Below are positions 1 through 64,000 of a DNA stretch of 64,000 nucleotides, piece after piece. The position numbers were made by a program, and so were the translations under genes. Position 1 is the stretch's first letter. Every line of letters begins with the position of its first letter. The notes under the pieces were generated by a model, which saw only the letters and a program-made list of their open reading frames with translations, ran no database searches and was not told the origin of the DNA. This stretch comes from Massilia arenae (GTDB taxonomy: Bacteria > Pseudomonadota > Gammaproteobacteria > Burkholderiales > Burkholderiaceae_D), in the NCBI RefSeq assembly GCF_008014745.1, contig NZ_VPFD01000015.1, positions 186,001 to 250,000 on the forward strand, given 5' to 3'.

Positions 1-1
1 C

Positions 2-130
2 GTGGGCGTGGCGGCGGCGGTGTCGAACGCGATCTTTCACGCGACCGGCAAGCGCCTGCGGACTACCCCGATGACTCCGGCCAAGCTGCTGATGGGCGAT
101 CGCGAGCTGCCGGTGCCAGCGCCGGTGTAA
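2..130 (+). CDS. C-terminal end of a xanthine dehydrogenase family molybdopterin-binding subunit (partial)
   Basis: Only the last 42 codons are inside the window and the start lies upstream. The reading frame from base 2 ends at TAA. The translation, with VGVAAAVSNAIFHATG followed by an Arg-Leu-Arg strand and TPAKLL, matches the usual C-terminus of large molybdenum-hydroxylase subunits (aldehyde oxidase/xanthine dehydrogenase family, periplasmic IorB-like forms included). These enzymes hydroxylate aldehydes or N-heterocycles with molybdopterin cytosine dinucleotide. The substrate cannot be told from this stub. The assignment rests on the family tail motif only. Confidence 0.6.
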   Translation: MGVAAAVSNAIFHATGKRLRTTPMTPAKLLMGDRELPVPAPV

Positions 131-263
131 GCCGGTTCCGCTGGCGATATCCAGACGCCGACGGCCACCGCCGTCGGCGTATTCATTTTCGATTTTTCGG
201 CTTCGGCTGTACAGTTTTTTCCGAACCTCGTCACACCCATGCGACATACGTATTTCCACGTAG

Positions 264-292
264 TTGCATATCAATATGTTTACTGGTACAAC
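264..292 (+). promoter_or_regulatory. Candidate sigma-70 promoter of the tct operon
   Basis: TTGCAT (264-269), a 17-bp spacer and TACAAC (287-292) lie about 100 bp upstream of tctC. This is the only AT-rich part of the 131-390 gap. Spacing is ideal but both boxes deviate from consensus. It is an inference from pattern only. Confidence 0.35.
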
Positions 293-390
293 CCTAGCTG
301 CGTAAGACAACGCTAGAGCGCAGCGATGCACCGACAAAGGTGCGGGCCGCCGACCCCATACCAAGAACGAGATTGACGAGGACGACAAAC

Positions 391-1365
391 ATGAAGCTCA
401 AGATGCTGTGCGCTGTCGCGTGCCTGGCTGCCTTCGGCAGCGGCCTGGCCCAAGCCCAGAACTACCCCACCAAGACCATCACCATGATCGTGCCGTTCGC
501 GGCCGGCGGCCCGACCGACACGGTCGCGCGCCTGGTGGCGCAGTCGATGGGCACCACCCTCAAGCAGCAGATCATCATCGAGAACGTCGGCGGCGCCGGC
601 GGCACCATCGGTGCGGCGCGCGCGGCCAAGGCCTCGCCCGACGGCTACACCCTGTTCCTGCACCACATCGGCCAGTCGACCGCCCCTGCCCTGTACCGCA
701 AGCTGCCGTACAACGCGATCGACAGCTTCGAGCCGATCGGCCTGATCACCGACGTGCCGATGACCGTGGTCGCCCGCGGCAACTTCCCGGCCAAGGACAT
801 GAAAGAGCTGATCACCTACGTCAAGGCCAACAAGGACAAGGTCACCTACGCCCACGCCGGCCTGGGTTCGGCCTCGCACCTGTGCGGCATGCTGCTGCAG
901 ACCGCGATGGGCGTCGAGCTGACCACCGTGCCCTACAAAGGCACCGGCCCGGCGATGAACGACCTGCTGGGCGGCCAGGTGGACTTCATGTGCGACCAGA
1001 CCACCAACACCACCAGCCAGATCAAGAGCGGCAAGATCAAGGCCTATGGCGTGACCACCAAGACCGTCGTGCCGTCGCTGCCGAACCTGCCGACCCTGGC
1101 CTCGGGCGCGCTGCCGGGCTTCGAAGTGGGCGTCTGGCACGGCCTGTACGCGCCGAAAGGCACGCCGAAGCCGGTCGTGGACGCGCTGGCCAACGCCCTG
1201 CGCGCCTCGCTGCGCGATCCGAACGTGGTCAAGCGCTTCAACGACCTGGGCACCGAGCCGGTGCCGACCAACCAGGCGACGCCGGAAGCGCTGCGCACCC
1301 ACCTCAAGCAGCAGATCGACCTGTGGGGTCCGATCATCAAGAAGGCCGGCGCTTTCGCCGACTAA
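391..1365 (+). CDS. tctC: Tripartite tricarboxylate transporter substrate-binding protein (TctC/Bug family)
   Basis: This is the periplasmic binding protein of a TctCBA secondary transporter for a carboxylate; the ligand is not predictable. The start ATG at 391 was chosen because it gives a clean signal peptide (MKLKMLCAVACLAAFGSG, cleavage near AQA at residue 22) and the usual family length (324 aa). An upstream in-frame extension to 340 has no signal-like sequence. The N-terminal YPTKTITMIVPFAAGGPTDT segment is the Bug-family hallmark and contacts the ligand carboxylate. A strong hairpin follows directly and separates it from tctB and tctA. That fits the known need for more binding protein than membrane subunits. 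Confidence 0.9.
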   Translation: MKLKMLCAVACLAAFGSGLAQAQNYPTKTITMIVPFAAGGPTDTVARLVAQSMGTTLKQQIIIENVGGAGGTIGAARAAKASPDGYTLFLHHIGQSTAPALYRKLPYNAIDSFEPIGLITDVPMTVVARGNFPAKDMKELITYVKANKDKVTYAHAGLGSASHLCGMLLQTAMGVELTTVPYKGTGPAMNDLLGGQVDFMCDQTTNTTSQIKSGKIKAYGVTTKTVVPSLPNLPTLASGALPGFEVGVWHGLYAPKGTPKPVVDALANALRASLRDPNVVKRFNDLGTEPVPTNQATPEALRTHLKQQIDLWGPIIKKAGAFAD

Positions 1366-1383
1366 GCATGAGCATGTGATATC

Positions 1384-1419
1384 ACGCACCGTGCCGGTCC
1401 CACCGGGACGGTGCGTTTT
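1384..1419 (+). terminator. Intra-operon hairpin/attenuating terminator after tctC
   Basis: Perfect 9-bp arms ACGCACCGT (1384-1392) and ACGGTGCGT (1408-1416) enclose an inner CCGGT/ACCGG stem and are followed by TTTT. The site lies between tctC and tctB in the same orientation. It probably causes partial termination or stabilises the tctC message. Confidence 0.7.
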
Positions 1420-1526
1420 GCTGTACCTGTCTTACCTGTCTTACCTGCCGCACCGTAGCTGAAACACATTTCGAACCACTGCATCTGTAACACCGCATTT
1501 GCACCACAAAAAAAGGGGACCACCAC

Positions 1527-1991
1527 GTGCCAGCATTCATACGCCACCCAAAGGATTTTTGGAGTGGCATCGTCTTTCTCTTATTCGGCCTCTCCGCCAT
1601 AGTCATCGGCCAGGACTATGAAATGGGCACGGCCGGCCGCATGGGTCCGGCCTACTTCCCGTCCGTGCTCGGCGGCCTGCTGTCGCTGGTCGGTGCTGCG
1701 TCGCTGATCCGCTCGTTCTTCCGCGAGGGCGAACCGATCGGCCGCCTGTACTGGCGCGAACTGGCCCTGGTGCTGGTCGCCGTGCTGCTGTTCGGCTTCC
1801 TGGTGCGCGACGCCGGCCTGATTCCCGCAACCCTGGTGCTGATCATGATCAGCTCCTACGCCGGCCAGAAATTCAACCTGGCCAAGGCGATCGCACTCGC
1901 GATCGGCGCGGCGCTGTTTGCGGTGGGCCTGTTCGTCAAGCTGCTTGGCTTGCCGATGCCCATGTTCGGTCCCTGGTTCGGTGGAGCATAA
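1527..1991 (+). CDS. tctB: Tripartite tricarboxylate transporter small membrane subunit TctB
   Basis: The 154-residue protein belongs to the TctB/DUF1468 family, the small four-helix membrane subunit of TctCBA transporters. Hydrophobic helices occupy about residues 12-30, 42-58, 78-110 and 118-140. The arrangement C-B-A is canonical. The gene starts with GTG at 1527, preceded by a purine-rich AAAAGGGGA ribosome site. tctA follows after 6 bp, so the two are translated from one message. Confidence 0.85.
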   Translation: MPAFIRHPKDFWSGIVFLLFGLSAIVIGQDYEMGTAGRMGPAYFPSVLGGLLSLVGAASLIRSFFREGEPIGRLYWRELALVLVAVLLFGFLVRDAGLIPATLVLIMISSYAGQKFNLAKAIALAIGAALFAVGLFVKLLGLPMPMFGPWFGGA

Positions 1992-1997
1992 TTAAAA

Positions 1998-3500
1998 ATG
2001 GAACTCTTCAGCAATCTCGCACTCGGCCTGGAAACGGCCTTTACGCTCCAGAACCTGTTCTACTGCCTGGTAGGCGTGTTCGTCGGCACCGCCGTCGGCG
2101 TGCTGCCGGGCTTGGGCCCGGTCGCCACCATCGCCATGCTACTGCCGGCCACCTTCGGCCTGCCGCCGGAATCGGCCCTCATCATGCTGGCCGGTATCTA
2201 CTACGGCGCGCAGTATGGCGGCTCCACCACCGCGATCCTGGTCAACCTGCCGGGTGAATCGTCTTCGGTGGTGACAGCCCTTGACGGCTACCAGATGGCG
2301 CGCAACGGCCAGGCCGGCAAGGCCCTGGCGACCGCCGCCATCGGCTCGTTCTTTGCCGGCACCATCGCCACCGTGCTGCTGGCCGTGGCGGCGCCGCCGC
2401 TGGCCGATATGGCGCTCGAATTCGGCCCGGCCGAGTACTTCTCGCTGATGGTGCTCGGTCTGGTCGCCTCGGTGGTCCTGGCCAGCGGTTCGCTGCTCAA
2501 GGCGATCGGCATGGTCCTACTGGGCCTGTTGCTGGGCGTAGTCGGCACCGACGTCAACTCGGGTTCGGCGCGCTACACCTTCGACTTGCCCGAACTGGCC
2601 GATGGCATCAACTTCGTGATCGTGGCGATGGGCATGTTCGGTATCGGCGAGATCATCCGCAACCTGGAGCACGACGAAAGCCGCAACCTGGTGATGAAGA
2701 AGGTCCAGGGCCTGATGCTCAACAAGGACGATTTCAAGCGTATCTTCTGGCCAGTCATCCGCGGCACCGGCCTCGGCTCGATCCTGGGCATCCTGCCGGG
2801 CGGCGGCGCCATGCTGGCCTCGTTCGCCTCGTACTCGCTCGAAAAGAAAGTCTCCAAGAACGCGGCGCAATTCGGCAAGGGCGCAATCGAAGGCGTTGCG
2901 GCGCCTGAAGCGGCGAACAATGCGGGCGCCCAGACCTCGTTCATCCCGATGCTGACCCTGGGCATTCCGTCGAACCCGGTGATGGCGCTGATGATCGGCG
3001 CGATGATCATCCAGGGCATCCAGCCAGGTCCGGCCGTGATGACCGAGCAGCCTGGCCTGTTCTGGGGCCTGATCGTCTCGATGTGGATCGGTAACCTGTT
3101 CCTGGTGGTGCTGAACCTGCCGATGATCGGCATCTGGGTGCGCATGATCATGGTGCCTTACCAGCTGCTGTATCCAGCTATCCTGCTGTTCTGCGCAATC
3201 GGTGTGTTCAGCCTCAACAACAGCACCTTCGACGTCTACCTGATGGCGATCTTCGGCCTCCTGGGCTACCTGTGCGCCAAGCTGGAACTGGAGCCTGCGC
3301 CGATGCTGCTCGGCTTCATCATCGGACCGATGATGGAAGAGTACCTGCGCCGCGCCCTGCTGCTGTCGCGCGCCGATCCGATGGTGTTCATCGAGCGTCC
3401 GATCTCGGGCGTGATGCTGGGCCTGGCCGCGGCGGCGATGATCGTCGTGCTGCTGCCGTCGCTGCGCAAGAAGCGCGAAGAGGCGTTCCAGGAAGACTGA
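1998..3500 (+). CDS. tctA: Tripartite tricarboxylate transporter large permease TctA
   Basis: This 500-residue integral membrane protein has about 12 hydrophobic segments and forms the ion-coupled permease of the TctCBA system. Diagnostic stretches are GVLPGLGPVATIAMLLP near residue 35 and YYGAQYGGSTTAILVNLPGE near residue 75. The second repeat has LGIPSNPVMALMIGAM. Length matches the family. It ends the operon, and a strong rho-independent terminator lies 24 bp downstream. Transported substrate is unknown; no metabolic gene accompanies the operon here. Confidence 0.92.
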   Translation: MELFSNLALGLETAFTLQNLFYCLVGVFVGTAVGVLPGLGPVATIAMLLPATFGLPPESALIMLAGIYYGAQYGGSTTAILVNLPGESSSVVTALDGYQMARNGQAGKALATAAIGSFFAGTIATVLLAVAAPPLADMALEFGPAEYFSLMVLGLVASVVLASGSLLKAIGMVLLGLLLGVVGTDVNSGSARYTFDLPELADGINFVIVAMGMFGIGEIIRNLEHDESRNLVMKKVQGLMLNKDDFKRIFWPVIRGTGLGSILGILPGGGAMLASFASYSLEKKVSKNAAQFGKGAIEGVAAPEAANNAGAQTSFIPMLTLGIPSNPVMALMIGAMIIQGIQPGPAVMTEQPGLFWGLIVSMWIGNLFLVVLNLPMIGIWVRMIMVPYQLLYPAILLFCAIGVFSLNNSTFDVYLMAIFGLLGYLCAKLELEPAPMLLGFIIGPMMEEYLRRALLLSRADPMVFIERPISGVMLGLAAAAMIVVLLPSLRKKREEAFQED

Positions 3501-3524
3501 TTCGACAGCACGCAAGTGCCACCC

Positions 3525-3558
3525 AGCGCCGGCCCTCACAGGCCGGCGCTTTTTTTTT
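3525..3558 (+). terminator. Rho-independent terminator of the tctCBA operon
   Basis: Perfect 10-bp arms AGCGCCGGCC (3525-3534) and GGCCGGCGCT (3541-3550) with a 6-nt loop are followed by a run of nine T (3550-3558). It lies between the convergent tctA and MFS genes. The T-run is on the + strand only, so it mainly serves tctA. Confidence 0.93.
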
Positions 3559-3560
3559 GC

Positions 3561-4685
3561 TCAGTCGGCGCGGCGGCGCATCCAGCCGGCGACGAGGGCC
3601 AGCGCCGCGAACGACGCCACCGCGACGTCCGCCGAAACACGCTGCATGACGAAGCCGAACGCCATCGCACCCAGGGTCTGGCCCACCGCGAGCGCGAGAA
3701 AGGCCACGGTCACGCCGGTCGCGGGCCGTTCGGGCAGCGCCGAGATGCCCCACACCAGATAGACACCGGTCAGCATCAGGTAAGCGGCGCCGAACACGCC
3801 GCCGCCCGTAAACACCAGCCACGGCGGCGCGCCATCCAGGGCGACCGCGGCGACCGCCAGCCCCAAGGCAATGTGAAACACGAGGTGCACTGCGCGCATG
3901 CCGAAGCGGGCAATCAAGGATCCGGCCATGGCCCCCACCACGCCCGCACACCCCATCACGGTCCACAGCATGCCTACCTGGCGGCCGCTCCAGTCGAGAT
4001 TGGCCGCCAGCAGGTCGGCGCCGAAACTCCAGACCACCGTGCTCGCGGCCCCGCTCAAGCCCGCGGCCGCGGCCAGGCGCTTCAGGTCGGGAGTCAGCGG
4101 CGGCAGCAAGGGCGCGCGCCCGGCCGGCTGCGCGGCCGCGCCGGCCAGCACCTTCAGCGTGGCCCAGGCCATCAGGATGGCGGCGCCGGCAAAGCCGGCA
4201 TAAGCCAGCCGCCACTCGGCGCCCGTCAGCGCCGCGACGGGGCCGGACAGGGCAACGCCGGCGCTGGTGCCGGCATTGATGAAGGTATTGGTCGCGTCCT
4301 GGCGCGCCGCAGGCACCATCGAGGTCACGGCGGCCGCCAGCGCCGGCGAGGCGAGCCCGGTGCTCGAGCCGGCCAGGATGACGAAGGCGGCCAGCCAGGC
4401 GGGCGCGGCGCTGGCGGCGATCCCGATCATGCCGATGGCGCCGGCAGCTCCCGCGGCGACCGCCACGCGGCGCGGGCCGATCCGCTCGGTCAGCCATGCC
4501 GCCAGCACGATCGCCAGGCAAAAGCCGAGGAAGGAGCCGGCCGAGATGATCCCGGCCAGCGTGGACGAAAGCGCGAAATCGTCGGCGATCGCCGGCAGGA
4601 ACAGGCCAAAGGCGAAGCGCGCGAAACCGTAGCAGACCGCGATCAGGCCGAAGCCGGTGGCACCGAGAATGATGGTCCGGTTCAT
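3561..4685 (-). CDS. MFS transporter, YbfB/YjiJ-like
   Basis: The 374-residue protein has 12 predicted membrane helices and resembles YbfB/YjiJ-type major facilitator proteins of unknown substrate. The N-terminus (MNRTIILGATGFGLIAVCYG, then FARFAFGLFLPAI) is typical of this group. The start was set at 4685 because the membrane protein begins there; a longer frame upstream only shadows tetR. Its ATG overlaps the TGA of the TetR gene (ATGA), so the two are translationally coupled and probably controlled together by the palindrome at 5217. It could export the compound sensed by the TetR protein. Confidence 0.82.
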   Translation of the reverse strand: MNRTIILGATGFGLIAVCYGFARFAFGLFLPAIADDFALSSTLAGIISAGSFLGFCLAIVLAAWLTERIGPRRVAVAAGAAGAIGMIGIAASAAPAWLAAFVILAGSSTGLASPALAAAVTSMVPAARQDATNTFINAGTSAGVALSGPVAALTGAEWRLAYAGFAGAAILMAWATLKVLAGAAAQPAGRAPLLPPLTPDLKRLAAAAGLSGAASTVVWSFGADLLAANLDWSGRQVGMLWTVMGCAGVVGAMAGSLIARFGMRAVHLVFHIALGLAVAAVALDGAPPWLVFTGGGVFGAAYLMLTGVYLVWGISALPERPATGVTVAFLALAVGQTLGAMAFGFVMQRVSADVAVASFAALALVAGWMRRRAD

Positions 4686-5209
4686 GCCGCGCGCGCCGCT
4701 GCAACCAGGTCCAGCGCCGCTCCGCATGCCGCCTCGATCGCGGCCGCCCCCTGCCAGGCACTGGCCGCCACCGCACCCTCGAACAGCAGCACGATGCGCT
4801 CGGCCAGCACGTCGTCGGCGCGCCCGAGATCGGCCCCGACGATACGGGCCACATGCCGGCGCAGCCTGGCCTTGTGGGCCAATACCGCCGCGACGATCGC
4901 CGGTTCGGCGCCGCCAGTCTCGCCAAGGATGCGCAGGAACAGGCAGCCGCGCGCGCCTTCGCGGCCGATCCAGCCTGCCAGCGCGTCGAACAACGCCCGC
5001 ACGTCGAGCGCGTCGACCTGCTCGAAAAAGCGCCGGTCGCGCGCAGCGAGCACTTCGCCCACCAAAGCGGCCTTGCTGCCGGCATGCTTGTACAGGGTGC
5101 GGCTCGACATCCTGGCCGCGCGGGCCAGGGTGTCCATATTGGTGGCCATGTAGCCGTGCTCGTAGAACAGGCGCTCGGCGATCTCGAGGAGTGCTGGGTG
5201 CGTATCCAT
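4682..5209 (-). CDS. TetR/AcrR family transcriptional repressor
   Basis: The 175-residue protein has an N-terminal helix-turn-helix (residues 5-50; LEIAERLFYEHGYMATNMDT, then SSRTLYKHAGSK) followed by an all-helical ligand domain. The start at 5209 gives a standard TetR N-terminus eight bases from a perfect palindrome. It precedes and overlaps the MFS gene by 4 nt, a classic repressor-efflux pair that is probably autorepressed. The inducing ligand is unknown. Confidence 0.88.
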   Translation of the reverse strand: MDTHPALLEIAERLFYEHGYMATNMDTLARAARMSSRTLYKHAGSKAALVGEVLAARDRRFFEQVDALDVRALFDALAGWIGREGARGCLFLRILGETGGAEPAIVAAVLAHKARLRRHVARIVGADLGRADDVLAERIVLLFEGAVAASAWQGAAAIEAACGAALDLVAAARAA

Positions 5210-5216
5210 GGCCCCA

Positions 5217-5238
5217 GTGTAAAACGATCGTTTTACAC
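5217..5238. promoter_or_regulatory. Perfect 22-bp palindrome, probable TetR operator
   Basis: GTGTAAAACGA is followed immediately by its exact reverse complement. After a one-base A/C mismatch on each side the symmetry continues with CCCC/GGGG (5212-5243). It ends 8 bp before the TetR start codon, where bound repressor would block initiation of the tetR-MFS operon. Confidence 0.85.
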
Positions 5239-5255
5239 CGGGGGCGCACGGTTGG

Positions 5256-8200
5256 TTAATGGACCTCGTCCTCGCGCGGCGTGCTGGCCGCTGCCGGCGC
5301 CTGGCCTCCAGTGTCGTCATACGCCAGGCGCGCCGGCAGCCGCAGGCGCCACACGCAGCCCTTGCCCGGCGCACTGTCCAGGTCGAGCGACGCGCCCAGC
5401 TCGGCGGCGCGCTCGCGCATGCCGGGCATGCCCCAATGGCCGGCGCGGCCCGCACGGCCGGCCTCGTCGATGCCGATGCCGTCGTCGCTCACGCCCAGTT
5501 CGAACTCGCGCTCGCCGTAGCGCAGCGCTACCGCGATCCGGTTGGCCTCGGCATGCAGGAAGGCGTTGCGCACCGCTTCGCGTCCGATCGCCAGCACCTC
5601 GTCCAGCACCGGCGCGCGCAGGCGCCGCGGGGCGCCCTCGCCCTCCAGGGCAAAGGCCACGCCATGCTGGGCCGACAGGCGCCGACCGTGGGCGTCGAGC
5701 ATGGCGGCCAGGTCCGCGCCTTCCTGCGCGGTGCGCAGTCCGCCGACCTTGTCGCGCCCTTCTTCCAGCACCTCGGTGGCCAGGGCCAGCGCTTCCTGCA
5801 TCAGCGGCCGGGTTGGCGCATCGTCGGGCGTGCGCATGGCGATGCGGCGGAAATGCATGATCAGGCCCTGCACCGACTGCAGCAAGGTGTCGTGCAGGTC
5901 GCGTGCGATCCGTTCGCGCTCGATCACGCGCGCGTCGAACATCCGGCTCAGGCGCCGGATCGCCATGCGCAGGCGCAAGCGGTGCAGGCCATAGGCGGCC
6001 AGGATGAAGGCCAGCGCGCAGGCCAGCTTGAAGGCCCAGGTCTGGGCCATGGTCGGTGGGATCTCGATCCGCACCCGCGCGCCTTCCTCGTTCCACACGC
6101 CGTCATCGTTGGCGGCCTTGACCCGGAAGGTATAGGCGCCGGGCGCCAGCGGGGTATAGAAGGCCGAGCGGCGGTTGCCGGCGTCCTGCCAGGCGCTGTC
6201 CACGCCCTCGAGGATGTACTGGAACCGCACCCGCCGCGGCAACGACAGGCTCAGCGCCGTATAGTCGATGCGTACATTCTCCGGGGCCGCCGGCAGGGTG
6301 ACCGTAGCACCCAGCGGATAGCTGTCGCGGCCAATCGACACGCCCGTCACGTGCACCGGCGGCACGACCCGGTTGCTGACGCTGCGCAGCGGATTGAAGT
6401 TGAACACGCCGCCCGTGGTCGAAATCACCAGATCGCCCAGCGGCGTCTGCACCATCGATGGAATCGGATACATCGGCGCCGGCGCGCCCATCAGGCCATC
6501 GTTCTCGTCATATTGCAGGAAGCGCACACGGTAGGCGGGGTCGGCCAGGGCGCGCCGCAAGTCGGCAGCTGCGATGAAGGCCAGGCCGCCGGAACCGTTG
6601 ACCCACAGGCCGCCGTCGGCAGCCAGTACCAGGCCGGTGCCGCCCTGGAACTGCTCGCCGCCCTCGCCCTGGATGCGGACGGCGCGCTTGCCATCGAAGT
6701 AAGCCAGCCCCTCGTCTCCGCCCAGCCACGCGCCCCTGGCATCGGGCAGGATCGCCAGCACCGTGCCGACGTCGATGCCCTGCTCAGCGCCGATCTTGTC
6801 GACCTTGCCATCACGCAGGATGGCGAGACCGTTGCCGACCGAGCCGAACCACAGCCGGCGGTCGGGGCCGGCCACGATATTGGCGGTCGGGGCCGGCCAC
6901 GATATTCGTGGTCGGATACAGCGACAGCGCCTTGATGCCGCCGTTCTGGGTCCAGATCCCGTCTTCATGCGCCACGGACCGCGCGGTCCGAGCGAAATCC
7001 ACAGGCCGCCGTCCGCATCCTTGGCCATCGCATAGATCGGCTGCTGGACCAGGCGCTCGACTTCGGGCGGCAATGGCACCTGGATGCGCTTGAGGCCATC
7101 GAGCCGCCACAGGCGGCTGTGCGTCCCGTACCACACCGTGGCGCCGGGATCGCGGTATATCTGGTGCACGACCGTGTTCACGTTACGCTCAGGCGCGAAG
7201 TGTTCGGGAATGGTATTGACGTCGAGGAGAAAGGAGTGATCGATCCACAGCGCGCCATCGGGGCCCGCGGCGAGCGGCCGCGCTTCTCCACCGTAGGCCG
7301 GCAAGGCGATCTCGCGCATCCGGCCACGCCGGAACTGATCGAGCCCGCTCTCGGTCACCAGCCAGATATTGCCCTCCCGATCTTCGAACACCAGCCTGGC
7401 GTCGCGGCCGCTCAGGCCCTGGCGCGGCGTGAAGCCCTGGGCATGCGGGCGGGCATCCACGTCGAGCGCGATGCGCAGCACGCCGGTCTTGTGCGGAAAC
7501 CAGAAATTTCCCTGGCGGTCGATGTAGGGATTACGGACGTAGTGCAGGCGCTTGAGCAGGTTTTCGACGTACACCGAGGTGGGTCCCGGCGTCAGGCGCC
7601 GCACCCCGGGGCGGTTGGGATCGAAGTTCCACACCACGCCGCCCGGCCCCAGCAGCAGACTGCCCGGCAAATCCTGCGAACCGACCGGCGTAAAGCGCGA
7701 CTCGCCCCGGCGCATGGCATACAGGAAGCTTGCGCTCTGGCCCCAGACAGTCCCTTCCGGGTCGACCTCGACGTCGAACACCGTCTTGGGAATGTTCATT
7801 TCGACTTCGACGCTGCGCCATTTCTCCCCATCGGGTTCGAGCACGTGGAGGCCCCGGCCCGAGGCCAGCCATAGCCGCCCGTCGGCGCCGGCGGCCACAC
7901 GCGGCACCTGCCCGATCGGCAGGTTGTGCCGTTCGTCGAACACGCGCACCCGGCCGTCCTTGATCAGGTATAGCCCGCCGAACCTCGGCGACACCCACAG
8001 GGTGCCGTCCGGGAGCGTGCCGACCTTCTAGATATTCGTCGACAGCTTCACGCCGGCAGGCGGCGTGTAGCGGCTGAAGCTCACACCATCGAAGCGAAAC
8101 AGGCCGGCGGTGCTGGCGAACCACAGCCAGCCGTCCGGCGTCTGGGCGATGGCGCCGATGTTTGGCGGAACCCCGTCGCGCACCAGCCAGCGCGTATGCA

Positions 8201-8351
8201 GCAGCGGAATCGTTGGCAGTTCGGCGGGCAGCAACTGGTCCGCCGGCGCCGTGGCGTAGACGGCAGGACCCGGCGTCACCGCAGCCACCAGCGGCGGCGC
8301 GCAGCATATCAGCCCGGCGCCAAGGAGGATGGACGCGATACCTTCTTTCAT
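5256..8351 (-). pseudogene. Two-component-regulator-propeller sensor histidine kinase, interrupted
   Basis: The intact gene would encode about 1030 residues: a signal peptide (start 8351), a periplasmic two-blade-set beta-propeller (repeats such as DGWLWFAS, GGLWISLG, DRRLWFGS), a Y_Y_Y domain, one membrane helix, a HisKA_3 domain (IERERIARDLHDTLLQSVQG, conserved His) and a HATPase_c domain. Two defects are visible. A TAG at 8028-8030 splits codons encoding STNI and KVGTLPDG, where family members read through with an aromatic residue. Near 6962 one base is missing (AAGACGGG for AAGGACGGG), and a 25-bp tandem duplication at 6857-6906 restores the frame after about 30 altered residues. A remnant starting at 7994 would lack the signal peptide. 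No response regulator is adjacent. Confidence 0.85.
6857..6906. repeat. 25-bp exact tandem duplication inside the sensor kinase gene
   Basis: Bases 6857-6881 (beginning GGCGGTCGGGGCCGG and ending GATATT) are repeated exactly at 6882-6906. Because 25 is not a multiple of three, the insertion shifts the frame. It compensates an apparent single-base loss about 55 bp away in the same gene. Confidence 0.95.
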
Positions 8352-8489
8352 GACAGCCCCTGAGTTTTTGTCGTGATTGGCGTGCCGTGCCGGCCTGGCC
8401 CTGCGGTGGGGCCGGACATGATGTGGTCGCGCGCGCTGTGTTTACATTACCTCGTTTCTTGTGGACAAATCAATATTGATGTACGCCAG

Positions 8490-9947
8490 TCAGTCGAACC
8501 GGCGCTGCATCGCCAGCAGCACGGCCCCCACCAGGCCCACCCACATCACGACCCAGAACAGGTCCTGCCCCGCGAGCAGGCCGGCCTGGCGCGCCATCTC
8601 GGCGCCGCCATCCAGAAGCGCGGTCGACTTCTCGGCCAGCCGCGACGAGTGCAGCGCCGTGCGCTCCTGCAGCGCGACATTGGTCACGCCGACGCCCAGC
8701 GCCAGGCCCACCTGGCCCAGCATGTTCTTCAGTTGCTGGGCATGCGCGAACACCACGTTGTCGGCCTGCAGATCCTTGAACGAGTGGATCGCGGCGGTGG
8801 CCATGCCGAGCGTCAGGAAGCCGCCGAACAGGCCAAGCCACAGCATCACCGTGTCCCAGGCGTCGGCGCGCGGATCGAGGGTCGCGAAGCGCCAGCCCAG
8901 CGCCGCCAGCATCAGGAAGCCGGTCACGAAGAACCGGGTCGGATGCGGATTGCGCTTGACCAGCTGCAGCATCACCGTGAACACGACGAACGTCGACAGC
9001 AGGCCGACGCCCTGCAGCACGCCCGCCTGTTCCAGCCCCATGCCCAGGCCCTTCTGTACCGCCAGCGGCAACAGGGTATTGACCATCCCGAGCACCGCGT
9101 AGCAGACCGCGAAGATGATCAGGCCCAGGCGGTAGCGCGCGCTGGCCAGGATGTTCAGGTGCAGGAACGGTTCGCGGCGGCGCGCCTTGAGCAGGCCGAA
9201 GGCCAGCAGCAAGCCAAGGCCCAGCGCCAGGTGGCCCAGCAGCGCGGCGCGTTCGCCGCCATGCCAGTCATAAGTCAGGTGCTGCAGGGCGTACAGCGTG
9301 ATCGCGGCGCCGCCGCCGAGCAGGATCGCATCCGGCACGTAGAGGCGCGTCGGGGTGCCGTCCAGCGTGTCCGCGCCCACCGGCAGCCAGCGCGCCGCGA
9401 TGCCGGCGCCGATCGCGGCCAGCGCCGCCAGCAGCAGGAACATGCCGCCCCAGGCCTCGTGCCCGACGAACTTCGCCGCGGCCAGGGGGCCGAGCGCCAG
9501 GCCGAGCGACAGCGCGCTCCCGAATGCCGCGATGCCCTGCAGGCGCTGGGGCGACGGCGGTATCAGATTCACCATCATGCGCGAGGCCGTCATGAACACG
9601 CCGCCGCCCATGGCCATCAACAGCCGGCCGCCGGCGAAGGCGGCCACGCTGCCGCTGCCCGCGCAGAGCCAGGCGCCGAGCATGTAGAACACCACGCCGC
9701 CGAGCAGGTAGTTGCGCCAGCCGAGGCGCTGCACCAGCACCGTCAGCTGAGAGATCGACAGCACCGCCACCGCCGCGTACAGGGCCGAGACGGTTGCGTA
9801 TTCCTCGGGCGAGGCGCCGATGTGGCCCATGATGGCCGGGGCCGCGAACACCGTCATGCCCGTCGAGAGGAACTCGATGAAATTGAAGACGAAGATCCCG
9901 GCCAGCAAGGCCGGACGCGGAATGCTTACACTAGTGGGGGCGTTCAT
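8490..9947 (-). CDS. DHA2-family MFS drug exporter (EmrB-like)
   Basis: The 485-residue protein has about 14 hydrophobic segments and matches DHA2 exporters that work with an HlyD-type adaptor and an outer-membrane channel. Examples of family segments are FIEFLSTGMTVFAAPAI near residue 23 and GGRLLMAMGGGVFMTASRMM near residue 105. It begins 15 bp after the adaptor gene stop and is last in the OMF-adaptor-MFS operon. The cargo, probably a drug or aromatic acid, is unknown. Confidence 0.85.
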   Translation of the reverse strand: MNAPTSVSIPRPALLAGIFVFNFIEFLSTGMTVFAAPAIMGHIGASPEEYATVSALYAAVAVLSISQLTVLVQRLGWRNYLLGGVVFYMLGAWLCAGSGSVAAFAGGRLLMAMGGGVFMTASRMMVNLIPPSPQRLQGIAAFGSALSLGLALGPLAAAKFVGHEAWGGMFLLLAALAAIGAGIAARWLPVGADTLDGTPTRLYVPDAILLGGGAAITLYALQHLTYDWHGGERAALLGHLALGLGLLLAFGLLKARRREPFLHLNILASARYRLGLIIFAVCYAVLGMVNTLLPLAVQKGLGMGLEQAGVLQGVGLLSTFVVFTVMLQLVKRNPHPTRFFVTGFLMLAALGWRFATLDPRADAWDTVMLWLGLFGGFLTLGMATAAIHSFKDLQADNVVFAHAQQLKNMLGQVGLALGVGVTNVALQERTALHSSRLAEKSTALLDGGAEMARQAGLLAGQDLFWVVMWVGLVGAVLLAMQRRFD

Positions 9948-9962
9948 CGCCGGCCCTTTCCA

Positions 9963-11135
9963 TCAACGCGACGCCACCGCGCCCGGATGGCCGAGCGCGC
10001 GCCGGATCGCCTCCTCGGCGCCATGCGACTCGGTCTCGAACACGACGGTCTTGTACTGCTGGCGCACGGCGCCGGCCTGCATCAGGCTCGGGCCCTGCTT
10101 GCCAGTGGTGTCGATTGCCACCTTCATCGACAGGCCCAGGCGCAGCGGGTGGCGCGCCAGGTCGGCCGGATCGAGCGCGATGCGTACCGGCACCCGCTGC
10201 ACCACCTTGATCCAGTTACCGGTCGCGTTCTGCGCCGGGACCGCCGCGAAGGCGCTGCCGGTGCCGGCTTCCTGGCCGACCACGCGGCCATGGAAGACGA
10301 CGTCCTTGCCGTACACATCGGAGGTGACCGCAACCGGCTGGCCGATGCGCACGTCCTTGAGCTGGGTTTCTTTCAGGTTGGCGGTGACCCACATCTGGTC
10401 CAGCGGCACGATCGCCATCAGGGGCGTGCCCTGCGCCACGCGCTGGCCGATCTGGACGTTGCGGCGGGCGACGATGCCGCCCACCGGCGCGGCCAGCGTG
10501 GTGCGCGCCAGGCCCAGCGAGGCGTCGCGCAGCTGGGCGATCGCGGCCAGTACGTCGGGATGGCTTTCGACCGTGGTGCCGTCGACCATGGCCAGGGCCG
10601 AGCCGACCTGCTGGCGCGCGGCCGTCAAGGCGGCGCGCGCAGCGGCCACGGCGTCTTGAGCGTGGCGAATATCCTCGCCCGAGACCGCGCCGGTGTCGGC
10701 CAGCTTGCGCCGGCGTTCCAGGTCGCTGGTGGCCTTGCCGAGATCCGCCTCGCGCTGGGCAACCGTCGCGCGCAACTGCTCGACGCCCGCGAACTGCGCC
10801 CGCACCTGGCGCGCCGATTTGGACAGCGCTGCCTCGGCGCGGTCCTGGGCCAGGCGCGCGTCGACTTCGTTCAGTTGCACCAGCACCTCGCCGGGCCGCA
10901 CGAAATCGGTGTTGTCGGCCGCGATGCGGGTCACGGTGCCGCCGACTTGCGGCGTCACCTGCACCAGGTTGCCCTCGACATAGGCGTCTTCGGTGTGCTG
11001 GCTGTTCCAGCCGATGCCGAGCACCTCGGGCGAGGACCAGGCGATGCCGGCGGCGGCGGCCAGCACGGAGACGGTCAGGCCGATCGCGATCTTGCGGCGG
11101 CCCTGGGGAGCGTTGTTGGTATTCTTGGGGTCCAT
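9963..11135 (-). CDS. HlyD/EmrA-family periplasmic adaptor protein
   Basis: The 390-residue adaptor has one N-terminal membrane helix (about residues 17-35), a lipoyl half-motif VTPQVGGTVTRIAADN, a coiled-coil hairpin (residues 90-185) and a second lipoyl half (AAPVGGIVARRNVQIGQRV). It links the inner-membrane MFS pump to the outer-membrane factor. The start at 11135 was preferred over 11156 because GAGAGA lies 6-7 bases upstream and the MDPKNTN start resembles EmrA N-termini. Confidence 0.87.
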   Translation of the reverse strand: MDPKNTNNAPQGRRKIAIGLTVSVLAAAAGIAWSSPEVLGIGWNSQHTEDAYVEGNLVQVTPQVGGTVTRIAADNTDFVRPGEVLVQLNEVDARLAQDRAEAALSKSARQVRAQFAGVEQLRATVAQREADLGKATSDLERRRKLADTGAVSGEDIRHAQDAVAAARAALTAARQQVGSALAMVDGTTVESHPDVLAAIAQLRDASLGLARTTLAAPVGGIVARRNVQIGQRVAQGTPLMAIVPLDQMWVTANLKETQLKDVRIGQPVAVTSDVYGKDVVFHGRVVGQEAGTGSAFAAVPAQNATGNWIKVVQRVPVRIALDPADLARHPLRLGLSMKVAIDTTGKQGPSLMQAGAVRQQYKTVVFETESHGAEEAIRRALGHPGAVASR

Positions 11136-11152
11136 GGCGTTCTCTCGATTGA

Positions 11153-12607
11153 TCAATGTACGGCCAGAGCCTGGTAGCCGCCACCCAGTGCGCGCACCAG
11201 GTTCACGTCCAGCTCGTAGGCGCGGGCGTCCAGGTCGGCCTGGGCGCGGCGCTGGGCCACCACCTGGGTCTCTGCGATCAGCACCTGCACGAAGTTGCCC
11301 AGGCCCGCGCGATAACGCTGCTCGGCCAGGTCGTAGGCCTGCTCGGCCGCGCCCAATGCCAGGTCCTGCTCGCGCACCCGTTCGCCCAGCCAGCGCAGCG
11401 ACGTCAGTTGCGCCGTCACGTCACGCAGCGCCTCGACCACGGCGGCGTTGTAGGTCTCGACCGCAACGTCGAATTCGGCATTGCGCGCCGCGAGATTGCT
11501 GCGCAGCCGGCCGCCGTCGAGCAGCGGCAGGGTCACCAGCGGGCCGGCGGCGAAGCTGCGGCTGCCGCCCTGCAGCAGGCGGTCGAAGCCCAGGCTTGCC
11601 AGGCCGCCGGACACGCTCAGGTTCACGGTTGGATAGAACTGCGCTTTGGCGACGTCGATCTCTCCGCTGGCCGCTTCGACCTGCCAGCGCAGGGCGACCA
11701 GTTCCGGCCGACGGCCCAGCAGCGCGGCCGGAATATCGACCGGCGCCGCCGCCGGACGGTCCAGGCGCAGTTGCGGACGGGCGATCGATATGGCCGCGTC
11801 CTGGCCCTGCCCGCCCAGGGCAGCGATCTGGCCGCGGGTCAGCGCGATGGCCTCGTCCAGCGCCGCGATCTGGCCGCGCGCGGACGGCACGCCGATCTCG
11901 GCCTGCTTGAGCTCCGCCTTGCTGTCGAGCTGGGCGGAGACCCGCTGCTGCACCAGCTCGAGGATGCGGCTTCTCTGGCGCAGCTCGCGCTCGGCCAGGT
12001 CGCGCTGGGCGTACAGGTGGTCCAGACGCAGATAGGCCTGCACCACGGCCGTCGATACGGCAAGGCGCGCGGCCTGGGCTTCGGCCCGGCGCGCATTGAC
12101 GCGGCCGGCGGCGGCGGTCACGCCCGCTGCGTTCTTGCCCCAGAAATCGAGTTCATAATTCAGGTTGACGCTGGCGTCGTTGACCCACTGCCAGCTGCCG
12201 GCCAATGGCTTGGGCACGCTGCCGTTTTCGCTGTAGCGCTGGCGCGCGGAACGGACCGAGGCATTGGCCTGCGGCCCCAGGCTCGCTGCGGCCAGACCCT
12301 CGAGGGCCGCCGCCTGGCGCACCCGCGCGAGCGCGCCGGCAATCGTCGGGCTGGCATCGCGTGCATTCGCCACCAGCTGGTCGAGCTGGGAATCGCCATA
12401 GGCGCGCCACCAATCCTGGGCTGGCCAGTCGGCGGTCTCAGTCGCCAACGACCCAATAGCGCGCGATGAATTCGTAGTCGCGTCCTGATTCAGGCCGGCC
12501 AATTGCGGCTGCGCACCCATCGACACGCAACCACTGAGAACGAGCATCGCAGAAACAAGCGCCAGGCGGGTCGATAACCGGCATGGCGTGGGAAGAGATG
12601 GAAGCAT
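11153..12607 (-). CDS. NodT-family outer-membrane efflux lipoprotein
   Basis: The 484-residue protein is the TolC/NodT-type outer-membrane channel of this tripartite pump. It has a lipoprotein signal (LVLSGC) and two OEP repeats of long alpha-helical coiled coils (about residues 75-260 and 285-475). Motifs such as WWRAYGDSQLDQLV and LPLLDGGRLRSNLAARNAEFD are typical. The start at 12607 has GAGG six bases upstream and is used instead of 12622. The adaptor and MFS genes follow 17 and 15 bp apart. Confidence 0.88.
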   Translation of the reverse strand: MLPSLPTPCRLSTRLALVSAMLVLSGCVSMGAQPQLAGLNQDATTNSSRAIGSLATETADWPAQDWWRAYGDSQLDQLVANARDASPTIAGALARVRQAAALEGLAAASLGPQANASVRSARQRYSENGSVPKPLAGSWQWVNDASVNLNYELDFWGKNAAGVTAAAGRVNARRAEAQAARLAVSTAVVQAYLRLDHLYAQRDLAERELRQRSRILELVQQRVSAQLDSKAELKQAEIGVPSARGQIAALDEAIALTRGQIAALGGQGQDAAISIARPQLRLDRPAAAPVDIPAALLGRRPELVALRWQVEAASGEIDVAKAQFYPTVNLSVSGGLASLGFDRLLQGGSRSFAAGPLVTLPLLDGGRLRSNLAARNAEFDVAVETYNAAVVEALRDVTAQLTSLRWLGERVREQDLALGAAEQAYDLAEQRYRAGLGNFVQVLIAETQVVAQRRAQADLDARAYELDVNLVRALGGGYQALAVH

Positions 12608-12666
12608 GGTGTGCCTCGGCAAAGAATACTGAATAGCCGAAGCATAGTTGCTCTGAGTTATTTAGG

Positions 12667-12686
12667 CCATGCCGTAAGCGGCATGG
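12667..12686 (-). terminator. Hairpin downstream of the LysR gene
   Basis: Eight-base arms CCATGCCG and CGGCATGG flank a TAAG loop just past the LysR stop codon. No long T-run follows, so it may be a weak terminator between lysR and the efflux genes. An adjacent 19-bp near-palindrome (12690-12708) overlaps the last LysR codons. Confidence 0.45.
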
Positions 12687-12689
12687 GGA

Positions 12690-13631
12690 TTATGCAGATT
12701 CTGCATAACCGTCCTCCGCGCCTAGCGTATTGGTGAGTGTCGTGAGCACGAACTCGCGCAGCCAGCGGTTGGCCGGGTCGCGATGGCTGCGCTCGTGCCA
12801 GTACAGCGCCAGCTGCAGCGGCGGCAGCTCGACCGGCATGGGCGCCAGCACCAGGCCAAGGTCGCGCGCCAGCGGCCGCGCCAGGCGCAGCGGGATGGTG
12901 GCGATGGCGTCGGTATGCAGCGCGATGTGGGCGGCCGAGGTGAAACTCGGCACGTGGCACAGGATGCGCGTGGGTTCCAGCAGCGTCTCGAGCTTGCGGG
13001 TCACGGCCACGTTGTGGTGGCTCGTATGCTCCATCTCGATCAGCACGTGGCGGTGGGTCAGCCAGGCGTCGCGATCGAGTTGATCGGCCCAGGGATGGCC
13101 GCGCCGCATCAGGCAGGCGTATTCGTCGTCCCACAGCTTGCGCTGGCGGATGTTGTTGAGCAGGTGCGGAAAGCGGCCGATGGCCAGGTCGATGTGGCCG
13201 CGTTCGAGCTGGGCTTCGAGCGAGCCCGGATCGATGTGCACACTGCGCAGCTGCAGGCCGGCGGCGCCGTTTTCCAGCTTCGCCAGCCCATCGAGCAGTT
13301 GCGGCAGGATGTTCACCACCGCGCCGTCGACCATGTACAGGCCGAAGGAACGGGTGGCGGTGAGCGGATCGAATGCGGCCGGGCCGCCTTCGAGCTGGCG
13401 CGCCGCGTCCAGCACCGCCGCCACCGGACCGGCCAGCTCGAGCGCGCGCGCGGTGGGCTGCATGCGCTGGCCCGAACGCACCAACAGCGGGTCGCCGAAA
13501 TGGCGCCGCAGCTTGGCCAGCGCGCGGCTGACGGTGGGCTGGGTCATGCCGAGCAGTTCGGCGGTGCGGGTGAGGCTGCCCTCGCGCAGGAGGCTGTCGA
13601 GGATCAGTAATTGGGAAAGGTCGGGGATCAC
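12690..13631 (-). CDS. LysR-family transcriptional regulator
   Basis: The 313-residue regulator has an N-terminal winged HTH (residues 6-65; LTRTAELLGMTQPTVSRALA) and a LysR substrate-binding domain to the C-terminus. The start at 13631 places the HTH at the usual distance. It lies 82 bp upstream of the outer-membrane efflux gene on the same strand, so it is the likely regulator of that three-gene pump. The effector is unknown. It resembles NodD/PcpR-like LysR proteins in length and in its FGLYMVDGAVVNILPQLL segment. Confidence 0.85.
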   Translation of the reverse strand: MIPDLSQLLILDSLLREGSLTRTAELLGMTQPTVSRALAKLRRHFGDPLLVRSGQRMQPTARALELAGPVAAVLDAARQLEGGPAAFDPLTATRSFGLYMVDGAVVNILPQLLDGLAKLENGAAGLQLRSVHIDPGSLEAQLERGHIDLAIGRFPHLLNNIRQRKLWDDEYACLMRRGHPWADQLDRDAWLTHRHVLIEMEHTSHHNVAVTRKLETLLEPTRILCHVPSFTSAAHIALHTDAIATIPLRLARPLARDLGLVLAPMPVELPPLQLALYWHERSHRDPANRWLREFVLTTLTNTLGAEDGYAESA

Positions 13632-13682
13632 GGCCGCATCATATCATTGCGGCAACTAGCACGTGATCCCCTGGAGGCCGGC

Positions 13683-14642
13683 TCAGCCGCCCAGCACCTT
13701 GCGCAGCGTGCGCGACAGGTCTTCGGCCGAGAACTTGGCGACATAGGCGTCGGCGCGCACGTTCTTGACGTGTTCCTCGTTGGTGCTGCCCGACAGCGAC
13801 GAGTGGATCACGACCGGCAGGTTGCCGAAGCGGTTGCTCGACTTGATGTTGCGGGTAAGCGTGAAGCCGTCCATCTCGGGCATCTCGAGGTCGGTCAGCA
13901 CCATGGCCACGCGGTCGTACACGGTGCGGCCTTCGGCTTCGGCCGCGGCGGCGATCGTGCCCAACTGGTCCCAGGCTTCCTTGCCGCTCTTGGTCATGAT
14001 GTAGGGCAGGCCCATCGCGTCCAGGCCCTGCTCGATCAGCGCGCGCGCCACCACCGAGTCGTCGGCCGCCAGGATCACGGAACCCGGCTTGATCGAGATC
14101 TTGGCGCCCACTGCCTGTTCCATGTTCTCGCGCTCCTGGGTCGGGTTCAGGTTGCGGAGGATCGTCTCGACGTCCAGTACCTGGGCCAGGCGTGCCGGCT
14201 GGCCGTCCTGCTCGGGCAGGCGCGCGATGCTGGTCACCATGCCGCTGCCGGCACTGTGCTCGGCGGTCATCACCTGGCTCCAGTCCAGGCGCACGATTTC
14301 TTCGACGCTCTCGACGGCGAAAGCCTGGGTGGTGCGCGCGAACTCGGTCACCAGCATGATGTTCAGGCCGGTCTTGGGCTTGACGCCGGTGATGCCCGGC
14401 AGGTCGAGCACCTGGATGATCTGGCCACGCAGGTTGACCACGCCCAGCACGTGGCGCGGCGCGCCGGCCACCGCCGTGATTTCGGGCATGGCCACGATCT
14501 CGCGGATCTTGAAGACGTTGATGCCGAACAGCTCGTTATGGTTGCCCTGCTCGTCACCGCCCAGGCGGAACAACAGCAATTCGAATTTATTGGTGCCGGT
14601 CAGGTTGCTGCGTTCGTCGACTTCTTGTTGTACCGATTTCAT
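13683..14642 (-). CDS. cheV: Chemotaxis protein CheV (CheW-receiver fusion)
   Basis: The 319-residue protein has a CheW-like coupling domain (residues about 15-160; VFKIREIVAMPEITAVAGAP) fused to a receiver domain (about 185-319). The receiver retains the acidic pair (ILAADDSV), the phospho-Asp in VLTDLEMPEMDG, the Ser switch in VIHSSLSGS and a Lys in AYVAKF. CheV couples receptors to CheA and adapts by phosphorylation. It stands alone, with no other chemotaxis genes nearby. Confidence 0.92.
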   Translation of the reverse strand: MKSVQQEVDERSNLTGTNKFELLLFRLGGDEQGNHNELFGINVFKIREIVAMPEITAVAGAPRHVLGVVNLRGQIIQVLDLPGITGVKPKTGLNIMLVTEFARTTQAFAVESVEEIVRLDWSQVMTAEHSAGSGMVTSIARLPEQDGQPARLAQVLDVETILRNLNPTQERENMEQAVGAKISIKPGSVILAADDSVVARALIEQGLDAMGLPYIMTKSGKEAWDQLGTIAAAAEAEGRTVYDRVAMVLTDLEMPEMDGFTLTRNIKSSNRFGNLPVVIHSSLSGSTNEEHVKNVRADAYVAKFSAEDLSRTLRKVLGG

Positions 14643-14777
14643 GTTCCATCCTGGATTAATAGTGCTGTACGGAAACCGTTGCGGAAGTCATTGTAGTCGT
14701 GCGGCTCTTTCTTGGGTCAATACGACGCACGAGCCTTGCTGATTTTGCCGGAACCAGTGCAAAAAAACCACGGATTG

Positions 14778-16187
14778 TCACACGAGGCCAGTTAAGTAAT
14801 ATACGCCGATGACAACAAATACCGCCGCCGTCTTGATCATGGTGACGGCGAAGATGTCGCGGTAGGCTTCGCGGTGGGTCAGCCCGGTGACGGCCAGCAA
14901 GGTGATCACGGCGCCGTTGTGCGGCAGCGTGTCCATGCCGCCGCTGGCCATCGCCACGACCCTATGCATCACCTCCAGCGGGATCCCCGCGCTATCGGCG
15001 CCGCGGATGAAGACATCGGACATCGCCGCCAGTGCGATGCTCATGCCGCCCGAGGCCGAGCCGGTGATGCCGGCCAGCGAGCTGACCGAGACCGCCGCGT
15101 TCACCAGCGGATTCGGGATGCTGCGCAGCGCATCGCTCACCACCAGGAAGCCCGGCAACGCCGCGATCACGCCGCCAAAGCCGTATTCCGAGGCCGTATT
15201 CATCGCCGCCAGCAGCGCGCCGCCCACCGCCGCCTTGCTGCCGTCGGCAAAGCGCTTGGCCACCCGTCCGAATGCGGTCGCGATCACGAACAGGATCCCC
15301 AGCAGCAGTGCCGCCTGCACCGCCCAGATCGCGGTCACGGTCTTGATCGTCGTCGTTACCGGCGTCGAGATGCCCGGCAGGATCTCAGGCGGCACCGTGT
15401 GGCTGTCGCCGCCGTACCAGATCGGAATCATGCGGGTGAAGACGAAGTTGGCCACGCCCACCAGCAACAGCGGCGCCACCGCCAGCAGCGGATGCGGCAA
15501 GCCGCCGGCGCCCGTGTCCACCCGTTCCGGTTCGTTCACCAGCGAGGTGCCGTAGCCCTCCCCTTTGGCGGCGGCGGTGCGGCGGCGCCATTCCAGGTAA
15601 GTCAGCCCGACCGCCAGGATGAACAGCGCGCCCACGGTGCCCAGCACCGGCGCCGCCCACGAGGTAGTCTGGAAGAAGGTGGTCGGGATGATGTTCTGGA
15701 TCTGCGGGGTGCCGGGCAAGGCATCCATCGTGAACGAAAAAGCGCCCAGCGCGATCGCCCCCGGCAGCAGGCGCTTGGGAATGTCGCTCTGGCGATAGAG
15801 TTCGGCCGCGAATGGATACACCGCGAAGACGACCACGAACAGCGACACGCCGCCATAGGTGAGCAAGGCGCATACGGCGACGATGACGGCATTGGCGCGC
15901 GCCGCGCCGATGTAGCGGATCGCGGCCGCCACGATGGACTCGGAAAAGCCGGATAGTTCGATCACCTTGCCGAACACCGCGCCGAGCATGAACACCGGGA
16001 AGTACAGCTTGACGAAACCGACCATCTTTTCCATGAAGATGCCGGAAAAGACCGGGGCGACCTGCGCCGGGTCGGTGAGCAGCACGGCGCCGAGAGCGGC
16101 GACCGGCGCAAACAGGATGACGCTGTAGCCGCGGTAGGCGGCGAACATCAGGAAGGTCAGTGCGGCCAGGACGATCAGGAAGGACAA
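14778..16187 (-). CDS. GntP-family permease
   Basis: The 469-residue protein has about 12 membrane segments and matches the GntP/citrate-type proton symporter superfamily. It has an ALGAFSFTMDALPGTPQIQN motif near residue 145 and a second-half VSSLAGITGSASGGMSIALA motif near residue 365. Substrates of relatives include gluconate, hydroxybutyrate and other short hydroxy acids. No catabolic gene is adjacent, so the substrate remains open. The start at 16187 gives a first helix immediately. Confidence 0.8.
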   Translation of the reverse strand: MSFLIVLAALTFLMFAAYRGYSVILFAPVAALGAVLLTDPAQVAPVFSGIFMEKMVGFVKLYFPVFMLGAVFGKVIELSGFSESIVAAAIRYIGAARANAVIVAVCALLTYGGVSLFVVVFAVYPFAAELYRQSDIPKRLLPGAIALGAFSFTMDALPGTPQIQNIIPTTFFQTTSWAAPVLGTVGALFILAVGLTYLEWRRRTAAAKGEGYGTSLVNEPERVDTGAGGLPHPLLAVAPLLLVGVANFVFTRMIPIWYGGDSHTVPPEILPGISTPVTTTIKTVTAIWAVQAALLLGILFVIATAFGRVAKRFADGSKAAVGGALLAAMNTASEYGFGGVIAALPGFLVVSDALRSIPNPLVNAAVSVSSLAGITGSASGGMSIALAAMSDVFIRGADSAGIPLEVMHRVVAMASGGMDTLPHNGAVITLLAVTGLTHREAYRDIFAVTMIKTAAVFVVIGVYYLTGLV

Positions 16188-16309
16188 GTCGACTCCATGT
16201 GATGGCGTGTAAAGACGTCATCATTATAGAAAAGGAGCGCGGCCTTGGGCCAGCATTTGCGCCGATGCGGCGCATGCTTATGCAGGCAGCATCGGCAAGC
16301 CACGTCGTT

Positions 16310-16411
16310 CCCGCGCAGGCGGGAACCCAAGTTTGCACGCATATCGACAGCGCAAGCAAACTTGGGTCCCCGCCTGCGCGGGGAGTCGTTACTGCCAGTG
16401 GCAGTAACGAC
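16310..16411. repeat. Large imperfect inverted repeat plus hairpin (REP-like element)
   Basis: Two 27-base arms (16310-16336 and 16356-16382, beginning CCCGCGCAGGCGGG and ending CCTGCGCGGG) are reverse complements with one mismatch around a 19-nt loop. They are followed by a perfect 12-bp hairpin GTCGTTACTGCC (16385-16396) / GGCAGTAACGAC (16400-16411). It separates the ends of the GntP gene start region and the PhoD stop codon. A related hairpin is at 49111-49137, which points to a dispersed intergenic family. Confidence 0.85.
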
Positions 16412-16419
16412 GGCGCCTA

Positions 16420-18198
16420 CTAGGCAACGTTGTCCTCGACCCGCGGCGTCGTCGAGCCACTGGCCAGCGTGATGCGGGTGCGCTTGGCCAGCGGCGCGCT
16501 CGGCGCGGCGCCATTGGCGTCCAGCGGCTTGACCTTGGTGAACACCACGCTGAAGGATGCCGGGGTCACGGTCGCCACCGCATAGCCCTGGGCATCGTGA
16601 TCGGCATAGGCGAAGGCCGGATTGTTCGCGCGCAGCACCTGGTCGAAGCCCTGCGGCGTGGCCACCAGCGGCGCCAGCGGCGTGCTGCCGGCGCCGGCCC
16701 GCAGGTACTGGTAGAACGACGAGCTGCTGATGCCTGCACTGACGAAGTCCACCGCCACCGGACGGCCGCTACGCGGGTCGTTGCTGTCGTAGATCACGCC
16801 GCACTGGAAGGCGTGCAGGTCGCCCGTGATCGCCACCACGTTCTTCACGTCGTTGCTGGCCAGGTGGCCCAGCATCTCGGCGCGGTAGGACGGGAACCCG
16901 TCCCAGCCGTCGGCGTTCACGATATACAGGTTGTTGTACGGCGCCGGCGCCAGGGTGCGCATGTCGAGCCACATGCGGTTGAGGGTCACTTCATTACCCC
17001 ACACTTTCCAGGTCGCCGTCGAGCCCTTCATGGTGTCCTTCCACCACTGGGTCTGCGTCGGTCCGAGCAAGCCCGGATTGCGGCCCAGCGCCGCCTTGGC
17101 GCCTGCCTCGAACTGCGCCAACAGCGGCTGCGGCACGAAGTAGCGCGAGCCGATCGAATCGTCGCCGTTCACCGGGTCGCCTTGCAGCATGCTGGCGTAG
17201 GCCGCTTCATTGACCACGTGGTCGTCGCGGTACAGCCGCTGGTCGGTCATCACCAGGTGCATCAGGGTGCCGAAGCGGAAGTCGCGGTAAATGCGGATAT
17301 TGTCGTAGCCGGCCTTGTTCAGGTCGAACGAGACGTCGCCCCAGTCGATCGGCATGTACTCGGCCCAGGCCTGGGTGGCGTTGCGGCGGCGCGAGGTCTG
17401 CTGCTGGTTGGCGTTGTCGTAGGTCTGGTGGTCTTGCCAGCAATCGTCCGAGAATTCATGGTCGTCCCAGATCACGATCATCGGGCACTTGGCGTGCAGC
17501 GCCTGCAGGCGCGCGTCGCCGCGATAGGTGCGGTACAGGGTGCGGTAGTCGGCCAGGGTGTTGGCGTAAATCCCGCCGCCTTCGATCCTCACGCCATCGG
17601 GCAGGTTGATGCGCGCATGGGCCGGCTCGGCGCGGCCGGACTGGAAGTCGGCGCCGACCGTCTCGTAGACGTAGTCGCCCAGGTGGACGATGAAATCGAG
17701 CTCCTCGGCCGCCAGCATGCCCATCGCGGCCCAGTGATTGACGCTCCAGTCCTGGCAGGTCATCCAGGCGAAGCGCATCTGCGCTGGGGTGCTGGCGGCG
17801 CTTGGTGCGGTTTTGGCCTGGCCCACCGGGCTCAGGTCGGCGCCGGCGCGGAAGCGGTAGTAATAGCGGGTGGCCGGGGCCAGGCCGGTGAGCTTGGCAC
17901 GGACCGTGTGGTCGTAGGTCGGCACCGCCCTCAGCTCCACCACGCCGGTGACCTGGGTGAATGCCGCATCCGTCGCCACCTCGAGCTGAAGCTCGACTTC
18001 TTCGCTGCCGCTCTTTGGCGCGCAGCGGGTCCAGAATACGATGCTGCCCTCCTTCGGATCGCCGCTGGCGACGCCCAGCGGGAAGCTGAAGCTGCCCTGC
18101 GGCGGTGTGTCGTCCGAGCCGCCGCAAGCGGCCAGCAGGCCGCCGGCGCTGGCGACGGTGAAATATGCGCTACTGCGTAAGAAGCTCCGACGATCCAC
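16420..18198 (-). CDS. phoD: PhoD-family alkaline phosphatase/phosphodiesterase, Tat lipoprotein
   Basis: The 592-residue enzyme belongs to the PhoD metallophosphatase family (Fe3+/Ca2+ dependent, extracytoplasmic phosphodiester or monoester hydrolysis). The N-terminus carries a twin-arginine motif (DRRSFLRSS) and a lipobox-like LLAACG, so it may be a Tat-exported lipoprotein. Metal-binding signatures are HLGDYVYE near residue 173, WDDHEFSDDCWQDH near 247 and GDLHAFQCGV near 465. It is preceded by an Ig-like PhoD_N domain (residues 35-140). It is monocistronic. Confidence 0.9.
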   Translation of the reverse strand: MDRRSFLRSSAYFTVASAGGLLAACGGSDDTPPQGSFSFPLGVASGDPKEGSIVFWTRCAPKSGSEEVELQLEVATDAAFTQVTGVVELRAVPTYDHTVRAKLTGLAPATRYYYRFRAGADLSPVGQAKTAPSAASTPAQMRFAWMTCQDWSVNHWAAMGMLAAEELDFIVHLGDYVYETVGADFQSGRAEPAHARINLPDGVRIEGGGIYANTLADYRTLYRTYRGDARLQALHAKCPMIVIWDDHEFSDDCWQDHQTYDNANQQQTSRRRNATQAWAEYMPIDWGDVSFDLNKAGYDNIRIYRDFRFGTLMHLVMTDQRLYRDDHVVNEAAYASMLQGDPVNGDDSIGSRYFVPQPLLAQFEAGAKAALGRNPGLLGPTQTQWWKDTMKGSTATWKVWGNEVTLNRMWLDMRTLAPAPYNNLYIVNADGWDGFPSYRAEMLGHLASNDVKNVVAITGDLHAFQCGVIYDSNDPRSGRPVAVDFVSAGISSSSFYQYLRAGAGSTPLAPLVATPQGFDQVLRANNPAFAYADHDAQGYAVATVTPASFSVVFTKVKPLDANGAAPSAPLAKRTRITLASGSTTPRVEDNVA

Positions 18199-18275
18199 TT
18201 GCCACCTCCCTGTTGAAAATGTGTCGGCAGTCTAGCGAGCCGATATTTCCGAGGCATGACAGGGCGAAGCGCGGC

Positions 18276-20636
18276 CTAGAACAGGGTTTGCTGCGGGCTG
18301 GTGAGATTGGCGAAGCTGTCGCCCAGGAAGGGCAGGATGGCGTCGGCCACCGGTTCGAGCTGGCGCGTGAGGTAGTGTTCGTAGTCGATGGCCCCGTGGC
18401 GGGCTTCCATCGGCTCGGGGCCGTTCAAGGTCATCACGTAGCGGATCCAGCCGCCCTTGCGGTACAGCGCGGTGCGGCCATGGCGCAGGTGGTGCTCGTC
18501 GGCCATGCGCGCCGCGCGCACGTGCGGCGGGACGTTGCGCTGGTACTCCTCCAGTGGCCGGCGCAGGCGCTTGCGGTAGACGAGGTCGTCGTCGCATTCG
18601 CCGCGCAACATGCGCGCAACCAGCTCGCGCACATAGTCTTCATAGGGCTGGCCCTTGAAGATGCGCTCATAGAGGCCCTGCTGGAAGGTCTGCGCGAGCG
18701 GCGTCCAGTCGGTGCGCACCGTCTCCAGGCCTTTATAGACCATCTCCTCGCCGCCGTCCCTGGTTGCCGCCAGGCCGGCGTAGCGCTTCTTGCTCCCTTC
18801 GTCGGAACCACGCACGGTCGGCATCAGGAAGCGGCGAAAGTGCACGTCGTACTCCAGTTCGAGCGCGCTCTCGATGCCCAGTTCGGCCTGCAGATGCGTG
18901 CGCCACCAGCCGTTGACGTGGTCGACCAGGGCCTGCCCGATGCGGCGCGCATCGTCTTCGGCATGTTCGCGCCCCAGCCAGACGAAGGTCGAATCGGTGT
19001 CGCCGTAGATCACCTGGTAGCCCTGCTCCTCGATCAGTTCGCGCGTGCGGTGCATGATGTCATGGCCGCGCATCGTGATCGACGAGGCCAGGCGCGGGTC
19101 GAAGAAGCGGCAGCCGGTGGTGCCGAGCACGCCGTAGAAGGCATTCATGATGATCTTCAGCGCCTGCGACAGCGGCGCATTGCTGTCCTTCTTTGCGGCT
19201 TCGCGGCCGGCCCAGACCTGGGTCACGATGCCGGGCAGGCAGTGCCTGGTGCGCGAAAAGCGTCCGCCGCGATAGCCCGGCACCGTGGCTTCCTCGGGCT
19301 CGCGCAAGCCCTCGACCAGGCCGAGCGGATCGATCAGGAAGGTTCGGATGATCGACGGATACAGGCTTTTGTAGTCCAGCACCAGCACCGAGTCGTAGAG
19401 GCCCGAACGCGAATCCATCACGAAGCCGCCGGGACTGTCGGCGCCGGCGACGTCGCCGATATTGGGTGATACCCGGCCCTGGCGGTGCAGCAGCGGCATG
19501 TACAGGTGCTCGAACGCCGCCACCGAACCGCCGCTGCGATCGGCCGCCAGCCCGGTCACGCTGGCGCGCTCCAGCAGGAAGGCCATCAGCTTCGTTTTAT
19601 CGAAGATGCGCGTGACCAGCTCGCAATCCTTGAGGTTATACCAGGCCAGCGCCGGCTTGTCCTCGGCGAACATGCGATCGATCTCGGCCATGCGGTCGTG
19701 CGGGTTGTCGATCGCCTTGCCTTCGCCCAGCAGGGAGCGCGACACGTTCTCGAGACTGAAGGACGGGAAGCTCCAGGTGGCCGAATGCAGGGCGTCGATG
19801 CCGTCGATGACCAGGCGGCCGGCGATGCAGATGAAGTAGTGTTCCTGCTTGCCGCCATGCTCGCGCCACTCGATCGCGCTGCCGTCGCGGCCCAGGCGCA
19901 GCGGGCGATTGAAACGGTCGGCGTGCTTTTGCAGCACCCGCATGTCGAACTGGATCAGGTTCCAGCCGATGATGGCGTCGGGGTCGTGGCGGATGAACCA
20001 CTCCTCCAGCCGGTCGAGCAGTGCGAGGCGGGTGTCGCAGTATTCGAGTTCAAAATCCCGTTCACCATCCTCTCCATTGGGTGGCCCGAGCATATAGACC
20101 TGGCGCTGGCCGCATCCTTCGAGCCCGATCGAGCGCAGCTCGCCCTGGAAGGTGGTCTCGATGTCGAGCGAGACCGTGCGGATCGCCGGCCGGTAGCCGG
20201 GTGCCGGCTTCAGGACAGCATCGACCAGCAACAGCGGATCGCCGTCGACCGGCGTGCCGCCAAAACTCACCGGCGCCGTGATGAAGCGCTCCATCAGGTA
20301 GCGTTCGGGCGGACGCACGTCACCCTCGAATACGTCGAGACCGTGCTGGCGCAGCTGCTTTTCGATGCGCATCAGCTGGCGGTATTTGCGGCAATACAGG
20401 CCGGCGACCGGCCGGTGGCGAAAATCGAGCAGATCCAGCGGCCGCAACTCCCATCCGCGCTCATCGACCAGCAACTGCTCGACGGTGGCGCGTTGCTCTT
20501 CCGGGATGAAAGCCACCGGCTTTTGTACCGGCAGGCGCAGGCGGCGCGGTCCGGCATCGGTGGCGAGCCAGAACTCGACCTCGCAGCCGGCGGCGGTGTC
20601 GCGCCAGTGGCGCGTCAGGAGAAAGCCGGTCTCCAT
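18276..20636 (-). CDS. polB: DNA polymerase II (family B)
   Basis: The 786-residue polymerase has the 3'-5' exonuclease motifs (SLDIETT near residue 157 and IIGWNLIQFD near 225). The polymerase motifs are DYKSLYPSII near 417, MNAFYGVLG near 497 and the catalytic YGDTDST near 543. PolB performs SOS-inducible translesion and restart synthesis in the cytoplasm. Length equals E. coli PolII. The start at 20636 (METGFLLTRHW) was chosen because the longer frame merely reads through the end of the upstream gene. The ATG shares one base with that gene's TGA, so the two are coupled. A LexA box was not seen. Confidence 0.93.
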   Translation of the reverse strand: METGFLLTRHWRDTAAGCEVEFWLATDAGPRRLRLPVQKPVAFIPEEQRATVEQLLVDERGWELRPLDLLDFRHRPVAGLYCRKYRQLMRIEKQLRQHGLDVFEGDVRPPERYLMERFITAPVSFGGTPVDGDPLLLVDAVLKPAPGYRPAIRTVSLDIETTFQGELRSIGLEGCGQRQVYMLGPPNGEDGERDFELEYCDTRLALLDRLEEWFIRHDPDAIIGWNLIQFDMRVLQKHADRFNRPLRLGRDGSAIEWREHGGKQEHYFICIAGRLVIDGIDALHSATWSFPSFSLENVSRSLLGEGKAIDNPHDRMAEIDRMFAEDKPALAWYNLKDCELVTRIFDKTKLMAFLLERASVTGLAADRSGGSVAAFEHLYMPLLHRQGRVSPNIGDVAGADSPGGFVMDSRSGLYDSVLVLDYKSLYPSIIRTFLIDPLGLVEGLREPEEATVPGYRGGRFSRTRHCLPGIVTQVWAGREAAKKDSNAPLSQALKIIMNAFYGVLGTTGCRFFDPRLASSITMRGHDIMHRTRELIEEQGYQVIYGDTDSTFVWLGREHAEDDARRIGQALVDHVNGWWRTHLQAELGIESALELEYDVHFRRFLMPTVRGSDEGSKKRYAGLAATRDGGEEMVYKGLETVRTDWTPLAQTFQQGLYERIFKGQPYEDYVRELVARMLRGECDDDLVYRKRLRRPLEEYQRNVPPHVRAARMADEHHLRHGRTALYRKGGWIRYVMTLNGPEPMEARHGAIDYEHYLTRQLEPVADAILPFLGDSFANLTSPQQTLF

Positions 20637-21424
20637 CAGCGGTAGCGCTGCAGCTCGGCCTCGGTGAAGCCGGCCTGGCGCCGGCCTTCGATATTGAACG
20701 GTCCCTTGAGGACGGGCGCCTTGTAGCGCACGGTCAGTTCGTCGTAGGTGGCAATCGGCTCCAGACCGCGTTCCTCGCACAGGCTGAAGTACCAGCGGTT
20801 GCCGATCTCGACGTGCCCTACTTCGTCCACCAGCAGCCGGTCGAGGATCAGGGCCGCGGCCAGGTCGCCGGCCTGGGCGATCTTCTTGCGCAGCGGCGGA
20901 ATCGCATCGAGCCCGCGCGCCTCCAGGGTGCGCGGCACCAGCGCCATGCGCGCCATGACGTCATCACTCGTCTTGGCCACCATCTCCCACAGGCTGTCGT
21001 GGCCGGGGAAGTCACCGTAGGCATAGCCGAGCGTGGCCAGGTGGGCGCTCAGCATCGTGAAGTGCAGCGCTTCTTCGTCGGCCACGCGCAGCCAGTCGAG
21101 GTAATACTGTTCCGGCATGCCATGGAAACGCCACAGCGCATCCAAAGCCAGGTTGATGGCGTTGAATTCGATGTGTGCGAGGGCGTGGACCAGCATGGCC
21201 CGGCCCTCGGGCGTGCCCATCGAGCGGCGACCGACCTGCAGCGGAGGCACCAGTTCGGGACGGACCGGCCGGCCGGGGATGCCGGCGGACGCGACGAGCG
21301 CGATGCCGGTGTCGATGCGCACGTCCCCGGCCTGGCAGGCGGCAGTCAATGCGGCGACCGCGTGGGCCTTGGTTGCGGGATCGGTTTCGAGCAGCGCGTG
21401 CAGCGCGGCGGCGCGGAGTTCCAT
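20636..21424 (-). CDS. DUF455/ferritin-like diiron-type protein
   Basis: The 262-residue helical protein belongs to the DUF455 ferritin-like group. Glu/His pairs in the pattern of a ferritin-type metal site are visible: HALAHIEFNAI near residue 83, ADEEALHF near 110 and DEVGHVEIGN near 207. It could bind a diiron centre; no enzymatic role is established. The start at 21424 is the ATG opening the conserved MELRAAAL segment. It is translationally coupled to polB, an association that may simply be a shared promoter. Confidence 0.78.
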   Translation of the reverse strand: MELRAAALHALLETDPATKAHAVAALTAACQAGDVRIDTGIALVASAGIPGRPVRPELVPPLQVGRRSMGTPEGRAMLVHALAHIEFNAINLALDALWRFHGMPEQYYLDWLRVADEEALHFTMLSAHLATLGYAYGDFPGHDSLWEMVAKTSDDVMARMALVPRTLEARGLDAIPPLRKKIAQAGDLAAALILDRLLVDEVGHVEIGNRWYFSLCEERGLEPIATYDELTVRYKAPVLKGPFNIEGRRQAGFTEAELQRYR

Positions 21425-21640
21425 CGTGTGATCTGTTCTGGCGAAAGACGGCATTTTACTCAATATTGTCCCATCCTCACTGTGCTTGCCGCGCGAGGTG
21501 GGCGGCCAGCACGGGTTTCGGCGCGACGACATGTCCATCTTTCTCACCGAGCAAGGATTCACTCCATTTTTGATTCTCGCCAATTCAAATCGCAGGTCAC
21601 ATGAAATACTGGTCGCCAGTCAATCTCTCCGACACTCAGC

Positions 21641-22042
21641 ATGCCCATCTCCCTAATTAATCAGCTCACTCGTTTGAACAGCGAGGAGCGTGTCTATCTG
21701 TTGATGTACCCTGAGAATGCCAACGTGATCAAGACCGCCGTCAAGTAGGCAGTCGACGAGACCCAACGACGATTTGGTGGAAATAATTGGAACGACGCAG
21801 GCGATGCGTTTCGCCACTGCTTCTGGTCTGCAATACTATCCAGAGACTTGGGATACATGCATGCGCTCCGATATACCACGGCGCATGAAACCTTCCCTGA
21901 AAATCCTGCTAAAGAAAAAGCAATGGACATGCATAACAACGCCATCGGCTTAAAAATTGGACGCGCAGGTGGTTCGGACCAGATACTCAGCGATCGGTGC
22001 GCTGCCGCCATGCGTTCCGGTGAACTCAAGGTCGCTCCATGA
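21641..22042 (+). pseudogene. DUF6973-like gene interrupted by a TAG codon
   Basis: Read through, the frame gives 133 residues: MPISLINQLTRLNSEERVYL, then a core with DAGDAFRHCFWSAILSRDLG, an AHE motif and MDMHNNAIGLKIG. The His/Glu/Asp/Asn pattern recalls the DUF6973 family, which I know mainly as C-terminal modules of secreted or polymorphic-toxin-like proteins; that name is from recall. TAG at 21746-21748 stops it after 35 codons, and the next possible start (TTG 21848) would lose the first half of the core. GC content is clearly below the neighbours. The stop overlaps the next lipoprotein start (ATGA). Either the gene is dead or the base is a sequencing error. Confidence 0.7.
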
Positions 22043-22431
22043 TGAGATCGACGATGCGCTTATGCTGTCCAATCCTGTTGGCAATACTCACGCTTTCCGG
22101 ATGCTGGTTGAATTCGGTTGAAGATCAAGCTAGAAAGCTTGGCCAACGAAAGTTTACTCCAGCAGCTTGGGGCTCTGCATCGCAGGTGGAGCGGGCAGAA
22201 ATGACAGCTTCCTTTCTGGATCAGTACGACACAAAGAACTTCACTCGAAAAGACATCGAAGCCTTACTTGGTACTCAAACTGGATACTACGACTACGATT
22301 CGAACATTGTCTATGTCGTCGGGCCAGACACCGTGAAGAATATGTATGGCAAGGGCTATTTGCTAATTTTCGAGGCAAATAAGAACAACGGCAAGATAGA
22401 CAAAGTTTTCTTCGATCCGGAGGTCCAATGA
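22039..22431 (+). CDS. Small BamE-like lipoprotein, copy 1
   Basis: The 130-residue protein has a lipoprotein signal (LLAILTLSGC) and a mature domain. Segments RAEMTASFLDQY, RKDIEALLGTQTGYYDYD and GKGYLLIFEA recall the SmpA/OmlA (BamE) fold. It is not BamE itself because it lacks the BAM gene context. Its ATG overlaps the stop of the DUF6973-like gene, an arrangement common for effector-immunity pairs. It is about half identical to the protein at 22791. The function is unknown; immunity is an inference. Confidence 0.75.
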   Translation: MMRSTMRLCCPILLAILTLSGCWLNSVEDQARKLGQRKFTPAAWGSASQVERAEMTASFLDQYDTKNFTRKDIEALLGTQTGYYDYDSNIVYVVGPDTVKNMYGKGYLLIFEANKNNGKIDKVFFDPEVQ

Positions 22432-22448
22432 TGCAGTTGACAGCTTTC

Positions 22449-22647
22449 ACATTTGCCTGAGCAGATGCACATACATCTTGCTGCCCCGCGGATTTTCCGG
22501 TCGGCCGACCAGGTTCAAGGTCACCTGGCCCAGGTCATCGCCCTCGCTCAGCACACACGCCGAATTTACCACCATGCTGCGGTCGACCTGCCGGAACACC
22601 TCCGGTCGAACTGCTGCAGCAAGGCCTTCAGTGGAACCTGGATCAAC
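22449..22647 (-). pseudogene. 3' fragment of a LytTR response regulator gene
   Basis: This stretch aligns base by base with the 3' end of the intact regulator gene at 23179, at roughly three-quarters identity. Reading backwards it encodes GQVTLNLVGRPENPRGSKMY, then VHLLRQM and a stop at the homologous position. A one-base deletion near 22600 breaks the frame, and similarity stops at about 22647 where DUF6973-like sequence begins. It is a relic of a segmental duplication. Confidence 0.85.
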
Positions 22648-22649
22648 GA

Positions 22650-22763
22650 GAAATGGCCACGGATCTATACAACAAGGTGATCGGCCTTAGTATTACCCCA
22701 GCGCCAGCCTCGAACCAATTATTCGGTCGACTTTATGTCTGCGCCTTGCGATCTGGCCAGTGA
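22650..22763 (+). pseudogene. 3' stump of a second DUF6973-like gene
   Basis: The frame EMATDLYNKVIGLSIT followed by NQLFGRLYVCALRSG and TGA at 22761 aligns with the C-terminus of the first copy (AMDMHNNAIGLKIG, AAAMRSG). Only about 37 codons remain, fused directly to the regulator fragment. It precedes lipoprotein copy 2 by 27 bp, reproducing the order of the first module. Confidence 0.75.
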
Positions 22764-22790
22764 AAAGTAATCAGGCCGTAAAATGTCCAG

Positions 22791-23165
22791 ATGCGAACTC
22801 CGCCGCAAATGTTATTGATTTCGATTCTACTCGCGGGCTGCTGGAACTCAGTCGAGAATCAAGCCAGCAAATTGGGAGCGCGTGAGTTCAATGCTCAGAC
22901 ATGGGCGACCGCCACAGACCTGCAGCGAGGAGAAATGACCGCATCGCTGCTGAAAAAACACGATGTAACCTCGTACCATAGAAAAGAGATTGTAGCGCTG
23001 CTGGGTGAACCAACCGGCTACTACGACTACGACACCAACCCTGCTTATTTCGTTGGACCCACTACGGTCGAAAGTATGTATGGAAAGGGTTACCTACTGG
23101 TCTTTTTGACAGACAAGAGCAATGGCGACGTCGACAGCGTGATGTTCTTCCCGGAGGTCGAGTAG
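22791..23165 (+). CDS. Small BamE-like lipoprotein, copy 2
   Basis: The 124-residue lipoprotein (ISILLAGC lipobox) is a paralogue of the 22039 protein. Shared landmarks are the W.NSVE.QA.KLG N-terminus after the lipobox, RGEMTASLLKKHD, RKEIVALLGEPTGYYDYD and GKGYLLVF. It now lacks an intact partner upstream. No clear ribosome site is seen before ATG 22791. If these are immunity proteins this is an orphan; that role is inferred. Confidence 0.72.
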   Translation: MRTPPQMLLISILLAGCWNSVENQASKLGAREFNAQTWATATDLQRGEMTASLLKKHDVTSYHRKEIVALLGEPTGYYDYDTNPAYFVGPTTVESMYGKGYLLVFLTDKSNGDVDSVMFFPEVE

Positions 23166-23178
23166 CGTCACAGCTAGC

Positions 23179-23979
23179 CTACATCTGCCTGAACAAATGC
23201 GCATACACGGGACTCACCCGCGGCTTGTCCGCCCGCCCGCGCAGGTTCAAGGTCACCTTGCCCATATCGTCACGCCCCGCACTGATCACGCACGCCATAT
23301 TCACCACCATGCTACGGCTCACCTGCCGGAACCGGTCCGGATCGAGCTGCGGCAGTAAATCCTTCAGCGGCACCCGGATCAGCGCCTCGCCGTCCGCCGT
23401 CGCCACGTTCACGTACTTGTCGACCGCCTGGAAGAACACGACGTCCGCCACCGGGATCATGCGCACCACGTTGCCGACCGCCGCCCGCACGGTGGTCAGG
23501 CGCTCGCTTGACGCTGCCGCCGGCAGCAGCGCCTGGAGCTGGCCGAGCAGCTGGCCCAGCGCGTCCGCATCCGCGACGCCCGCTGCTGGCGCATACCGCG
23601 CATCGACCAGCGCGCGCAGGCGCTCCACCGTCTTGCCCAGCCGCCCCGCGCTGACCGGCTTGAGCACGTAGTCGACCGCGGCACGCTCGAAAGCCTCGAC
23701 CGCGTAGTCGTCGAAGGCGGTCACGAACACGATGTGCGGGAACGGCTGCGGCCCCTCCCAGCGCTCGGCCAGTTCCTCGGCCGCCTCCAGCCCGGTCTGG
23801 CCCGGCATGCGGATGTCGAGGAACAGCACGTCCGGACGGAGCGCCAGCGCCTGCTCCACCGCCACGAGGCCATTCGGCGCCTTGCCCACGATGTCCAGTT
23901 CCGGCCACAATCCCTGCAAGGTCTTGGCCAGGGTAGCTGCGAGGATCGGTTCGTCTTCTGCAATCAGGGCGCGGGTCAT
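23179..23979 (-). CDS. LytTR-family response regulator
   Basis: The 266-residue regulator has an N-terminal receiver (residues 1-120; phospho-Asp in VLFLDIRMPG, Thr in FVTAFDD, Lys in YVLKPVS) and a C-terminal LytTR DNA-binding domain (about 160-266; VNMACVISAGRDDMG). LytTR proteins bind as dimers to direct repeats upstream of target genes. It overlaps its kinase gene by 4 nt (ATGA), forming an AlgR/LytR-type two-component system. Its 3' end has been duplicated at 22449. Confidence 0.92.
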   Translation of the reverse strand: MTRALIAEDEPILAATLAKTLQGLWPELDIVGKAPNGLVAVEQALALRPDVLFLDIRMPGQTGLEAAEELAERWEGPQPFPHIVFVTAFDDYAVEAFERAAVDYVLKPVSAGRLGKTVERLRALVDARYAPAAGVADADALGQLLGQLQALLPAAASSERLTTVRAAVGNVVRMIPVADVVFFQAVDKYVNVATADGEALIRVPLKDLLPQLDPDRFRQVSRSMVVNMACVISAGRDDMGKVTLNLRGRADKPRVSPVYAHLFRQM

Positions 23980-25067
23980 GCGGTGGTCTCCAGGGGAAGG
24001 GTCAGTCGGGCCAGCGTGCCTTGTGGCGAGGCTGGCGTCAGGGACATCGTCGCGCGTTCACCGTACAAGGCCTCGAGACGCTCGCGGGTAGTCGATACGC
24101 CCACCCCGCTTCCGCGCCGACTAGACACCTGCATCAGGCCCAGTCCGGTGTCGCATACCTCGATCATCAGGCTGTCGCCGGCCACGCTGGCCTTGACGAC
24201 GATCTCGCCGCCATCGACCTTTGGCTCCAGCCCGTGCACGATCGCGTTTTCCACCAGCGGTTGCAGCAACATCGTGGGCAGGCGCGCCGTCTTCAGTTCG
24301 GGCGGCAGCTCGATGCGATAGGCCAGCCGCTCACCCATGCGCACGCCCATCAGGCCCAGGTAAGCGTCCATCGCCGAGAATTCCTGCTCCAGGGTCGTGC
24401 TCTCGGCGCGCGAGACGCTCAGGGTGGCGCGCAGGTACTGGATCAGCTGGTCGAGCATCTCGCTGGCGCGGTCGGGGTCGATGGCGATCAGGCCCTGCAG
24501 GTTGGCCAGCGTATTGAACAGCATGTGCGGCTCGATCTGGGCCTGCAGCAGACGCAGTTGCGCCTGCAGGGCCTGGCGCTCGATGATCTCGGCGCGCAGC
24601 CTTGCCGCAGCATGCTCTTCCTCGATGCGGCGCAGGCGCTCGCGGTATCTCACCAGGACGACCATCATCATGGTGCCCAGCATGGTGAACAAGACCATGC
24701 TCATGCGGGCGGGCGTCGGATACTCGGCCAGCGTCGGCGTGGGGATCCCGAGCATCATACCGCCGACGCGCAAGCCCGTGAAGTGCGCCACCGGCGCCGT
24801 CGCAACGGCCAGCGCCAGGAAAGGCGCCCATTCGCGCACGCCCCAGCCGCGCCGGTCCCACCATAGCAGCCGGCCGCCGTTGACGATGGTGAAGGCAACG
24901 ATGCCGATGACGATCGACACCACCAGATTTTCGACGAAGTGCCCGGACACCAGGCCGATGAAGATCGCCAGCACGGCACTGACCGCGATCGACAGCGGCA
25001 GGTCGGCCAGCAGGCGCCGCAGGCGAGAACGCGGCGCAGGCAGGAGAGATCGGATGGGACTGGACAT
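23976..25067 (-). CDS. LytS-type sensor histidine kinase
   Basis: The 363-residue membrane kinase has four or so hydrophobic helices in residues 20-150, a coiled linker (IEEEHAAARLRAEIIERQAL), a His_kinase (PF06580) phosphoacceptor segment IEPHMLFNTLANLQ near residue 181 and a HATPase domain ending in GVGVSTTRERLEALYGE. No extracellular sensor domain is visible, so the membrane part may sense directly. It is transcribed first and coupled to the LytTR regulator. Confidence 0.9.
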   Translation of the reverse strand: MSSPIRSLLPAPRSRLRRLLADLPLSIAVSAVLAIFIGLVSGHFVENLVVSIVIGIVAFTIVNGGRLLWWDRRGWGVREWAPFLALAVATAPVAHFTGLRVGGMMLGIPTPTLAEYPTPARMSMVLFTMLGTMMMVVLVRYRERLRRIEEEHAAARLRAEIIERQALQAQLRLLQAQIEPHMLFNTLANLQGLIAIDPDRASEMLDQLIQYLRATLSVSRAESTTLEQEFSAMDAYLGLMGVRMGERLAYRIELPPELKTARLPTMLLQPLVENAIVHGLEPKVDGGEIVVKASVAGDSLMIEVCDTGLGLMQVSSRRGSGVGVSTTRERLEALYGERATMSLTPASPQGTLARLTLPLETTA

Positions 25068-25155
25068 GCTGGCTCGCTTGACTGAAAGTTAAGCCATTGT
25101 GCCCAGCAGGCGGGTGTCCGGCAAGCCGCGTTGCGACGAACCGGAGAAAGGATGG

Positions 25156-25193
25156 CGCGAAGCGGCTCCGGCGTCGACCGAAGCCGCTTCGCG
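25156..25193 (-). terminator. Hairpin between the TonB-dependent receptor and the kinase gene
   Basis: Twelve-base perfect arms CGCGAAGCGGCT and AGCCGCTTCGCG flank a 14-nt loop, 20 bp after the receptor stop codon. There is no T-run, so termination strength is uncertain. Confidence 0.55.
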
Positions 25194-25213
25194 GCGGCAC
25201 CTCGAAACGGCGC

Positions 25214-27781
25214 TTAGAAGCGGTAATTGACCTTCACCGACGCCACCCGGCCGCGCGGATCGCCCTGGGTGTAATCGAAGAACGCGGTCGACGAATCCCA
25301 CGACGGACGCTTGTCGCCCAGGTTATGCACGATGAAGCTGACGGTGGCCGCCTCGGTCGCCTTCCACGCCAGGTTCAGGTCGAAGGTGCCATATGGCTTG
25401 ACGCGCTCGCCCGGGCGGGTGGTCTGCTCGTAGCCGTCGACGTAGTTCCACACGAGCGTATTGCTCCAGTCCTGGATGTCCCAGGTCAGGCCCGTCACGC
25501 CGCGCCACTTCGGGATCGAACCGAAGTAGTTGTTGCCGGCGCCGTCGGACAGCGGCCGCCCGACCGCCAGCGGCTGTTCGAACGACAGCACGCGGCTCAG
25601 TTGCGCGTTCACGGTCAGCTTGCCGTACGCGGCCAGCGGCTGTACGTGGCGCAGGTCGATGTCGAAGCCGGATACCGAGCGGTTGCCCTGGTTCGCATAC
25701 TGGCGGTAGAGGGTCAGGATGCGGCCCTGGGCGTCGCGCACGATCTTGCCCGGGGCGCTCGCTTCGTTGGCGATGATGTTGTCGGCCGACTCGGTGCCGA
25801 TCACACCTTCCGTGCGGATGCGGTAGAAGTCCAGGCCCAGGCTGGTGCGGTTGTTCGGGGCCAGCACGATGCCGAAGTTGGCATTGGTCGAACGTTCCGG
25901 CGACAGGTCGGGGTTGGCGATCGTCAGGTTGGTGATGCCGCGCGCCTGGGTCGGCGAGATCGGATCGCGCGGATCGACCACGTTGCCGTAGCTGACCGAG
26001 GTCGAGTTGGTGATCTCGGGCAGCGACGGTGCACGGAAACCGCGCGACAGCGTGCCGCGCACCAGCAGCCACGGCGCCGCCTGCCAGCGCACGCTGGCTT
26101 TTGGCGAGAAGGCGCTGCCGAAGTCGTCGTAATGGTCGCCGCGGCCGGCCAGGTTGACGCTCAGGTCTTTCAGCACCGGCACGTTCAACTCGGCGAACAG
26201 CGCCGCCACGTCGCGGCTGCCGTCGATGATGTTGATCGCCGGGCGCAGCTCGGTGCCCGACAAGACCGCGGTGGAGGTCTGCGAATCCATCTCTTCACGG
26301 CGCCACTGGGCGCCCACGGCGAAGCCGAGCGCGCCGGCCGGCAGCTGCGCCAGCTCGCGGGTGGCGCTCAGGTCGACGGTGGTGAGCTTCGATTCGGCCG
26401 GGCGCAGGGTCGACAGGCGCAGGCGGTTGCGTACTTCTTCGCTGTTATTGGCCTGGTTGACGAAGTCATAGCTGCCGTCGGCCAGCACCTTCTCGAATTC
26501 ATAGCGGTTGACGAAGTTCTGCACGGTTTCCTTCAGCTCGCTGCCGGAATGACCGACCGAGGCATCGTATTCCCAGCCGCCGGCATAGCCTTTCACGCCG
26601 GTCAGCACGCGGAAGAACTCGACGCGGCCCTGCTTCATGCGCGGGCCCAGGTCGAACAGGGTGGCGTTGAACGGCAGCGGCGTGGCGCCGGGATTGTTCG
26701 GATGGCCGACCGGCAGCACGACGTTGATATTGTCCAGCTGCTGGGTGCCGTTGTTCCAGGCGCGCAGCCCGGTGCCGACGGTCAGCGGCGCGCTGAAGGT
26801 CTGGTCGGCGCGCGAGCGGCCGTACAGCACCTCGGCATAGGCCTCGTGGTCCTGGCCCAGCTTGACGGTGCCGCGCAGCGAGGCATGGGCGCGCTGGATG
26901 CCCGGGATCAGGGTCTTGTAGGTGGCCGGGTTATAGGCCAGCACGTTACCGCTGCGGCCCGGGGTGATCTCGCCATAGGGCTGGACCGCCAGCGGACCCG
27001 CATTCGCGCCGGATGCACCGCCCAGCCACTGGGTCGGATCGTTGTTGACGTAGTTGGTCGGCACCCAGGCCAGGGTGCCGTTCGGGTTGCCGCGGAAGTC
27101 GCTGCCCGCCATCCAGCCCACCTGGTCCTGCTGCAGCTTGTCGCGCCACTGCGCGTCCGCCGAGAACACGACGCTATAGCCATCCTCGACCAGCGAACCG
27201 AAGCCGGTCTGCAGGGTCACGCTCTTGTCGTCCTGGCCGGTACCTTCGGTAGAGCGGCCAACCTGGGCGCTGATCTCGGTGCCCTTGAATTCTTTGTAGA
27301 GAATGATGTTGACCACCCCGGCGACGGCGTCCGAACCGTAGACCGACGAGGCGCCGTCCTTGAGCACCTCGATGCGCTGCACCGCCGCCATCGGCAGGCT
27401 GTTCAGGTCGACGAAGACTTCCTGCAGGTTTTGGGCGGTGGCGTAGGGGCTGACGCGCTTGCCGTTCACCAGGATCAGGGTGTTCTTCTGGCCCAGGCCG
27501 CGCAGCGACAGGCCAGCGGTACCTGCCGAGAAGCTGCCGGTGAACTGCTCGTTGTAGCTGTTGCCGCTGTTGGCAGAGATCGAGCGGATCACGTCGGCGA
27601 TGCTGGACTTGCCGGTGGCGGCCAGCTCTTTCGTCGAGATGAACTGGACGGCGCTGGCGCCTTCCTTCTGGGTGGTACGGATGTTGGAGCCGGTGACGAC
27701 GACTTTTTCGATGTCCTGGGCGGTGGCGTGTTGCGAGAATGCGGCGGCGAGCGCCACGACGATAGCGAGTGGTTTGTGCAT
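25214..27781 (-). CDS. TonB-dependent outer-membrane receptor
   Basis: The 855-residue protein has a signal peptide (cleavage near QHATAQ), a plug domain (VVVTGSNIRTT; SSVYGSDAVAGVVNIIL near residue 155) and a beta-barrel ending in aromatic RVASVKVNYRF. AGGAATACC precedes the ATG. The type resembles receptors for oligosaccharides or peptides in Xanthomonas/Massilia, but the ligand is unknown. It is monocistronic between the LytS kinase and a divergent M28 peptidase. A peptide ligand would fit the latter, but that is a guess. Confidence 0.88.
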   Translation of the reverse strand: MHKPLAIVVALAAAFSQHATAQDIEKVVVTGSNIRTTQKEGASAVQFISTKELAATGKSSIADVIRSISANSGNSYNEQFTGSFSAGTAGLSLRGLGQKNTLILVNGKRVSPYATAQNLQEVFVDLNSLPMAAVQRIEVLKDGASSVYGSDAVAGVVNIILYKEFKGTEISAQVGRSTEGTGQDDKSVTLQTGFGSLVEDGYSVVFSADAQWRDKLQQDQVGWMAGSDFRGNPNGTLAWVPTNYVNNDPTQWLGGASGANAGPLAVQPYGEITPGRSGNVLAYNPATYKTLIPGIQRAHASLRGTVKLGQDHEAYAEVLYGRSRADQTFSAPLTVGTGLRAWNNGTQQLDNINVVLPVGHPNNPGATPLPFNATLFDLGPRMKQGRVEFFRVLTGVKGYAGGWEYDASVGHSGSELKETVQNFVNRYEFEKVLADGSYDFVNQANNSEEVRNRLRLSTLRPAESKLTTVDLSATRELAQLPAGALGFAVGAQWRREEMDSQTSTAVLSGTELRPAINIIDGSRDVAALFAELNVPVLKDLSVNLAGRGDHYDDFGSAFSPKASVRWQAAPWLLVRGTLSRGFRAPSLPEITNSTSVSYGNVVDPRDPISPTQARGITNLTIANPDLSPERSTNANFGIVLAPNNRTSLGLDFYRIRTEGVIGTESADNIIANEASAPGKIVRDAQGRILTLYRQYANQGNRSVSGFDIDLRHVQPLAAYGKLTVNAQLSRVLSFEQPLAVGRPLSDGAGNNYFGSIPKWRGVTGLTWDIQDWSNTLVWNYVDGYEQTTRPGERVKPYGTFDLNLAWKATEAATVSFIVHNLGDKRPSWDSSTAFFDYTQGDPRGRVASVKVNYRF

Positions 27782-28168
27782 GGTATTCCTGGTGGTGGTC
27801 TACCCGCGGGCGGCGCTCAAGGCCCCGCAGCGGGCGTGCGCTCCCTGCCCCATCCTCGATGGACGGGTGCGGAAGACGGCGATATGGGTCAGGCGATCAG
27901 TGGCGGCGCATTCGACAGCATGCCTCGACCTTGCCCGGCATGAGTGCCGTGCGGGTTCGTGGAATGCGGTGCTGCGAATGGGTCATGGCTGATTGATCGT
28001 TGAATTACGGTGGAAGACGCATAATACCGGGCGGAAATGCTATGCCAAACGAATAAATAAATACAAGCTTATGCAAATCGCCATCGAAACGCGCGGTCGA
28101 CCACGCAATTGACCGCACTTGCCCAACATGTCATATTGCAATTTTTTCCACCTCAAGGAAGTCTACGC
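27782..28168. promoter_or_regulatory. 387-bp divergent intergenic region with two candidate promoters
   Basis: No gene is supported here. On the - strand, TTGGCA (28043-28048), a 16-bp spacer and TATTAT (28021-28026) could drive the receptor gene, giving a leader of about 240 nt. On the + strand, TTGACC (28109-28114), 17 bp and CATATT (28132-28137) could drive the peptidase gene. The GC-rich part 27790-27990 has no recognised motif. Confidence 0.5.
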
Positions 28169-29626
28169 ATGCGTCATCTTGTCTCTGCCCTCGGCTTCAG
28201 TGTCGTCCTCGCCGGCTGTGCAGTTCAGGCCGAAGCGCCACGCGCGGCCGCACATTCGGCGCTGACCGCCCAGATTTCGGCCGACTCGCTGCGCGGCCAC
28301 CTGTCCTTCCTTTCGTCCGACCTGCTGGAGGGCCGCGGTACACCATCGCGCGGCGTCGACCTGGCCGCCGAATACATCGCCGCCCAGTTCCGCCGCGCCG
28401 GGCTCGAAGCGGCGGGCGATGACGGCTACTACCAGACCGCCAACTGGCAATACGCCAGGCGCGGCGAAAAGGACATCACGATCACGGTCACGGCCGGCGG
28501 CAAGACCATCGAGGTGCCGCTGGACGGCGCCTCGGCCAACTTCGTCGATCCGGTTACCCTCAAGAACACGCCGGCCGTGTTCATGCAATGGCAGGCGGCG
28601 CTGGACGACAAGAGCGCGGCCAACGGCAAGGTGCTGGTCGTGCCCGCGGCGGCGATTCCCGGCGCGGCCGCCACCCTGCAATCGAAGCTGCAGAGCAAAC
28701 CTGCGCTGATCGTGATGATCGACCGCGAACGCCGCCACGGCCGCACCCAGGGCGGCTGGCTGATCGATCCGAGCCAGCCGGTGGCCAAGGACGGCCCGCC
28801 GGTCGTGCTGCTGCACGCGGCCGACGTCGCCGGCACGCTCGAACAGGGCGGCGCCAGCGTGGCCGCCAAGGTGGTGGCGCCGACCGTCAGCCCGCTTAAG
28901 CTGCGCAATGTGATCGGCGTCCTGCGCGGGTCGGATCCGCAACTCAAGAGCACCTACGTCATGCTCAGCGCCCACTACGACCACCTTGGCATCCGCGACG
29001 GCGAGATCTATAACGGCGCCAACGACGACGGCAGTGGCACTGTGTCGATGATCGAGATCGCCGCGGCCATGGCGGCGCAAAAGGAGCGCCCGCGCCGCAG
29101 CATCGTGTTCGTCGCCCTGTTCGGCGAAGAGCTGGGGCTGCTGGGATCGCGCTATTACGCGAAGAACCCGGTGCTCCCGCTGAAGGACACGGTGATGAAC
29201 CTGAACCTCGAGCAGCTGGGCCGCACCGATGACAGCGAGGGCCCGCAAGTGGGCTCGGCGACCATGACCGGCTTCGACTACTCGACCGTCGGCACGACCC
29301 TGCAGCGCGCCGCCGGCAGCACCGGCATCCGCTTCTGGAAGCATCCGACCAATAGCGACCGCTATTTCGCGCGCAGCGACAACCAGGCGCTGGCCGACGC
29401 CGGCGTGCCGGCCCACACGCTGGCGGTGGCCTTCGGTTTCCCCGACTACCACGGCAAGGACGACACCTGGGACAAGATCGACTACGACAATATGGCCCGC
29501 GTAAGCCGCATGATCGCCGTCGCCCTGCAGGACATCGCCAACGACCAGGCCAAGCCGGCATGGACTGACGTCCCCAACGCCGCCAAGTACCGCGAGGCGG
29601 CGCGCGCGCTGCACGGCGCGCCTTGA
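28169..29626 (+). CDS. M28-family zinc aminopeptidase, lipoprotein
   Basis: The 485-residue protein starts at ATG 28169 (AAGGA upstream) with a lipobox FSVVLAGC, so it should be membrane anchored outside the cytoplasm. A protease-associated-like insert (residues 120-240) precedes the M28 core. The zinc ligands and catalytic acids are visible in LSAHYDHLGI near residue 271, GANDDGSGTVSMIE near 285, LFGEELGLLGSRYY near 313, NLEQLGR near 345 and DYHGKDDTWDKID near 430. It would release N-terminal amino acids from peptides. Confidence 0.9.
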   Translation: MRHLVSALGFSVVLAGCAVQAEAPRAAAHSALTAQISADSLRGHLSFLSSDLLEGRGTPSRGVDLAAEYIAAQFRRAGLEAAGDDGYYQTANWQYARRGEKDITITVTAGGKTIEVPLDGASANFVDPVTLKNTPAVFMQWQAALDDKSAANGKVLVVPAAAIPGAAATLQSKLQSKPALIVMIDRERRHGRTQGGWLIDPSQPVAKDGPPVVLLHAADVAGTLEQGGASVAAKVVAPTVSPLKLRNVIGVLRGSDPQLKSTYVMLSAHYDHLGIRDGEIYNGANDDGSGTVSMIEIAAAMAAQKERPRRSIVFVALFGEELGLLGSRYYAKNPVLPLKDTVMNLNLEQLGRTDDSEGPQVGSATMTGFDYSTVGTTLQRAAGSTGIRFWKHPTNSDRYFARSDNQALADAGVPAHTLAVAFGFPDYHGKDDTWDKIDYDNMARVSRMIAVALQDIANDQAKPAWTDVPNAAKYREAARALHGAP

Positions 29627-29639
29627 CGTCAGCCTCCAC

Positions 29640-30332
29640 GTGATCGCCAGCCTGTCGATCCGCCCAGCCGGCGCGCCCGCGCCTGTGCAGGTCGACAGCA
29701 TGCGGCTGCTCGCCGGCAGCGGCGCCGAAGGCGACCGCCATCTCGACCCACTCTCCCCACGCCAGCTACTGCTGGCTTCCTGTACCAGCTACGCCGCCCT
29801 TCTGCTCCCGCCGCAGGCGCTGCGCGAAAACCTCCTGCTCGACGACGACGTCGACCGCCTGCCTTCCGGGACGGTGCTGCAGATCGGGGACGAAGCGAAG
29901 GTGCGCCTGATGTTTGCCTGCGAAGCGTGCGGACGGCTCGACCTGCATGGCGAGCGGCTGGCGGCCAGGATCGGCGCCCGGCGCGGCGTACTGGCGCGCG
30001 TGGTCGAGGGCGGCGTCATTCGTCCCGGCGATCCGGTGCGCGATCTCGGCCAGGGCTTCGCATCGTGGCCGGACGACTGGCGCCTGCGCATCGCCCAGGT
30101 GCTCGACGCCCTCCCTGCTGGCGCCGTGGTCGAATACGCCCAGTTGGCCCGTCTGGCGGGCATCCAGTCCAGCTATTGCCGCGCCTTTCCACGTCTGCTG
30201 CGCGGGCTAGGCGCCGCCTACGCGCACAAGGCCGTCGCGGCGCGCACGCTCACTTCCCAGCCGCGCTGGACGGGTGCAGGCCTGTTCGATCATGACGCGC
30301 TTCCGCCTTCCCGCCCAGGATCTCCTCGCTGA
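29640..30332 (+). CDS. MOSC domain protein with C-terminal MGMT/ATL-like domain
   Basis: The 230-residue protein combines two parts. Residues about 1-130 are MOSC-like (GDRHLDPLSPRQLLLAS; a Cys in FACEACGRLD as in sulfur-carrying MOSC proteins). Residues about 140-205 resemble the DNA-binding half of alkylguanine transferases (LRIAQVLDALPAGAVVEYAQ, an Arg-finger-like RAFPRLLRG). The catalytic PCHR of MGMT is absent; the equivalent region is not recognisable. The start is GTG at 29640, 13 bp after the peptidase gene. The 3' end overlaps the convergent S41 gene by 83 bp. The physiological role is unknown. Confidence 0.72.
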   Translation: MIASLSIRPAGAPAPVQVDSMRLLAGSGAEGDRHLDPLSPRQLLLASCTSYAALLLPPQALRENLLLDDDVDRLPSGTVLQIGDEAKVRLMFACEACGRLDLHGERLAARIGARRGVLARVVEGGVIRPGDPVRDLGQGFASWPDDWRLRIAQVLDALPAGAVVEYAQLARLAGIQSSYCRAFPRLLRGLGAAYAHKAVAARTLTSQPRWTGAGLFDHDALPPSRPGSPR

Positions 30333-31764
30333 TCCATGCCTTGACGGCCGCCGTATCGAAAATATTCCCACTGAAGACCCGGCTCGGACGATGCGGAATA
30401 TTATCCCCCCGCTCGCGGCCGTCACGCGTCACGACCGGCACTTCGATCACGCCATTCTTGCTCGGCAGCGGCGCCCCGAACCCGGTGCCGGTGCGCGAGT
30501 CAACCGACGTCTCGACGCCCACCTGCTCGACGCCCGGGAACCGTTTCAGTTCATCGACGAACACCATGCACGCGCTGGCGCAGTTGTAGTCGGTCAGCAG
30601 CAATACCCTGGCCTTGACCGGGTTGACTGGTTCCCTTGCCGGTTTCGGGATGCCGCGCGCATTGGGCGGCGTGACGAAGACCGTCTTCCCGGCCTCGACG
30701 GCCTGGCGATACTTGACGTAGCCTTTGTCGAACACCTTGCCGTCGACAGGAGGTATGAGCTCGCCGGTCTCGGCGGCTTTGTCGGCGGCAAAGAACGCCA
30801 TGATCTCGGGCGTAGTCCGGTAGACGTGCGAGATCTCCAGGCGCGAACGGGCGTGATAGTCGGCATACTCCTTGCCATACAGCGCGCGAAGGAAACCCAT
30901 GAACCACTCATAAGAGCCGCCGCCGTTGCCACGCACGTCGAGGACGATGACGGATTTGTCCCGCAATGCCGGCGCATCGGCCATGAGTTGTTTGAACGCC
31001 TTGCCTTCGGCCTGTGTCTGCATGTGGAATATACCCATGCGCACCCAGGAACCATCGGCGCCGAATGGCGTGACGCCCGTGACCCGGTCGGTGAATGCGA
31101 TCGCGCTGCGCATATCCGCCGCAAACCTGCTCGCCGCGACCGTCTGCCAATCGAGGGCGACGTCGCGGCCGCCGATCCGGCAGCTGCGCGGTCGCGGCAC
31201 GAAGGGGCTGCCGGCGTCCCGGAAGACCAGGGGCGCGGCCCGCACCTTGGTCGACTCCACGCCGGCGATCAGCTGTTCGTAGGTGGCGACACGGCCCACC
31301 AGCGCATCCATCGGCTGGCCGTCGCATTGCTTGATCTCCTGCCCGGCGAGCTCGCTGCCCTGGGTGGCCACGAGGTAGCGGCCGCCACGATAGGCTGCCA
31401 TGAAGCCAGGCCACTGGTAGGTGGACGGAGTCAGCGTATGGCGCAAGACCAGATGCAGGTCCTGGAGGGAGCCGACGAAATGGCCAAGCGCGTGGCGATA
31501 GCCGGCGTAGCTGTCGACGCGCATGGACTCGGCGTCGAACGTGCGCCGCGCCGTGGCCAGCTTCGCGTTGAAATCGCCGTTCGCCGGGTAGACAGCGGAG
31601 ATGGATTGGCGCTCGATCCAGTCGTTGATGAAATCCGCGTCCGCCCGTGCCATCGCGGCCCAGGGATTCTGCGGGGCCGCCGCAAGCGCGAGCGACGCGT
31701 GCAGGCCGCACAGACCGAAGGCAAGCGCCTTGATCGCGTGAGGCAGTGATAACGTGCTTGTCAT
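30250..31764 (-). CDS. S41-family peptidase, exported
   Basis: The 504-residue protein has a signal peptide (start 31764, GAGGA upstream; cleavage near ALAAA) and a C-terminal tail-specific-protease-type domain. The nucleophile Ser is expected in NCASACMVFVDEL near residue 415, and an oxyanion-type glycine cluster lies in DVRGNGGGSYEW near 284. No PDZ domain is obvious. It probably acts in the periplasm or outside. The longer frame to 31842 lacks a signal-like start. It is not part of an evident operon. Confidence 0.8.
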   Translation of the reverse strand: MTSTLSLPHAIKALAFGLCGLHASLALAAAPQNPWAAMARADADFINDWIERQSISAVYPANGDFNAKLATARRTFDAESMRVDSYAGYRHALGHFVGSLQDLHLVLRHTLTPSTYQWPGFMAAYRGGRYLVATQGSELAGQEIKQCDGQPMDALVGRVATYEQLIAGVESTKVRAAPLVFRDAGSPFVPRPRSCRIGGRDVALDWQTVAASRFAADMRSAIAFTDRVTGVTPFGADGSWVRMGIFHMQTQAEGKAFKQLMADAPALRDKSVIVLDVRGNGGGSYEWFMGFLRALYGKEYADYHARSRLEISHVYRTTPEIMAFFAADKAAETGELIPPVDGKVFDKGYVKYRQAVEAGKTVFVTPPNARGIPKPAREPVNPVKARVLLLTDYNCASACMVFVDELKRFPGVEQVGVETSVDSRTGTGFGAPLPSKNGVIEVPVVTRDGRERGDNIPHRPSRVFSGNIFDTAAVKAWISEEILGGKAEARHDRTGLHPSSAAGK

Positions 31765-31869
31765 GATTCCTCGTTGCTGTCGATGGAAGTACATCGCAGC
31801 AAGAGTTTTACCATGTCCCGGTCGCTTCGAATGGATCGCCAATTGCGATTGTGTGTCGCAGATCGTGCG

Positions 31870-32799
31870 CTACCGCTGCGACGGCGCCTTCGGCTTGAGC
31901 CGCGCAACACCCAGGATCACCAGCGCCAGCCCTCCCAGCTGGTAGATCGACAGCGGCTCTCCCAATAGCAGCCATGCTGCGAACAAGGTCAGCACCGGCC
32001 CCAGATTGCCCACCGCCGCCGCCTGCGCCGCGCCCATGCGCCCGATCGCCAGCGCCAGCCAGTAGATCGGCAGCGCGGTCGACACCACGGCCATCAGTGC
32101 GCCATTGAGCCAGACCGTCGGCGGCAGCGCCGGCAGCATGGCCAGGTCGCCAGCCGCCACAAAGTGCCCCAGCACGAAGATGCACGAGGCGCTGCCGGCC
32201 AGGCCGGCCAGGCGCATGGAGCCGATCCGGCCCACGAGCGCGCCGGTGCCGAGGTAGTACAGCGCATAGGTCACGGCGCTGGCGAATACCCAGGCCGAGC
32301 CCACCATCACGTCGCGGCTCCAGCCGGTCACCTGCAGGTCGTGCACGAAGCCGATGCCCAGGCCCAGATAGCAGATGGCCAGCGCCTGCAGGGTGCGCGC
32401 CGAAGGCCGCTGGCGCGTGAGGGCAACCTGGAACAGCAGCACCAGGGTCGGATAAAGGTAAAGGATCAGGCGTTCCAGCCCGGCGGTGATGGTTTCGAGC
32501 CCATAGAAGTCGAACAGGCTGGAAAGATAGTAGCCAAGAAAACCCAGCACGGCGATGTGGATGCCGTCCTTGACGGACAGCGGCTCGGCGTCACGGTCGC
32601 GCGCCAGCCAGGCCAGCCACAGGAACAGCGGCAGCGCGAAGCCCATGCGCAGCGCCAGCAGGGTCAGCGCATCGACGGGCGCCGCCGCATAACCCAGCTT
32701 GACGAATACCGCCTTCATGCTGAAGCCGACGGCGGCCAGCACCGCGTACAGGCGGCCATCCTGCGACCAGCTGCGCAAACGTACTTGGGTGGGACTCAT
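31870..32799 (-). CDS. EamA/DMT-superfamily transporter
   Basis: The 309-residue protein has ten predicted helices in two EamA repeats (first ALTLLALRMGFALPLFLWLA; second LGEPLSIYQLGGLALVILGV). It belongs to the drug/metabolite transporter superfamily of the inner membrane, with unknown substrate. It is divergent from a LysR gene 96 bp away. That spacing and orientation suggest the LysR protein controls it. Confidence 0.85.
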   Translation of the reverse strand: MSPTQVRLRSWSQDGRLYAVLAAVGFSMKAVFVKLGYAAAPVDALTLLALRMGFALPLFLWLAWLARDRDAEPLSVKDGIHIAVLGFLGYYLSSLFDFYGLETITAGLERLILYLYPTLVLLFQVALTRQRPSARTLQALAICYLGLGIGFVHDLQVTGWSRDVMVGSAWVFASAVTYALYYLGTGALVGRIGSMRLAGLAGSASCIFVLGHFVAAGDLAMLPALPPTVWLNGALMAVVSTALPIYWLALAIGRMGAAQAAAVGNLGPVLTLFAAWLLLGEPLSIYQLGGLALVILGVARLKPKAPSQR

Positions 32800-32895
32800 G
32801 ATCGGGCTTCGGTGGCAAAGACCTTATTCTGCCGAGAAAGCTTCCACGTTAGAATGCGTCAATCCTGGACCAGGCCTTCGCGTTTCGAGAAACCC

Positions 32896-33783
32896 ATGCA
32901 CTTCGACCTCACCGATCTTCGCCTGCTGCTCGCCATCGCCGACGCCGGAAGCCTGAGCAAGGCCGCCGAGCGCTTCCCGATCGCCCTGTCGGCCGCCAGT
33001 AACCGCCTGCGCGGCTTCGAGGACGATTGCGGCATCGCCGTCTTTACGCGCTCCGCCAGCGGCATGACGCCGACGGCGGGCGGTCGATTCATCCTCGAGC
33101 GCGCCGCGCGCGTGGTCAGCGAGGCCGACCAGCTGCGCGACACCGTGCGCGAACTACGCGGGCCGCAGCGCGGGGCGGTGCGCCTGGCCGGCACCACGGT
33201 GGCGATCAGCACCTTCCTGCCGGCGGCGCTGGGGGTGTTCCTTGCCGATCACCCGTCGGTCGACCTGCAGCTCGAGGAGCGCACCAGCCGCGACATCCTG
33301 CAGGCGGTGCGCGACCGCGACATCGAGATCGGCATCCTGGACGGCAACGTGGCTACAGGCGACGTGATCTCGCTGCCGTTTCGCACTGACCGCCTGGTGC
33401 TGCTGGTGCCGAACGGCCACCCACTCGAAGAACGCACGGACACCCGGATGCGCGACGCCTTCGAGTTCTCGTTCGTCTGCCTGCCGGCCGAGCGGCCGAT
33501 GCAGCACTTCATCGAGTCGCGCGCGGTCCAGAGTGGGCGGCCGCTCAAGGTGCGGGTGCGGGCGCCCAGCTTCGACGCCATCGCCCAACTCGTTGCACAG
33601 GACGCAGGCATCGCCATGCTGCCCGAGGCCGCGGCAAGCCGCTTTGCACGCGAGCTGCCTGTTGGCATCGTGCTGCTCGACGAAACCTGGGCCAATCGGG
33701 AACTCCGGGTGTGCTTCGCCGATCCGACTACGCTATCACCGCATGCCGAAACGTTGTTACGTTATCTAGCGCACAGCCGATGA
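32896..33783 (+). CDS. LysR-family transcriptional regulator
   Basis: The 295-residue protein has an N-terminal HTH (residues 3-62; FDLTDLRLLLAIADAGSLSK) and a LysR effector domain. The start at 32896 gives the standard distance to the HTH; an open frame extends far upstream but lies antisense to the transporter gene. It is divergent from the EamA gene, the usual layout for a LysR target pair. Confidence 0.88.
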   Translation: MHFDLTDLRLLLAIADAGSLSKAAERFPIALSAASNRLRGFEDDCGIAVFTRSASGMTPTAGGRFILERAARVVSEADQLRDTVRELRGPQRGAVRLAGTTVAISTFLPAALGVFLADHPSVDLQLEERTSRDILQAVRDRDIEIGILDGNVATGDVISLPFRTDRLVLLVPNGHPLEERTDTRMRDAFEFSFVCLPAERPMQHFIESRAVQSGRPLKVRVRAPSFDAIAQLVAQDAGIAMLPEAAASRFARELPVGIVLLDETWANRELRVCFADPTTLSPHAETLLRYLAHSR

Positions 33784-33895
33784 GTGTTGGAAATGTTGTA
33801 ATGCTTTCGTCGCGCACGATTGCGGTCGTAGCGTGAGTCAAAGAATTAGCAGTAGGTGTAAGCTAAACGACAACATTTATTTTAAGGAGCACACC

Positions 33896-34285
33896 ATGAA
33901 AACCACCATCGCCCTCTCCGCCCTCATGCTGTCCGTCGCCGTTCTGGCCACCGGCTGCAACAAAAACGACAATATGGGCCCAGCGCAAGAAGCCGGCGCC
34001 GCCGTCGACAATGCCGGCCGCGCCGTGGCCAATGAAACCCGCGAAGGCGTGGCCGCTGCCGACGCCGCCGCCGAGCGCGCTGGCGACCGTATCGAAGCTG
34101 CCGGCGACCGCGCCGAAGCCGCTGCCGACCGCGCTGGCGACCGCATCGACAACGCCACCGCCGAAGTGCGTCAGGAATCGCGTGAAGCGGCCGCCGAAGC
34201 CAAGGATGCCGTCAGCGACACCACCGCCGCTGCTGGCCGCAGCGTCGAACGCGCTGGCGAAAAAATGCAGGACGCTTCGAAATAA
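33896..34285 (+). CDS. LEA-like alanine-rich lipoprotein
   Basis: The 129-residue lipoprotein (lipobox VLATGC; AAGGAG upstream of ATG 33896) is followed by a low-complexity amphipathic helix. This is rich in Ala, Asp, Glu and Arg and carries imperfect 11-residue repeats such as ERAGDRIEAAG and DRAGDRIDNAT. The composition resembles LEA-type or YtxH/CsbD-like stress proteins. It may protect membranes or envelope proteins during desiccation; this is inferred from composition. The gene stands alone. Confidence 0.8.
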   Translation: MKTTIALSALMLSVAVLATGCNKNDNMGPAQEAGAAVDNAGRAVANETREGVAAADAAAERAGDRIEAAGDRAEAAADRAGDRIDNATAEVRQESREAAAEAKDAVSDTTAAAGRSVERAGEKMQDASK

Positions 34286-34310
34286 TCGTTCAGCGTCATC
34301 GGCATGAGCC

Positions 34311-34344
34311 AGCCGCGTGGCCGGGTAACCGGCTGCGCGGCTCG
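34311..34344 (+). terminator. Imperfect hairpin after the LEA-like gene
   Basis: AGCCGCG...GCCGG and CCGGC...CGCGGCT form a 12-of-14-bp stem around GTAA, 25 bp downstream of the lipoprotein stop. A pyrimidine tract but no clean T-run follows. Confidence 0.5.
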
Positions 34345-34434
34345 TCGTTCTTCTCGTCCTCGCCCTCGTCCTTCCAGGCACTCATCGTCGCCTGTCTCTG
34401 CATCGCCTCGTCCGTATCGCACGCCGCACCGCAG

Positions 34435-35382
34435 TTGCCCTCGCACCATCTCGACAATGGCGTAGTACACGCGCGTGTCTCGGCAGTGGCCGGCGGTCGG
34501 CTGCTGTCGTTCGCACTGGCCGGCAAGCCCAATTTCCTGCTCATCGACGAAGCCGCGGGCGACTACGACACGGCGCCGGATGCGGCCTCTGGCCACGTCC
34601 CCTACCAGGGGCACGAGGTATGGATTGGACCGCAGCGCGATTGGTGGGCCTACCAGGACGTCAATCCCGCGCGCGCCGCGGCGAAAGCTGCCTGGCCACC
34701 GGATCCCTGGTTGAGCCTTGCGAAGTACACACTGGTGGAAAAGAAGCGGGACAAGATCGTACTCGACGGTCCGGCCAGCCCCGTGTCCGGCATCCAGCTG
34801 CGCAAGCGCTACGCCCTGGTCGCAGGCAAGCCGGACAGCCTGCGGCTAGACGCCGAGGCGACTAACCGCAGCGGCAAGCTGGCGGGTCGCGACATCTGGT
34901 TCAATACGCGCGTGCCGGCGCACACGATGGCCTATGTGCCGGTGGCGGCGCGGGAAGACGTTCGGATCGAGCCGGCTGGAGCGCTGCACTTCACGCTGGG
35001 CGGCGGCCTGCTGTCGCTGGATTTGCCGATGCCGGGTGACGCCCCACGCAAGGGCAAACTGTTCGCCCAGCCGTCACACGGATGGCTGGCGGCGTTCCGC
35101 GATGGCCAGGCGCTGGTGATCCAGTTCGCCCACCAGCCTCGCGCCGCGATCCACCCGGCCCAGGGCCAGGTCGAGCTGTACCAGGACGCCGACGCGCGCG
35201 CGGCGGACAAAGGCATGCTGGAGCTGGAAGTGCACGCGCCCTATGTCGAACTGGCGCCCGGCGCGGCGATGCGGGCGTCGGAACATTGGACCATCCTTCC
35301 TTACGACGGCCCAGCCACCCGCGACGCCCACCTCGAGTTCCTGCGCCGGCATGCGGCGCACCTCGGAATATCACTCCCGTAA
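34435..35382 (+). CDS. DUF4380-like protein
   Basis: The 315-residue frame, conventionally from TTG 34435, resembles DUF4380 beta-sandwich proteins of unknown function (NGVVHARVSAVAGGRLLSF; GHEVWIGPQRDWW). The same frame stays open upstream and encodes a convincing export signal (QALIVACLCIASSVSHAAPQ, 34375-34434), yet no ATG, GTG or TTG precedes it. A CTG at 34333 or a sequence error is possible. It lies beside the galacturonate operon, converging on the lactonase gene with a 12-bp overlap. A sugar-related role is possible but unproven. Confidence 0.62.
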   Translation: MPSHHLDNGVVHARVSAVAGGRLLSFALAGKPNFLLIDEAAGDYDTAPDAASGHVPYQGHEVWIGPQRDWWAYQDVNPARAAAKAAWPPDPWLSLAKYTLVEKKRDKIVLDGPASPVSGIQLRKRYALVAGKPDSLRLDAEATNRSGKLAGRDIWFNTRVPAHTMAYVPVAAREDVRIEPAGALHFTLGGGLLSLDLPMPGDAPRKGKLFAQPSHGWLAAFRDGQALVIQFAHQPRAAIHPAQGQVELYQDADARAADKGMLELEVHAPYVELAPGAAMRASEHWTILPYDGPATRDAHLEFLRRHAAHLGISLP

Positions 35383-36252
35383 GAACGGCGTCTCGGCCAC
35401 GCCCTTGACACCGGGACGCAACAAGACCACGGCGCCGGCATCCCCACCAGTGCCCGGATCGATCGACGTCACCAGCAGCAGGTCGAGATCCGGCCCGCCG
35501 AAAGCGCACATCGACGGCTTGGCCATCGGCAGTTCGATCTCGCGATCGAGCTTGCCCGCCGGGGTGTAGCGCTGCACCACGCCGCCATCGTTGGCGCAGG
35601 TCCAGTAGCAACCGTCGGCATCGACCGCGGCGCCATCGGGCCGGCCCTTCTGGCCGTTCAGGTCGAGGAACACCCGCTGGTCATGCGGCAGGCCGGCGTC
35701 GACGTCGTAGTCGAAGGCCCAGACCATGCGGCGCTGCGGGTGGGAGTCGGACAGGTACATCGTCTTCCCGTCCGGCGACCAGGCCAGTCCGTTCTGGGTC
35801 AGCATGTTCGAGACCACCGGCCCATGCAGGCCGTCACGGCCCGAGTAGCGATACAGCCCGCCGACCGCGCGCGCTGCCCCCATGTCCATGAACATGGTGC
35901 CACTCCAGAAACGGCCCTGGCGGTCGCAACGGCCGTCGTTGAAGCGCATGCCCTCACCCAGCTCCGCCGCTGGGGGCGCGGCCAGCCGGCTGGCGCCGAC
36001 CGAGCCGTCGTCGTTCAGGTCGAGATGGAAGATCCCGCTTTCCATCCCCGCCACCAGTCCGCCGCCGCTGCTGCCGGCAATGCAGGCCACCATTTCCGGC
36101 GCCAGCCAGCGGCGCAGTTCCCCGCTGGCGTGGTCGCGCCGCCAGATGCGGCGGGCGGGAATGTCGACCCAGTACCAGGCCTGTTCCCCCGCATGCCACA
36201 TCGGGCTTTCACCGGTCGCGCAATGCACGCCGGCGACGATTTCCATTTCCAT
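35371..36252 (-). CDS. SMP-30/gluconolactonase-family sugar lactonase
   Basis: The 293-residue six-blade propeller enzyme carries the SMP-30 metal and substrate residues: GESPMW near residue 15, RFNDGRCDRQGRFWSGT near 101, NGLAWSPDGKTMYLSDS near 152 and GRPDGAAVD near 201. In this operon (kdgD, ALDH, exuT, lactonase) it would open galactaro-lactone made by uronate dehydrogenase to galactarate. The family also hydrolyses other aldonolactones. The start at 36252 was chosen over 36258 because AAGGA is five bases upstream. It follows exuT by 8 bp. Confidence 0.83.
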   Translation of the reverse strand: MEMEIVAGVHCATGESPMWHAGEQAWYWVDIPARRIWRRDHASGELRRWLAPEMVACIAGSSGGGLVAGMESGIFHLDLNDDGSVGASRLAAPPAAELGEGMRFNDGRCDRQGRFWSGTMFMDMGAARAVGGLYRYSGRDGLHGPVVSNMLTQNGLAWSPDGKTMYLSDSHPQRRMVWAFDYDVDAGLPHDQRVFLDLNGQKGRPDGAAVDADGCYWTCANDGGVVQRYTPAGKLDREIELPMAKPSMCAFGGPDLDLLLVTSIDPGTGGDAGAVVLLRPGVKGVAETPFLRE

Positions 36253-36260
36253 CGACATCC

Positions 36261-37655
36261 TTACAGGTCCTTGATTTCACGGTGCTGCGGCACCAGCGCC
36301 TTCATCACGCACCAGGCGACCAGGTAGGCCAGCGCGCAGATCGAGAACATGATCATATAGCCGGTCGACAGCTGGCCCAGCGCGCCATAATGATCGAACA
36401 GCCAGCCACCGAGCTTGGTCAGCAGCACGCCGCCCAGGCCGCCGGCCATGCCGCCGATGCCGACCACCGAGCCGACGCTGTGTTTCGGGAACATGTCCGA
36501 CACCGTCGTGAACAGATTGGCCGACCAGGCCTGGTGGGCCGAGGCGCCGATGCCGATCAGGATCACGGGAATCCAGAAGCCCAGGTAGCCCAACGGTTGC
36601 GCCAGCAGCACCACCAGCGGGCACAGCGCGATCAGCAGCATGGCGCGCATGCGGCCATGGTAGATGTCGGCGCCGCGGTTCAGGAAGTAGGTCGGCAGCC
36701 AGCCGCCGCCGATGCTGCCCACCATCGTCATGCTGTACAGGACCGCCAGCGGCAGGATCATGGCGGTGGCCGACATGCCGTATTGCGCCGACATGTATTT
36801 GGGCAGCCAGAACAGGAAGAACCACCACACGCCGTCGGTCAGGAATTTACCGGCGACGAAGGCCCAGGTCTGGCGGTAGCCGAGCAGCTTGAACCACGAG
36901 CTTTTCGCCACTTGCGTATTGTCGACCGCGGCTGGGCTGACGCCGGCGTCGCTGTTGATGTAGGCCAGTTCGGCCGCGCCGACGCGCGCCGAGCGTTCCG
37001 GCACGTCGTACAGCCAGATCCAGATTCCCATCCAGACGAAGCCGATGGCGCCAATCACGATGAAAGCCGCCTGCCAGCCCCAGAACTCGGCGATCACCGG
37101 CACCGTCAGCGGCGCCAGGATGGCGCCGACGTTGGCGCCCGAATTGAAGATGCCGGTCGCGAACGAGCGCTCGCGCTTGGGGAAGTATTCGGCGGTGGCC
37201 TTGATCGCGGCCGGGAAGTTGCCGGCTTCGCCGATGGCAAGGATCGCGCGACCGATCATGAAGCCGGCGATCGACACCGGCACCACGGCCAACCCGATGG
37301 AGGTGAACACGGTATTGACCGCCTCCCCGATCCAGATCGCGTAGGCGTGGGCGATGGCGCCGAGCGACCAGACGACGATGGCCACCACGTAGGCGCGCTT
37401 GGTGCCCATGCGGTCGATCACGCGGCCGGCAAACAGCATCGAGATGGCGTAGACGAACTGGAAGGTGGCCGCGATGTTCGCGTAGTCGGTGTTGGACCAG
37501 CCGAATTCGGCGGACAACATCGGTGCGAGCAGGCTGAGGACCTGGCGGTCCAGGTAATTGATGGTGGTGGCGAAGAACAGCAGTGCGCAAATCGTCCAGC
37601 GATATTTGCCCACCACCGTCTGCGCCGGTGCGAGGTCGATGACTTGCTGATTCAT
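36261..37655 (-). CDS. exuT: MFS hexuronate transporter (ExuT-like, ACS family)
   Basis: The 464-residue protein is a 12-helix anion:cation symporter of the MFS. ACS signatures are visible: INYLDRQVLSLLAP near residue 33, a GRAILAIGEAGNFPAAIKAT motif near 134 and ATGIFNSGANVGAIL near 165. ExuT relatives import galacturonate or glucuronate with protons. Between the ALDH and lactonase genes of a galacturonate pathway, that substrate is the natural assignment. Confidence 0.85.
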   Translation of the reverse strand: MNQQVIDLAPAQTVVGKYRWTICALLFFATTINYLDRQVLSLLAPMLSAEFGWSNTDYANIAATFQFVYAISMLFAGRVIDRMGTKRAYVVAIVVWSLGAIAHAYAIWIGEAVNTVFTSIGLAVVPVSIAGFMIGRAILAIGEAGNFPAAIKATAEYFPKRERSFATGIFNSGANVGAILAPLTVPVIAEFWGWQAAFIVIGAIGFVWMGIWIWLYDVPERSARVGAAELAYINSDAGVSPAAVDNTQVAKSSWFKLLGYRQTWAFVAGKFLTDGVWWFFLFWLPKYMSAQYGMSATAMILPLAVLYSMTMVGSIGGGWLPTYFLNRGADIYHGRMRAMLLIALCPLVVLLAQPLGYLGFWIPVILIGIGASAHQAWSANLFTTVSDMFPKHSVGSVVGIGGMAGGLGGVLLTKLGGWLFDHYGALGQLSTGYMIMFSICALAYLVAWCVMKALVPQHREIKDL

Positions 37656-37727
37656 GGTGATCAGTTCTTTACAAGTTAAAACAGCCGGTGTCTCCCCCGG
37701 CTGGTGCTGCGACAGAAACTTAAGGCG

Positions 37728-39314
37728 TTACGCTTTCCCTCCAGCTTGCAGGGTGCCGTCCTGCAGGCGCGCGAGACCCAGCGGATTCTCATCGCGCAGC
37801 GCTTCCGGCAGCAGATTGGCAGGCAGGTTCTGGTAGCACACCGGCCGCAGGAAGCGGTCGATCGCGCTGGCGCCGACCGAGGTCGTGCGGCTGTCGCTGG
37901 TGGCCGGGAACGGGCCGCCGTGGACCATCGCGTGCGCCACTTCGACGCCGGTCGGGAAGCCGTTGAACAGCACGCGGCCCGCCTTGCGTTCCAGGATCGG
38001 CAGCAGTGCGCCGGCAACGCCGTGGTCCTGGGCCTGGGCGTGGACGGTCACGGTCAGCTGGCCGTGCAGCGCCTCGGCCGCCTTGAGCAGCTGATCGGCG
38101 TCCCTGAAGCGCACCAGCACCGCGGCCGGGCCGAACACTTCGTCCTCGAGCGCCGCGTTGCCCAGATAGGTAGCGGCATCGCACACGTACAGCGCGGCGC
38201 GCGCGGCGCAACCGGTGCCCTGCTCGCCGCCCTGGGCGACCAGCTGCAAGCCCTCGACCTGGCCGAACTTGGCCACGCCGGTGTTGTAGGCCTCGTGGAT
38301 GCCGGCGGTAAGCATGGTGCCGGCGCCCTTGCCTGCCAGCGCTTCGCTGGCGGCCTTGACGAAGGCGTCCAGGTCGGCGCCTTCGAGCGCGAACAGCAGG
38401 CCCGGGTTGGTGCAGAACTGGCCGACGCCCAGCGTCAGCGAATCGACGAAGCCTTGCGCCAGGCCGGCGCCGCCGGCCTGCAGCGCGGCCGGCAGCAGGA
38501 ACACCGGATTCACGCTGCTCATTTCGGCGTAGACTGGAATCGGCTCGGAACGGCCGGCGGCGGTGCGCATCAGCGCGGTGCCGCCCTGGCGCGAACCGGT
38601 AAAGCCCACCGCCTTGATCGCAGGGTGCGCCACCAGTTGCTGGCCGACCGTGCGGCCATCGCCGTACAGCATCGAGAACACGCCTTCGGGCACGCCGGCT
38701 TCTTTCGCCGCGCGCTGGACGGCGCGGCCGACCAGTTCCGAAGTGCCCGAGTGGGCGGCATGGGCCTTGACCACGACCGGGCAGCCGGCCGCCAGCGCCG
38801 AGGCGGTGTCGCCACCGGCCACCGAGAACGCCAGCGGGAAGTTACTGGCGCCGAACACGACCACCGGGCCGAGGCCGATCTTGCGCAGGCGCAGGTCGGG
38901 ACGCGGCGGCGTACGGTCAGGCAGCGCGCTGTCGATCGTCGCATCCATGAAGTAACCGTCGCGCACCACTTTCGCAAACAAGCGCAACTGGGTCACGGTG
39001 CGCATCCGCTCGCCTTCCAGGCGCGCCTGCGGCAGGCCGGTTTCAAGCATCGCGCGCTCGATCAGTTCCGGGCCCACGGCCAGGATCTGCTCGGCGATCG
39101 CTTCCAGGAAGCGTGCGCGCTGTTCGAGCGGCAGCGCGCGGTAAGGGTCGAATGCCTGGCCAGCCAGCGCGCAGGCGCGCTCGACGTCGTCGCCGGTCGC
39201 CTGGCCGAAGCCCGGCTCCAGGTTGGCGCGGGTGGCCGGGTTGAAGCCGAAGGCCTCGCCAGCGGTGCCGCGCACGCACTGCTGGCCAATGATCATTTCA
39301 CCGAGAATCGTCAT
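37728..39314 (-). CDS. 2,5-dioxovalerate (2-oxoglutarate semialdehyde) dehydrogenase
   Basis: The 528-residue NAD(P)-dependent aldehyde dehydrogenase has the cofactor-binding [18 protein letters not shown] and FTGSRQGG, the general base in YAEMSSVNP and the nucleophile in [10 protein letters not shown] near residue 304. It matches alpha-ketoglutarate-semialdehyde dehydrogenases. It catalyses the last step of the oxidative uronate pathway, giving 2-oxoglutarate. The start at ATG 39314 is two bases after the kdgD TGA, so it is tightly coupled to kdgD. Confidence 0.9.
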
Positions 39315-39316
39315 GA

Positions 39317-40228
39317 TCACAGCACTCCGTTCTTCTTGAGCAGGTCGAGCAGCATCGCGTCTTCTTCGGCGGTCAGGTCGGTCAGCGGTGGACGCACCGG
39401 ACCGGCGCCATGGCCGACCAGGCGGGCGCCGGCCTTGACGATGCTGACGGCGTAGCCGGCCTTGCGGTTGCGGAGCTCGAGGTAAGGCAGGAAGAACTCG
39501 TCGATCAGGCGGTTGGTGGTGGCGAAATCGTCGTTGGCGGTGGCGTGGTAGAAGTCCATCGCCAGTTGCGGCACGAAGTTGAACACGGCCGACGAGTACA
39601 CCGGGGTGCCCAGGGCTTTATAGGCGCCGGCATACACTTCCGCGGTCGGCAAGCCGCCCAGGTAGCTGAAGCGGTCGCCCAGCTTGCGCCAGATCGAGAC
39701 CATCAGTTCGATGTCGCCGTTGCCGTCCTTGAAGCCGATCAGGTTCGGGCAGCGGTCGGCCAGCTTGGCCAGCGAATCCGGGGTCAGGCGGCAGTTGGCG
39801 CGGTTGTAGACCACGACGCCGATTTTCACGGAGCGGCACACCGCTTCGACGTGGGCGATCAGGCCGTCCTGGCTGGCTTCGGTCAGGTAGTGCGGCAGCA
39901 GCAGCAGGCCCTTGGCGCCCTGGCGCTCGGCTTCCTGGGCATGCGCGATGGCGGTGCGGGTCGGGCCGCCGCAACCGGCCAGGATCGGCACCACGCCGGC
40001 GCAGGTGTCGACCGCGGTCTTGATGATCTGGCCGTATTCCTCGCCATGCAGCGAGAAGTATTCGCCGGTGCCGCCGGCTGCGAACAGCGCGGTCGCGCCG
40101 AACGGCGCCAGCCATTCGAGGCGTGCGGCATAGCCTTTTGGATCGAACTCGCCCTGCGCGTCGAAGTCGGTGATCGGGAAGGACAGCAGGCCGTGCGACA
40201 GGACTTGCTTGAGTTCATTTGGTTGCAT
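39317..40228 (-). CDS. kdgD: 5-dehydro-4-deoxyglucarate dehydratase
   Basis: The 303-residue enzyme belongs to the DapA/N-acetylneuraminate lyase superfamily. The Schiff-base Lys lies in [10 protein letters not shown] near residue 190, the catalytic Tyr in [13 protein letters not shown] near 155 and the family motif in [16 protein letters not shown] near 50. It dehydrates and decarboxylates 5-keto-4-deoxy-glucarate to 2,5-dioxovalerate. It is first in the kdgD-ALDH-exuT-lactonase operon and is preceded by a GTTGTA-N8-TACAAC operator candidate. Confidence 0.92.
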
Positions 40229-40283
40229 TGCTAAGGTCTCCGTTGGTCTAGGTGTTGGACGAAAAAGAAGTGCGATGAATCAT

Positions 40284-40303
40284 GTTGTAAGTCATCGTAC
40301 AAC
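40284..40303. promoter_or_regulatory. GTTGTA-N8-TACAAC inverted repeat, candidate GntR operator
   Basis: The 20-bp site GTTGTAAGTCATCGTACAAC has perfect 6-bp arms. It sits in the 113-bp gap between the kdgD start (40228) and the end of a FadR-type regulator gene (40342). Its position suggests control of the kdgD operon. The motif differs from the TGGYCNGACCA operators of this locus, so it may belong to the other GntR protein. Confidence 0.6.
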
Positions 40304-40341
40304 CTAAAATCAGCAAGGGCAAGCAAAATGTGATGCGAATG

Positions 40342-41070
40342 TCAGTTCAGGGAGCTTTCCAGGCGGCGCTGTGCCTGGACCAGTCGCTCGCGGCTATTGG
40401 AGAGATGGGTGCGCATCGCCGCACGTGCGGCTTCGGCATCGCGGCGCTCGATGGCGCGGAAGATATCGTCGTGCTCGCGGCTGACGCGCTCGAGGAAATC
40501 GGCCGGCTTGTCCTGCTCCAGCTTGGGCGTATCCAGGCGCGCGCGCGGGATGATCGCATTGCCCAGCTGCTCCAGGATATCGACGAAATAGCGGTTGCCG
40601 GTTGCCTGCGCGATCAGCAAATGGAAGCGCTTGTCGGCCCCCACCGCCGACCTGCCGTCGGCCATCGCCTGCTGCATCTCGAGCAGCGCGCCGGCCAGCT
40701 CGTCGACCTGGTTCTCGCTGCGGCGGCCGGCCGCCAGGCCCGCCGTCTCGGTCTCGACGCCGATGCGCAGTTCGAGGACGGACAGCACGTCGCGCAGGGT
40801 CAGGATGTTCTCGGCATCGAGCCCGAGCCCGGCCTGCTGGCGCTCGATCACGAAGGTCCCGATGCCGTGCCGCGTCTGCACGTAGCCGGCCGCCTGCAGG
40901 TGCGAGATCGCCTCGCGCACCACGGTGCGGCTGACGCCGTGCTGGGTCATCAGCGACGATTCGGTCGGCAGCTTGTCGCCCGGCTTGAGTGTGCCCTGGC
41001 GGATGGTGCCACTGATGTGTTCGACCACGCCTTGGGCGAGATTGCGGTGCTTGCGTTGTGGCAGATTCAT
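40342..41070 (-). CDS. GntR-family (FadR/FCD) transcriptional regulator
   Basis: The 242-residue protein has an N-terminal winged HTH (residues 12-75; LKPGDKLPTESSLMTQHGVS, RTVVREAISHLQ) and a C-terminal FCD ligand domain with metal-binding histidines (KRFHLLIAQATGN; REHDDIF). It lies upstream of and in line with the kdgD operon, so a sugar-acid intermediate is the likely effector. The start is uncertain: 41070 fits the HTH spacing and an in-frame ATG at 41139 is possible. Confidence 0.85.
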   Translation of the reverse strand: MNLPQRKHRNLAQGVVEHISGTIRQGTLKPGDKLPTESSLMTQHGVSRTVVREAISHLQAAGYVQTRHGIGTFVIERQQAGLGLDAENILTLRDVLSVLELRIGVETETAGLAAGRRSENQVDELAGALLEMQQAMADGRSAVGADKRFHLLIAQATGNRYFVDILEQLGNAIIPRARLDTPKLEQDKPADFLERVSREHDDIFRAIERRDAEAARAAMRTHLSNSRERLVQAQRRLESSLN

Positions 41071-41185
41071 GGCGATTTGCTGGTGAAAGATGAGGGAATT
41101 ATACGCGGATGGATAGTTGATGCCACAGTCATCAGACATCTTATCTCTCTCGCATGAGCTCAGGTTCAGTACCGGTATAGCCACC

Positions 41186-41214
41186 TTGCAGAATTGGCCC
41201 GACCAAACTAGAAT
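41186..41214 (+). promoter_or_regulatory. Promoter with spacer-embedded operator, CE12/PL1-CE8 operon
   Basis: TTGCAG (41186-41191), a 17-bp spacer and TAGAAT (41209-41214) precede ATG 41244 by 29 bp. The spacer contains TTGGCCCGACCAA (41194-41206), an inverted repeat of the FadR-family TGGTNNNACCA class. Matching layouts occur at 46138 and 57979. Confidence 0.85.
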
Positions 41215-41243
41215 CGTCTATCAAAAAAACATCAGGAGACTTC

Positions 41244-41981
41244 ATGCCGTCCGTTCGCCTCACTCCCCTGCTCTCTCTACTGCTGGCCGGCGCCGCCTGG
41301 TCCGCGCCAGCGGCGCACGACCGCGTGATCCTGGTCGGCGACTCGACCATGGCCAGCAGCACCGGCTATGGCGACGCCTTGTGCGCCCGTCTGACACCCG
41401 AAACCGCCTGCCTGAACCTGGCGCGCGGCGGGCGCAGCTCGGGGAGCTTTCGCGCCGAAGGCCGCTGGGATGAGGTGACGGGCTTGCTGCGCGATGGCGC
41501 AGGCTACCGCCGTACTTATGTGCTGATCCAGTTCGGCCACAACGACCAGCCGGGCAAGCCCGGTCGCTCGACCGACTACGCGACCGAATTCCCCGTCAAT
41601 ATGACCCGTTACGTTCAAGAAGCGCGCGCGCTCGGCGCTGTGCCGGTGCTGGTGACCCCGCTCACGCGCCGCAGCTTCAGGCAGGGCTATGTACAGGACG
41701 ACCTGGCGCCCTGGGCCGGCACGGTGCGCAAGATCGCCGCCGCGACCGGCACCCCGCTGGTCGACCTGAATGCCCTGTCGTTGGCCGCAGTCCAGGCCAT
41801 GGGACCGAAGGAAGCCGACAAGCTGGCGCGCGTCGGCGCCAATTTCGACCATACCCATGTCGGCCCGCTGGGCGCGCAGCGCTTCTCGGATATCGTCGCA
41901 CGCGAACTGCTGCGCAAAGTCCCGGCCCTCGCCCCGGCGTTCGCGCCAGGCGAGCGCACCGCCGCGCGGGGCGCGGAGTGA
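41244..41981 (+). CDS. Rhamnogalacturonan acetylesterase-like SGNH hydrolase (CE12)
   Basis: The 245-residue exported enzyme has a signal peptide (cleavage near APAAH) and the SGNH blocks. These are the nucleophile Ser in VGDSTM near residue 33, Gly in ARGGRSSGS, Asn in FGHNDQPGK near 98 and the DHTHVG Asp/His near 205. It would remove acetyl groups from rhamnogalacturonan or pectin in the periplasm or outside, opening the polymer to lyases. It is first in an operon with the PL1-CE8 fusion, which starts at an overlapping GTGA. Confidence 0.86.
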   Translation: MPSVRLTPLLSLLLAGAAWSAPAAHDRVILVGDSTMASSTGYGDALCARLTPETACLNLARGGRSSGSFRAEGRWDEVTGLLRDGAGYRRTYVLIQFGHNDQPGKPGRSTDYATEFPVNMTRYVQEARALGAVPVLVTPLTRRSFRQGYVQDDLAPWAGTVRKIAAATGTPLVDLNALSLAAVQAMGPKEADKLARVGANFDHTHVGPLGAQRFSDIVARELLRKVPALAPAFAPGERTAARGAE

Positions 41982-44900
41982 GCGGCGTGCGTGCAGTCGC
42001 CGCTGCCCTCACCCTTACCGCACTTATCCCGGCCACCTCCCTCGCGGCAGCTCCGATGCCCGGTCCGATCGCCGAGCGCCAGCACGCGCCGGCGGACGGC
42101 TGGGCCGCGCAGCAAGGCGGCACCCGCGGCGGCGCCCTCGCCAGTCCGGCCCACGTGTACACGGTGGCCGACCGCGCGCAGCTGGTCGCCGCCCTGGAGG
42201 CGCCGGCGCCGGCGCGCATCGTGCGCGTGGCGGCCGCCATCGACATGAGCGAGGGCCGACCTTTCCGCGACCACGACGACCAGGCCGGCCGCGGCGCCGT
42301 GCGCATTCCGTCGAACACCACCCTGGTTGGCATCGCCCCGGGCGCCGGCTTAATTCATGCCAGCCTGATGATCACCGGCGTCGAACAGGTGATCGTGCGC
42401 CACCTGGCGATCCGCAATCCCTGCGACGTCGCGCCGCAATGGGATGCGCAGGACGGCGCCAAGGGCAACTGGAACTCGGAATTCGACGGCATCACGGTGC
42501 GCGCCGCGCGCCACGTCTGGATCGACCACAACAGCTTCACCGATGCGCCCGACACCGACGACCGCGCCCCGATCGAGAACGGCAAACGCAAGCAGTGCCA
42601 CGATGGCGCGCTCGACATCACCCAGGGCTCGGACCTGGTCAGCGTCACCTACAATCACTTCGCCCAGCACGAAAAGAACATGCTGATCGGCGCCGGCGAC
42701 CGTTTCACCGGCGACCAGGGACGGCTGCGAATCACCCTCAAGGGCAACCTGTTCGAGCACGTCGCCGAACGCGCCCCGCGGGTGCGCTATGGCCAAGTCC
42801 ATCTGCTGAACAACTACTATGTGGGCGAGCGCGGACGCGCGGTGTACGGCCACGGCTACAGCATCGGCGTCGCGCATGCCTCGCGTCTGATTTCCGACGC
42901 CAATGCCTTCGAGGTGGCCGGTGCGAGCAGCTGCAAGCAGCTGGTACGCGACCCGGCGCGCAGCCCCGGCGTTTTCGTCGACACCGGCTCGCTGCTCAAT
43001 GGACAGCCGCTGAACGGCTGCCCGCACGGCGGCGACGCCGGCTGGCGCGTCCCCTACCCTTATACGGCGTTGCCAGCGTCGCAGGTGCCCGCTCACGTGC
43101 GCGCCAATGCAGGCCCGCGCCCAGGCGCCAGCGCCGGCGCTGGCGCCATCGTGGAGGCCCGCATCGCGCCGGCGACCGGCGCGCCATTCGTGCTGCGCGC
43201 CCGGCGCGCCGCCCACGGCGACTGGCAAGGCGCCAGCCTGCAACTGGTCGACGGCGGCAAGACGCTGCAGGTCGAACTGCTGGCCGCACGCGATGGCCAG
43301 GTGCAGCGCCTGAAGCAGATACGGCGCCGCACCGTGTCCACCGACATGCCGATGGTGCTGGGCTTTTCCGCCGACGCCGGCCAATTGGCGGCGCTGGTCG
43401 ATGGCGAACGCGTGACCACCGCCCTGGCCGAGCCCTTGCCGGCCACCCAGCCACTCGACTGGGACGCTGGCGGGCACCGGCTGCTCGACCTGCGCGGCGG
43501 CCCCTTCGATGCGGCGCCAGCACGCCTGAGCGCCCAGGTCGCCGAGCGGCGCATCCTGCTGCAGGCCGGTGACCCGGCCGCCGTCATCCCGATTGGCGGC
43601 GCCGCCGGCTTCGAGGTAGTCAGCGACGATCCGCGCATTGCCACAGCCAACGTGGCGGCTGACGTCGCGCACGGCGCCGTACGCGTGACGCCGCTCGCGG
43701 CCGGACAAACCACACTGACCGTGCGCAGCGCCAGCGATCCGTGGGCCCAGGCCAGCTTCGCGGTAGTGGTCGGGGAGCGCTTCATCGAACCGCGCAGCAC
43801 CAAGGGCGTAGCAACCCATCCGCAGCTGGACGAGCGTGGCGTGCCACCCGATACGCCGCTGCGCCTGGCCCTGGCGCCCGGCGCCGAACTGACGGGGGAA
43901 GGCAGCATCCGGCTGCTGCGCAAGCGCGACGGCCTGCTGGTGGCGGTGGTCCGTCCCGGCGAAACGGTGACCGCCATCGGCCCTGCGCCGCGCCAGCGCC
44001 TGGTGCGCCAGCACGCGCTGCGGATCGTCGACGGCGAACTGCGCGCGCGCCTGCCGCAGGCACTCGAGTACGACACCGAGTACGAGGCGCTGGCCGAGGC
44101 AAGTCTGGTGCGCGGCGGGGCTTTCCACGGCGCGCGCTGGCGCTTTCGCACCACGCCGCACCGCCCGGTCGGCGACAGCGTGACGGTGGCCACCGAAGGA
44201 CGGTCGCATTTCCGCACCGTGCAGGGCGCACTCGACTACGCGATGTCGCTGCCGCGCGCGCAGCCGCTCACCATCAATGTGCGAGACGGCGTCTACCCCG
44301 AACTGCTGTACCTGCGCGACAAGGATAACCTTACCCTGCGTGGCGCCAGCCGCGAAGCGACCGTCATCCGCGCCGCCAACAGCGACACCCTCAACCCCGG
44401 CTCCGGCACCGGACAAGAAGCCGGCACGCCCGGGCTGCTGGGCGGGCGCGCGCTGTTCCTGGCCCAGGACAGCGACCTGCTCGACCTGCGCGACATCGCC
44501 CTGCACAACAGCACCCTGCGTACCGACGGCCACTCGCCGCAAGCCGAGACCCTGTTCTTCAGCAGCCGCGATGGGCGCCTGATGGTACGCAACGCGCACT
44601 TCCTGAGCGAGCAGGATACGCTGCAGCTGACGGGGTATGCCTGGTTCCACAAGTCGCTGGTGGAAGGCAATGTCGACTTCATCTGGGGAAACAACCGCGC
44701 CGCGCTGTTCGAGGACAGCGAGATCCGCAGCATCGGCGACAGCGCCCGTCCGGAGAGCGGCGGCTACATCGTGCAGGCGCGGACGGTCGGCGCCACCGAA
44801 CCGGGCTTCGTCTTCCTGCGCTCGCGCCTGACCCGTGGGGCCGGGCCGGCCGGCAACGTGCCGGCGGACGGCAGCGCCTATCTGGCGCGCTCGCCCGGCA

Positions 44901-45145
44901 CCGCCAACACCTGGGACAACGTGGCCTTCATCGATTGCAGCGTCGGCCCGCACATCGCCGCCGACGGCTGGCTGCAGCGGCCTGCGCCGAATCCGGCCGA
45001 AGGCGGATGGCGCGAATACGGCAACCGGGGGCCGGACGGCCAGGCGCGCAGCTACGGCGGCTTCATGCTCGAGCGCGAACAGGCCGCGCAGCTGTCGAAC
45101 CGCGCCGCGGTGTTCGTGGGGCGCGGCTGGAACCCGCAACCCTAG
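41978..45145 (+). CDS. Pectate lyase (PL1)-pectin methylesterase (CE8) fusion
   Basis: The 1055-residue exported protein joins an N-terminal PL1 beta-helix (residues about 30-385; DHNSFTDAPDTDD, RAPRVRYGQVHLLNNYYVG) to a C-terminal CE8 pectinesterase (about 730-1050). CE8 catalytic Asp residues lie in SEQDTLQLTGY near 878 and VDFIWGNNRAAL near 898. Between them are a concanavalin-like linker (395-510), a BIG2-like Ig domain (511-600) and an SbsA-like Ig domain (605-725). CE8 demethylates pectin and PL1 cleaves the resulting pectate by beta-elimination, so the fusion couples both steps. It starts at GTG 41978 overlapping the acetylesterase stop. Confidence 0.88.
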   Translation: MSGVRAVAAALTLTALIPATSLAAAPMPGPIAERQHAPADGWAAQQGGTRGGALASPAHVYTVADRAQLVAALEAPAPARIVRVAAAIDMSEGRPFRDHDDQAGRGAVRIPSNTTLVGIAPGAGLIHASLMITGVEQVIVRHLAIRNPCDVAPQWDAQDGAKGNWNSEFDGITVRAARHVWIDHNSFTDAPDTDDRAPIENGKRKQCHDGALDITQGSDLVSVTYNHFAQHEKNMLIGAGDRFTGDQGRLRITLKGNLFEHVAERAPRVRYGQVHLLNNYYVGERGRAVYGHGYSIGVAHASRLISDANAFEVAGASSCKQLVRDPARSPGVFVDTGSLLNGQPLNGCPHGGDAGWRVPYPYTALPASQVPAHVRANAGPRPGASAGAGAIVEARIAPATGAPFVLRARRAAHGDWQGASLQLVDGGKTLQVELLAARDGQVQRLKQIRRRTVSTDMPMVLGFSADAGQLAALVDGERVTTALAEPLPATQPLDWDAGGHRLLDLRGGPFDAAPARLSAQVAERRILLQAGDPAAVIPIGGAAGFEVVSDDPRIATANVAADVAHGAVRVTPLAAGQTTLTVRSASDPWAQASFAVVVGERFIEPRSTKGVATHPQLDERGVPPDTPLRLALAPGAELTGEGSIRLLRKRDGLLVAVVRPGETVTAIGPAPRQRLVRQHALRIVDGELRARLPQALEYDTEYEALAEASLVRGGAFHGARWRFRTTPHRPVGDSVTVATEGRSHFRTVQGALDYAMSLPRAQPLTINVRDGVYPELLYLRDKDNLTLRGASREATVIRAANSDTLNPGSGTGQEAGTPGLLGGRALFLAQDSDLLDLRDIALHNSTLRTDGHSPQAETLFFSSRDGRLMVRNAHFLSEQDTLQLTGYAWFHKSLVEGNVDFIWGNNRAALFEDSEIRSIGDSARPESGGYIVQARTVGATEPGFVFLRSRLTRGAGPAGNVPADGSAYLARSPGTANTWDNVAFIDCSVGPHIAADGWLQRPAPNPAEGGWREYGNRGPDGQARSYGGFMLEREQAAQLSNRAAVFVGRGWNPQP

Positions 45146-45180
45146 GCGGCCAGCACGCGCCACGAGATTTGCCCGTACAC

Positions 45181-45209
45181 TTGCAACATCAACCATACCA
45201 AACTAAGAT
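45181..45209 (+). promoter_or_regulatory. Promoter of the UxuR-like gntR gene with a degenerate operator
   Basis: TTGCAA (45181-45186), 17 bp and TAAGAT (45204-45209) repeat the spacing of the pectin promoters. The spacer keeps only the right half-site (ACCAAA), so autoregulation would be weak. Confidence 0.6.
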
Positions 45210-45256
45210 TCGCTAGTTTTGGCGCCCACTGCCAATAATCCAGGACGAACCGATCG

Positions 45257-45955
45257 ATGAAGAAGACCCCAGCGCTGAATGAACCTAGCACCACCGAGCC
45301 GCGGCTGTACCGGGTCGTCTCGGCCAAGATCGAGGAGCTGATCCGCGCCGAGAACATCCGCGCCGGCGAGCGCCTGCCGGCCGAGCGCGAGCTGGCCGCC
45401 AAGCTCGGGGTCAGCCGCACCTCGCTGCGCGAGGCCCTGATCGCGCTCGAACTGAGCGGCAAGGTCGAAGTGCGCGGCGGCTCCGGGGTCTATGTCAGCG
45501 AGGACGTCGCGCCGAAGGCCGACGTGCCGACCGTCGGCCCCGGTCCGTTCGAAGTACTGGCGGCGCGCCGCCTGATCGAGGTCGAGGTCGCGGCGCTGGC
45601 GGCCAAGCACGCCAGCGATTCGGCGATCGACGCGATCCTGGTTGCGGTCGAAGAGATGGAGCAGCACCACGAAGACCGCAGCGGCAACGAATCGGCCGAC
45701 CGCAACTTCCATCTGGCGATCGCGCGCGCCACCGGCAACAGCGCGATGGTCGGCGTGATCGAATACCTGTGGAGCCAGCGCGGCTCGCTGTGGCACAAGC
45801 TGAAGGAACACTTCCAGACCGAGGAACTGCGCCAGCAGACGCTGATCGACCACCGCAACATCTTCGCCGCCATCGCCTCGCACGACGTCGCAGGCGCACG
45901 CCAGGCCATGCGCGCCCACCTTGACCGCGTCACCCGCACGTTCTCGCGCGGCTGA
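45257..45955 (+). CDS. GntR-family (FadR/FCD) regulator, UxuR/ExuR-like
   Basis: The 232-residue protein has a winged HTH (residues 18-80; AGERLPAERELAAKLGVSRT, SLREALIALELSGKVEVRGG) and an FCD domain with metal-site motifs NFHLAIARATGNS and DHRNIFAAI. The N-terminal half resembles UxuR/ExuR, repressors released by uronates. It lies at the centre of the pectin genes and its own promoter has the same -35/-10 spacing. I infer that it binds the TGGYCNGACCA operators; the ligand is probably galacturonate or a related acid. Confidence 0.85.
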   Translation: MKKTPALNEPSTTEPRLYRVVSAKIEELIRAENIRAGERLPAERELAAKLGVSRTSLREALIALELSGKVEVRGGSGVYVSEDVAPKADVPTVGPGPFEVLAARRLIEVEVAALAAKHASDSAIDAILVAVEEMEQHHEDRSGNESADRNFHLAIARATGNSAMVGVIEYLWSQRGSLWHKLKEHFQTEELRQQTLIDHRNIFAAIASHDVAGARQAMRAHLDRVTRTFSRG

Positions 45956-46272
45956 GTCGCGCTTCCTCGCCTTCTTCCTCGCCTTCTTCCCGACCTCCCT
46001 CCCGGCATCGGCGCCACGCACGGCCCGGGCAGCCGGGCGCGTGCCCATTCCTTCTCGCGCCGTGCCCACGACGACTGGCGCTCCACGTCACTCGGAAACC
46101 AAAAGGTTAGACCAGTTTAATTTCTGGCTCGTCCACATTGCAAAAGTGGTCTGACCAAAGTAGAATTGTTTTCATACCAATCATCGGCGGCCCGGCGGAA
46201 ACGGGGCGAACATGCGCGCGATCCGGAGAGAACATCCGGACGCATTCGACGACTACAGGCAGGAGACACGCA
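45956..46272 (+). promoter_or_regulatory. 317-bp gap with operator-promoter for the receptor-pectinase operon
   Basis: TTGCAA (46138-46143), 17 bp and TAGAAT (46161-46166) form the promoter. Its spacer holds the perfect palindrome TGGTCTGACCA (46147-46157). A second weaker site AGGTTAGACCA is at 46104-46114. The leader runs about 100 nt to GTG 46273. The first half (45956-46090) is pyrimidine-rich with CTTCCTCGCC repeats and no recognised gene. Confidence 0.82.
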
Positions 46273-49083
46273 GTGAACTACCTTCGCACGACCAAGCAAC
46301 CCCGCTTCATCCTTTCGGCCGTCGCACTCGCGGCGATGACCATGGCGAACCTCGCAGCGGCGCAGGAAGCGCCCATGCAGCGCATCGAGGTGACCGGCTC
46401 CTCGATCAAGCGCCTGGCGACCGAGAACGCCCTGCCGCTGACCACCTACAAGGCGGAGGAATTGGCCAACCAGGGCCTGACTACGATGTCCGAGGTCGCG
46501 GTGGCCCTGACCGTGGCCGCGACCAACGAGCCGGTGGGCGGCGGTGGCGGCGGCACCATGATCAATATGCGCGGCCTGAACACCAACCGCACCCTGGTGC
46601 TGCTCAACGGCCGCCGCCTGGCCAACGAGGCGCTGGGCGCGAGCTCGGTCAACGTCGACGTCATCCCGATGGCCGCCATCGACCGGGTCGAGGTGCTGCG
46701 CGACGGCGCCTCGGCGCTGTACGGCACCGACGCGATCGCCGGCGTGGTCAACTTCATCACCAAGCGCTCGGTACAGGACGTGACCCTGCACGCCAGCACC
46801 GTGCAGCCGCAGGAATCCGGCGGCGGCGACCAGAAACGCGTCACCATCGTGGCCGGCAAGGGCGATATCGCGAAGGATGGCTGGAACGTCTACACCGCCT
46901 TCAGCGCCCAGCGCCGCGACTCGCTGCTGCAGCGCGACCGGCCGCAGATCTGGGACCCCGCGAAGCTTGCCTCGCTGGGCGGCACGCCGTTCAATTCGAA
47001 TACCTCGGGCGGCTCGGCCTCGCCGGCGAACTTCACCATCTATCGCAACGGGCGTTCGGCCAACATCACCGGCAACCCCTATTACGCGAATGGCTGCGTG
47101 GCGCCAGGGCTGGCGCAGACGACGGTGCCATCCACCCGCACCGCCGCCAACGGCGGCAATACCTGCATCACCGACCCGGGCATCTACCCCGAACTGCTGC
47201 CGGAAAGCCAGCAAGTCACCCTGTTCACGAAAGCCAGCCTGGCGCACGGCGAGGGCAAGATGCTCACCGTCGAACTGAACCTGGCGCGCTCGTACATCGA
47301 TGCCGTCAGCGGCCCCCAGCCTTTCGGCAACAACACCGACTATGACCGCCTCACGGCCTCGCGCCGTCCGCTGATGATGACGTCCGCCAGCAAGTGGTAT
47401 CCGGGCGGCAGCGGCGGCGTGCCGGCGGTGGCCGGCCTGAACGGCGAAGACCTGGCGCTGACCTGGAGCCTGGACGAACTCGGCCCGGTCAAGCTGCACG
47501 ACGTGCAGACCAACCACCGCCTGGTGATCGCCGACGAAGGCCAGGTCGCCGATTGGGATTACCGCGTGGGCGCGTCCTACGGCTACAGCCACCGCGACAG
47601 CGGCTTCAAGGAAAACTTCGTGCGCACGCCGGCTGTGTATGCGGGCGTTGCCAACGGCATCCTGAACCCCTTCGGCGCGCAGGACGAAGCCGGCCGCGCC
47701 TACCTCGAGGGCATCTCGGCCGACGGTGAAGTGTTCCGCAAGGCCGATGTGCGCTACTACGGCGTCGACTTCAACCTGAGCCGCACCCTGATGGACCTGC
47801 CGGGCGGCGCTCTGGGCCTGGCCGTCGGCGGCGACTGGCACCGCGAGACCTACGAGGAAAACGTGCCGATGGTCGGCGACGAAGTGGTCTGGCGCGTCAA
47901 CGGCACGCCGGGCAACAACCCGAGCGGCGCACGCCGCGTCTCGGGCCTGTACGCCGAACTCGATGCGCCGGTCACCAAGGACCTGAACCTGAACTTCGCG
48001 GTGCGCGGCGACCATTTCAGCGACTTCGGCTCGACCTTCAATCCGAAGGCCAGCTTCCGCTACCAGCCGATGAAGGAACTGATGGTGCGGGGCACCGTCA
48101 GCACCGGCTTCCGCGCTCCGACCCTGCCCGAGCTGTACGGCGTGCCGCGCAGCCTGCAGGCGTCGACCTCGAGCTGGGACGACCCGCTGCTGTGCCCTGG
48201 CCCGACCCCGAACGTGGCCGGTTCCGGCGCCCTCACCACCGACCCGCGCTTCGCCGGCCTGGGCCTGGACGCCGAACGTGTCTGCAACACGCGCCTGACC
48301 ACGCTGGTCGGCGCCAATCCGGACCTGGAGCCAGAGAAGTCGAAGACCTATACGGTCGGCTTCGTGATCGAGCCGGTCAAGAACTTCGTGGCGACCATCG
48401 ATTTCTGGAAGATCGACATGAAGCGCACGATCGCCCAGATCAACGAAGACTCGATCTTCGACAACCTGGACCGCTACGGCGACCTGTTCGTGCGTAATCC
48501 CGACGGCACGCTGGCGTATATCACCAAGACCCGCCTGAACATGGGCGGCCTGAAGACCCGCGGCATCGACATCGGCCTGAACTACCTGGTGCCGACTGCC
48601 AACTGGGGCCGCTTCGGCTTCTCGATGGACGGCACCTACACCGACCGCTACGAGGGCCAGAACGACGCGGGCAGCCCATGGGTCGACAGCGTCGGCCGCA
48701 TCGGCGCCCTGTCCACCGGCTCGACCTCGGCCAACACGTATATCTTCAAGTGGAAGCACCAGGCGCGCGTGAACTGGAGTTATGGCCCGTTCTTCGCCCA
48801 GCTGACGCAGCAGTACACGTCGAGCTACGAAGACACCAACGCCCTGCCGACCCAGCAGCCGGGCCAGCCGTTCTATAACGTGATCGAGCCCTACCGCGTG
48901 TACAACCTGTCGACCACCTACAAGGTGTCTCCGAACTTCAAGCTCGGCGCCGGCGTGAACAACCTGTTCGACACCGATCCGCCGCTGTCGAACCAGCGCC
49001 TGTCATCGCGTGTCGTGTTTGCGCAGAACATCGCCAAGCCGATCGGCCGTGCCTTCACGGTGCGCGCGGATTACACGTTCTAA
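46273..49083 (+). CDS. TonB-dependent receptor for pectin oligomers (inferred)
   Basis: The 936-residue receptor begins at GTG 46273 (AGGAG seven bases upstream; the longer frame from 46138 overlaps its promoter) with a signal peptide ending near NLAAAQ. The plug contains IEVTGSSIKRLATENALP and SALYGTDAIAGVVNFITK near residue 157. The barrel ends in FTVRADYTF. It is cotranscribed with a pectate lyase and a polygalacturonase under the TGGTCTGACCA operator, so oligogalacturonides are the probable ligand; this is inferred from context. Confidence 0.86.
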   Translation: MNYLRTTKQPRFILSAVALAAMTMANLAAAQEAPMQRIEVTGSSIKRLATENALPLTTYKAEELANQGLTTMSEVAVALTVAATNEPVGGGGGGTMINMRGLNTNRTLVLLNGRRLANEALGASSVNVDVIPMAAIDRVEVLRDGASALYGTDAIAGVVNFITKRSVQDVTLHASTVQPQESGGGDQKRVTIVAGKGDIAKDGWNVYTAFSAQRRDSLLQRDRPQIWDPAKLASLGGTPFNSNTSGGSASPANFTIYRNGRSANITGNPYYANGCVAPGLAQTTVPSTRTAANGGNTCITDPGIYPELLPESQQVTLFTKASLAHGEGKMLTVELNLARSYIDAVSGPQPFGNNTDYDRLTASRRPLMMTSASKWYPGGSGGVPAVAGLNGEDLALTWSLDELGPVKLHDVQTNHRLVIADEGQVADWDYRVGASYGYSHRDSGFKENFVRTPAVYAGVANGILNPFGAQDEAGRAYLEGISADGEVFRKADVRYYGVDFNLSRTLMDLPGGALGLAVGGDWHRETYEENVPMVGDEVVWRVNGTPGNNPSGARRVSGLYAELDAPVTKDLNLNFAVRGDHFSDFGSTFNPKASFRYQPMKELMVRGTVSTGFRAPTLPELYGVPRSLQASTSSWDDPLLCPGPTPNVAGSGALTTDPRFAGLGLDAERVCNTRLTTLVGANPDLEPEKSKTYTVGFVIEPVKNFVATIDFWKIDMKRTIAQINEDSIFDNLDRYGDLFVRNPDGTLAYITKTRLNMGGLKTRGIDIGLNYLVPTANWGRFGFSMDGTYTDRYEGQNDAGSPWVDSVGRIGALSTGSTSANTYIFKWKHQARVNWSYGPFFAQLTQQYTSSYEDTNALPTQQPGQPFYNVIEPYRVYNLSTTYKVSPNFKLGAGVNNLFDTDPPLSNQRLSSRVVFAQNIAKPIGRAFTVRADYTF

Positions 49084-49110
49084 GTCCGTCGTTCCCCGCC
49101 TGCGCGAAAA

Positions 49111-49137
49111 GTCGTTACCTCCGGTGGAGGTAACGAC
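49111..49137. repeat. Hairpin GTCGTTACCTCC/GGAGGTAACGAC
   Basis: A perfect 12-bp stem with a GGT loop lies between the receptor and pectate lyase genes. The outer eight bases (GTCGTTAC/GTAACGAC) equal those of the hairpin at 16385-16411, while the inner four differ with compensating changes. A CCCGCCTGCGCG half-element precedes both. Confidence 0.85.
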
Positions 49138-49152
49138 GCCTCCTGGAGCGCC

Positions 49153-50313
49153 ATGAAGCACCTGTCCAATTCCCTGATCTTGTGCGTCGCCGCGGCCGCT
49201 GCCGGCTGTGCCAGCGACGCGCCTCACGATGTTTCGTCCATCCCTCTGATGCGCCAGGTGGCGCCGCCCGATGGCTGGGCGGCGCAGGCCGGCGGCACCC
49301 GGGGCGGCGCCGACGCACCGGTCGCCAACGTATTCACCGTCAGCGATGCCGCGCAGATGCGCCAGGCGCTCGGCAAGTCGGTCCAGGGCAGCCGCATCGT
49401 GCAGGTCGCCGGCGTGATCGATATGAGCGAAGGCCGGCCCTACGCCGATCATGCCGACCAGTCCAGGCGCGGCCGCGTCGCGGTGCCTGGCAATACCACG
49501 CTGGTCGGGCTCGGGCCGCGATCAGGCTTCGTCAACGCCCACCTGACGGTAAGCCGGGTGTCGCAGGTGATCATCCGCAATCTGCACCTGCGCAATCCCT
49601 GCGACGTCGCGCCGCGCTGGGATCCGAAGGACGGCGACGGCAACTGGAATGCCGAGTTCGACGCGATCGCGATCGTCGCCTCGACCCACGTCTGGGTCGA
49701 CCGCAACAGCTTCACCGACGTTCCGGTGACTGACGACACGCTGCCGGTCGTCGATGGCAAGACCCAGCAGTGTCACGACGACGCGCTGGACATCCGCGAC
49801 GCCAGCGACTACGTCACGGTCTCGTACAACCACTTCGCCCTGCATGCCAAGAACACACTGATCGGCGCCAGCGACAAGGCCGAGGGGGATGCCGGCCACC
49901 TGCGAATCACCGTCAGCAACAACCTGTTCGAATTCATATCCAGCCGCGCGCCGCGGGTGCGCTTCGGCCAGGTCCATCTGTTCAACAACTACCACGTCGG
50001 CGACCGCAAGCACCCGGCCTACCGCCACGACTACAGCATCGGCGTGGCCAGGCAGGCGCGCATCGTCTCGCAGGCCAACGTATTCGAGGTGGCCAATGCG
50101 CGCGACTGCGCCGACGCCGTGAAACCCTTCGCACAGGGGCCGGATGCGGGCAGGTTCAGCGACACCGGCTCGCTGCTGAACGGCGCGCCGCTGGCCGGCT
50201 GCGGCGTGGACGCAGCGCCAGGTTTCGAGGTGCCCTACCCATTCTCGCCGCTGCCCGCGGCTTCGGTCGCGGCGCATGTGCGCAGGCACGCCGGCGCCGG
50301 CGCCGGCAAGTAA
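49153..50313 (+). CDS. PL1 pectate lyase, lipoprotein
   Basis: The 386-residue protein has a lipobox (AAAAAGC) and a PL1 right-handed beta-helix. It aligns along its length with the PL1 half of the fusion at 41978: DGWAAQAGGTRGG near residue 40, RNPCDVAPRWDPKDGDGNWN near 148, WVDRNSFTD near 180 and RAPRVRFGQVHLFNNYHVGD near 265, which contains the catalytic Arg. It would cleave pectate at the cell surface to 4,5-unsaturated oligomers. It follows the receptor gene and precedes the GH28 gene by 19 bp. Confidence 0.9.
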   Translation: MKHLSNSLILCVAAAAAGCASDAPHDVSSIPLMRQVAPPDGWAAQAGGTRGGADAPVANVFTVSDAAQMRQALGKSVQGSRIVQVAGVIDMSEGRPYADHADQSRRGRVAVPGNTTLVGLGPRSGFVNAHLTVSRVSQVIIRNLHLRNPCDVAPRWDPKDGDGNWNAEFDAIAIVASTHVWVDRNSFTDVPVTDDTLPVVDGKTQQCHDDALDIRDASDYVTVSYNHFALHAKNTLIGASDKAEGDAGHLRITVSNNLFEFISSRAPRVRFGQVHLFNNYHVGDRKHPAYRHDYSIGVARQARIVSQANVFEVANARDCADAVKPFAQGPDAGRFSDTGSLLNGAPLAGCGVDAAPGFEVPYPFSPLPAASVAAHVRRHAGAGAGK

Positions 50314-50332
50314 CCATCCCACGAAAGACATC

Positions 50333-52174
50333 ATGCGTATCAAGCAAGGCAAGATCATCGACACCCGGCGCCGTTCCCTGCTGCGCGCCGCCTCGGCCTC
50401 GGTGGCCGGTCTCACCGCCGGCTGCCACACGGGCGGCCAGGCGGGCGCAGTCACGGCTCCCGATCCCTGGCTACGCGCACAAGCCATCGTGGATCGCTTT
50501 AGGCAGCCGCTGACCTTCCCTCAACGCGATTTCAGCATCACCGACCACGGCGCCAGGCCGTGCAAGGTGGTGCCAGTGGACGGCTACGTCGCCCATCACG
50601 AGCCCGGCAAGTTGACGACGCCGGCGCCGGATGCCCCGGACTGCTACCACGCGATCGCCGCCAGCATCGCGGCCTGCAGCGCCGCGGGCGGCGGGCGCGT
50701 CCTGATCCCGGCCGGGAACTGGCTGGTCAAGGGACCGATCGTCCTCAAGTCCAACGTCAACGTGCACCTGGCCAGCGGCGCCCACGTCTACTTCAGCAAC
50801 GATCCCGAGGATTTCATCAAGTACGGCGAGCATGACTGCGGTGCGAACGGCAGGCTGACCCTGTCGCGCTGGCAGGGCAACGACTGCCTGAACCATTCGC
50901 CGCTGGTCTACGCCTATGGCCAGGACAATATCGCCCTGACCGGCGAGGACTGGACCAGCATCCTCGACGGCCAGGGCGGCGTGCCGCGCGCGAACGGCGA
51001 CACCTGGTGGGACTGGAAGGGCAAGCGCAAGCCTGGCGCGCGCCAGCACGAAGCCCAGACCGCCGTCAATCCGCGTACCCCGGCGTCGATCCGCGAGGTG
51101 GCGCCCGGCCTCGACGCGGCCCGGGCCGCGCTGCTGGAAGGCGGCAACGACAAATGGCGCACCGACGAGGCCTGGCTGCCGACCCTGTCCGAGGCCGGCG
51201 TGCCGGTGGCCCGGCGCGTGTTCGGCCGCGGCCACTACCTGCGTCCCTGCATGGTCGAATTCATCGGCTGCAGCAATGTGCTGCTGCAGGGTTATCAGCT
51301 CAATGGCGCACCATTCTGGCAGCATCACCCGGTCAATTGCAGCAAGGTAGAGATCCGCGGCGTGCACATGGACAGCCTGGGACCGAACAGCGACGGCTTC
51401 GACCCGGAAGCCTGCGACACCGTGCTGGTGGATGGCTGCACCTTCAATAGCGGCGACGACTGCATCGCGATCAAGGCCGGCAAGAACCGCGACACCCGCT
51501 TCGGGCCGACCCGCAACGTCGTGATCCAGCGCTGCGTCATGAATAGCGGCCATGGCGGAGTGACCCTGGGCAGCGAGATGGCCGGCGGGATCGAGCACGT
51601 GTATGCGCAAGATATCGAATTCCGCAACACGCACTGGGCCACCGACCCGCTCAACACCGCGATCCGGCTCAAGACCAATATGAACCGCGGCGGCTTCCTG
51701 CGCCACTTCTACGTGCGCAACGTCACCATGCCGAATGGCGTGAACCTCAAGCCCCAGTTCTACAAGCCGCTGCCAGGCTCGCCGATCGCGCCGAAGTCGG
51801 TAGCGCCCGGCGCCGGCGCCGTGATCACCTTCGACTGCGACTACGCGCCGAACGCCGACAATCTGCGCACCCGGCCGCCGGTGGTGGAACACATCCACAT
51901 CTCGGGCGTCAGGGTGGGCAATGTGCCGACGGCGGCCGGGCCGCGTTCGTGCTACCAGGCGATGCTGTTCCTGGGGCCGGTCGGCTTCGACTACAACGGC
52001 AGCGAGGCGGCCGAGATCCTGCCGATCCGCGACGTGACCATCACCGACTGCGATTTCGGCACACCGGTGAACGCCGAACAGCCGTGGTATCTCTACAATG
52101 TGCGCGACGTCAGGCTCAGGAATGTCCGTATCGGCGGCAAGGTGATCGACACGGTGCTCTCGCACCGCGCCTGA
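50333..52174 (+). CDS. GH28 polygalacturonase, exo-type (Tat signal)
   Basis: The 613-residue enzyme has a twin-arginine-like export signal (TRRRSLLRAASASVAG followed by LTAGC) and the GH28 catalytic blocks NSDGFD near residue 352, GDDC near 374, NSGHGG near 404 and RLK near 445. The length and N-terminal extension fit exo-poly-alpha-galacturonosidases such as PehX, which release digalacturonate or galacturonate. The start at 50333 gives the Arg-rich signal. It is a close paralogue of the protein at 60822 and ends the receptor-PL1-GH28 operon. Confidence 0.88.
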   Translation: MRIKQGKIIDTRRRSLLRAASASVAGLTAGCHTGGQAGAVTAPDPWLRAQAIVDRFRQPLTFPQRDFSITDHGARPCKVVPVDGYVAHHEPGKLTTPAPDAPDCYHAIAASIAACSAAGGGRVLIPAGNWLVKGPIVLKSNVNVHLASGAHVYFSNDPEDFIKYGEHDCGANGRLTLSRWQGNDCLNHSPLVYAYGQDNIALTGEDWTSILDGQGGVPRANGDTWWDWKGKRKPGARQHEAQTAVNPRTPASIREVAPGLDAARAALLEGGNDKWRTDEAWLPTLSEAGVPVARRVFGRGHYLRPCMVEFIGCSNVLLQGYQLNGAPFWQHHPVNCSKVEIRGVHMDSLGPNSDGFDPEACDTVLVDGCTFNSGDDCIAIKAGKNRDTRFGPTRNVVIQRCVMNSGHGGVTLGSEMAGGIEHVYAQDIEFRNTHWATDPLNTAIRLKTNMNRGGFLRHFYVRNVTMPNGVNLKPQFYKPLPGSPIAPKSVAPGAGAVITFDCDYAPNADNLRTRPPVVEHIHISGVRVGNVPTAAGPRSCYQAMLFLGPVGFDYNGSEAAEILPIRDVTITDCDFGTPVNAEQPWYLYNVRDVRLRNVRIGGKVIDTVLSHRA

Positions 52175-52188
52175 TCAGGGAGTGATGG

Positions 52189-54630
52189 TCAGGGAGTGAT
52201 GCGGACATAATCCAGGTCGGCGTAGGCGCCCGGCGTTCCGGTCGCGAACACGCCGACCTGGGCGCCGACCCAGCGGCCCATGGTAGCGTCGAAGGGCTCG
52301 CCCAGCGACGTGTACCGGAGGCCGTCGGCGCTGTAAGAGAACGACACCCGCGCGCCATGCGTCACGTGCATGCGCAGCGTGACCGCGTATCCAGGCAATG
52401 CCGGTCCCACCGTCTCGGCGCAGGCGCCGTCCTGGCCGCAGCGCACGCCGATTATGCGCGGAAGGCCGTCGACGCGGCGCAGGCCGAACCAGTCGCTGGC
52501 CAGGCCCATCACGCCGAGCCCCACCTGGTCGCCATCCTGCTGCGCGCGCAGCTCCACCTTCGCCGTCACACCGAAGGCCGAACCCGGGAATTTCTGGGTC
52601 AGCACTGACGGCAGCTGCCGTATCGGCGCCGCCGCTTGCGCGAACAGGCGCAGAAAGCCCGGTCGGGCGTCCAGCGCATGCCAGCCGGCCTGCGGATTGG
52701 CCGTCCATTGCCACTGCAGGCCCAGCGCCGGGCCGTCGAACTCGTCGCCTACCGCCGGCTCGCGCCGCGCGAAGACTCCCGGCACCGGCTTGGCGTGCTC
52801 GATATGCGGCTGTCCCACACCCGCCTTGGCGGATGGCTCGCCGATCAGCGGCCAGTCGTCGATCCAGCGCAGCGGCTGCAGGTGCACCACGCGGCCGTAG
52901 GCGCGCCGGTCCTGGAAGTGGAAGAACCAGTCGCTGCCCTGCGGCGTCGTCACCCAGGCGCCCTGGTGCGGGCCGTTGATATCGGTCGCGCCCTGCTCCA
53001 TCACGATCCGGTCTTCGTACGGGCCGTCGATGCGGCGCGAACGGAACACAGATTGCCAGCCATGCTCGACGCCGCCCGCCGGCGCGAACACGTAGTACCA
53101 GCCGTTGCGCTTGTACAGCTTGGGACCCTCGAGGGTGCGGTAGCCCGGCAGGCGGTTGCCGTCGATGACCACCTGGCCCTCGCTGTCGAGCAGGCTGCGC
53201 CCGTCCGGCGCCATGCGGCGCAGGGTCAGCACATTATTGAAGCCGGCCCGGCTCTTGGCCCAGGCGTGGATCAGCCATGCGCGGCCATCGTCGTCCCACA
53301 GCGGCGCCGGGTCGATGATGCCCTTGCCGGGCAAGAGCAGGTGCGGCGTGCTCCAGGGACCGGCGAAGTCCGTCGCGGTGCTGACGTACACGCCGTGGTC
53401 CGGATCGGGATGGAAGATCCAGAAGCGCCCGTCATGGTGGCGCAGGCTTGGCGCCCATACCCCCTTGCCATGCTGCGGCGTCGCGAAGGTCGCCTGCGGC
53501 GTCAATTGCGGCAGCGCGTGGCCGACCAGCTCCCAGTTGACCATATCGCTCGAGGTCAGCAGCGGCAGGCCGGGGGCGCTGGCGAAGCTGGACGAGACCA
53601 TGTAATAGCGTTCGCCAACCCGGATCGCGTCCGGATCGGAATAGTCGGCATGCAGGATCGGGTTGCGGTAGCGGCCGTCGCCCAGGTCGGCCGACCACGG
53701 CGCACGCGCAGGCATGGCGCCCAGCTGCTGGGCGAGGAAACGGTCCATGGCGTCGACCGTCGGCGCCAGCCACGGATCGACTAGCCAGAACGAATGCGGC
53801 GCGCCCGCCAGCGCGACGGTATCGGTCGCGATGCCATGCCCGGCCAGCCTGGCCGCCAGCGCTTCGCGCCCGCTGGAAAAGCGCGGCACGCTGCTGACGA
53901 TGAACTGCACCGGTGGGCTGTCCTCGCCGGCGTGGGTCAGGGGCGAGGCCTCGCGCCACAGCGCTGCCTTTTCGGCATAAGGACCGCCGAACCAGGCCCC
54001 GGCCGCCGACGGATTCTTGGCCGGATCGTCTTCATGCCGCAGCGCCTCGGGCGAGGTGAAATCGGACAGGCCATCGATATTGACGATGGCGCGCACCTCG
54101 CGCGGCCGCGTCATGCCGACCAGGGCGGCGATCTGGCCGCCGGCCGAGCCGCCCGCGAGCGCGATCCGCTCCTTGTCGAATCCGAACTCACCCGCGTGCA
54201 TGCGCAGCCAGTCCAGCGCCGCCTTGACGTCGTCGATCGCGGCCGGATAGCGGGCCTGGCCCGACAGGCGGTAGCTGACGGTGGCGGCGGCATAGCCGCG
54301 CGCCGCCAGGCGCGCCGCGAGCGGCGCCATATTCGTGCGCTCGCCGCTGCCCCAGCCGCCGCCGTGCACCAGCAGCACCAGCGGCGCGGGCTTTGCATCG
54401 GGTGCCGGCAGGTAGAGGTCGAGCCCCAGCGCCAGCTCGCCGCGCCGCGCATAGACCAGGTCCTTGCGGATCCGGACCGGCGCCGGCGCCTCGGCGCTGG
54501 CGATGCGGATCTGGGGATAGTCACCCACCAGCTTGCGGTAGGTGGTTTCGGCGTTGTAGGGAGACTGGGCGGCGGCCGGCGTCAGCACCGCGGCCAGCGC
54601 CAGTGCGGCGGCAACAGGAGCAGGTCTCAT
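52189..54630 (-). CDS. Bifunctional alpha/beta-hydrolase esterase-GH43 glycosidase
   Basis: The 813-residue exported protein has an N-terminal BD-FAE/acetylxylan-type esterase (oxyanion HGGGWGSG at 89-96, nucleophile Ser162 in GGSAGG, His279 in GAPHSFW). A GH43 five-blade propeller follows (about 320-610; general base Asp in YSDPDAIRVG near 332). A C-terminal beta-sandwich (about 625-813) resembles the GH43 C2/DUF1349 domain. Likely substrates are acylated arabinan, arabinogalactan or xylan side chains of pectin. It overlaps the aldose epimerase gene by 4 nt and is last in the garD-udh-epimerase operon. Confidence 0.85.
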   Translation of the reverse strand: MRPAPVAAALALAAVLTPAAAQSPYNAETTYRKLVGDYPQIRIASAEAPAPVRIRKDLVYARRGELALGLDLYLPAPDAKPAPLVLLVHGGGWGSGERTNMAPLAARLAARGYAAATVSYRLSGQARYPAAIDDVKAALDWLRMHAGEFGFDKERIALAGGSAGGQIAALVGMTRPREVRAIVNIDGLSDFTSPEALRHEDDPAKNPSAAGAWFGGPYAEKAALWREASPLTHAGEDSPPVQFIVSSVPRFSSGREALAARLAGHGIATDTVALAGAPHSFWLVDPWLAPTVDAMDRFLAQQLGAMPARAPWSADLGDGRYRNPILHADYSDPDAIRVGERYYMVSSSFASAPGLPLLTSSDMVNWELVGHALPQLTPQATFATPQHGKGVWAPSLRHHDGRFWIFHPDPDHGVYVSTATDFAGPWSTPHLLLPGKGIIDPAPLWDDDGRAWLIHAWAKSRAGFNNVLTLRRMAPDGRSLLDSEGQVVIDGNRLPGYRTLEGPKLYKRNGWYYVFAPAGGVEHGWQSVFRSRRIDGPYEDRIVMEQGATDINGPHQGAWVTTPQGSDWFFHFQDRRAYGRVVHLQPLRWIDDWPLIGEPSAKAGVGQPHIEHAKPVPGVFARREPAVGDEFDGPALGLQWQWTANPQAGWHALDARPGFLRLFAQAAAPIRQLPSVLTQKFPGSAFGVTAKVELRAQQDGDQVGLGVMGLASDWFGLRRVDGLPRIIGVRCGQDGACAETVGPALPGYAVTLRMHVTHGARVSFSYSADGLRYTSLGEPFDATMGRWVGAQVGVFATGTPGAYADLDYVRITP

Positions 54631-55502
54631 AGGGACGCGCCGCGAAAGGTGCAGCGCCGACGCAGCGTCGCACCAGGGGCGAGCACGGTCAGGCCGGGCT
54701 GGCCCGACAGATTATGCGCATTGATCGGATGATCCACCGGCTCGAAGCAGAAGAAATCGCGTCCCGGCGGAATATAGAGGATGAAATAATCCATGTCGGC
54801 CTCGATCTCGAGCGCCACGCCGCGCGCCGGCCAGGCGATGCGCGCCCATCCCGGCCAGCCATCGAACACATGGTCGACACCGTCTTGCGGCAGCGCGGCG
54901 GGCGTGTCGAAACGCCAGTGATCGGGTATGTCGCCGCGGCTCAGCGGCAGTTTATCCGGACCGCTCGACCATACCCCGTCAGCGCCCGCTTCGAGCAGCG
55001 CGCCTTGCGGGTCCGGCATCCAGGGATGCAGGCCGATCCCGAACGGCAGCGCCGCCGCGCCGGTATTGCGCAGCGCGAGATCGACCACCAGCGCTGCGCC
55101 GTCGAGCGTGTAGCGCAACTCGGCTTCATAGGAAAATGGCGAAGCGTCGGGACGCGCCAGGGTCAGCGTCAAGACCGAGTCGCTGTGATCCGCCACCTGC
55201 CAGGCCTGCTGCCAGCCATCGCCGTGGATCGGACACGGCTCGCCGGCCCGGTTCGGCCCCGGGACGTATTGTCGGCCTTCGAACGCAAACCCCGAAGGCG
55301 CCATGCGGTTGGACCAGGGCAGCAGCGGGAAGCAGGCCAGCTGCGCGGGCGTCGGGACGCCGCTTGCATCGGACGGAAATGCGCGCAACAGCGCGCTCGC
55401 CTCGCCACCGGCAATCCAGTCCAGCCGCGCCAGTCCGCCGCCCACCTGGGGCACGACTTCGGCCACCAGGCTGGCGTTGCGCAAGACCAGGCGCTCGATC
55501 AT
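54627..55502 (-). CDS. Aldose 1-epimerase family protein
   Basis: The 291-residue beta-sandwich protein has galactose-mutarotase features: FPLLPWSNRMAP near residue 56, the catalytic His in GDGWQQAW/PFGIGLHPWM near 165 and a Glu in FFCFEPVDHPINAHN near 262. It would equilibrate sugar anomers, for example galacturonate before uronate dehydrogenase, which uses one anomer. It lies 4 bp after udh, consistent with that role. Confidence 0.82.
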   Translation of the reverse strand: MIERLVLRNASLVAEVVPQVGGGLARLDWIAGGEASALLRAFPSDASGVPTPAQLACFPLLPWSNRMAPSGFAFEGRQYVPGPNRAGEPCPIHGDGWQQAWQVADHSDSVLTLTLARPDASPFSYEAELRYTLDGAALVVDLALRNTGAAALPFGIGLHPWMPDPQGALLEAGADGVWSSGPDKLPLSRGDIPDHWRFDTPAALPQDGVDHVFDGWPGWARIAWPARGVALEIEADMDYFILYIPPGRDFFCFEPVDHPINAHNLSGQPGLTVLAPGATLRRRCTFRGASL

Positions 55503-55506
55503 CGCC

Positions 55507-56334
55507 TCAATACTGCGGGCCGTCGAGCAGGAACTTGCCGCCCTGGTACATCGTGGTCACGTCGTCCTTGGCCGGGAACTCGGACGAATCCGGGAACAGG
55601 TGGGCGAACTTCGCCGAGCTGTCCTTCGGCTTGTAGCCCAGGTGCGAGGCCAGGCGGTTGTCCCACCAGGTGCTGTCGTTGTCCGACATGCCGTACACGA
55701 TGGTGTGGCCGACGCGCGGTGCGAACAGCGAGCAGCGCAGCAGTTCGGTCAGGTCGTCATAAGACAGATAGGTGCTCATCATGCGCTTGTTGGCCGGCTC
55801 CGGGAAGCTCGAGCCGATGCGCACGCAGACGGTCTCGATGCCGAAGCGGTCGTAGTAGTAGCGCGCGATCTGTTCGCCGAAGACCTTCGACAGGCCGTAG
55901 TAGCTGTCGGGACGGGTCGGCGAATCGGCGTCGAGCACCGTGGTCACCGGGTGATAGCCGATCGCGTGGTTCGAGCTGGCGAAGATCACGCGGCGGGTGC
56001 CGGCCTTGTGCAGCGCTTCGTACAGATTGGCCACGCCGAGGATATTGGCCTGCATGATGGGTTCGAACGGCTTCTCGGTCGAGATGCCGCCGAAGTGCAG
56101 CACCGCATCCACGCCCTCGAGCAGGGCCAGCACGGCTTGTTTGTCCGCCAGGTCGCACTGGACGATTTCTTCGCCCGGGCCGGCCGGGCCCATGTCGATG
56201 ACGTCGGACAGGCGCACCACATCGGCCCAGGGCTTGATGCGCTCACGCAGCACTTTGCCCAGGCCGCCGGCGGCGCCGGTCAGCAGGATGCGTTTGAAAG
56301 GTTTGCCGGTCTTGTTTTGTACTGCAGCGGTCAT
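55507..56334 (-). CDS. udh: Uronate dehydrogenase
   Basis: The 275-residue short-chain dehydrogenase has the NAD motif LTGAAGGLGKVLR, the active-site YYGLSKVFGE (Tyr/Lys) near residue 143 and the Udh-typical RIGSSFPEPANKRMMSTYLS near 172. It oxidises D-galacturonate or glucuronate with NAD+ to the aldarolactone in the cytoplasm. It is between garD and the aldose epimerase. This is the first step of the oxidative pathway encoded in the window. Confidence 0.9.
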   Translation of the reverse strand: MTAAVQNKTGKPFKRILLTGAAGGLGKVLRERIKPWADVVRLSDVIDMGPAGPGEEIVQCDLADKQAVLALLEGVDAVLHFGGISTEKPFEPIMQANILGVANLYEALHKAGTRRVIFASSNHAIGYHPVTTVLDADSPTRPDSYYGLSKVFGEQIARYYYDRFGIETVCVRIGSSFPEPANKRMMSTYLSYDDLTELLRCSLFAPRVGHTIVYGMSDNDSTWWDNRLASHLGYKPKDSSAKFAHLFPDSSEFPAKDDVTTMYQGGKFLLDGPQY

Positions 56335-56356
56335 TCAGGTCTCCAATAATATGCGT

Positions 56357-57898
56357 TCAGGTCACGGGCGCCGGATTGAACAGCGCAAGCGCATTATGCA
56401 GCTTCCAGCGCTCGGCCCATGTCTTGCGGCCGCTGGCCACGTCCAGGATCATGCGGAACAGCTCCCAGCCGACGTCCTCGATGGTGGCGTCGCCGCTGGC
56501 GATGCTGCCGGCGTCGAGGTCCATCAGGTCGTGCCAGCGGCGCGCCAGTTCGGTGCGGGTGGCAACCTTGATGACCGGGACCGCGGCCAGGCCGTATGGC
56601 GTGCCGCGGCCAGTGGTAAAGATGTGCACGTTCATCCCGGCGGCCATCTGCAGCGTACCGCAAATGAAATCGCTGGCGGGCGTCGCGGCGTAGATCAGGC
56701 CTTTCTGCTGCAGCCGGTCGCCCGGCGACAGCACGCCGGTGATCGCGGTGCTGCCCGACTTGACGATCGAGCCCATGGCTTTTTCCACGATATTCGACAG
56801 GCCGCCCTTCTTGTTGCCGGGCGTGGTGTTGGCGCTGCGGTCGACGCCGCCGCGCACCAGGTAATCGTCGTACCACTGCATCTCGCGCACCATCGCCTGC
56901 GCCACCTCGGGGCTGGATGCGCGCGCGGTCAGCTGGTCGATGCCGTCGCGCACCTCGGTCACCTCGGAAAACATCACGGTGCCGCCGGCACGCACGATCA
57001 GGTCGGTGGCGAAGCCCAGCGCCGGGTTGGCGGTCACGCCAGAGAAAGCGTCGCTGCCGCCGCACTGCATGCCGACCACCAGGTCGGACGCTGGACAGGT
57101 TTCGCGGCGGCGCGCGTTGAGTTCTTGCAGGTGCTGTTCGGCGGTGCTCATCAGCGCATCGATCATCGACATGAAGCCGACGTGCTGTTGGTCTTGCAGG
57201 GTCACCACCGACGGCGCGGCATTGCCGATCGGGATGGCGCCGGCCGGGAACAGGCGTGCCGGCGGCAGCTTCTCGCAGCCCAGGCTCACGACCATCACGC
57301 TGTCGCCGAAATTCGGGTTCCTGGAGAGGTTGCGGATGGTGCGGATCGGGATGTCGGCGCCGGGAGCGTCGATCGCCACGCCGCAGCCGTACACGTGTTC
57401 GAGCGCCACCACGTCCTCGACGTTCGGATAGCGCGGCAGCAGCTCTTCGCGGATACGCTTGACGGCGTAGTCGATCACGCCCGACACGCACTGCACGGTG
57501 CTGGTGATCGCCATCATATTGCGGGTGCCGACCGATCCATCCTTGTTGCGGTAGCCCTCGAAGGTATAGCCGTCCAGGCGCGGCCCGGCATCCACGGCGT
57601 GGGTGCCGATTGGCAGGTCGTCGAGCGAACGCGCGGCCGGCATGCGCAGCACGCGCTCCGAGACCCAGCTGCCGCGCGGGATCGCGCCGTCGGCGTAGCC
57701 GATGGTGACGCCATAGCGGATCACCGCCTCGCCATCCTGCAGGTCCGTCAACGCCACCTTGTGGCCTTGCGGGACGCCTTCGAGCAGCACCAGGCCGTCC
57801 GGGAATGCGGTGCCGGCGGGCAGGCCGCCGTCGTTGACGACGATCGCGACGTTGTCGCTGGCCTGCATGCGGATGGTGCGCGGAACTTGGTGATTCAT
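56357..57898 (-). CDS. garD: Galactarate dehydratase
   Basis: The 513-residue protein is collinear with E. coli GarD, from [20 protein letters not shown] near residue 14 to the ending FNPAPVT. The (Fe-dependent) UxaA/GarD superfamily signature [20 protein letters not shown] is present near 285. It dehydrates galactarate to 5-keto-4-deoxyglucarate, the substrate of KdgD. The start at 57898 was selected (AAAGAGA upstream); an in-frame upstream start is possible. It is first in the operon garD-udh-epimerase-esterase/GH43. Confidence 0.93.
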
Positions 57899-57978
57899 GT
57901 CTCTTTGCCTGTCTCTTGGCTGATTGGGGAGGGTCATTTTTAGTATGCCATAAATAAATCGAATGCGGCTAGTCCACC

Positions 57979-58017
57979 TTGCGATTTTGGCCGGACCAAA
58001 TTAGAATGGCCTGACCA
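57979..58017 (+). promoter_or_regulatory. Promoter with two operators, GH105 operon
   Basis: TTGCGA (57979-57984), 17 bp and TAGAAT (58002-58007) form the promoter. Operator 1 TTGGCCGGACCAA (57987-57999) fills the spacer. Operator 2 TGGCCTGACCA (58007-58017) starts at the last base of the -10 box and covers the expected start site. The leader to ATG 58149 is about 135 nt. The divergent garD promoter was not identified with confidence. Confidence 0.85.
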
Positions 58018-58148
58018 AAACGCAATATAAGCAGTGTCAAGACAGTAACGAAGTCCTGGACCTGCACCATGCAAGCCAGCAATACTAGAAGCACGGTAGC
58101 TGAAGCACATACCGATATCCGGTAATACAACAAAGCGATTGGAGACAC

Positions 58149-59555
58149 ATGAAAGGCCACACCCTGCACCTGCTTGCAGCTCTCTTGGGCTGCGCGCTCG
58201 CCTGCGGACCCGCCCATGCACAGGGCGTCTACCGCAACACCGACAACACCAACCTTGGCGACGCGAGCGAAGGCACCTATCCGATTCCCTATAAAAAGCC
58301 GGTGGTGGCCGAAGTCACCGCCCAGCTGCAATCGATCCGGGCCTTCATGGACCGCGCGACGCCAACCCGCGTCGTCAGCAAGCGCACCGGCCAGCCGATC
58401 GCCGACCTGAAAACCCCGGTGGCGGATGCGATCTTCGAGCGCAGCGCCGGCGACTACGGCATCCAGGTGTACGAGATGGGCGTGGTCCATTCGGGCCTGA
58501 TCAAGGCGGCGCAGGTCACCGGCGACGCCGGCTTCACCAGCATGACCCGCCGTCACTTCCAGTTCTTCAACGACACCCTCCCCTACTTCCGCGCCCAGGA
58601 ACAGAAATTCAAGCTCGAGCGCGCCAACAGCTTCTCGCGCTTCCTCGATCCGCGCTCGCTCGACGACAGCGGCTCGATGTGCGCCGCCCTGATCCGCGCC
58701 CGCTTCGCCAAGGTCGGCCCCGACCTGAAGAACATGATCGATACCTGCAGCGACTGGGTATACAAACGCCAGTTCCGGCTGGAAGACGGCACCATGGCGC
58801 GCAAACGTCCCCAGGAAGTCTCGCTGTGGGCCGACGATATGTATATGAGTATCCCGGCGCTGGCCGAGATGGGTCGCCTGACCGGGCAGCAGGCCTACTT
58901 CGACGACGCCGTCAACAACGTGATGGGCATGTCGAGCCGCATGTTCAACCCGCAGCTCGGCCTGTACACCCACGGCTGGCACGCCAACCACCAGGACGCG
59001 CCGCGCTTCTACTGGGCGCGCGCCAACGGCTGGGCGGTGCTGGCGATGTCCGACCTGCTCGACGTACTGCCGAAGGACCACCCCGGCTATCCGAAGGTGC
59101 TGGCCCAGCTGCGCGCCTCGCTGAAAGGGATCGCCGAGCTGCAAAGCGGCAGCGGCCTGTGGCACCAGATGCTGGACCGTAACGACTCCTACCTCGAGAC
59201 CTCGGCCAGCGCCATCTTCACTTATGTGATCGCGCACGCCGTCAACGAAGGCTGGATCAGCGCCACCACCTATGGCTCGATCGCCCAGACCGGCTGGAAC
59301 GCGATCTCGACCCGCATCAATTCGCTGGGTCAGGTGGAGGGCACCTGCGTCGGCACGACCCTGGCCAGCGACATGGTCTATTACTACAATCGCCCGACCA
59401 GCGTCGACGCCTTGCACGGCTACGGCCCGATGCTGCTGGCCGGCGCCGAGATCATCCGCCTGGTGAACAACCCGGCATTCGAGATCCAGCACAAGGTCCG
59501 CACCTACCACTACCTGCCCAAGGGCGGGCAGACCGATTACCGCGAACACCACTGA
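58149..59555 (+). CDS. GH105 unsaturated glycosyl hydrolase
   Basis: The 468-residue exported (alpha/alpha)6-barrel protein has a signal peptide ending near AHAQG. It carries GH105 motifs: VYEMGVVHSGL near residue 115, the catalytic Asp in SLWADDMYMSIPAL near 230, GWHANHQDAPRFYWARANGW near 275 and YLETSASAIF near 350. It hydrolyses the unsaturated uronyl residue left by pectate or rhamnogalacturonan lyases. The DUF4861 and GH28 genes follow at 13 and 8 bp. Confidence 0.9.
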   Translation: MKGHTLHLLAALLGCALACGPAHAQGVYRNTDNTNLGDASEGTYPIPYKKPVVAEVTAQLQSIRAFMDRATPTRVVSKRTGQPIADLKTPVADAIFERSAGDYGIQVYEMGVVHSGLIKAAQVTGDAGFTSMTRRHFQFFNDTLPYFRAQEQKFKLERANSFSRFLDPRSLDDSGSMCAALIRARFAKVGPDLKNMIDTCSDWVYKRQFRLEDGTMARKRPQEVSLWADDMYMSIPALAEMGRLTGQQAYFDDAVNNVMGMSSRMFNPQLGLYTHGWHANHQDAPRFYWARANGWAVLAMSDLLDVLPKDHPGYPKVLAQLRASLKGIAELQSGSGLWHQMLDRNDSYLETSASAIFTYVIAHAVNEGWISATTYGSIAQTGWNAISTRINSLGQVEGTCVGTTLASDMVYYYNRPTSVDALHGYGPMLLAGAEIIRLVNNPAFEIQHKVRTYHYLPKGGQTDYREHH

Positions 59556-59568
59556 TCCGGGGGACACC

Positions 59569-60813
59569 ATGAAACGACTCGTACTGGCAAGCCTGCTGGG
59601 GGCGCCGCTCGCCCTGTCCACCTACACCGCACATGCCGCCGTAGTGGCCGACAAGGTCGGCGACAAGGTCAACGTCAGCGTGCAGCACGACCTCGCGATC
59701 GCGCGGCCATCCGAAACCATCGCCATCGCCTGGAAGGACGTCAACGCCGCCCTGCCCGGCGCCATGATCCAGAAGATCGCGGTCAAGGACGCCAGCGGCC
59801 GGGTGCTGCCGCACCAGGTGACGAATATCGCGCCGCAGGCCAAAGACCCGAATAACGAAGGCATCGCCTACGGCGAACTGCTGTTCCAGCACAGCTTCGC
59901 GGCCGGCGAGAAGAGCGCCAGCTTCACCATCGAGCGCATCGACGGCGTGGCGCCGCCCTTCCCGGTCAAGGCCTTCGCGCGCCATATCCCGGAGCGCCTT
60001 GACGACTTCGCCTGGGAAAACGACAAGGTGGCGCACCGCACCTATGGCCCGGCGCTGGCCGCGCCGGCGCCCGCGGGCGTGGTCAAGGAAGTGCTGGTGA
60101 CCAGTGGCCTCGACCTGTGGTTCAAGCGGGTCGACTATCCGATCGTCGACCGCTGGTACAACAAGGGCCATGACCACTACCACAAGGATCAGGGCGAAGG
60201 CATGGACATGTACAACGTCGGCAAGTCCCGCGGCGCCGGCGGCGCCGGCATCTGGGATGGCAAGACGCTGCACACGGGCGTGAACTGGGCCAGCTACAAG
60301 ATCCTGGCCAATGGCCCGATCCGCGCCGTGTTCGAACTCCATTACGCGCCATGGGATGCGGGCGGCCGCCAGGTCAGCGAGGTCAAGCGCTTCACGGTTG
60401 ATGCCGGCCACTGGCTGGACCGGATCGACAGCACCTTCACCACGACGGCCGGCGATACCACGCCACTCACCGTCGCCATTGGCCTGAACAAGACGCCGGG
60501 CGACAAGGGCCAGGATCCGAAGATCCAGGTCGGCCGCGACGGCAAGGTGTTGTTGCAGTGGGTCGAGCAAAAGAGCAACGACGCCTTCGGCACCGCCGTC
60601 GTGCTGCCGACCGCCGAAGGCTTCGCCCAGGACCCGCTCAATGAGCTGATCTTCGCCAAGGCGACGCCCGGCCAGCCGCTGCGCTACTACGCCGGCGGCG
60701 CCTGGAGCCGCGCCGGCGAGATCACCAGCCGCGCCAAGTGGCAGCAGGTGACGCAGGACCAGGCCGCGCGCGACGCCAGCCCGGTGCGCGTGAACCTGGC
60801 GAAACAACGATAA
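59569..60813 (+). CDS. DUF4861 protein, exported
   Basis: The 414-residue protein has a signal peptide (cleavage near AHAAV) and matches DUF4861, a beta-rich family often found beside pectin and glycosaminoglycan lyases. Conserved aromatic and His/Asp segments include WYNKGHDHYHKDQGEG near residue 198, DMYNVGKSRGAGG near 216 and DAGHWLDRIDSTF near 279. Its biochemical role is not settled. Position between GH105 and GH28 supports pectin processing, possibly as an uncharacterised hydrolase or lyase. Confidence 0.85.
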   Translation: MKRLVLASLLGAPLALSTYTAHAAVVADKVGDKVNVSVQHDLAIARPSETIAIAWKDVNAALPGAMIQKIAVKDASGRVLPHQVTNIAPQAKDPNNEGIAYGELLFQHSFAAGEKSASFTIERIDGVAPPFPVKAFARHIPERLDDFAWENDKVAHRTYGPALAAPAPAGVVKEVLVTSGLDLWFKRVDYPIVDRWYNKGHDHYHKDQGEGMDMYNVGKSRGAGGAGIWDGKTLHTGVNWASYKILANGPIRAVFELHYAPWDAGGRQVSEVKRFTVDAGHWLDRIDSTFTTTAGDTTPLTVAIGLNKTPGDKGQDPKIQVGRDGKVLLQWVEQKSNDAFGTAVVLPTAEGFAQDPLNELIFAKATPGQPLRYYAGGAWSRAGEITSRAKWQQVTQDQAARDASPVRVNLAKQR

Positions 60814-60821
60814 GGAGCGAC

Positions 60822-62693
60822 ATGCCATTCCAAGCCAAACGACGCGCGCTGCTGCGCACCGTCCCCGCCGCCTCGCTGATGATGACCGGCCTCGGCGCCG
60901 CCAGCATCGCCCGTGCCCACCAGGATGGCGCTGCCGCCGCAGCCGCCGCCGCGCTGGCCAACGCCGCCCACCCCGACCCGTGGAAACGCGCGGCCGACAT
61001 CGTGGCCCGCTTCGCCACGCCGCTCGCGTTCCGCGATGAGGACTTCGTCATCACCGCGCACGGCGCCAAGCCGTGCACCCTGGTGAAGGTGAAGGGCCAG
61101 ACCGAATCGCTGGTCGAGGGCACCCTCGACACGCCGGCGCCCGGCTCGCCGGACTGCTATCCGGCGATCGCCGCCGCCATCGCGGCCTGCCACGCCAAGG
61201 GCGGCGGCCGGGTTGTGATCCCCAAGGGAGAATGGTATTGCGCCGGCCCGATCGTGCTGCGCTCGAACGTGCACGTGCACCTGGCCGCCGGCGCGCGGGT
61301 CCACTTCTCGGCCAATCCGACTCACTATGCCCAGCATGGTGAACACGATTGCGGCAAGAACGGCAAGCTGGTGCTGTCGCGCTGGCAGGGCAACGACTGC
61401 CTGAACTACTCGCCGATGGTGTACGCGATCAACCAGACCAATATCGCTCTCACCGGCGAGGACTGGACCAGCATCCTCAATGGCCAGGGCGGCGTGCCGT
61501 TCGAGCCGGGCTTCGCCGACGGCCCGGAATGCTGGTGGGACTGGAAGGGACGCGGCAAGCCGGTACGCAAGCGCACCGAGGTCTATGCCAACCCGAACAA
61601 TCCCTCGCTCGACAAGGTCGTCCCCGGCATCGATGCGCGGCGCCAGGCCTCTATCGAGGGCGAAGGCGACCGCTGGCAGACCGATTCACGCTATCTGCCG
61701 GCGCTGTCCGAAGCCGGCGTGCCAGTCGAGAAGCGCGTGTTCGGCCATGGCCACTTTTTGCGTCCGTGCATGATCGAACTGATTGGATGCAATAAGGTGC
61801 TGCTGCAGGGCTACCAGGTGAATGCGGCGCCGTTCTGGCTGCACCATCCGGTCGCTTGCCGCGACCTCTTGATCCGCCGCGTGAATATGGAGAGCCTGGG
61901 ACCGAACAGCGACGGCTTCGACCCGGAAGCCTGCGACGGTGTGCTGGTCGACGACTGCCTGTTCAACAACGGCGACGACTGCATCGCGATCAAGTCGGGC
62001 AAGAACCTCGACACCGGCCACGGACCGACACGCAATGTGGTGATCCGCAACTGCGTGATGAACAGCGGCCACGGCGGCGTGACGCTGGGCAGCGAGATGG
62101 CCGGCGGCATCGAGCACGTCTACGCCGAGAAGCTGGAGTTCCGCAACATCCACTGGAAGGGCGATCCGCTCAACACCGCGATCCGGCTCAAGACCAATAT
62201 GAACCGCGGCGGCTTCCTGCGCCACCTGTACGTGCGCGACGTCACCCTGCCGCATGGCGTGGCGACCGAGCCGATGCTGTACAAGCCGCTGCCCGGCGCG
62301 CACGAGATCAAGGAGCCGGTGGCCTCGACCGCGGGCGCGATCATCACGATCGACTGCGACTACGTGCCGGGCGACGACACCATGCGCATCCGGCCGCCGC
62401 AGGTGTCGGACATCGAGATCAGCAATGTGCGCACGTCGAATGTCGATACCGGCAAGGGCAGCTTCTCGTGCTACCAGGCCTTCGTGCTGCTGGGGCCGGT
62501 CGCCTCGAGCTTCAACGGCAAGCCGGGCACCGCCATTCCGCCAATCGCCCGCGTGCGCATCAGCGATTCGGACTTTGGAACGCCGCGCAACACGGCCAAG
62601 CCGTGGTTCCTGCACAACGCTATCGACATCACGCTCGATAACGTCACCATCGCAGGCAAACGCTACAAGCAAACCCTATCCACGGAGGGTTAA
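60822..62693 (+). CDS. GH28 polygalacturonase, exo-type, second copy
   Basis: The 623-residue enzyme begins at ATG 60822 (AAGGAG upstream) with a Tat-like signal (KRRALLRTVPAASLMM). GH28 catalytic blocks are NSDGFD near residue 362, GDDC near 384, NSGHGG near 414 and RLK near 450. It is collinear with and highly similar to the protein at 50333. The two differ in the N-terminal Ala-rich segment and in a substrate-side loop around residues 230-275. It ends the GH105-DUF4861-GH28 operon. Confidence 0.88.
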   Translation: MPFQAKRRALLRTVPAASLMMTGLGAASIARAHQDGAAAAAAAALANAAHPDPWKRAADIVARFATPLAFRDEDFVITAHGAKPCTLVKVKGQTESLVEGTLDTPAPGSPDCYPAIAAAIAACHAKGGGRVVIPKGEWYCAGPIVLRSNVHVHLAAGARVHFSANPTHYAQHGEHDCGKNGKLVLSRWQGNDCLNYSPMVYAINQTNIALTGEDWTSILNGQGGVPFEPGFADGPECWWDWKGRGKPVRKRTEVYANPNNPSLDKVVPGIDARRQASIEGEGDRWQTDSRYLPALSEAGVPVEKRVFGHGHFLRPCMIELIGCNKVLLQGYQVNAAPFWLHHPVACRDLLIRRVNMESLGPNSDGFDPEACDGVLVDDCLFNNGDDCIAIKSGKNLDTGHGPTRNVVIRNCVMNSGHGGVTLGSEMAGGIEHVYAEKLEFRNIHWKGDPLNTAIRLKTNMNRGGFLRHLYVRDVTLPHGVATEPMLYKPLPGAHEIKEPVASTAGAIITIDCDYVPGDDTMRIRPPQVSDIEISNVRTSNVDTGKGSFSCYQAFVLLGPVASSFNGKPGTAIPPIARVRISDSDFGTPRNTAKPWFLHNAIDITLDNVTIAGKRYKQTLSTEG

Positions 62694-62702
62694 GTGTCAT
62701 CA

Positions 62703-62786
62703 GGTCAGGCCAATTCGTAAATATTTTTACTTTGGCCTGACCAAAAGTCGTTGAGTTGCCATAGAATTACAAAACTGGCCTGACCA
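62703..62786 (+). promoter_or_regulatory. Three-operator control region of the last receptor gene
   Basis: Three copies of the pectin operator are visible: GGTCAGGCCAA (62703-62713, in inverse orientation), TTGGCCTGACCAA (62732-62744) and TGGCCTGACCA (62776-62786). TAGAAT (62762-62767) lies between the last two and is a candidate -10; its -35 is unclear. The receptor ATG is at 62850. Confidence 0.8.
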
Positions 62787-62849
62787 GATCCCAGATGCAA
62801 CACCGGCCGATCTCTTGATCGAGCCGCTATAAAAACGCACGGAGACAAG

Positions 62850-64000
62850 ATGAATCACAACCCGCACCGCGCAGTCCTGCGCAAACTCACCCTGTGCCTG
62901 CTCGGCACCGCCTCGGTCTCGGCCCTCTCGCTCGGCCCGGCTTTTGCCCAGGAAGTGGCGGCCGCATCGACCACGGCCTCGGCCGGCGCCGAAACGGCCA
63001 ATGCGCAAACCGTGGTCGTGACCGGCCTGCGCGCCTCGCTGGAAAGCGCGCTGAATGCGAAGCGCCAGGACAACGGCATCGTCGACGTCATCAAGTCGGA
63101 AGACATGGGCAAGTTCCCGGACACGAACCTGGCCGAGTCGCTGCAGCGCGTGCCGGGCGTCGTGATCGACCGCGACGCCGGCGAAGGCCGCAGCATCACC
63201 GTGCGCGGCCTGGGTCAGGACTTTACCCGCGTGCGGATCAATGGCATCGAGGGCCTGGCCACCACCGGCGGCACCGACAGCTCGGGCGGCACCAACCGCG
63301 GCCGAGGCTTCGACTTCAATGTGTTCGCGTCGGAGCTGTTCAGCGCACTGACGGTGCGCAAGAGCTCCTCGGCCGACGTCGACGAAGGCTCGCTCGGCGC
63401 TACCGTCGACCTGCAGACCCTGCGTCCATTCGACCTGCGCGGCTTCAACGCCACCGTCGCCTTGAAGGGCAAGTACAACGACGGCTCGGAGAAAACCGAT
63501 CCGCGCGCTGCCTTCATGGTCTCGAACACCTTCTTCGACCGCAAGGTCGGCGTGCTGTTCTCGGGCGCCTATTCCAAACGCCGCGTGCTGGAAGACGGTT
63601 TCAGCACCGTGCGCTGGGATAACGGCCCGTCCTCGGGCGGCTGGTGCGCGCCGCAAGGCATGGCCGCCAATCCAAGCAACTCGACCGCGACCACCTGCGG
63701 CCCGGCCGCGCAAGGCGCCGAGCGCCTGCCCGGCACGCCGGAGAACATCGCCGCCTACAACGCGGCCAGCGACCCGAACAACTTCCATCCACGCCTGCCG
63801 CGCTATGGCCGCCTGACCCACGACCAGGATCGCCTCGGCCTGACCGGCTCGGTGCAATGGCGTCCGCAACGCGGCACCCTGCTGACCTTCGACATGCTGT
63901 ATTCGAAGCTCGATGCGACCCGCCAGGAAGACTTCCTGCAGGCGACCTCGTTCAGCCGCAGCGCCAGCCAGGGCGGCAAGCCGCAGGTCGGCGTGCTCGA
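62850..64000 (+). CDS. TonB-dependent receptor, N-terminal part (runs off the window)
   Basis: At least 383 codons are present. After a signal peptide (ending near GPAFAQ) come the TonB-box-like VVVTGLRASLESALNAKR and a plug with DMGKFPDTNLAESLQRVPGV and GRSITVRGLGQDFTRVRING, characteristic of the TIGR01782 Xanthomonas/Caulobacter-type receptors. GGAGA lies upstream of ATG 62850. Three pectin operators in front imply uptake of pectin-derived oligosaccharides. The gene continues past base 64000. Confidence 0.9.
   Translation, partial: MNHNPHRAVLRKLTLCLLGTASVSALSLGPAFAQEVAAASTTASAGAETANAQTVVVTGLRASLESALNAKRQDNGIVDVIKSEDMGKFPDTNLAESLQRVPGVVIDRDAGEGRSITVRGLGQDFTRVRINGIEGLATTGGTDSSGGTNRGRGFDFNVFASELFSALTVRKSSSADVDEGSLGATVDLQTLRPFDLRGFNATVALKGKYNDGSEKTDPRAAFMVSNTFFDRKVGVLFSGAYSKRRVLEDGFSTVRWDNGPSSGGWCAPQGMAANPSNSTATTCGPAAQGAERLPGTPENIAAYNAASDPNNFHPRLPRYGRLTHDQDRLGLTGSVQWRPQRGTLLTFDMLYSKLDATRQEDFLQATSFSRSASQGGKPQVGVL

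Follow-up and report, generated by a model that had tools for sequence, protein, structure and literature searches.

A promoter-embedded operator shared by pectin operons of Massilia arenae and its relatives, and a GntR/FCD protein as its likely regulator

The region of the Massilia arenae genome analysed here, a stretch of 64,000 nucleotides referred to below as the window, carries several operons of pectin genes, and the question that it raises is whether these respond to a common regulator and through what kind of promoter. On the forward strand, the window encodes a GDSL (CE12-type) esterase followed by a pectate lyase-pectinesterase fusion (41244-45145), a TonB-dependent receptor with a pectate lyase and a GH28 protein (46273-52174), a Glyco_hydro_88 (GH105-type) protein with DUF4861 and GH28 proteins (58149-62693), and the start of a second TonB-dependent receptor gene (62850-64000), which continues beyond the window and specifies 987 aa in total. 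Two GntR/FCD regulators are present, P0001 on the forward strand (45257-45955), which is the proposed binder of the sites described below, and P0002 on the reverse strand (40342-41070), in line with kdgD, the start of which at 41070 is proposed from the point where the alignment of its relatives begins. A divergent operon on the reverse strand (52189-57937) encodes galactarate dehydratase, an NAD-dependent epimerase-type protein that we infer to be uronate dehydrogenase, an aldose epimerase and a GH43 protein with an esterase domain. Galactarate dehydratase scores 912 bits against TIGR03248 (cut-off 731) and KdgD 428 bits against TIGR03249 (cut-off 374). The GH43 protein (52189-54630, minus strand, 813 aa) has an N-terminal feruloyl-esterase-like (BD-FAE) domain.

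Three of these operons are preceded on the forward strand by composite promoters of the form TTGCRR-17 bp-TAGAAT: the CE12/PL1-CE8 operon by TTGCAG-17 bp-TAGAAT at 41186-41214, the receptor/PL1/GH28 operon by TTGCAA-17 bp-TAGAAT at 46138-46166 and the GH105/DUF4861/GH28 operon by TTGCGA-17 bp-TAGAAT at 57979-58007. In every case the spacer holds the inverted repeat TGGYCNGACCA (operator O1, at 41195-41205, 46147-46157 and 57988-57998, respectively), which begins 9 bases into the composite and stops 3 bases short of the second hexamer. Hexamers, spacer lengths and the shared offset of the repeat are exactly those reported in a preliminary description of this DNA. Two hexamers separated by 16-18 bp (17 bp in all three) with an operator between them fit the layout of a sigma70 promoter with a spacer operator; a promoter scan of part of the window gave one consensus match in the scanned stretch. 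Exact copies of TGGYCNGACCA occupy six positions in the window, the three spacers and the sites that start at 58007, 62733 and 62776.

The composite, but not the palindrome by itself, sets these promoters apart from the remainder of the genome. With up to 3 mismatches allowed, there are exactly three composites in the 5,974,536 bases, all inside the window, and none with the control pattern, in a genome scan of the kind proposed in the preliminary description. The core palindrome alone has 21 forward and 22 reverse matches, compared with 37 and 37 for the reversed-pattern control, and the plain operator was rejected as a regulon marker because it is not enriched genome-wide over that control. 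A mechanical test for open reading frames is uninformative on the other plain matches, since even the intergenic operator copies of the window fall within antisense reading frames.

Conservation of the motif in orthologous promoters, the other comparison proposed in the preliminary description, was found as well: 76 of the 294 family genomes scanned, spread over 9 of 44 genera, contain the composite within 1 mismatch, against a single match overall for the reversed pattern, and it is retained in the aligned promoters of relatives. A class-wide scan returned 2 of 274 genomes, this one and one weak match, and control matches in three, so that a general design of the class is unsupported, with no signal outside the family. 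When the distance from the operator to ATTCTA (the reverse of TAGAAT) was left free between 0 and 20, with control matches in two genomes, the spacing was 3 bases in 83 of 106 pairs, 18 bases in seven, 7 bases in eight and 8 bases in eight. All seven 18-base cases belong to the genus of the window, and in the two of them that were inspected, the window itself and one relative (G056, locus L095), the site precedes the second receptor. Twelve of the 16 pairs with spacings of 7 or 8 come from genus g26, in genomes without a 45257-type regulator, and these sites are therefore probably those of another protein, perhaps a different GntR regulon in a different register. The g26 genomes with TGGTCNGACCA 7 or 8 bases from TAGAAT are G059, G082, G101, G116, G142, G174, G207, G225, G233, G246, G269 and G281.

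Which protein might read the operators? The product of 45257 has an N-terminal GntR winged helix (PF00392, 71.7 bits, cut-off 27) and a C-terminal FCD domain (PF07729, 89.9 bits, cut-off 24.3), which places it in the GntR family, FadR/FCD subfamily; among the best 80 of 135 matches is a Massilia timonae CCUG 45783 protein with 99% identity. Counted at E ≤1e-60, a cut of our own choosing, 45257-type matches occur in 80 of the 294 genomes and 40342-type matches in 129. The composite and the first regulator are found together in 73 genomes, the composite alone in 3, the regulator alone in 7 and neither in 211; among genomes that have the second regulator the corresponding counts are 73, 3, 5 and 48. 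The link persists within eight genera (142 genomes; CMH p 1.5e-22), with the reservation that the relatedness of the genomes keeps the Fisher and CMH values from being read as if each genome were an independent event. In one of the seven regulator-bearing genomes without a composite, G120, the operator is present at the 3-base spacing. Furthermore, 20-kb maps of relatives, chosen for holding composites, place the composite directly ahead of the first-regulator gene in 15 loci from eight genera, and in 79 named loci, which were found via the protein and not the motif, the 300 bp upstream of the regulator gene contain a composite (up to 3 mismatches) in 55, compared with 3 of 584 control windows. 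This arrangement is expected if the gene is autoregulated. As separate observations, G193, G111, G138 and G177 have three regulator matches each at the same cut, and L093 has one copy between two composites.

These patterns of co-occurrence, within genera as well, and the promoters of the regulator gene itself in relatives support the 45257 protein as the likelier of the two predicted binders, the role for which it had been put forward as a candidate. Co-occurrence could in part mean that pectin clusters carry operators and regulator along together, and it cannot separate linked regulators. A third regulator that travels with the clusters might thus bind the operators, the 45257 protein merely accompanying them, and the 19 GntR-domain matches in this genome supply other candidates; we nevertheless regard this as improbable, since the composite lies ahead of the 45257-type gene itself in the eight genera of the maps, albeit at loci picked for composites, and in the majority of the loci found through the protein.

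A comparably low probability attaches to the second GntR protein, 40342, as the binder of the composite operators, either by itself or as a competitor of the first. It is present in all 76 composite-bearing genomes (composite without it in 0, second regulator without composite in 53, neither in 165), and its gene diverges from the first composite of the window. However, only 3 of the 51 genomes that have the second regulator and lack the first contain a composite, and those three look weak or sit away from pectin genes. The upstream DNA of the second regulator differs too. In 20 genomes fetched from these 51 (L250-L269), the 300 bp ahead of its gene contain CAGTCATCAGACAAC within 3 mismatches in 14, six of which have it exactly, compared with 4 of 400 shuffles within 3 mismatches, whereas TGGYCNGACCA within 1 mismatch was found in none of the 20; the remaining 6 have no clear upstream element. 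A similar element in the window, GTCATCAGACA at 41128-41138 on the forward strand, is a candidate operator of the second regulator, and CAGTCATCAGACAAC is probably that protein's own site. On its co-occurrence and its different upstream element, the second regulator was judged unlikely as the main binder.

The promoters were also compared beyond their spacers. The set consisted of the 79 named loci and the window; 74 of the 80 have a composite, 106 distinct composites in all, from which 55 representatives below 70% identity were taken. In the aligned composites, further palindromes stand in fixed register with O1, one (O0) 22 bp upstream and one (O2) 19 bp downstream. Operator likeness at -22 has a z of 13.0, with 22 of the 55 promoters (40%) matching in 8 or more of 10 letters; at +19 it has a z of 12.0, with 16 of 55 (29%), against a baseline of 0.13%; a weak rise occurs at -43 (z 2.8). 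Other offsets are also raised, for example +5 (z 8.8), yet none of the 55 promoters reaches 8 of 10 letters there, as expected from self-overlap of a palindrome. Among the 106 composites, O0 is present in 82, O2 in 51, both in 44 and neither in 17, where the control gives 0.45% per offset. The spacer operator of the preliminary description stands, and its single-operator design is too simple, there often being more than one, in a number that varies with the downstream gene.

The window itself contains such sites, all on the forward strand. O0 is found at 41173-41183 (CGGTATAGCCA, 5 of 6 arm letters), 46125-46135 (TGGCTCGTCCA, 6 of 6) and 57966-57976 (CGGCTAGTCCA, 5 of 6), the last between the third composite and the galactarate dehydratase gene, which is transcribed divergently, and a possible, weak extra site 21 bp upstream of the second O0 (46104-46114, AGGTTAGACCA, two mismatches) may be compared with the weak peak at -43. 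O2 of the third promoter is exact (58007-58017, TGGCCTGACCA) and overlaps the final T of TAGAAT. Outside the window, an O2-like site, TAGAATGGCCTGACCATTCC, shares the T of a TAGAAT in L021 (G000 contig C21, 28235-28245, minus strand); it lies directly upstream of a possible small cupin-like gene and may be due to chance. The second receptor gene is preceded by exact operators at 62733-62743, which is 18 bases upstream of TAGAAT at 62762-62767 and hence of different geometry, and at 62776-62786. These two operators flank the TAGAAT and are 43 bp apart. Ahead of the gntR gene at 45257, a decayed skeleton (45181-45209, TTGCAA-17 bp-TAAGAT), missing from the output of a simple promoter scan, retains of O1 no more than its right half, ACCA; in the clade of the window, the regulator promoter has retained hexamers and spacing and its O1 has decayed, for which reason autoregulation in this genome is probably weak. 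The three operons first described are therefore members of an incomplete list, to which the second receptor and the regulator gene are to be added. Galactarate catabolism is likely under the same regulator, to judge from the intergenic region that the third promoter shares with the intracellular galactarate dehydratase operon and from an exact operator 57-99 bp ahead of the aligned start of galactarate dehydratase in five loci of relatives (L079, L081, L087, L092 and L104).

Classified by downstream gene (127 distinct composites from 108 loci, 7 of them without a classified gene), O2 is a mark of mainly GH105 and regulator promoters: it occurs in 23 of 24 ahead of GH105 and 36 of 55 ahead of the regulator, in 1 of 21 ahead of CE12, 1 of 20 ahead of receptors and 3 of 7 unclassified cases. 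For O0 the respective counts are 19 of 24, 40 of 55, 14 of 21, 20 of 20 and 4 of 7. That the register is a functionless by-product of promoter duplication within pectin clusters seems very improbable; regulator and pectin genes are indeed duplicated in some relatives, but the register has been kept over 55 promoters of less than 70% identity and over 9 of 44 genera while the flanking bases diverged.

O0 may be a weaker binding site of the 45257 protein, or it may serve another factor. Its consensus, TGGCTAGTCCA, has an inner CTAGT unlike O1 (TGGTCWGACCA) and O2 (TGGCCTGACCA), and may for that reason not belong to the same protein; of the 31 TGGCTAGTCC contexts that the fetched loci contain, 29 keep the O0 frame, and a further such context, with TCG replacing TTG, keeps it as well. 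Activators that touch the polymerase often bind about 43 bp upstream of the start. The center of O0 falls at about that distance from the expected start. Poor first hexamers, the separate consensus, its consistent frame and the presence of O0 at all 20 receptor promoters, with O2 at one of these, would likewise suit an activator site rather than a repressor site. We consider this unlikely, though less so than the alternatives above, because the outer letters TGG...CCA are common to O0, O1 and O2, and because the Massilia CE12 promoters have a shift variant, ATGGCCTGACC, that is an O2-like site.

Taken together, the data are probably best explained by sigma70-type promoters repressed sterically by one UxuR/ExuR-like GntR/FCD protein, that of 45257, acting through an array of operators and released by a pectin product. 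A dimer on O1 would occupy the spacer between the hexamers and, by filling it, make binding of repressor and RNA polymerase mutually exclusive, so that the two probably compete for the same DNA. A dimer on O2 would cover the 3' end of the second hexamer together with the probable start site, and a dimer bound to O0 would occupy the DNA immediately ahead of the first hexamer. The weaker O0 (-22 bp) and, at the GH105 promoter, the strong O2 (+19 bp) would lengthen the array in steps of about two helical turns, control becoming tighter with more operators: O1 is joined by O2 at GH105 promoters and, in many relatives, also ahead of the regulator gene, and mostly by O0 at receptor and esterase promoters. 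Galacturonate or a near metabolite, as a breakdown product of pectin, would free the repressor. Repression by dimers bound at these sites is suggested by the family of the protein, namely by the FadR-subfamily operators and NanR as described in PMC4494728 and PMC8012715; adjacent dimers might conceivably be in contact. The proposal that all secreted pectin functions would switch as one is more plausibly recast as a single regulator that acts with graded stringency.

A more elaborate version remains tentative, and we doubt it somewhat: three or four operators of distinct types specific to gene classes (O0 TGGCTAGTCCA, O1 TGGTCWGACCA, O2 TGGCCTGACCA), in steps of about 20 bp and in register with first hexamer, spacer and second hexamer, would form a ladder for a cooperative chain of dimers of a single GntR/FCD protein on nearly one face of the DNA, and the number and kind of rungs would decide which of receptor, esterase, oligosaccharide hydrolase and regulator come on earlier and which later. 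The separate consensus of O0 makes this slightly less likely.

The motif, first noticed by eye, becomes the basis for predicting a pectin regulon in Massilia and in relatives that include Duganella and Undibacterium, along with a candidate regulator, another regulator that has an element of its own, and operator classes; the related promoters, which carry from one to three operators, would form a natural series on operator number versus stringency. A literature search, with most subscription papers outside its scope, found no paper that joins Massilia, pectin and GntR and none with the string TTGGTCNGACCAA, and among the titles listed in further searches none named such a regulon. The regulon proposed here may overlap with the predictions of an earlier study of hexuronate regulons.

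Among known systems, the tet operators place an operator between -35 and -10, where repressor binding excludes polymerase. The present operators would likewise overlap polymerase contacts, but here linked and unlinked promoters keep one register, with extra operators at fixed steps and in gene-dependent number. The consensus of FadR-subfamily operators, according to PMC4494728, is TKGT/ACMA, in which 3 nt usually separate GT from AC, a pattern that O1 (TGGTCNGACCA) matches, with C for T in one half of many copies. The same source gives a gap of 3 nt for ExuR and 2 nt for UxuR, the palindrome here having the 3-nt gap of ExuR, and it describes weaker half-sites 7-12 nt from the site center, in contrast to the whole palindromes, differently spaced, at -22 and +19. 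The 45257 protein shares GntR and FCD domains and hexuronate-linked genes with UxuR and ExuR, its best NCBIfam matches, which it reaches at 153 bits (cut-off 442) and 138 bits (cut-off 396), far below equivalog level, and its targets differ in being mostly exported pectin enzymes and receptors. GguR, a GntR regulator of galactarate and hexuronate genes according to PMC5507952, may have its counterpart in the second regulator beside kdgD. Among PDB sequences, the 45257 protein is best matched by NanR of Escherichia coli, a GntR/FCD repressor of which three dimers bind cooperatively on one operator region, as PMC8012715 relates. NanR, according to the same paper, uses close direct GGTATA repeats and has a 32-residue N-terminal extension, whereas the DNA-binding domain of the 45257 protein starts at residue 17 and its putative sites, three at fixed steps, are palindromes that stand apart from one another, at distances of 19 and 22 bp and in register with the promoter.
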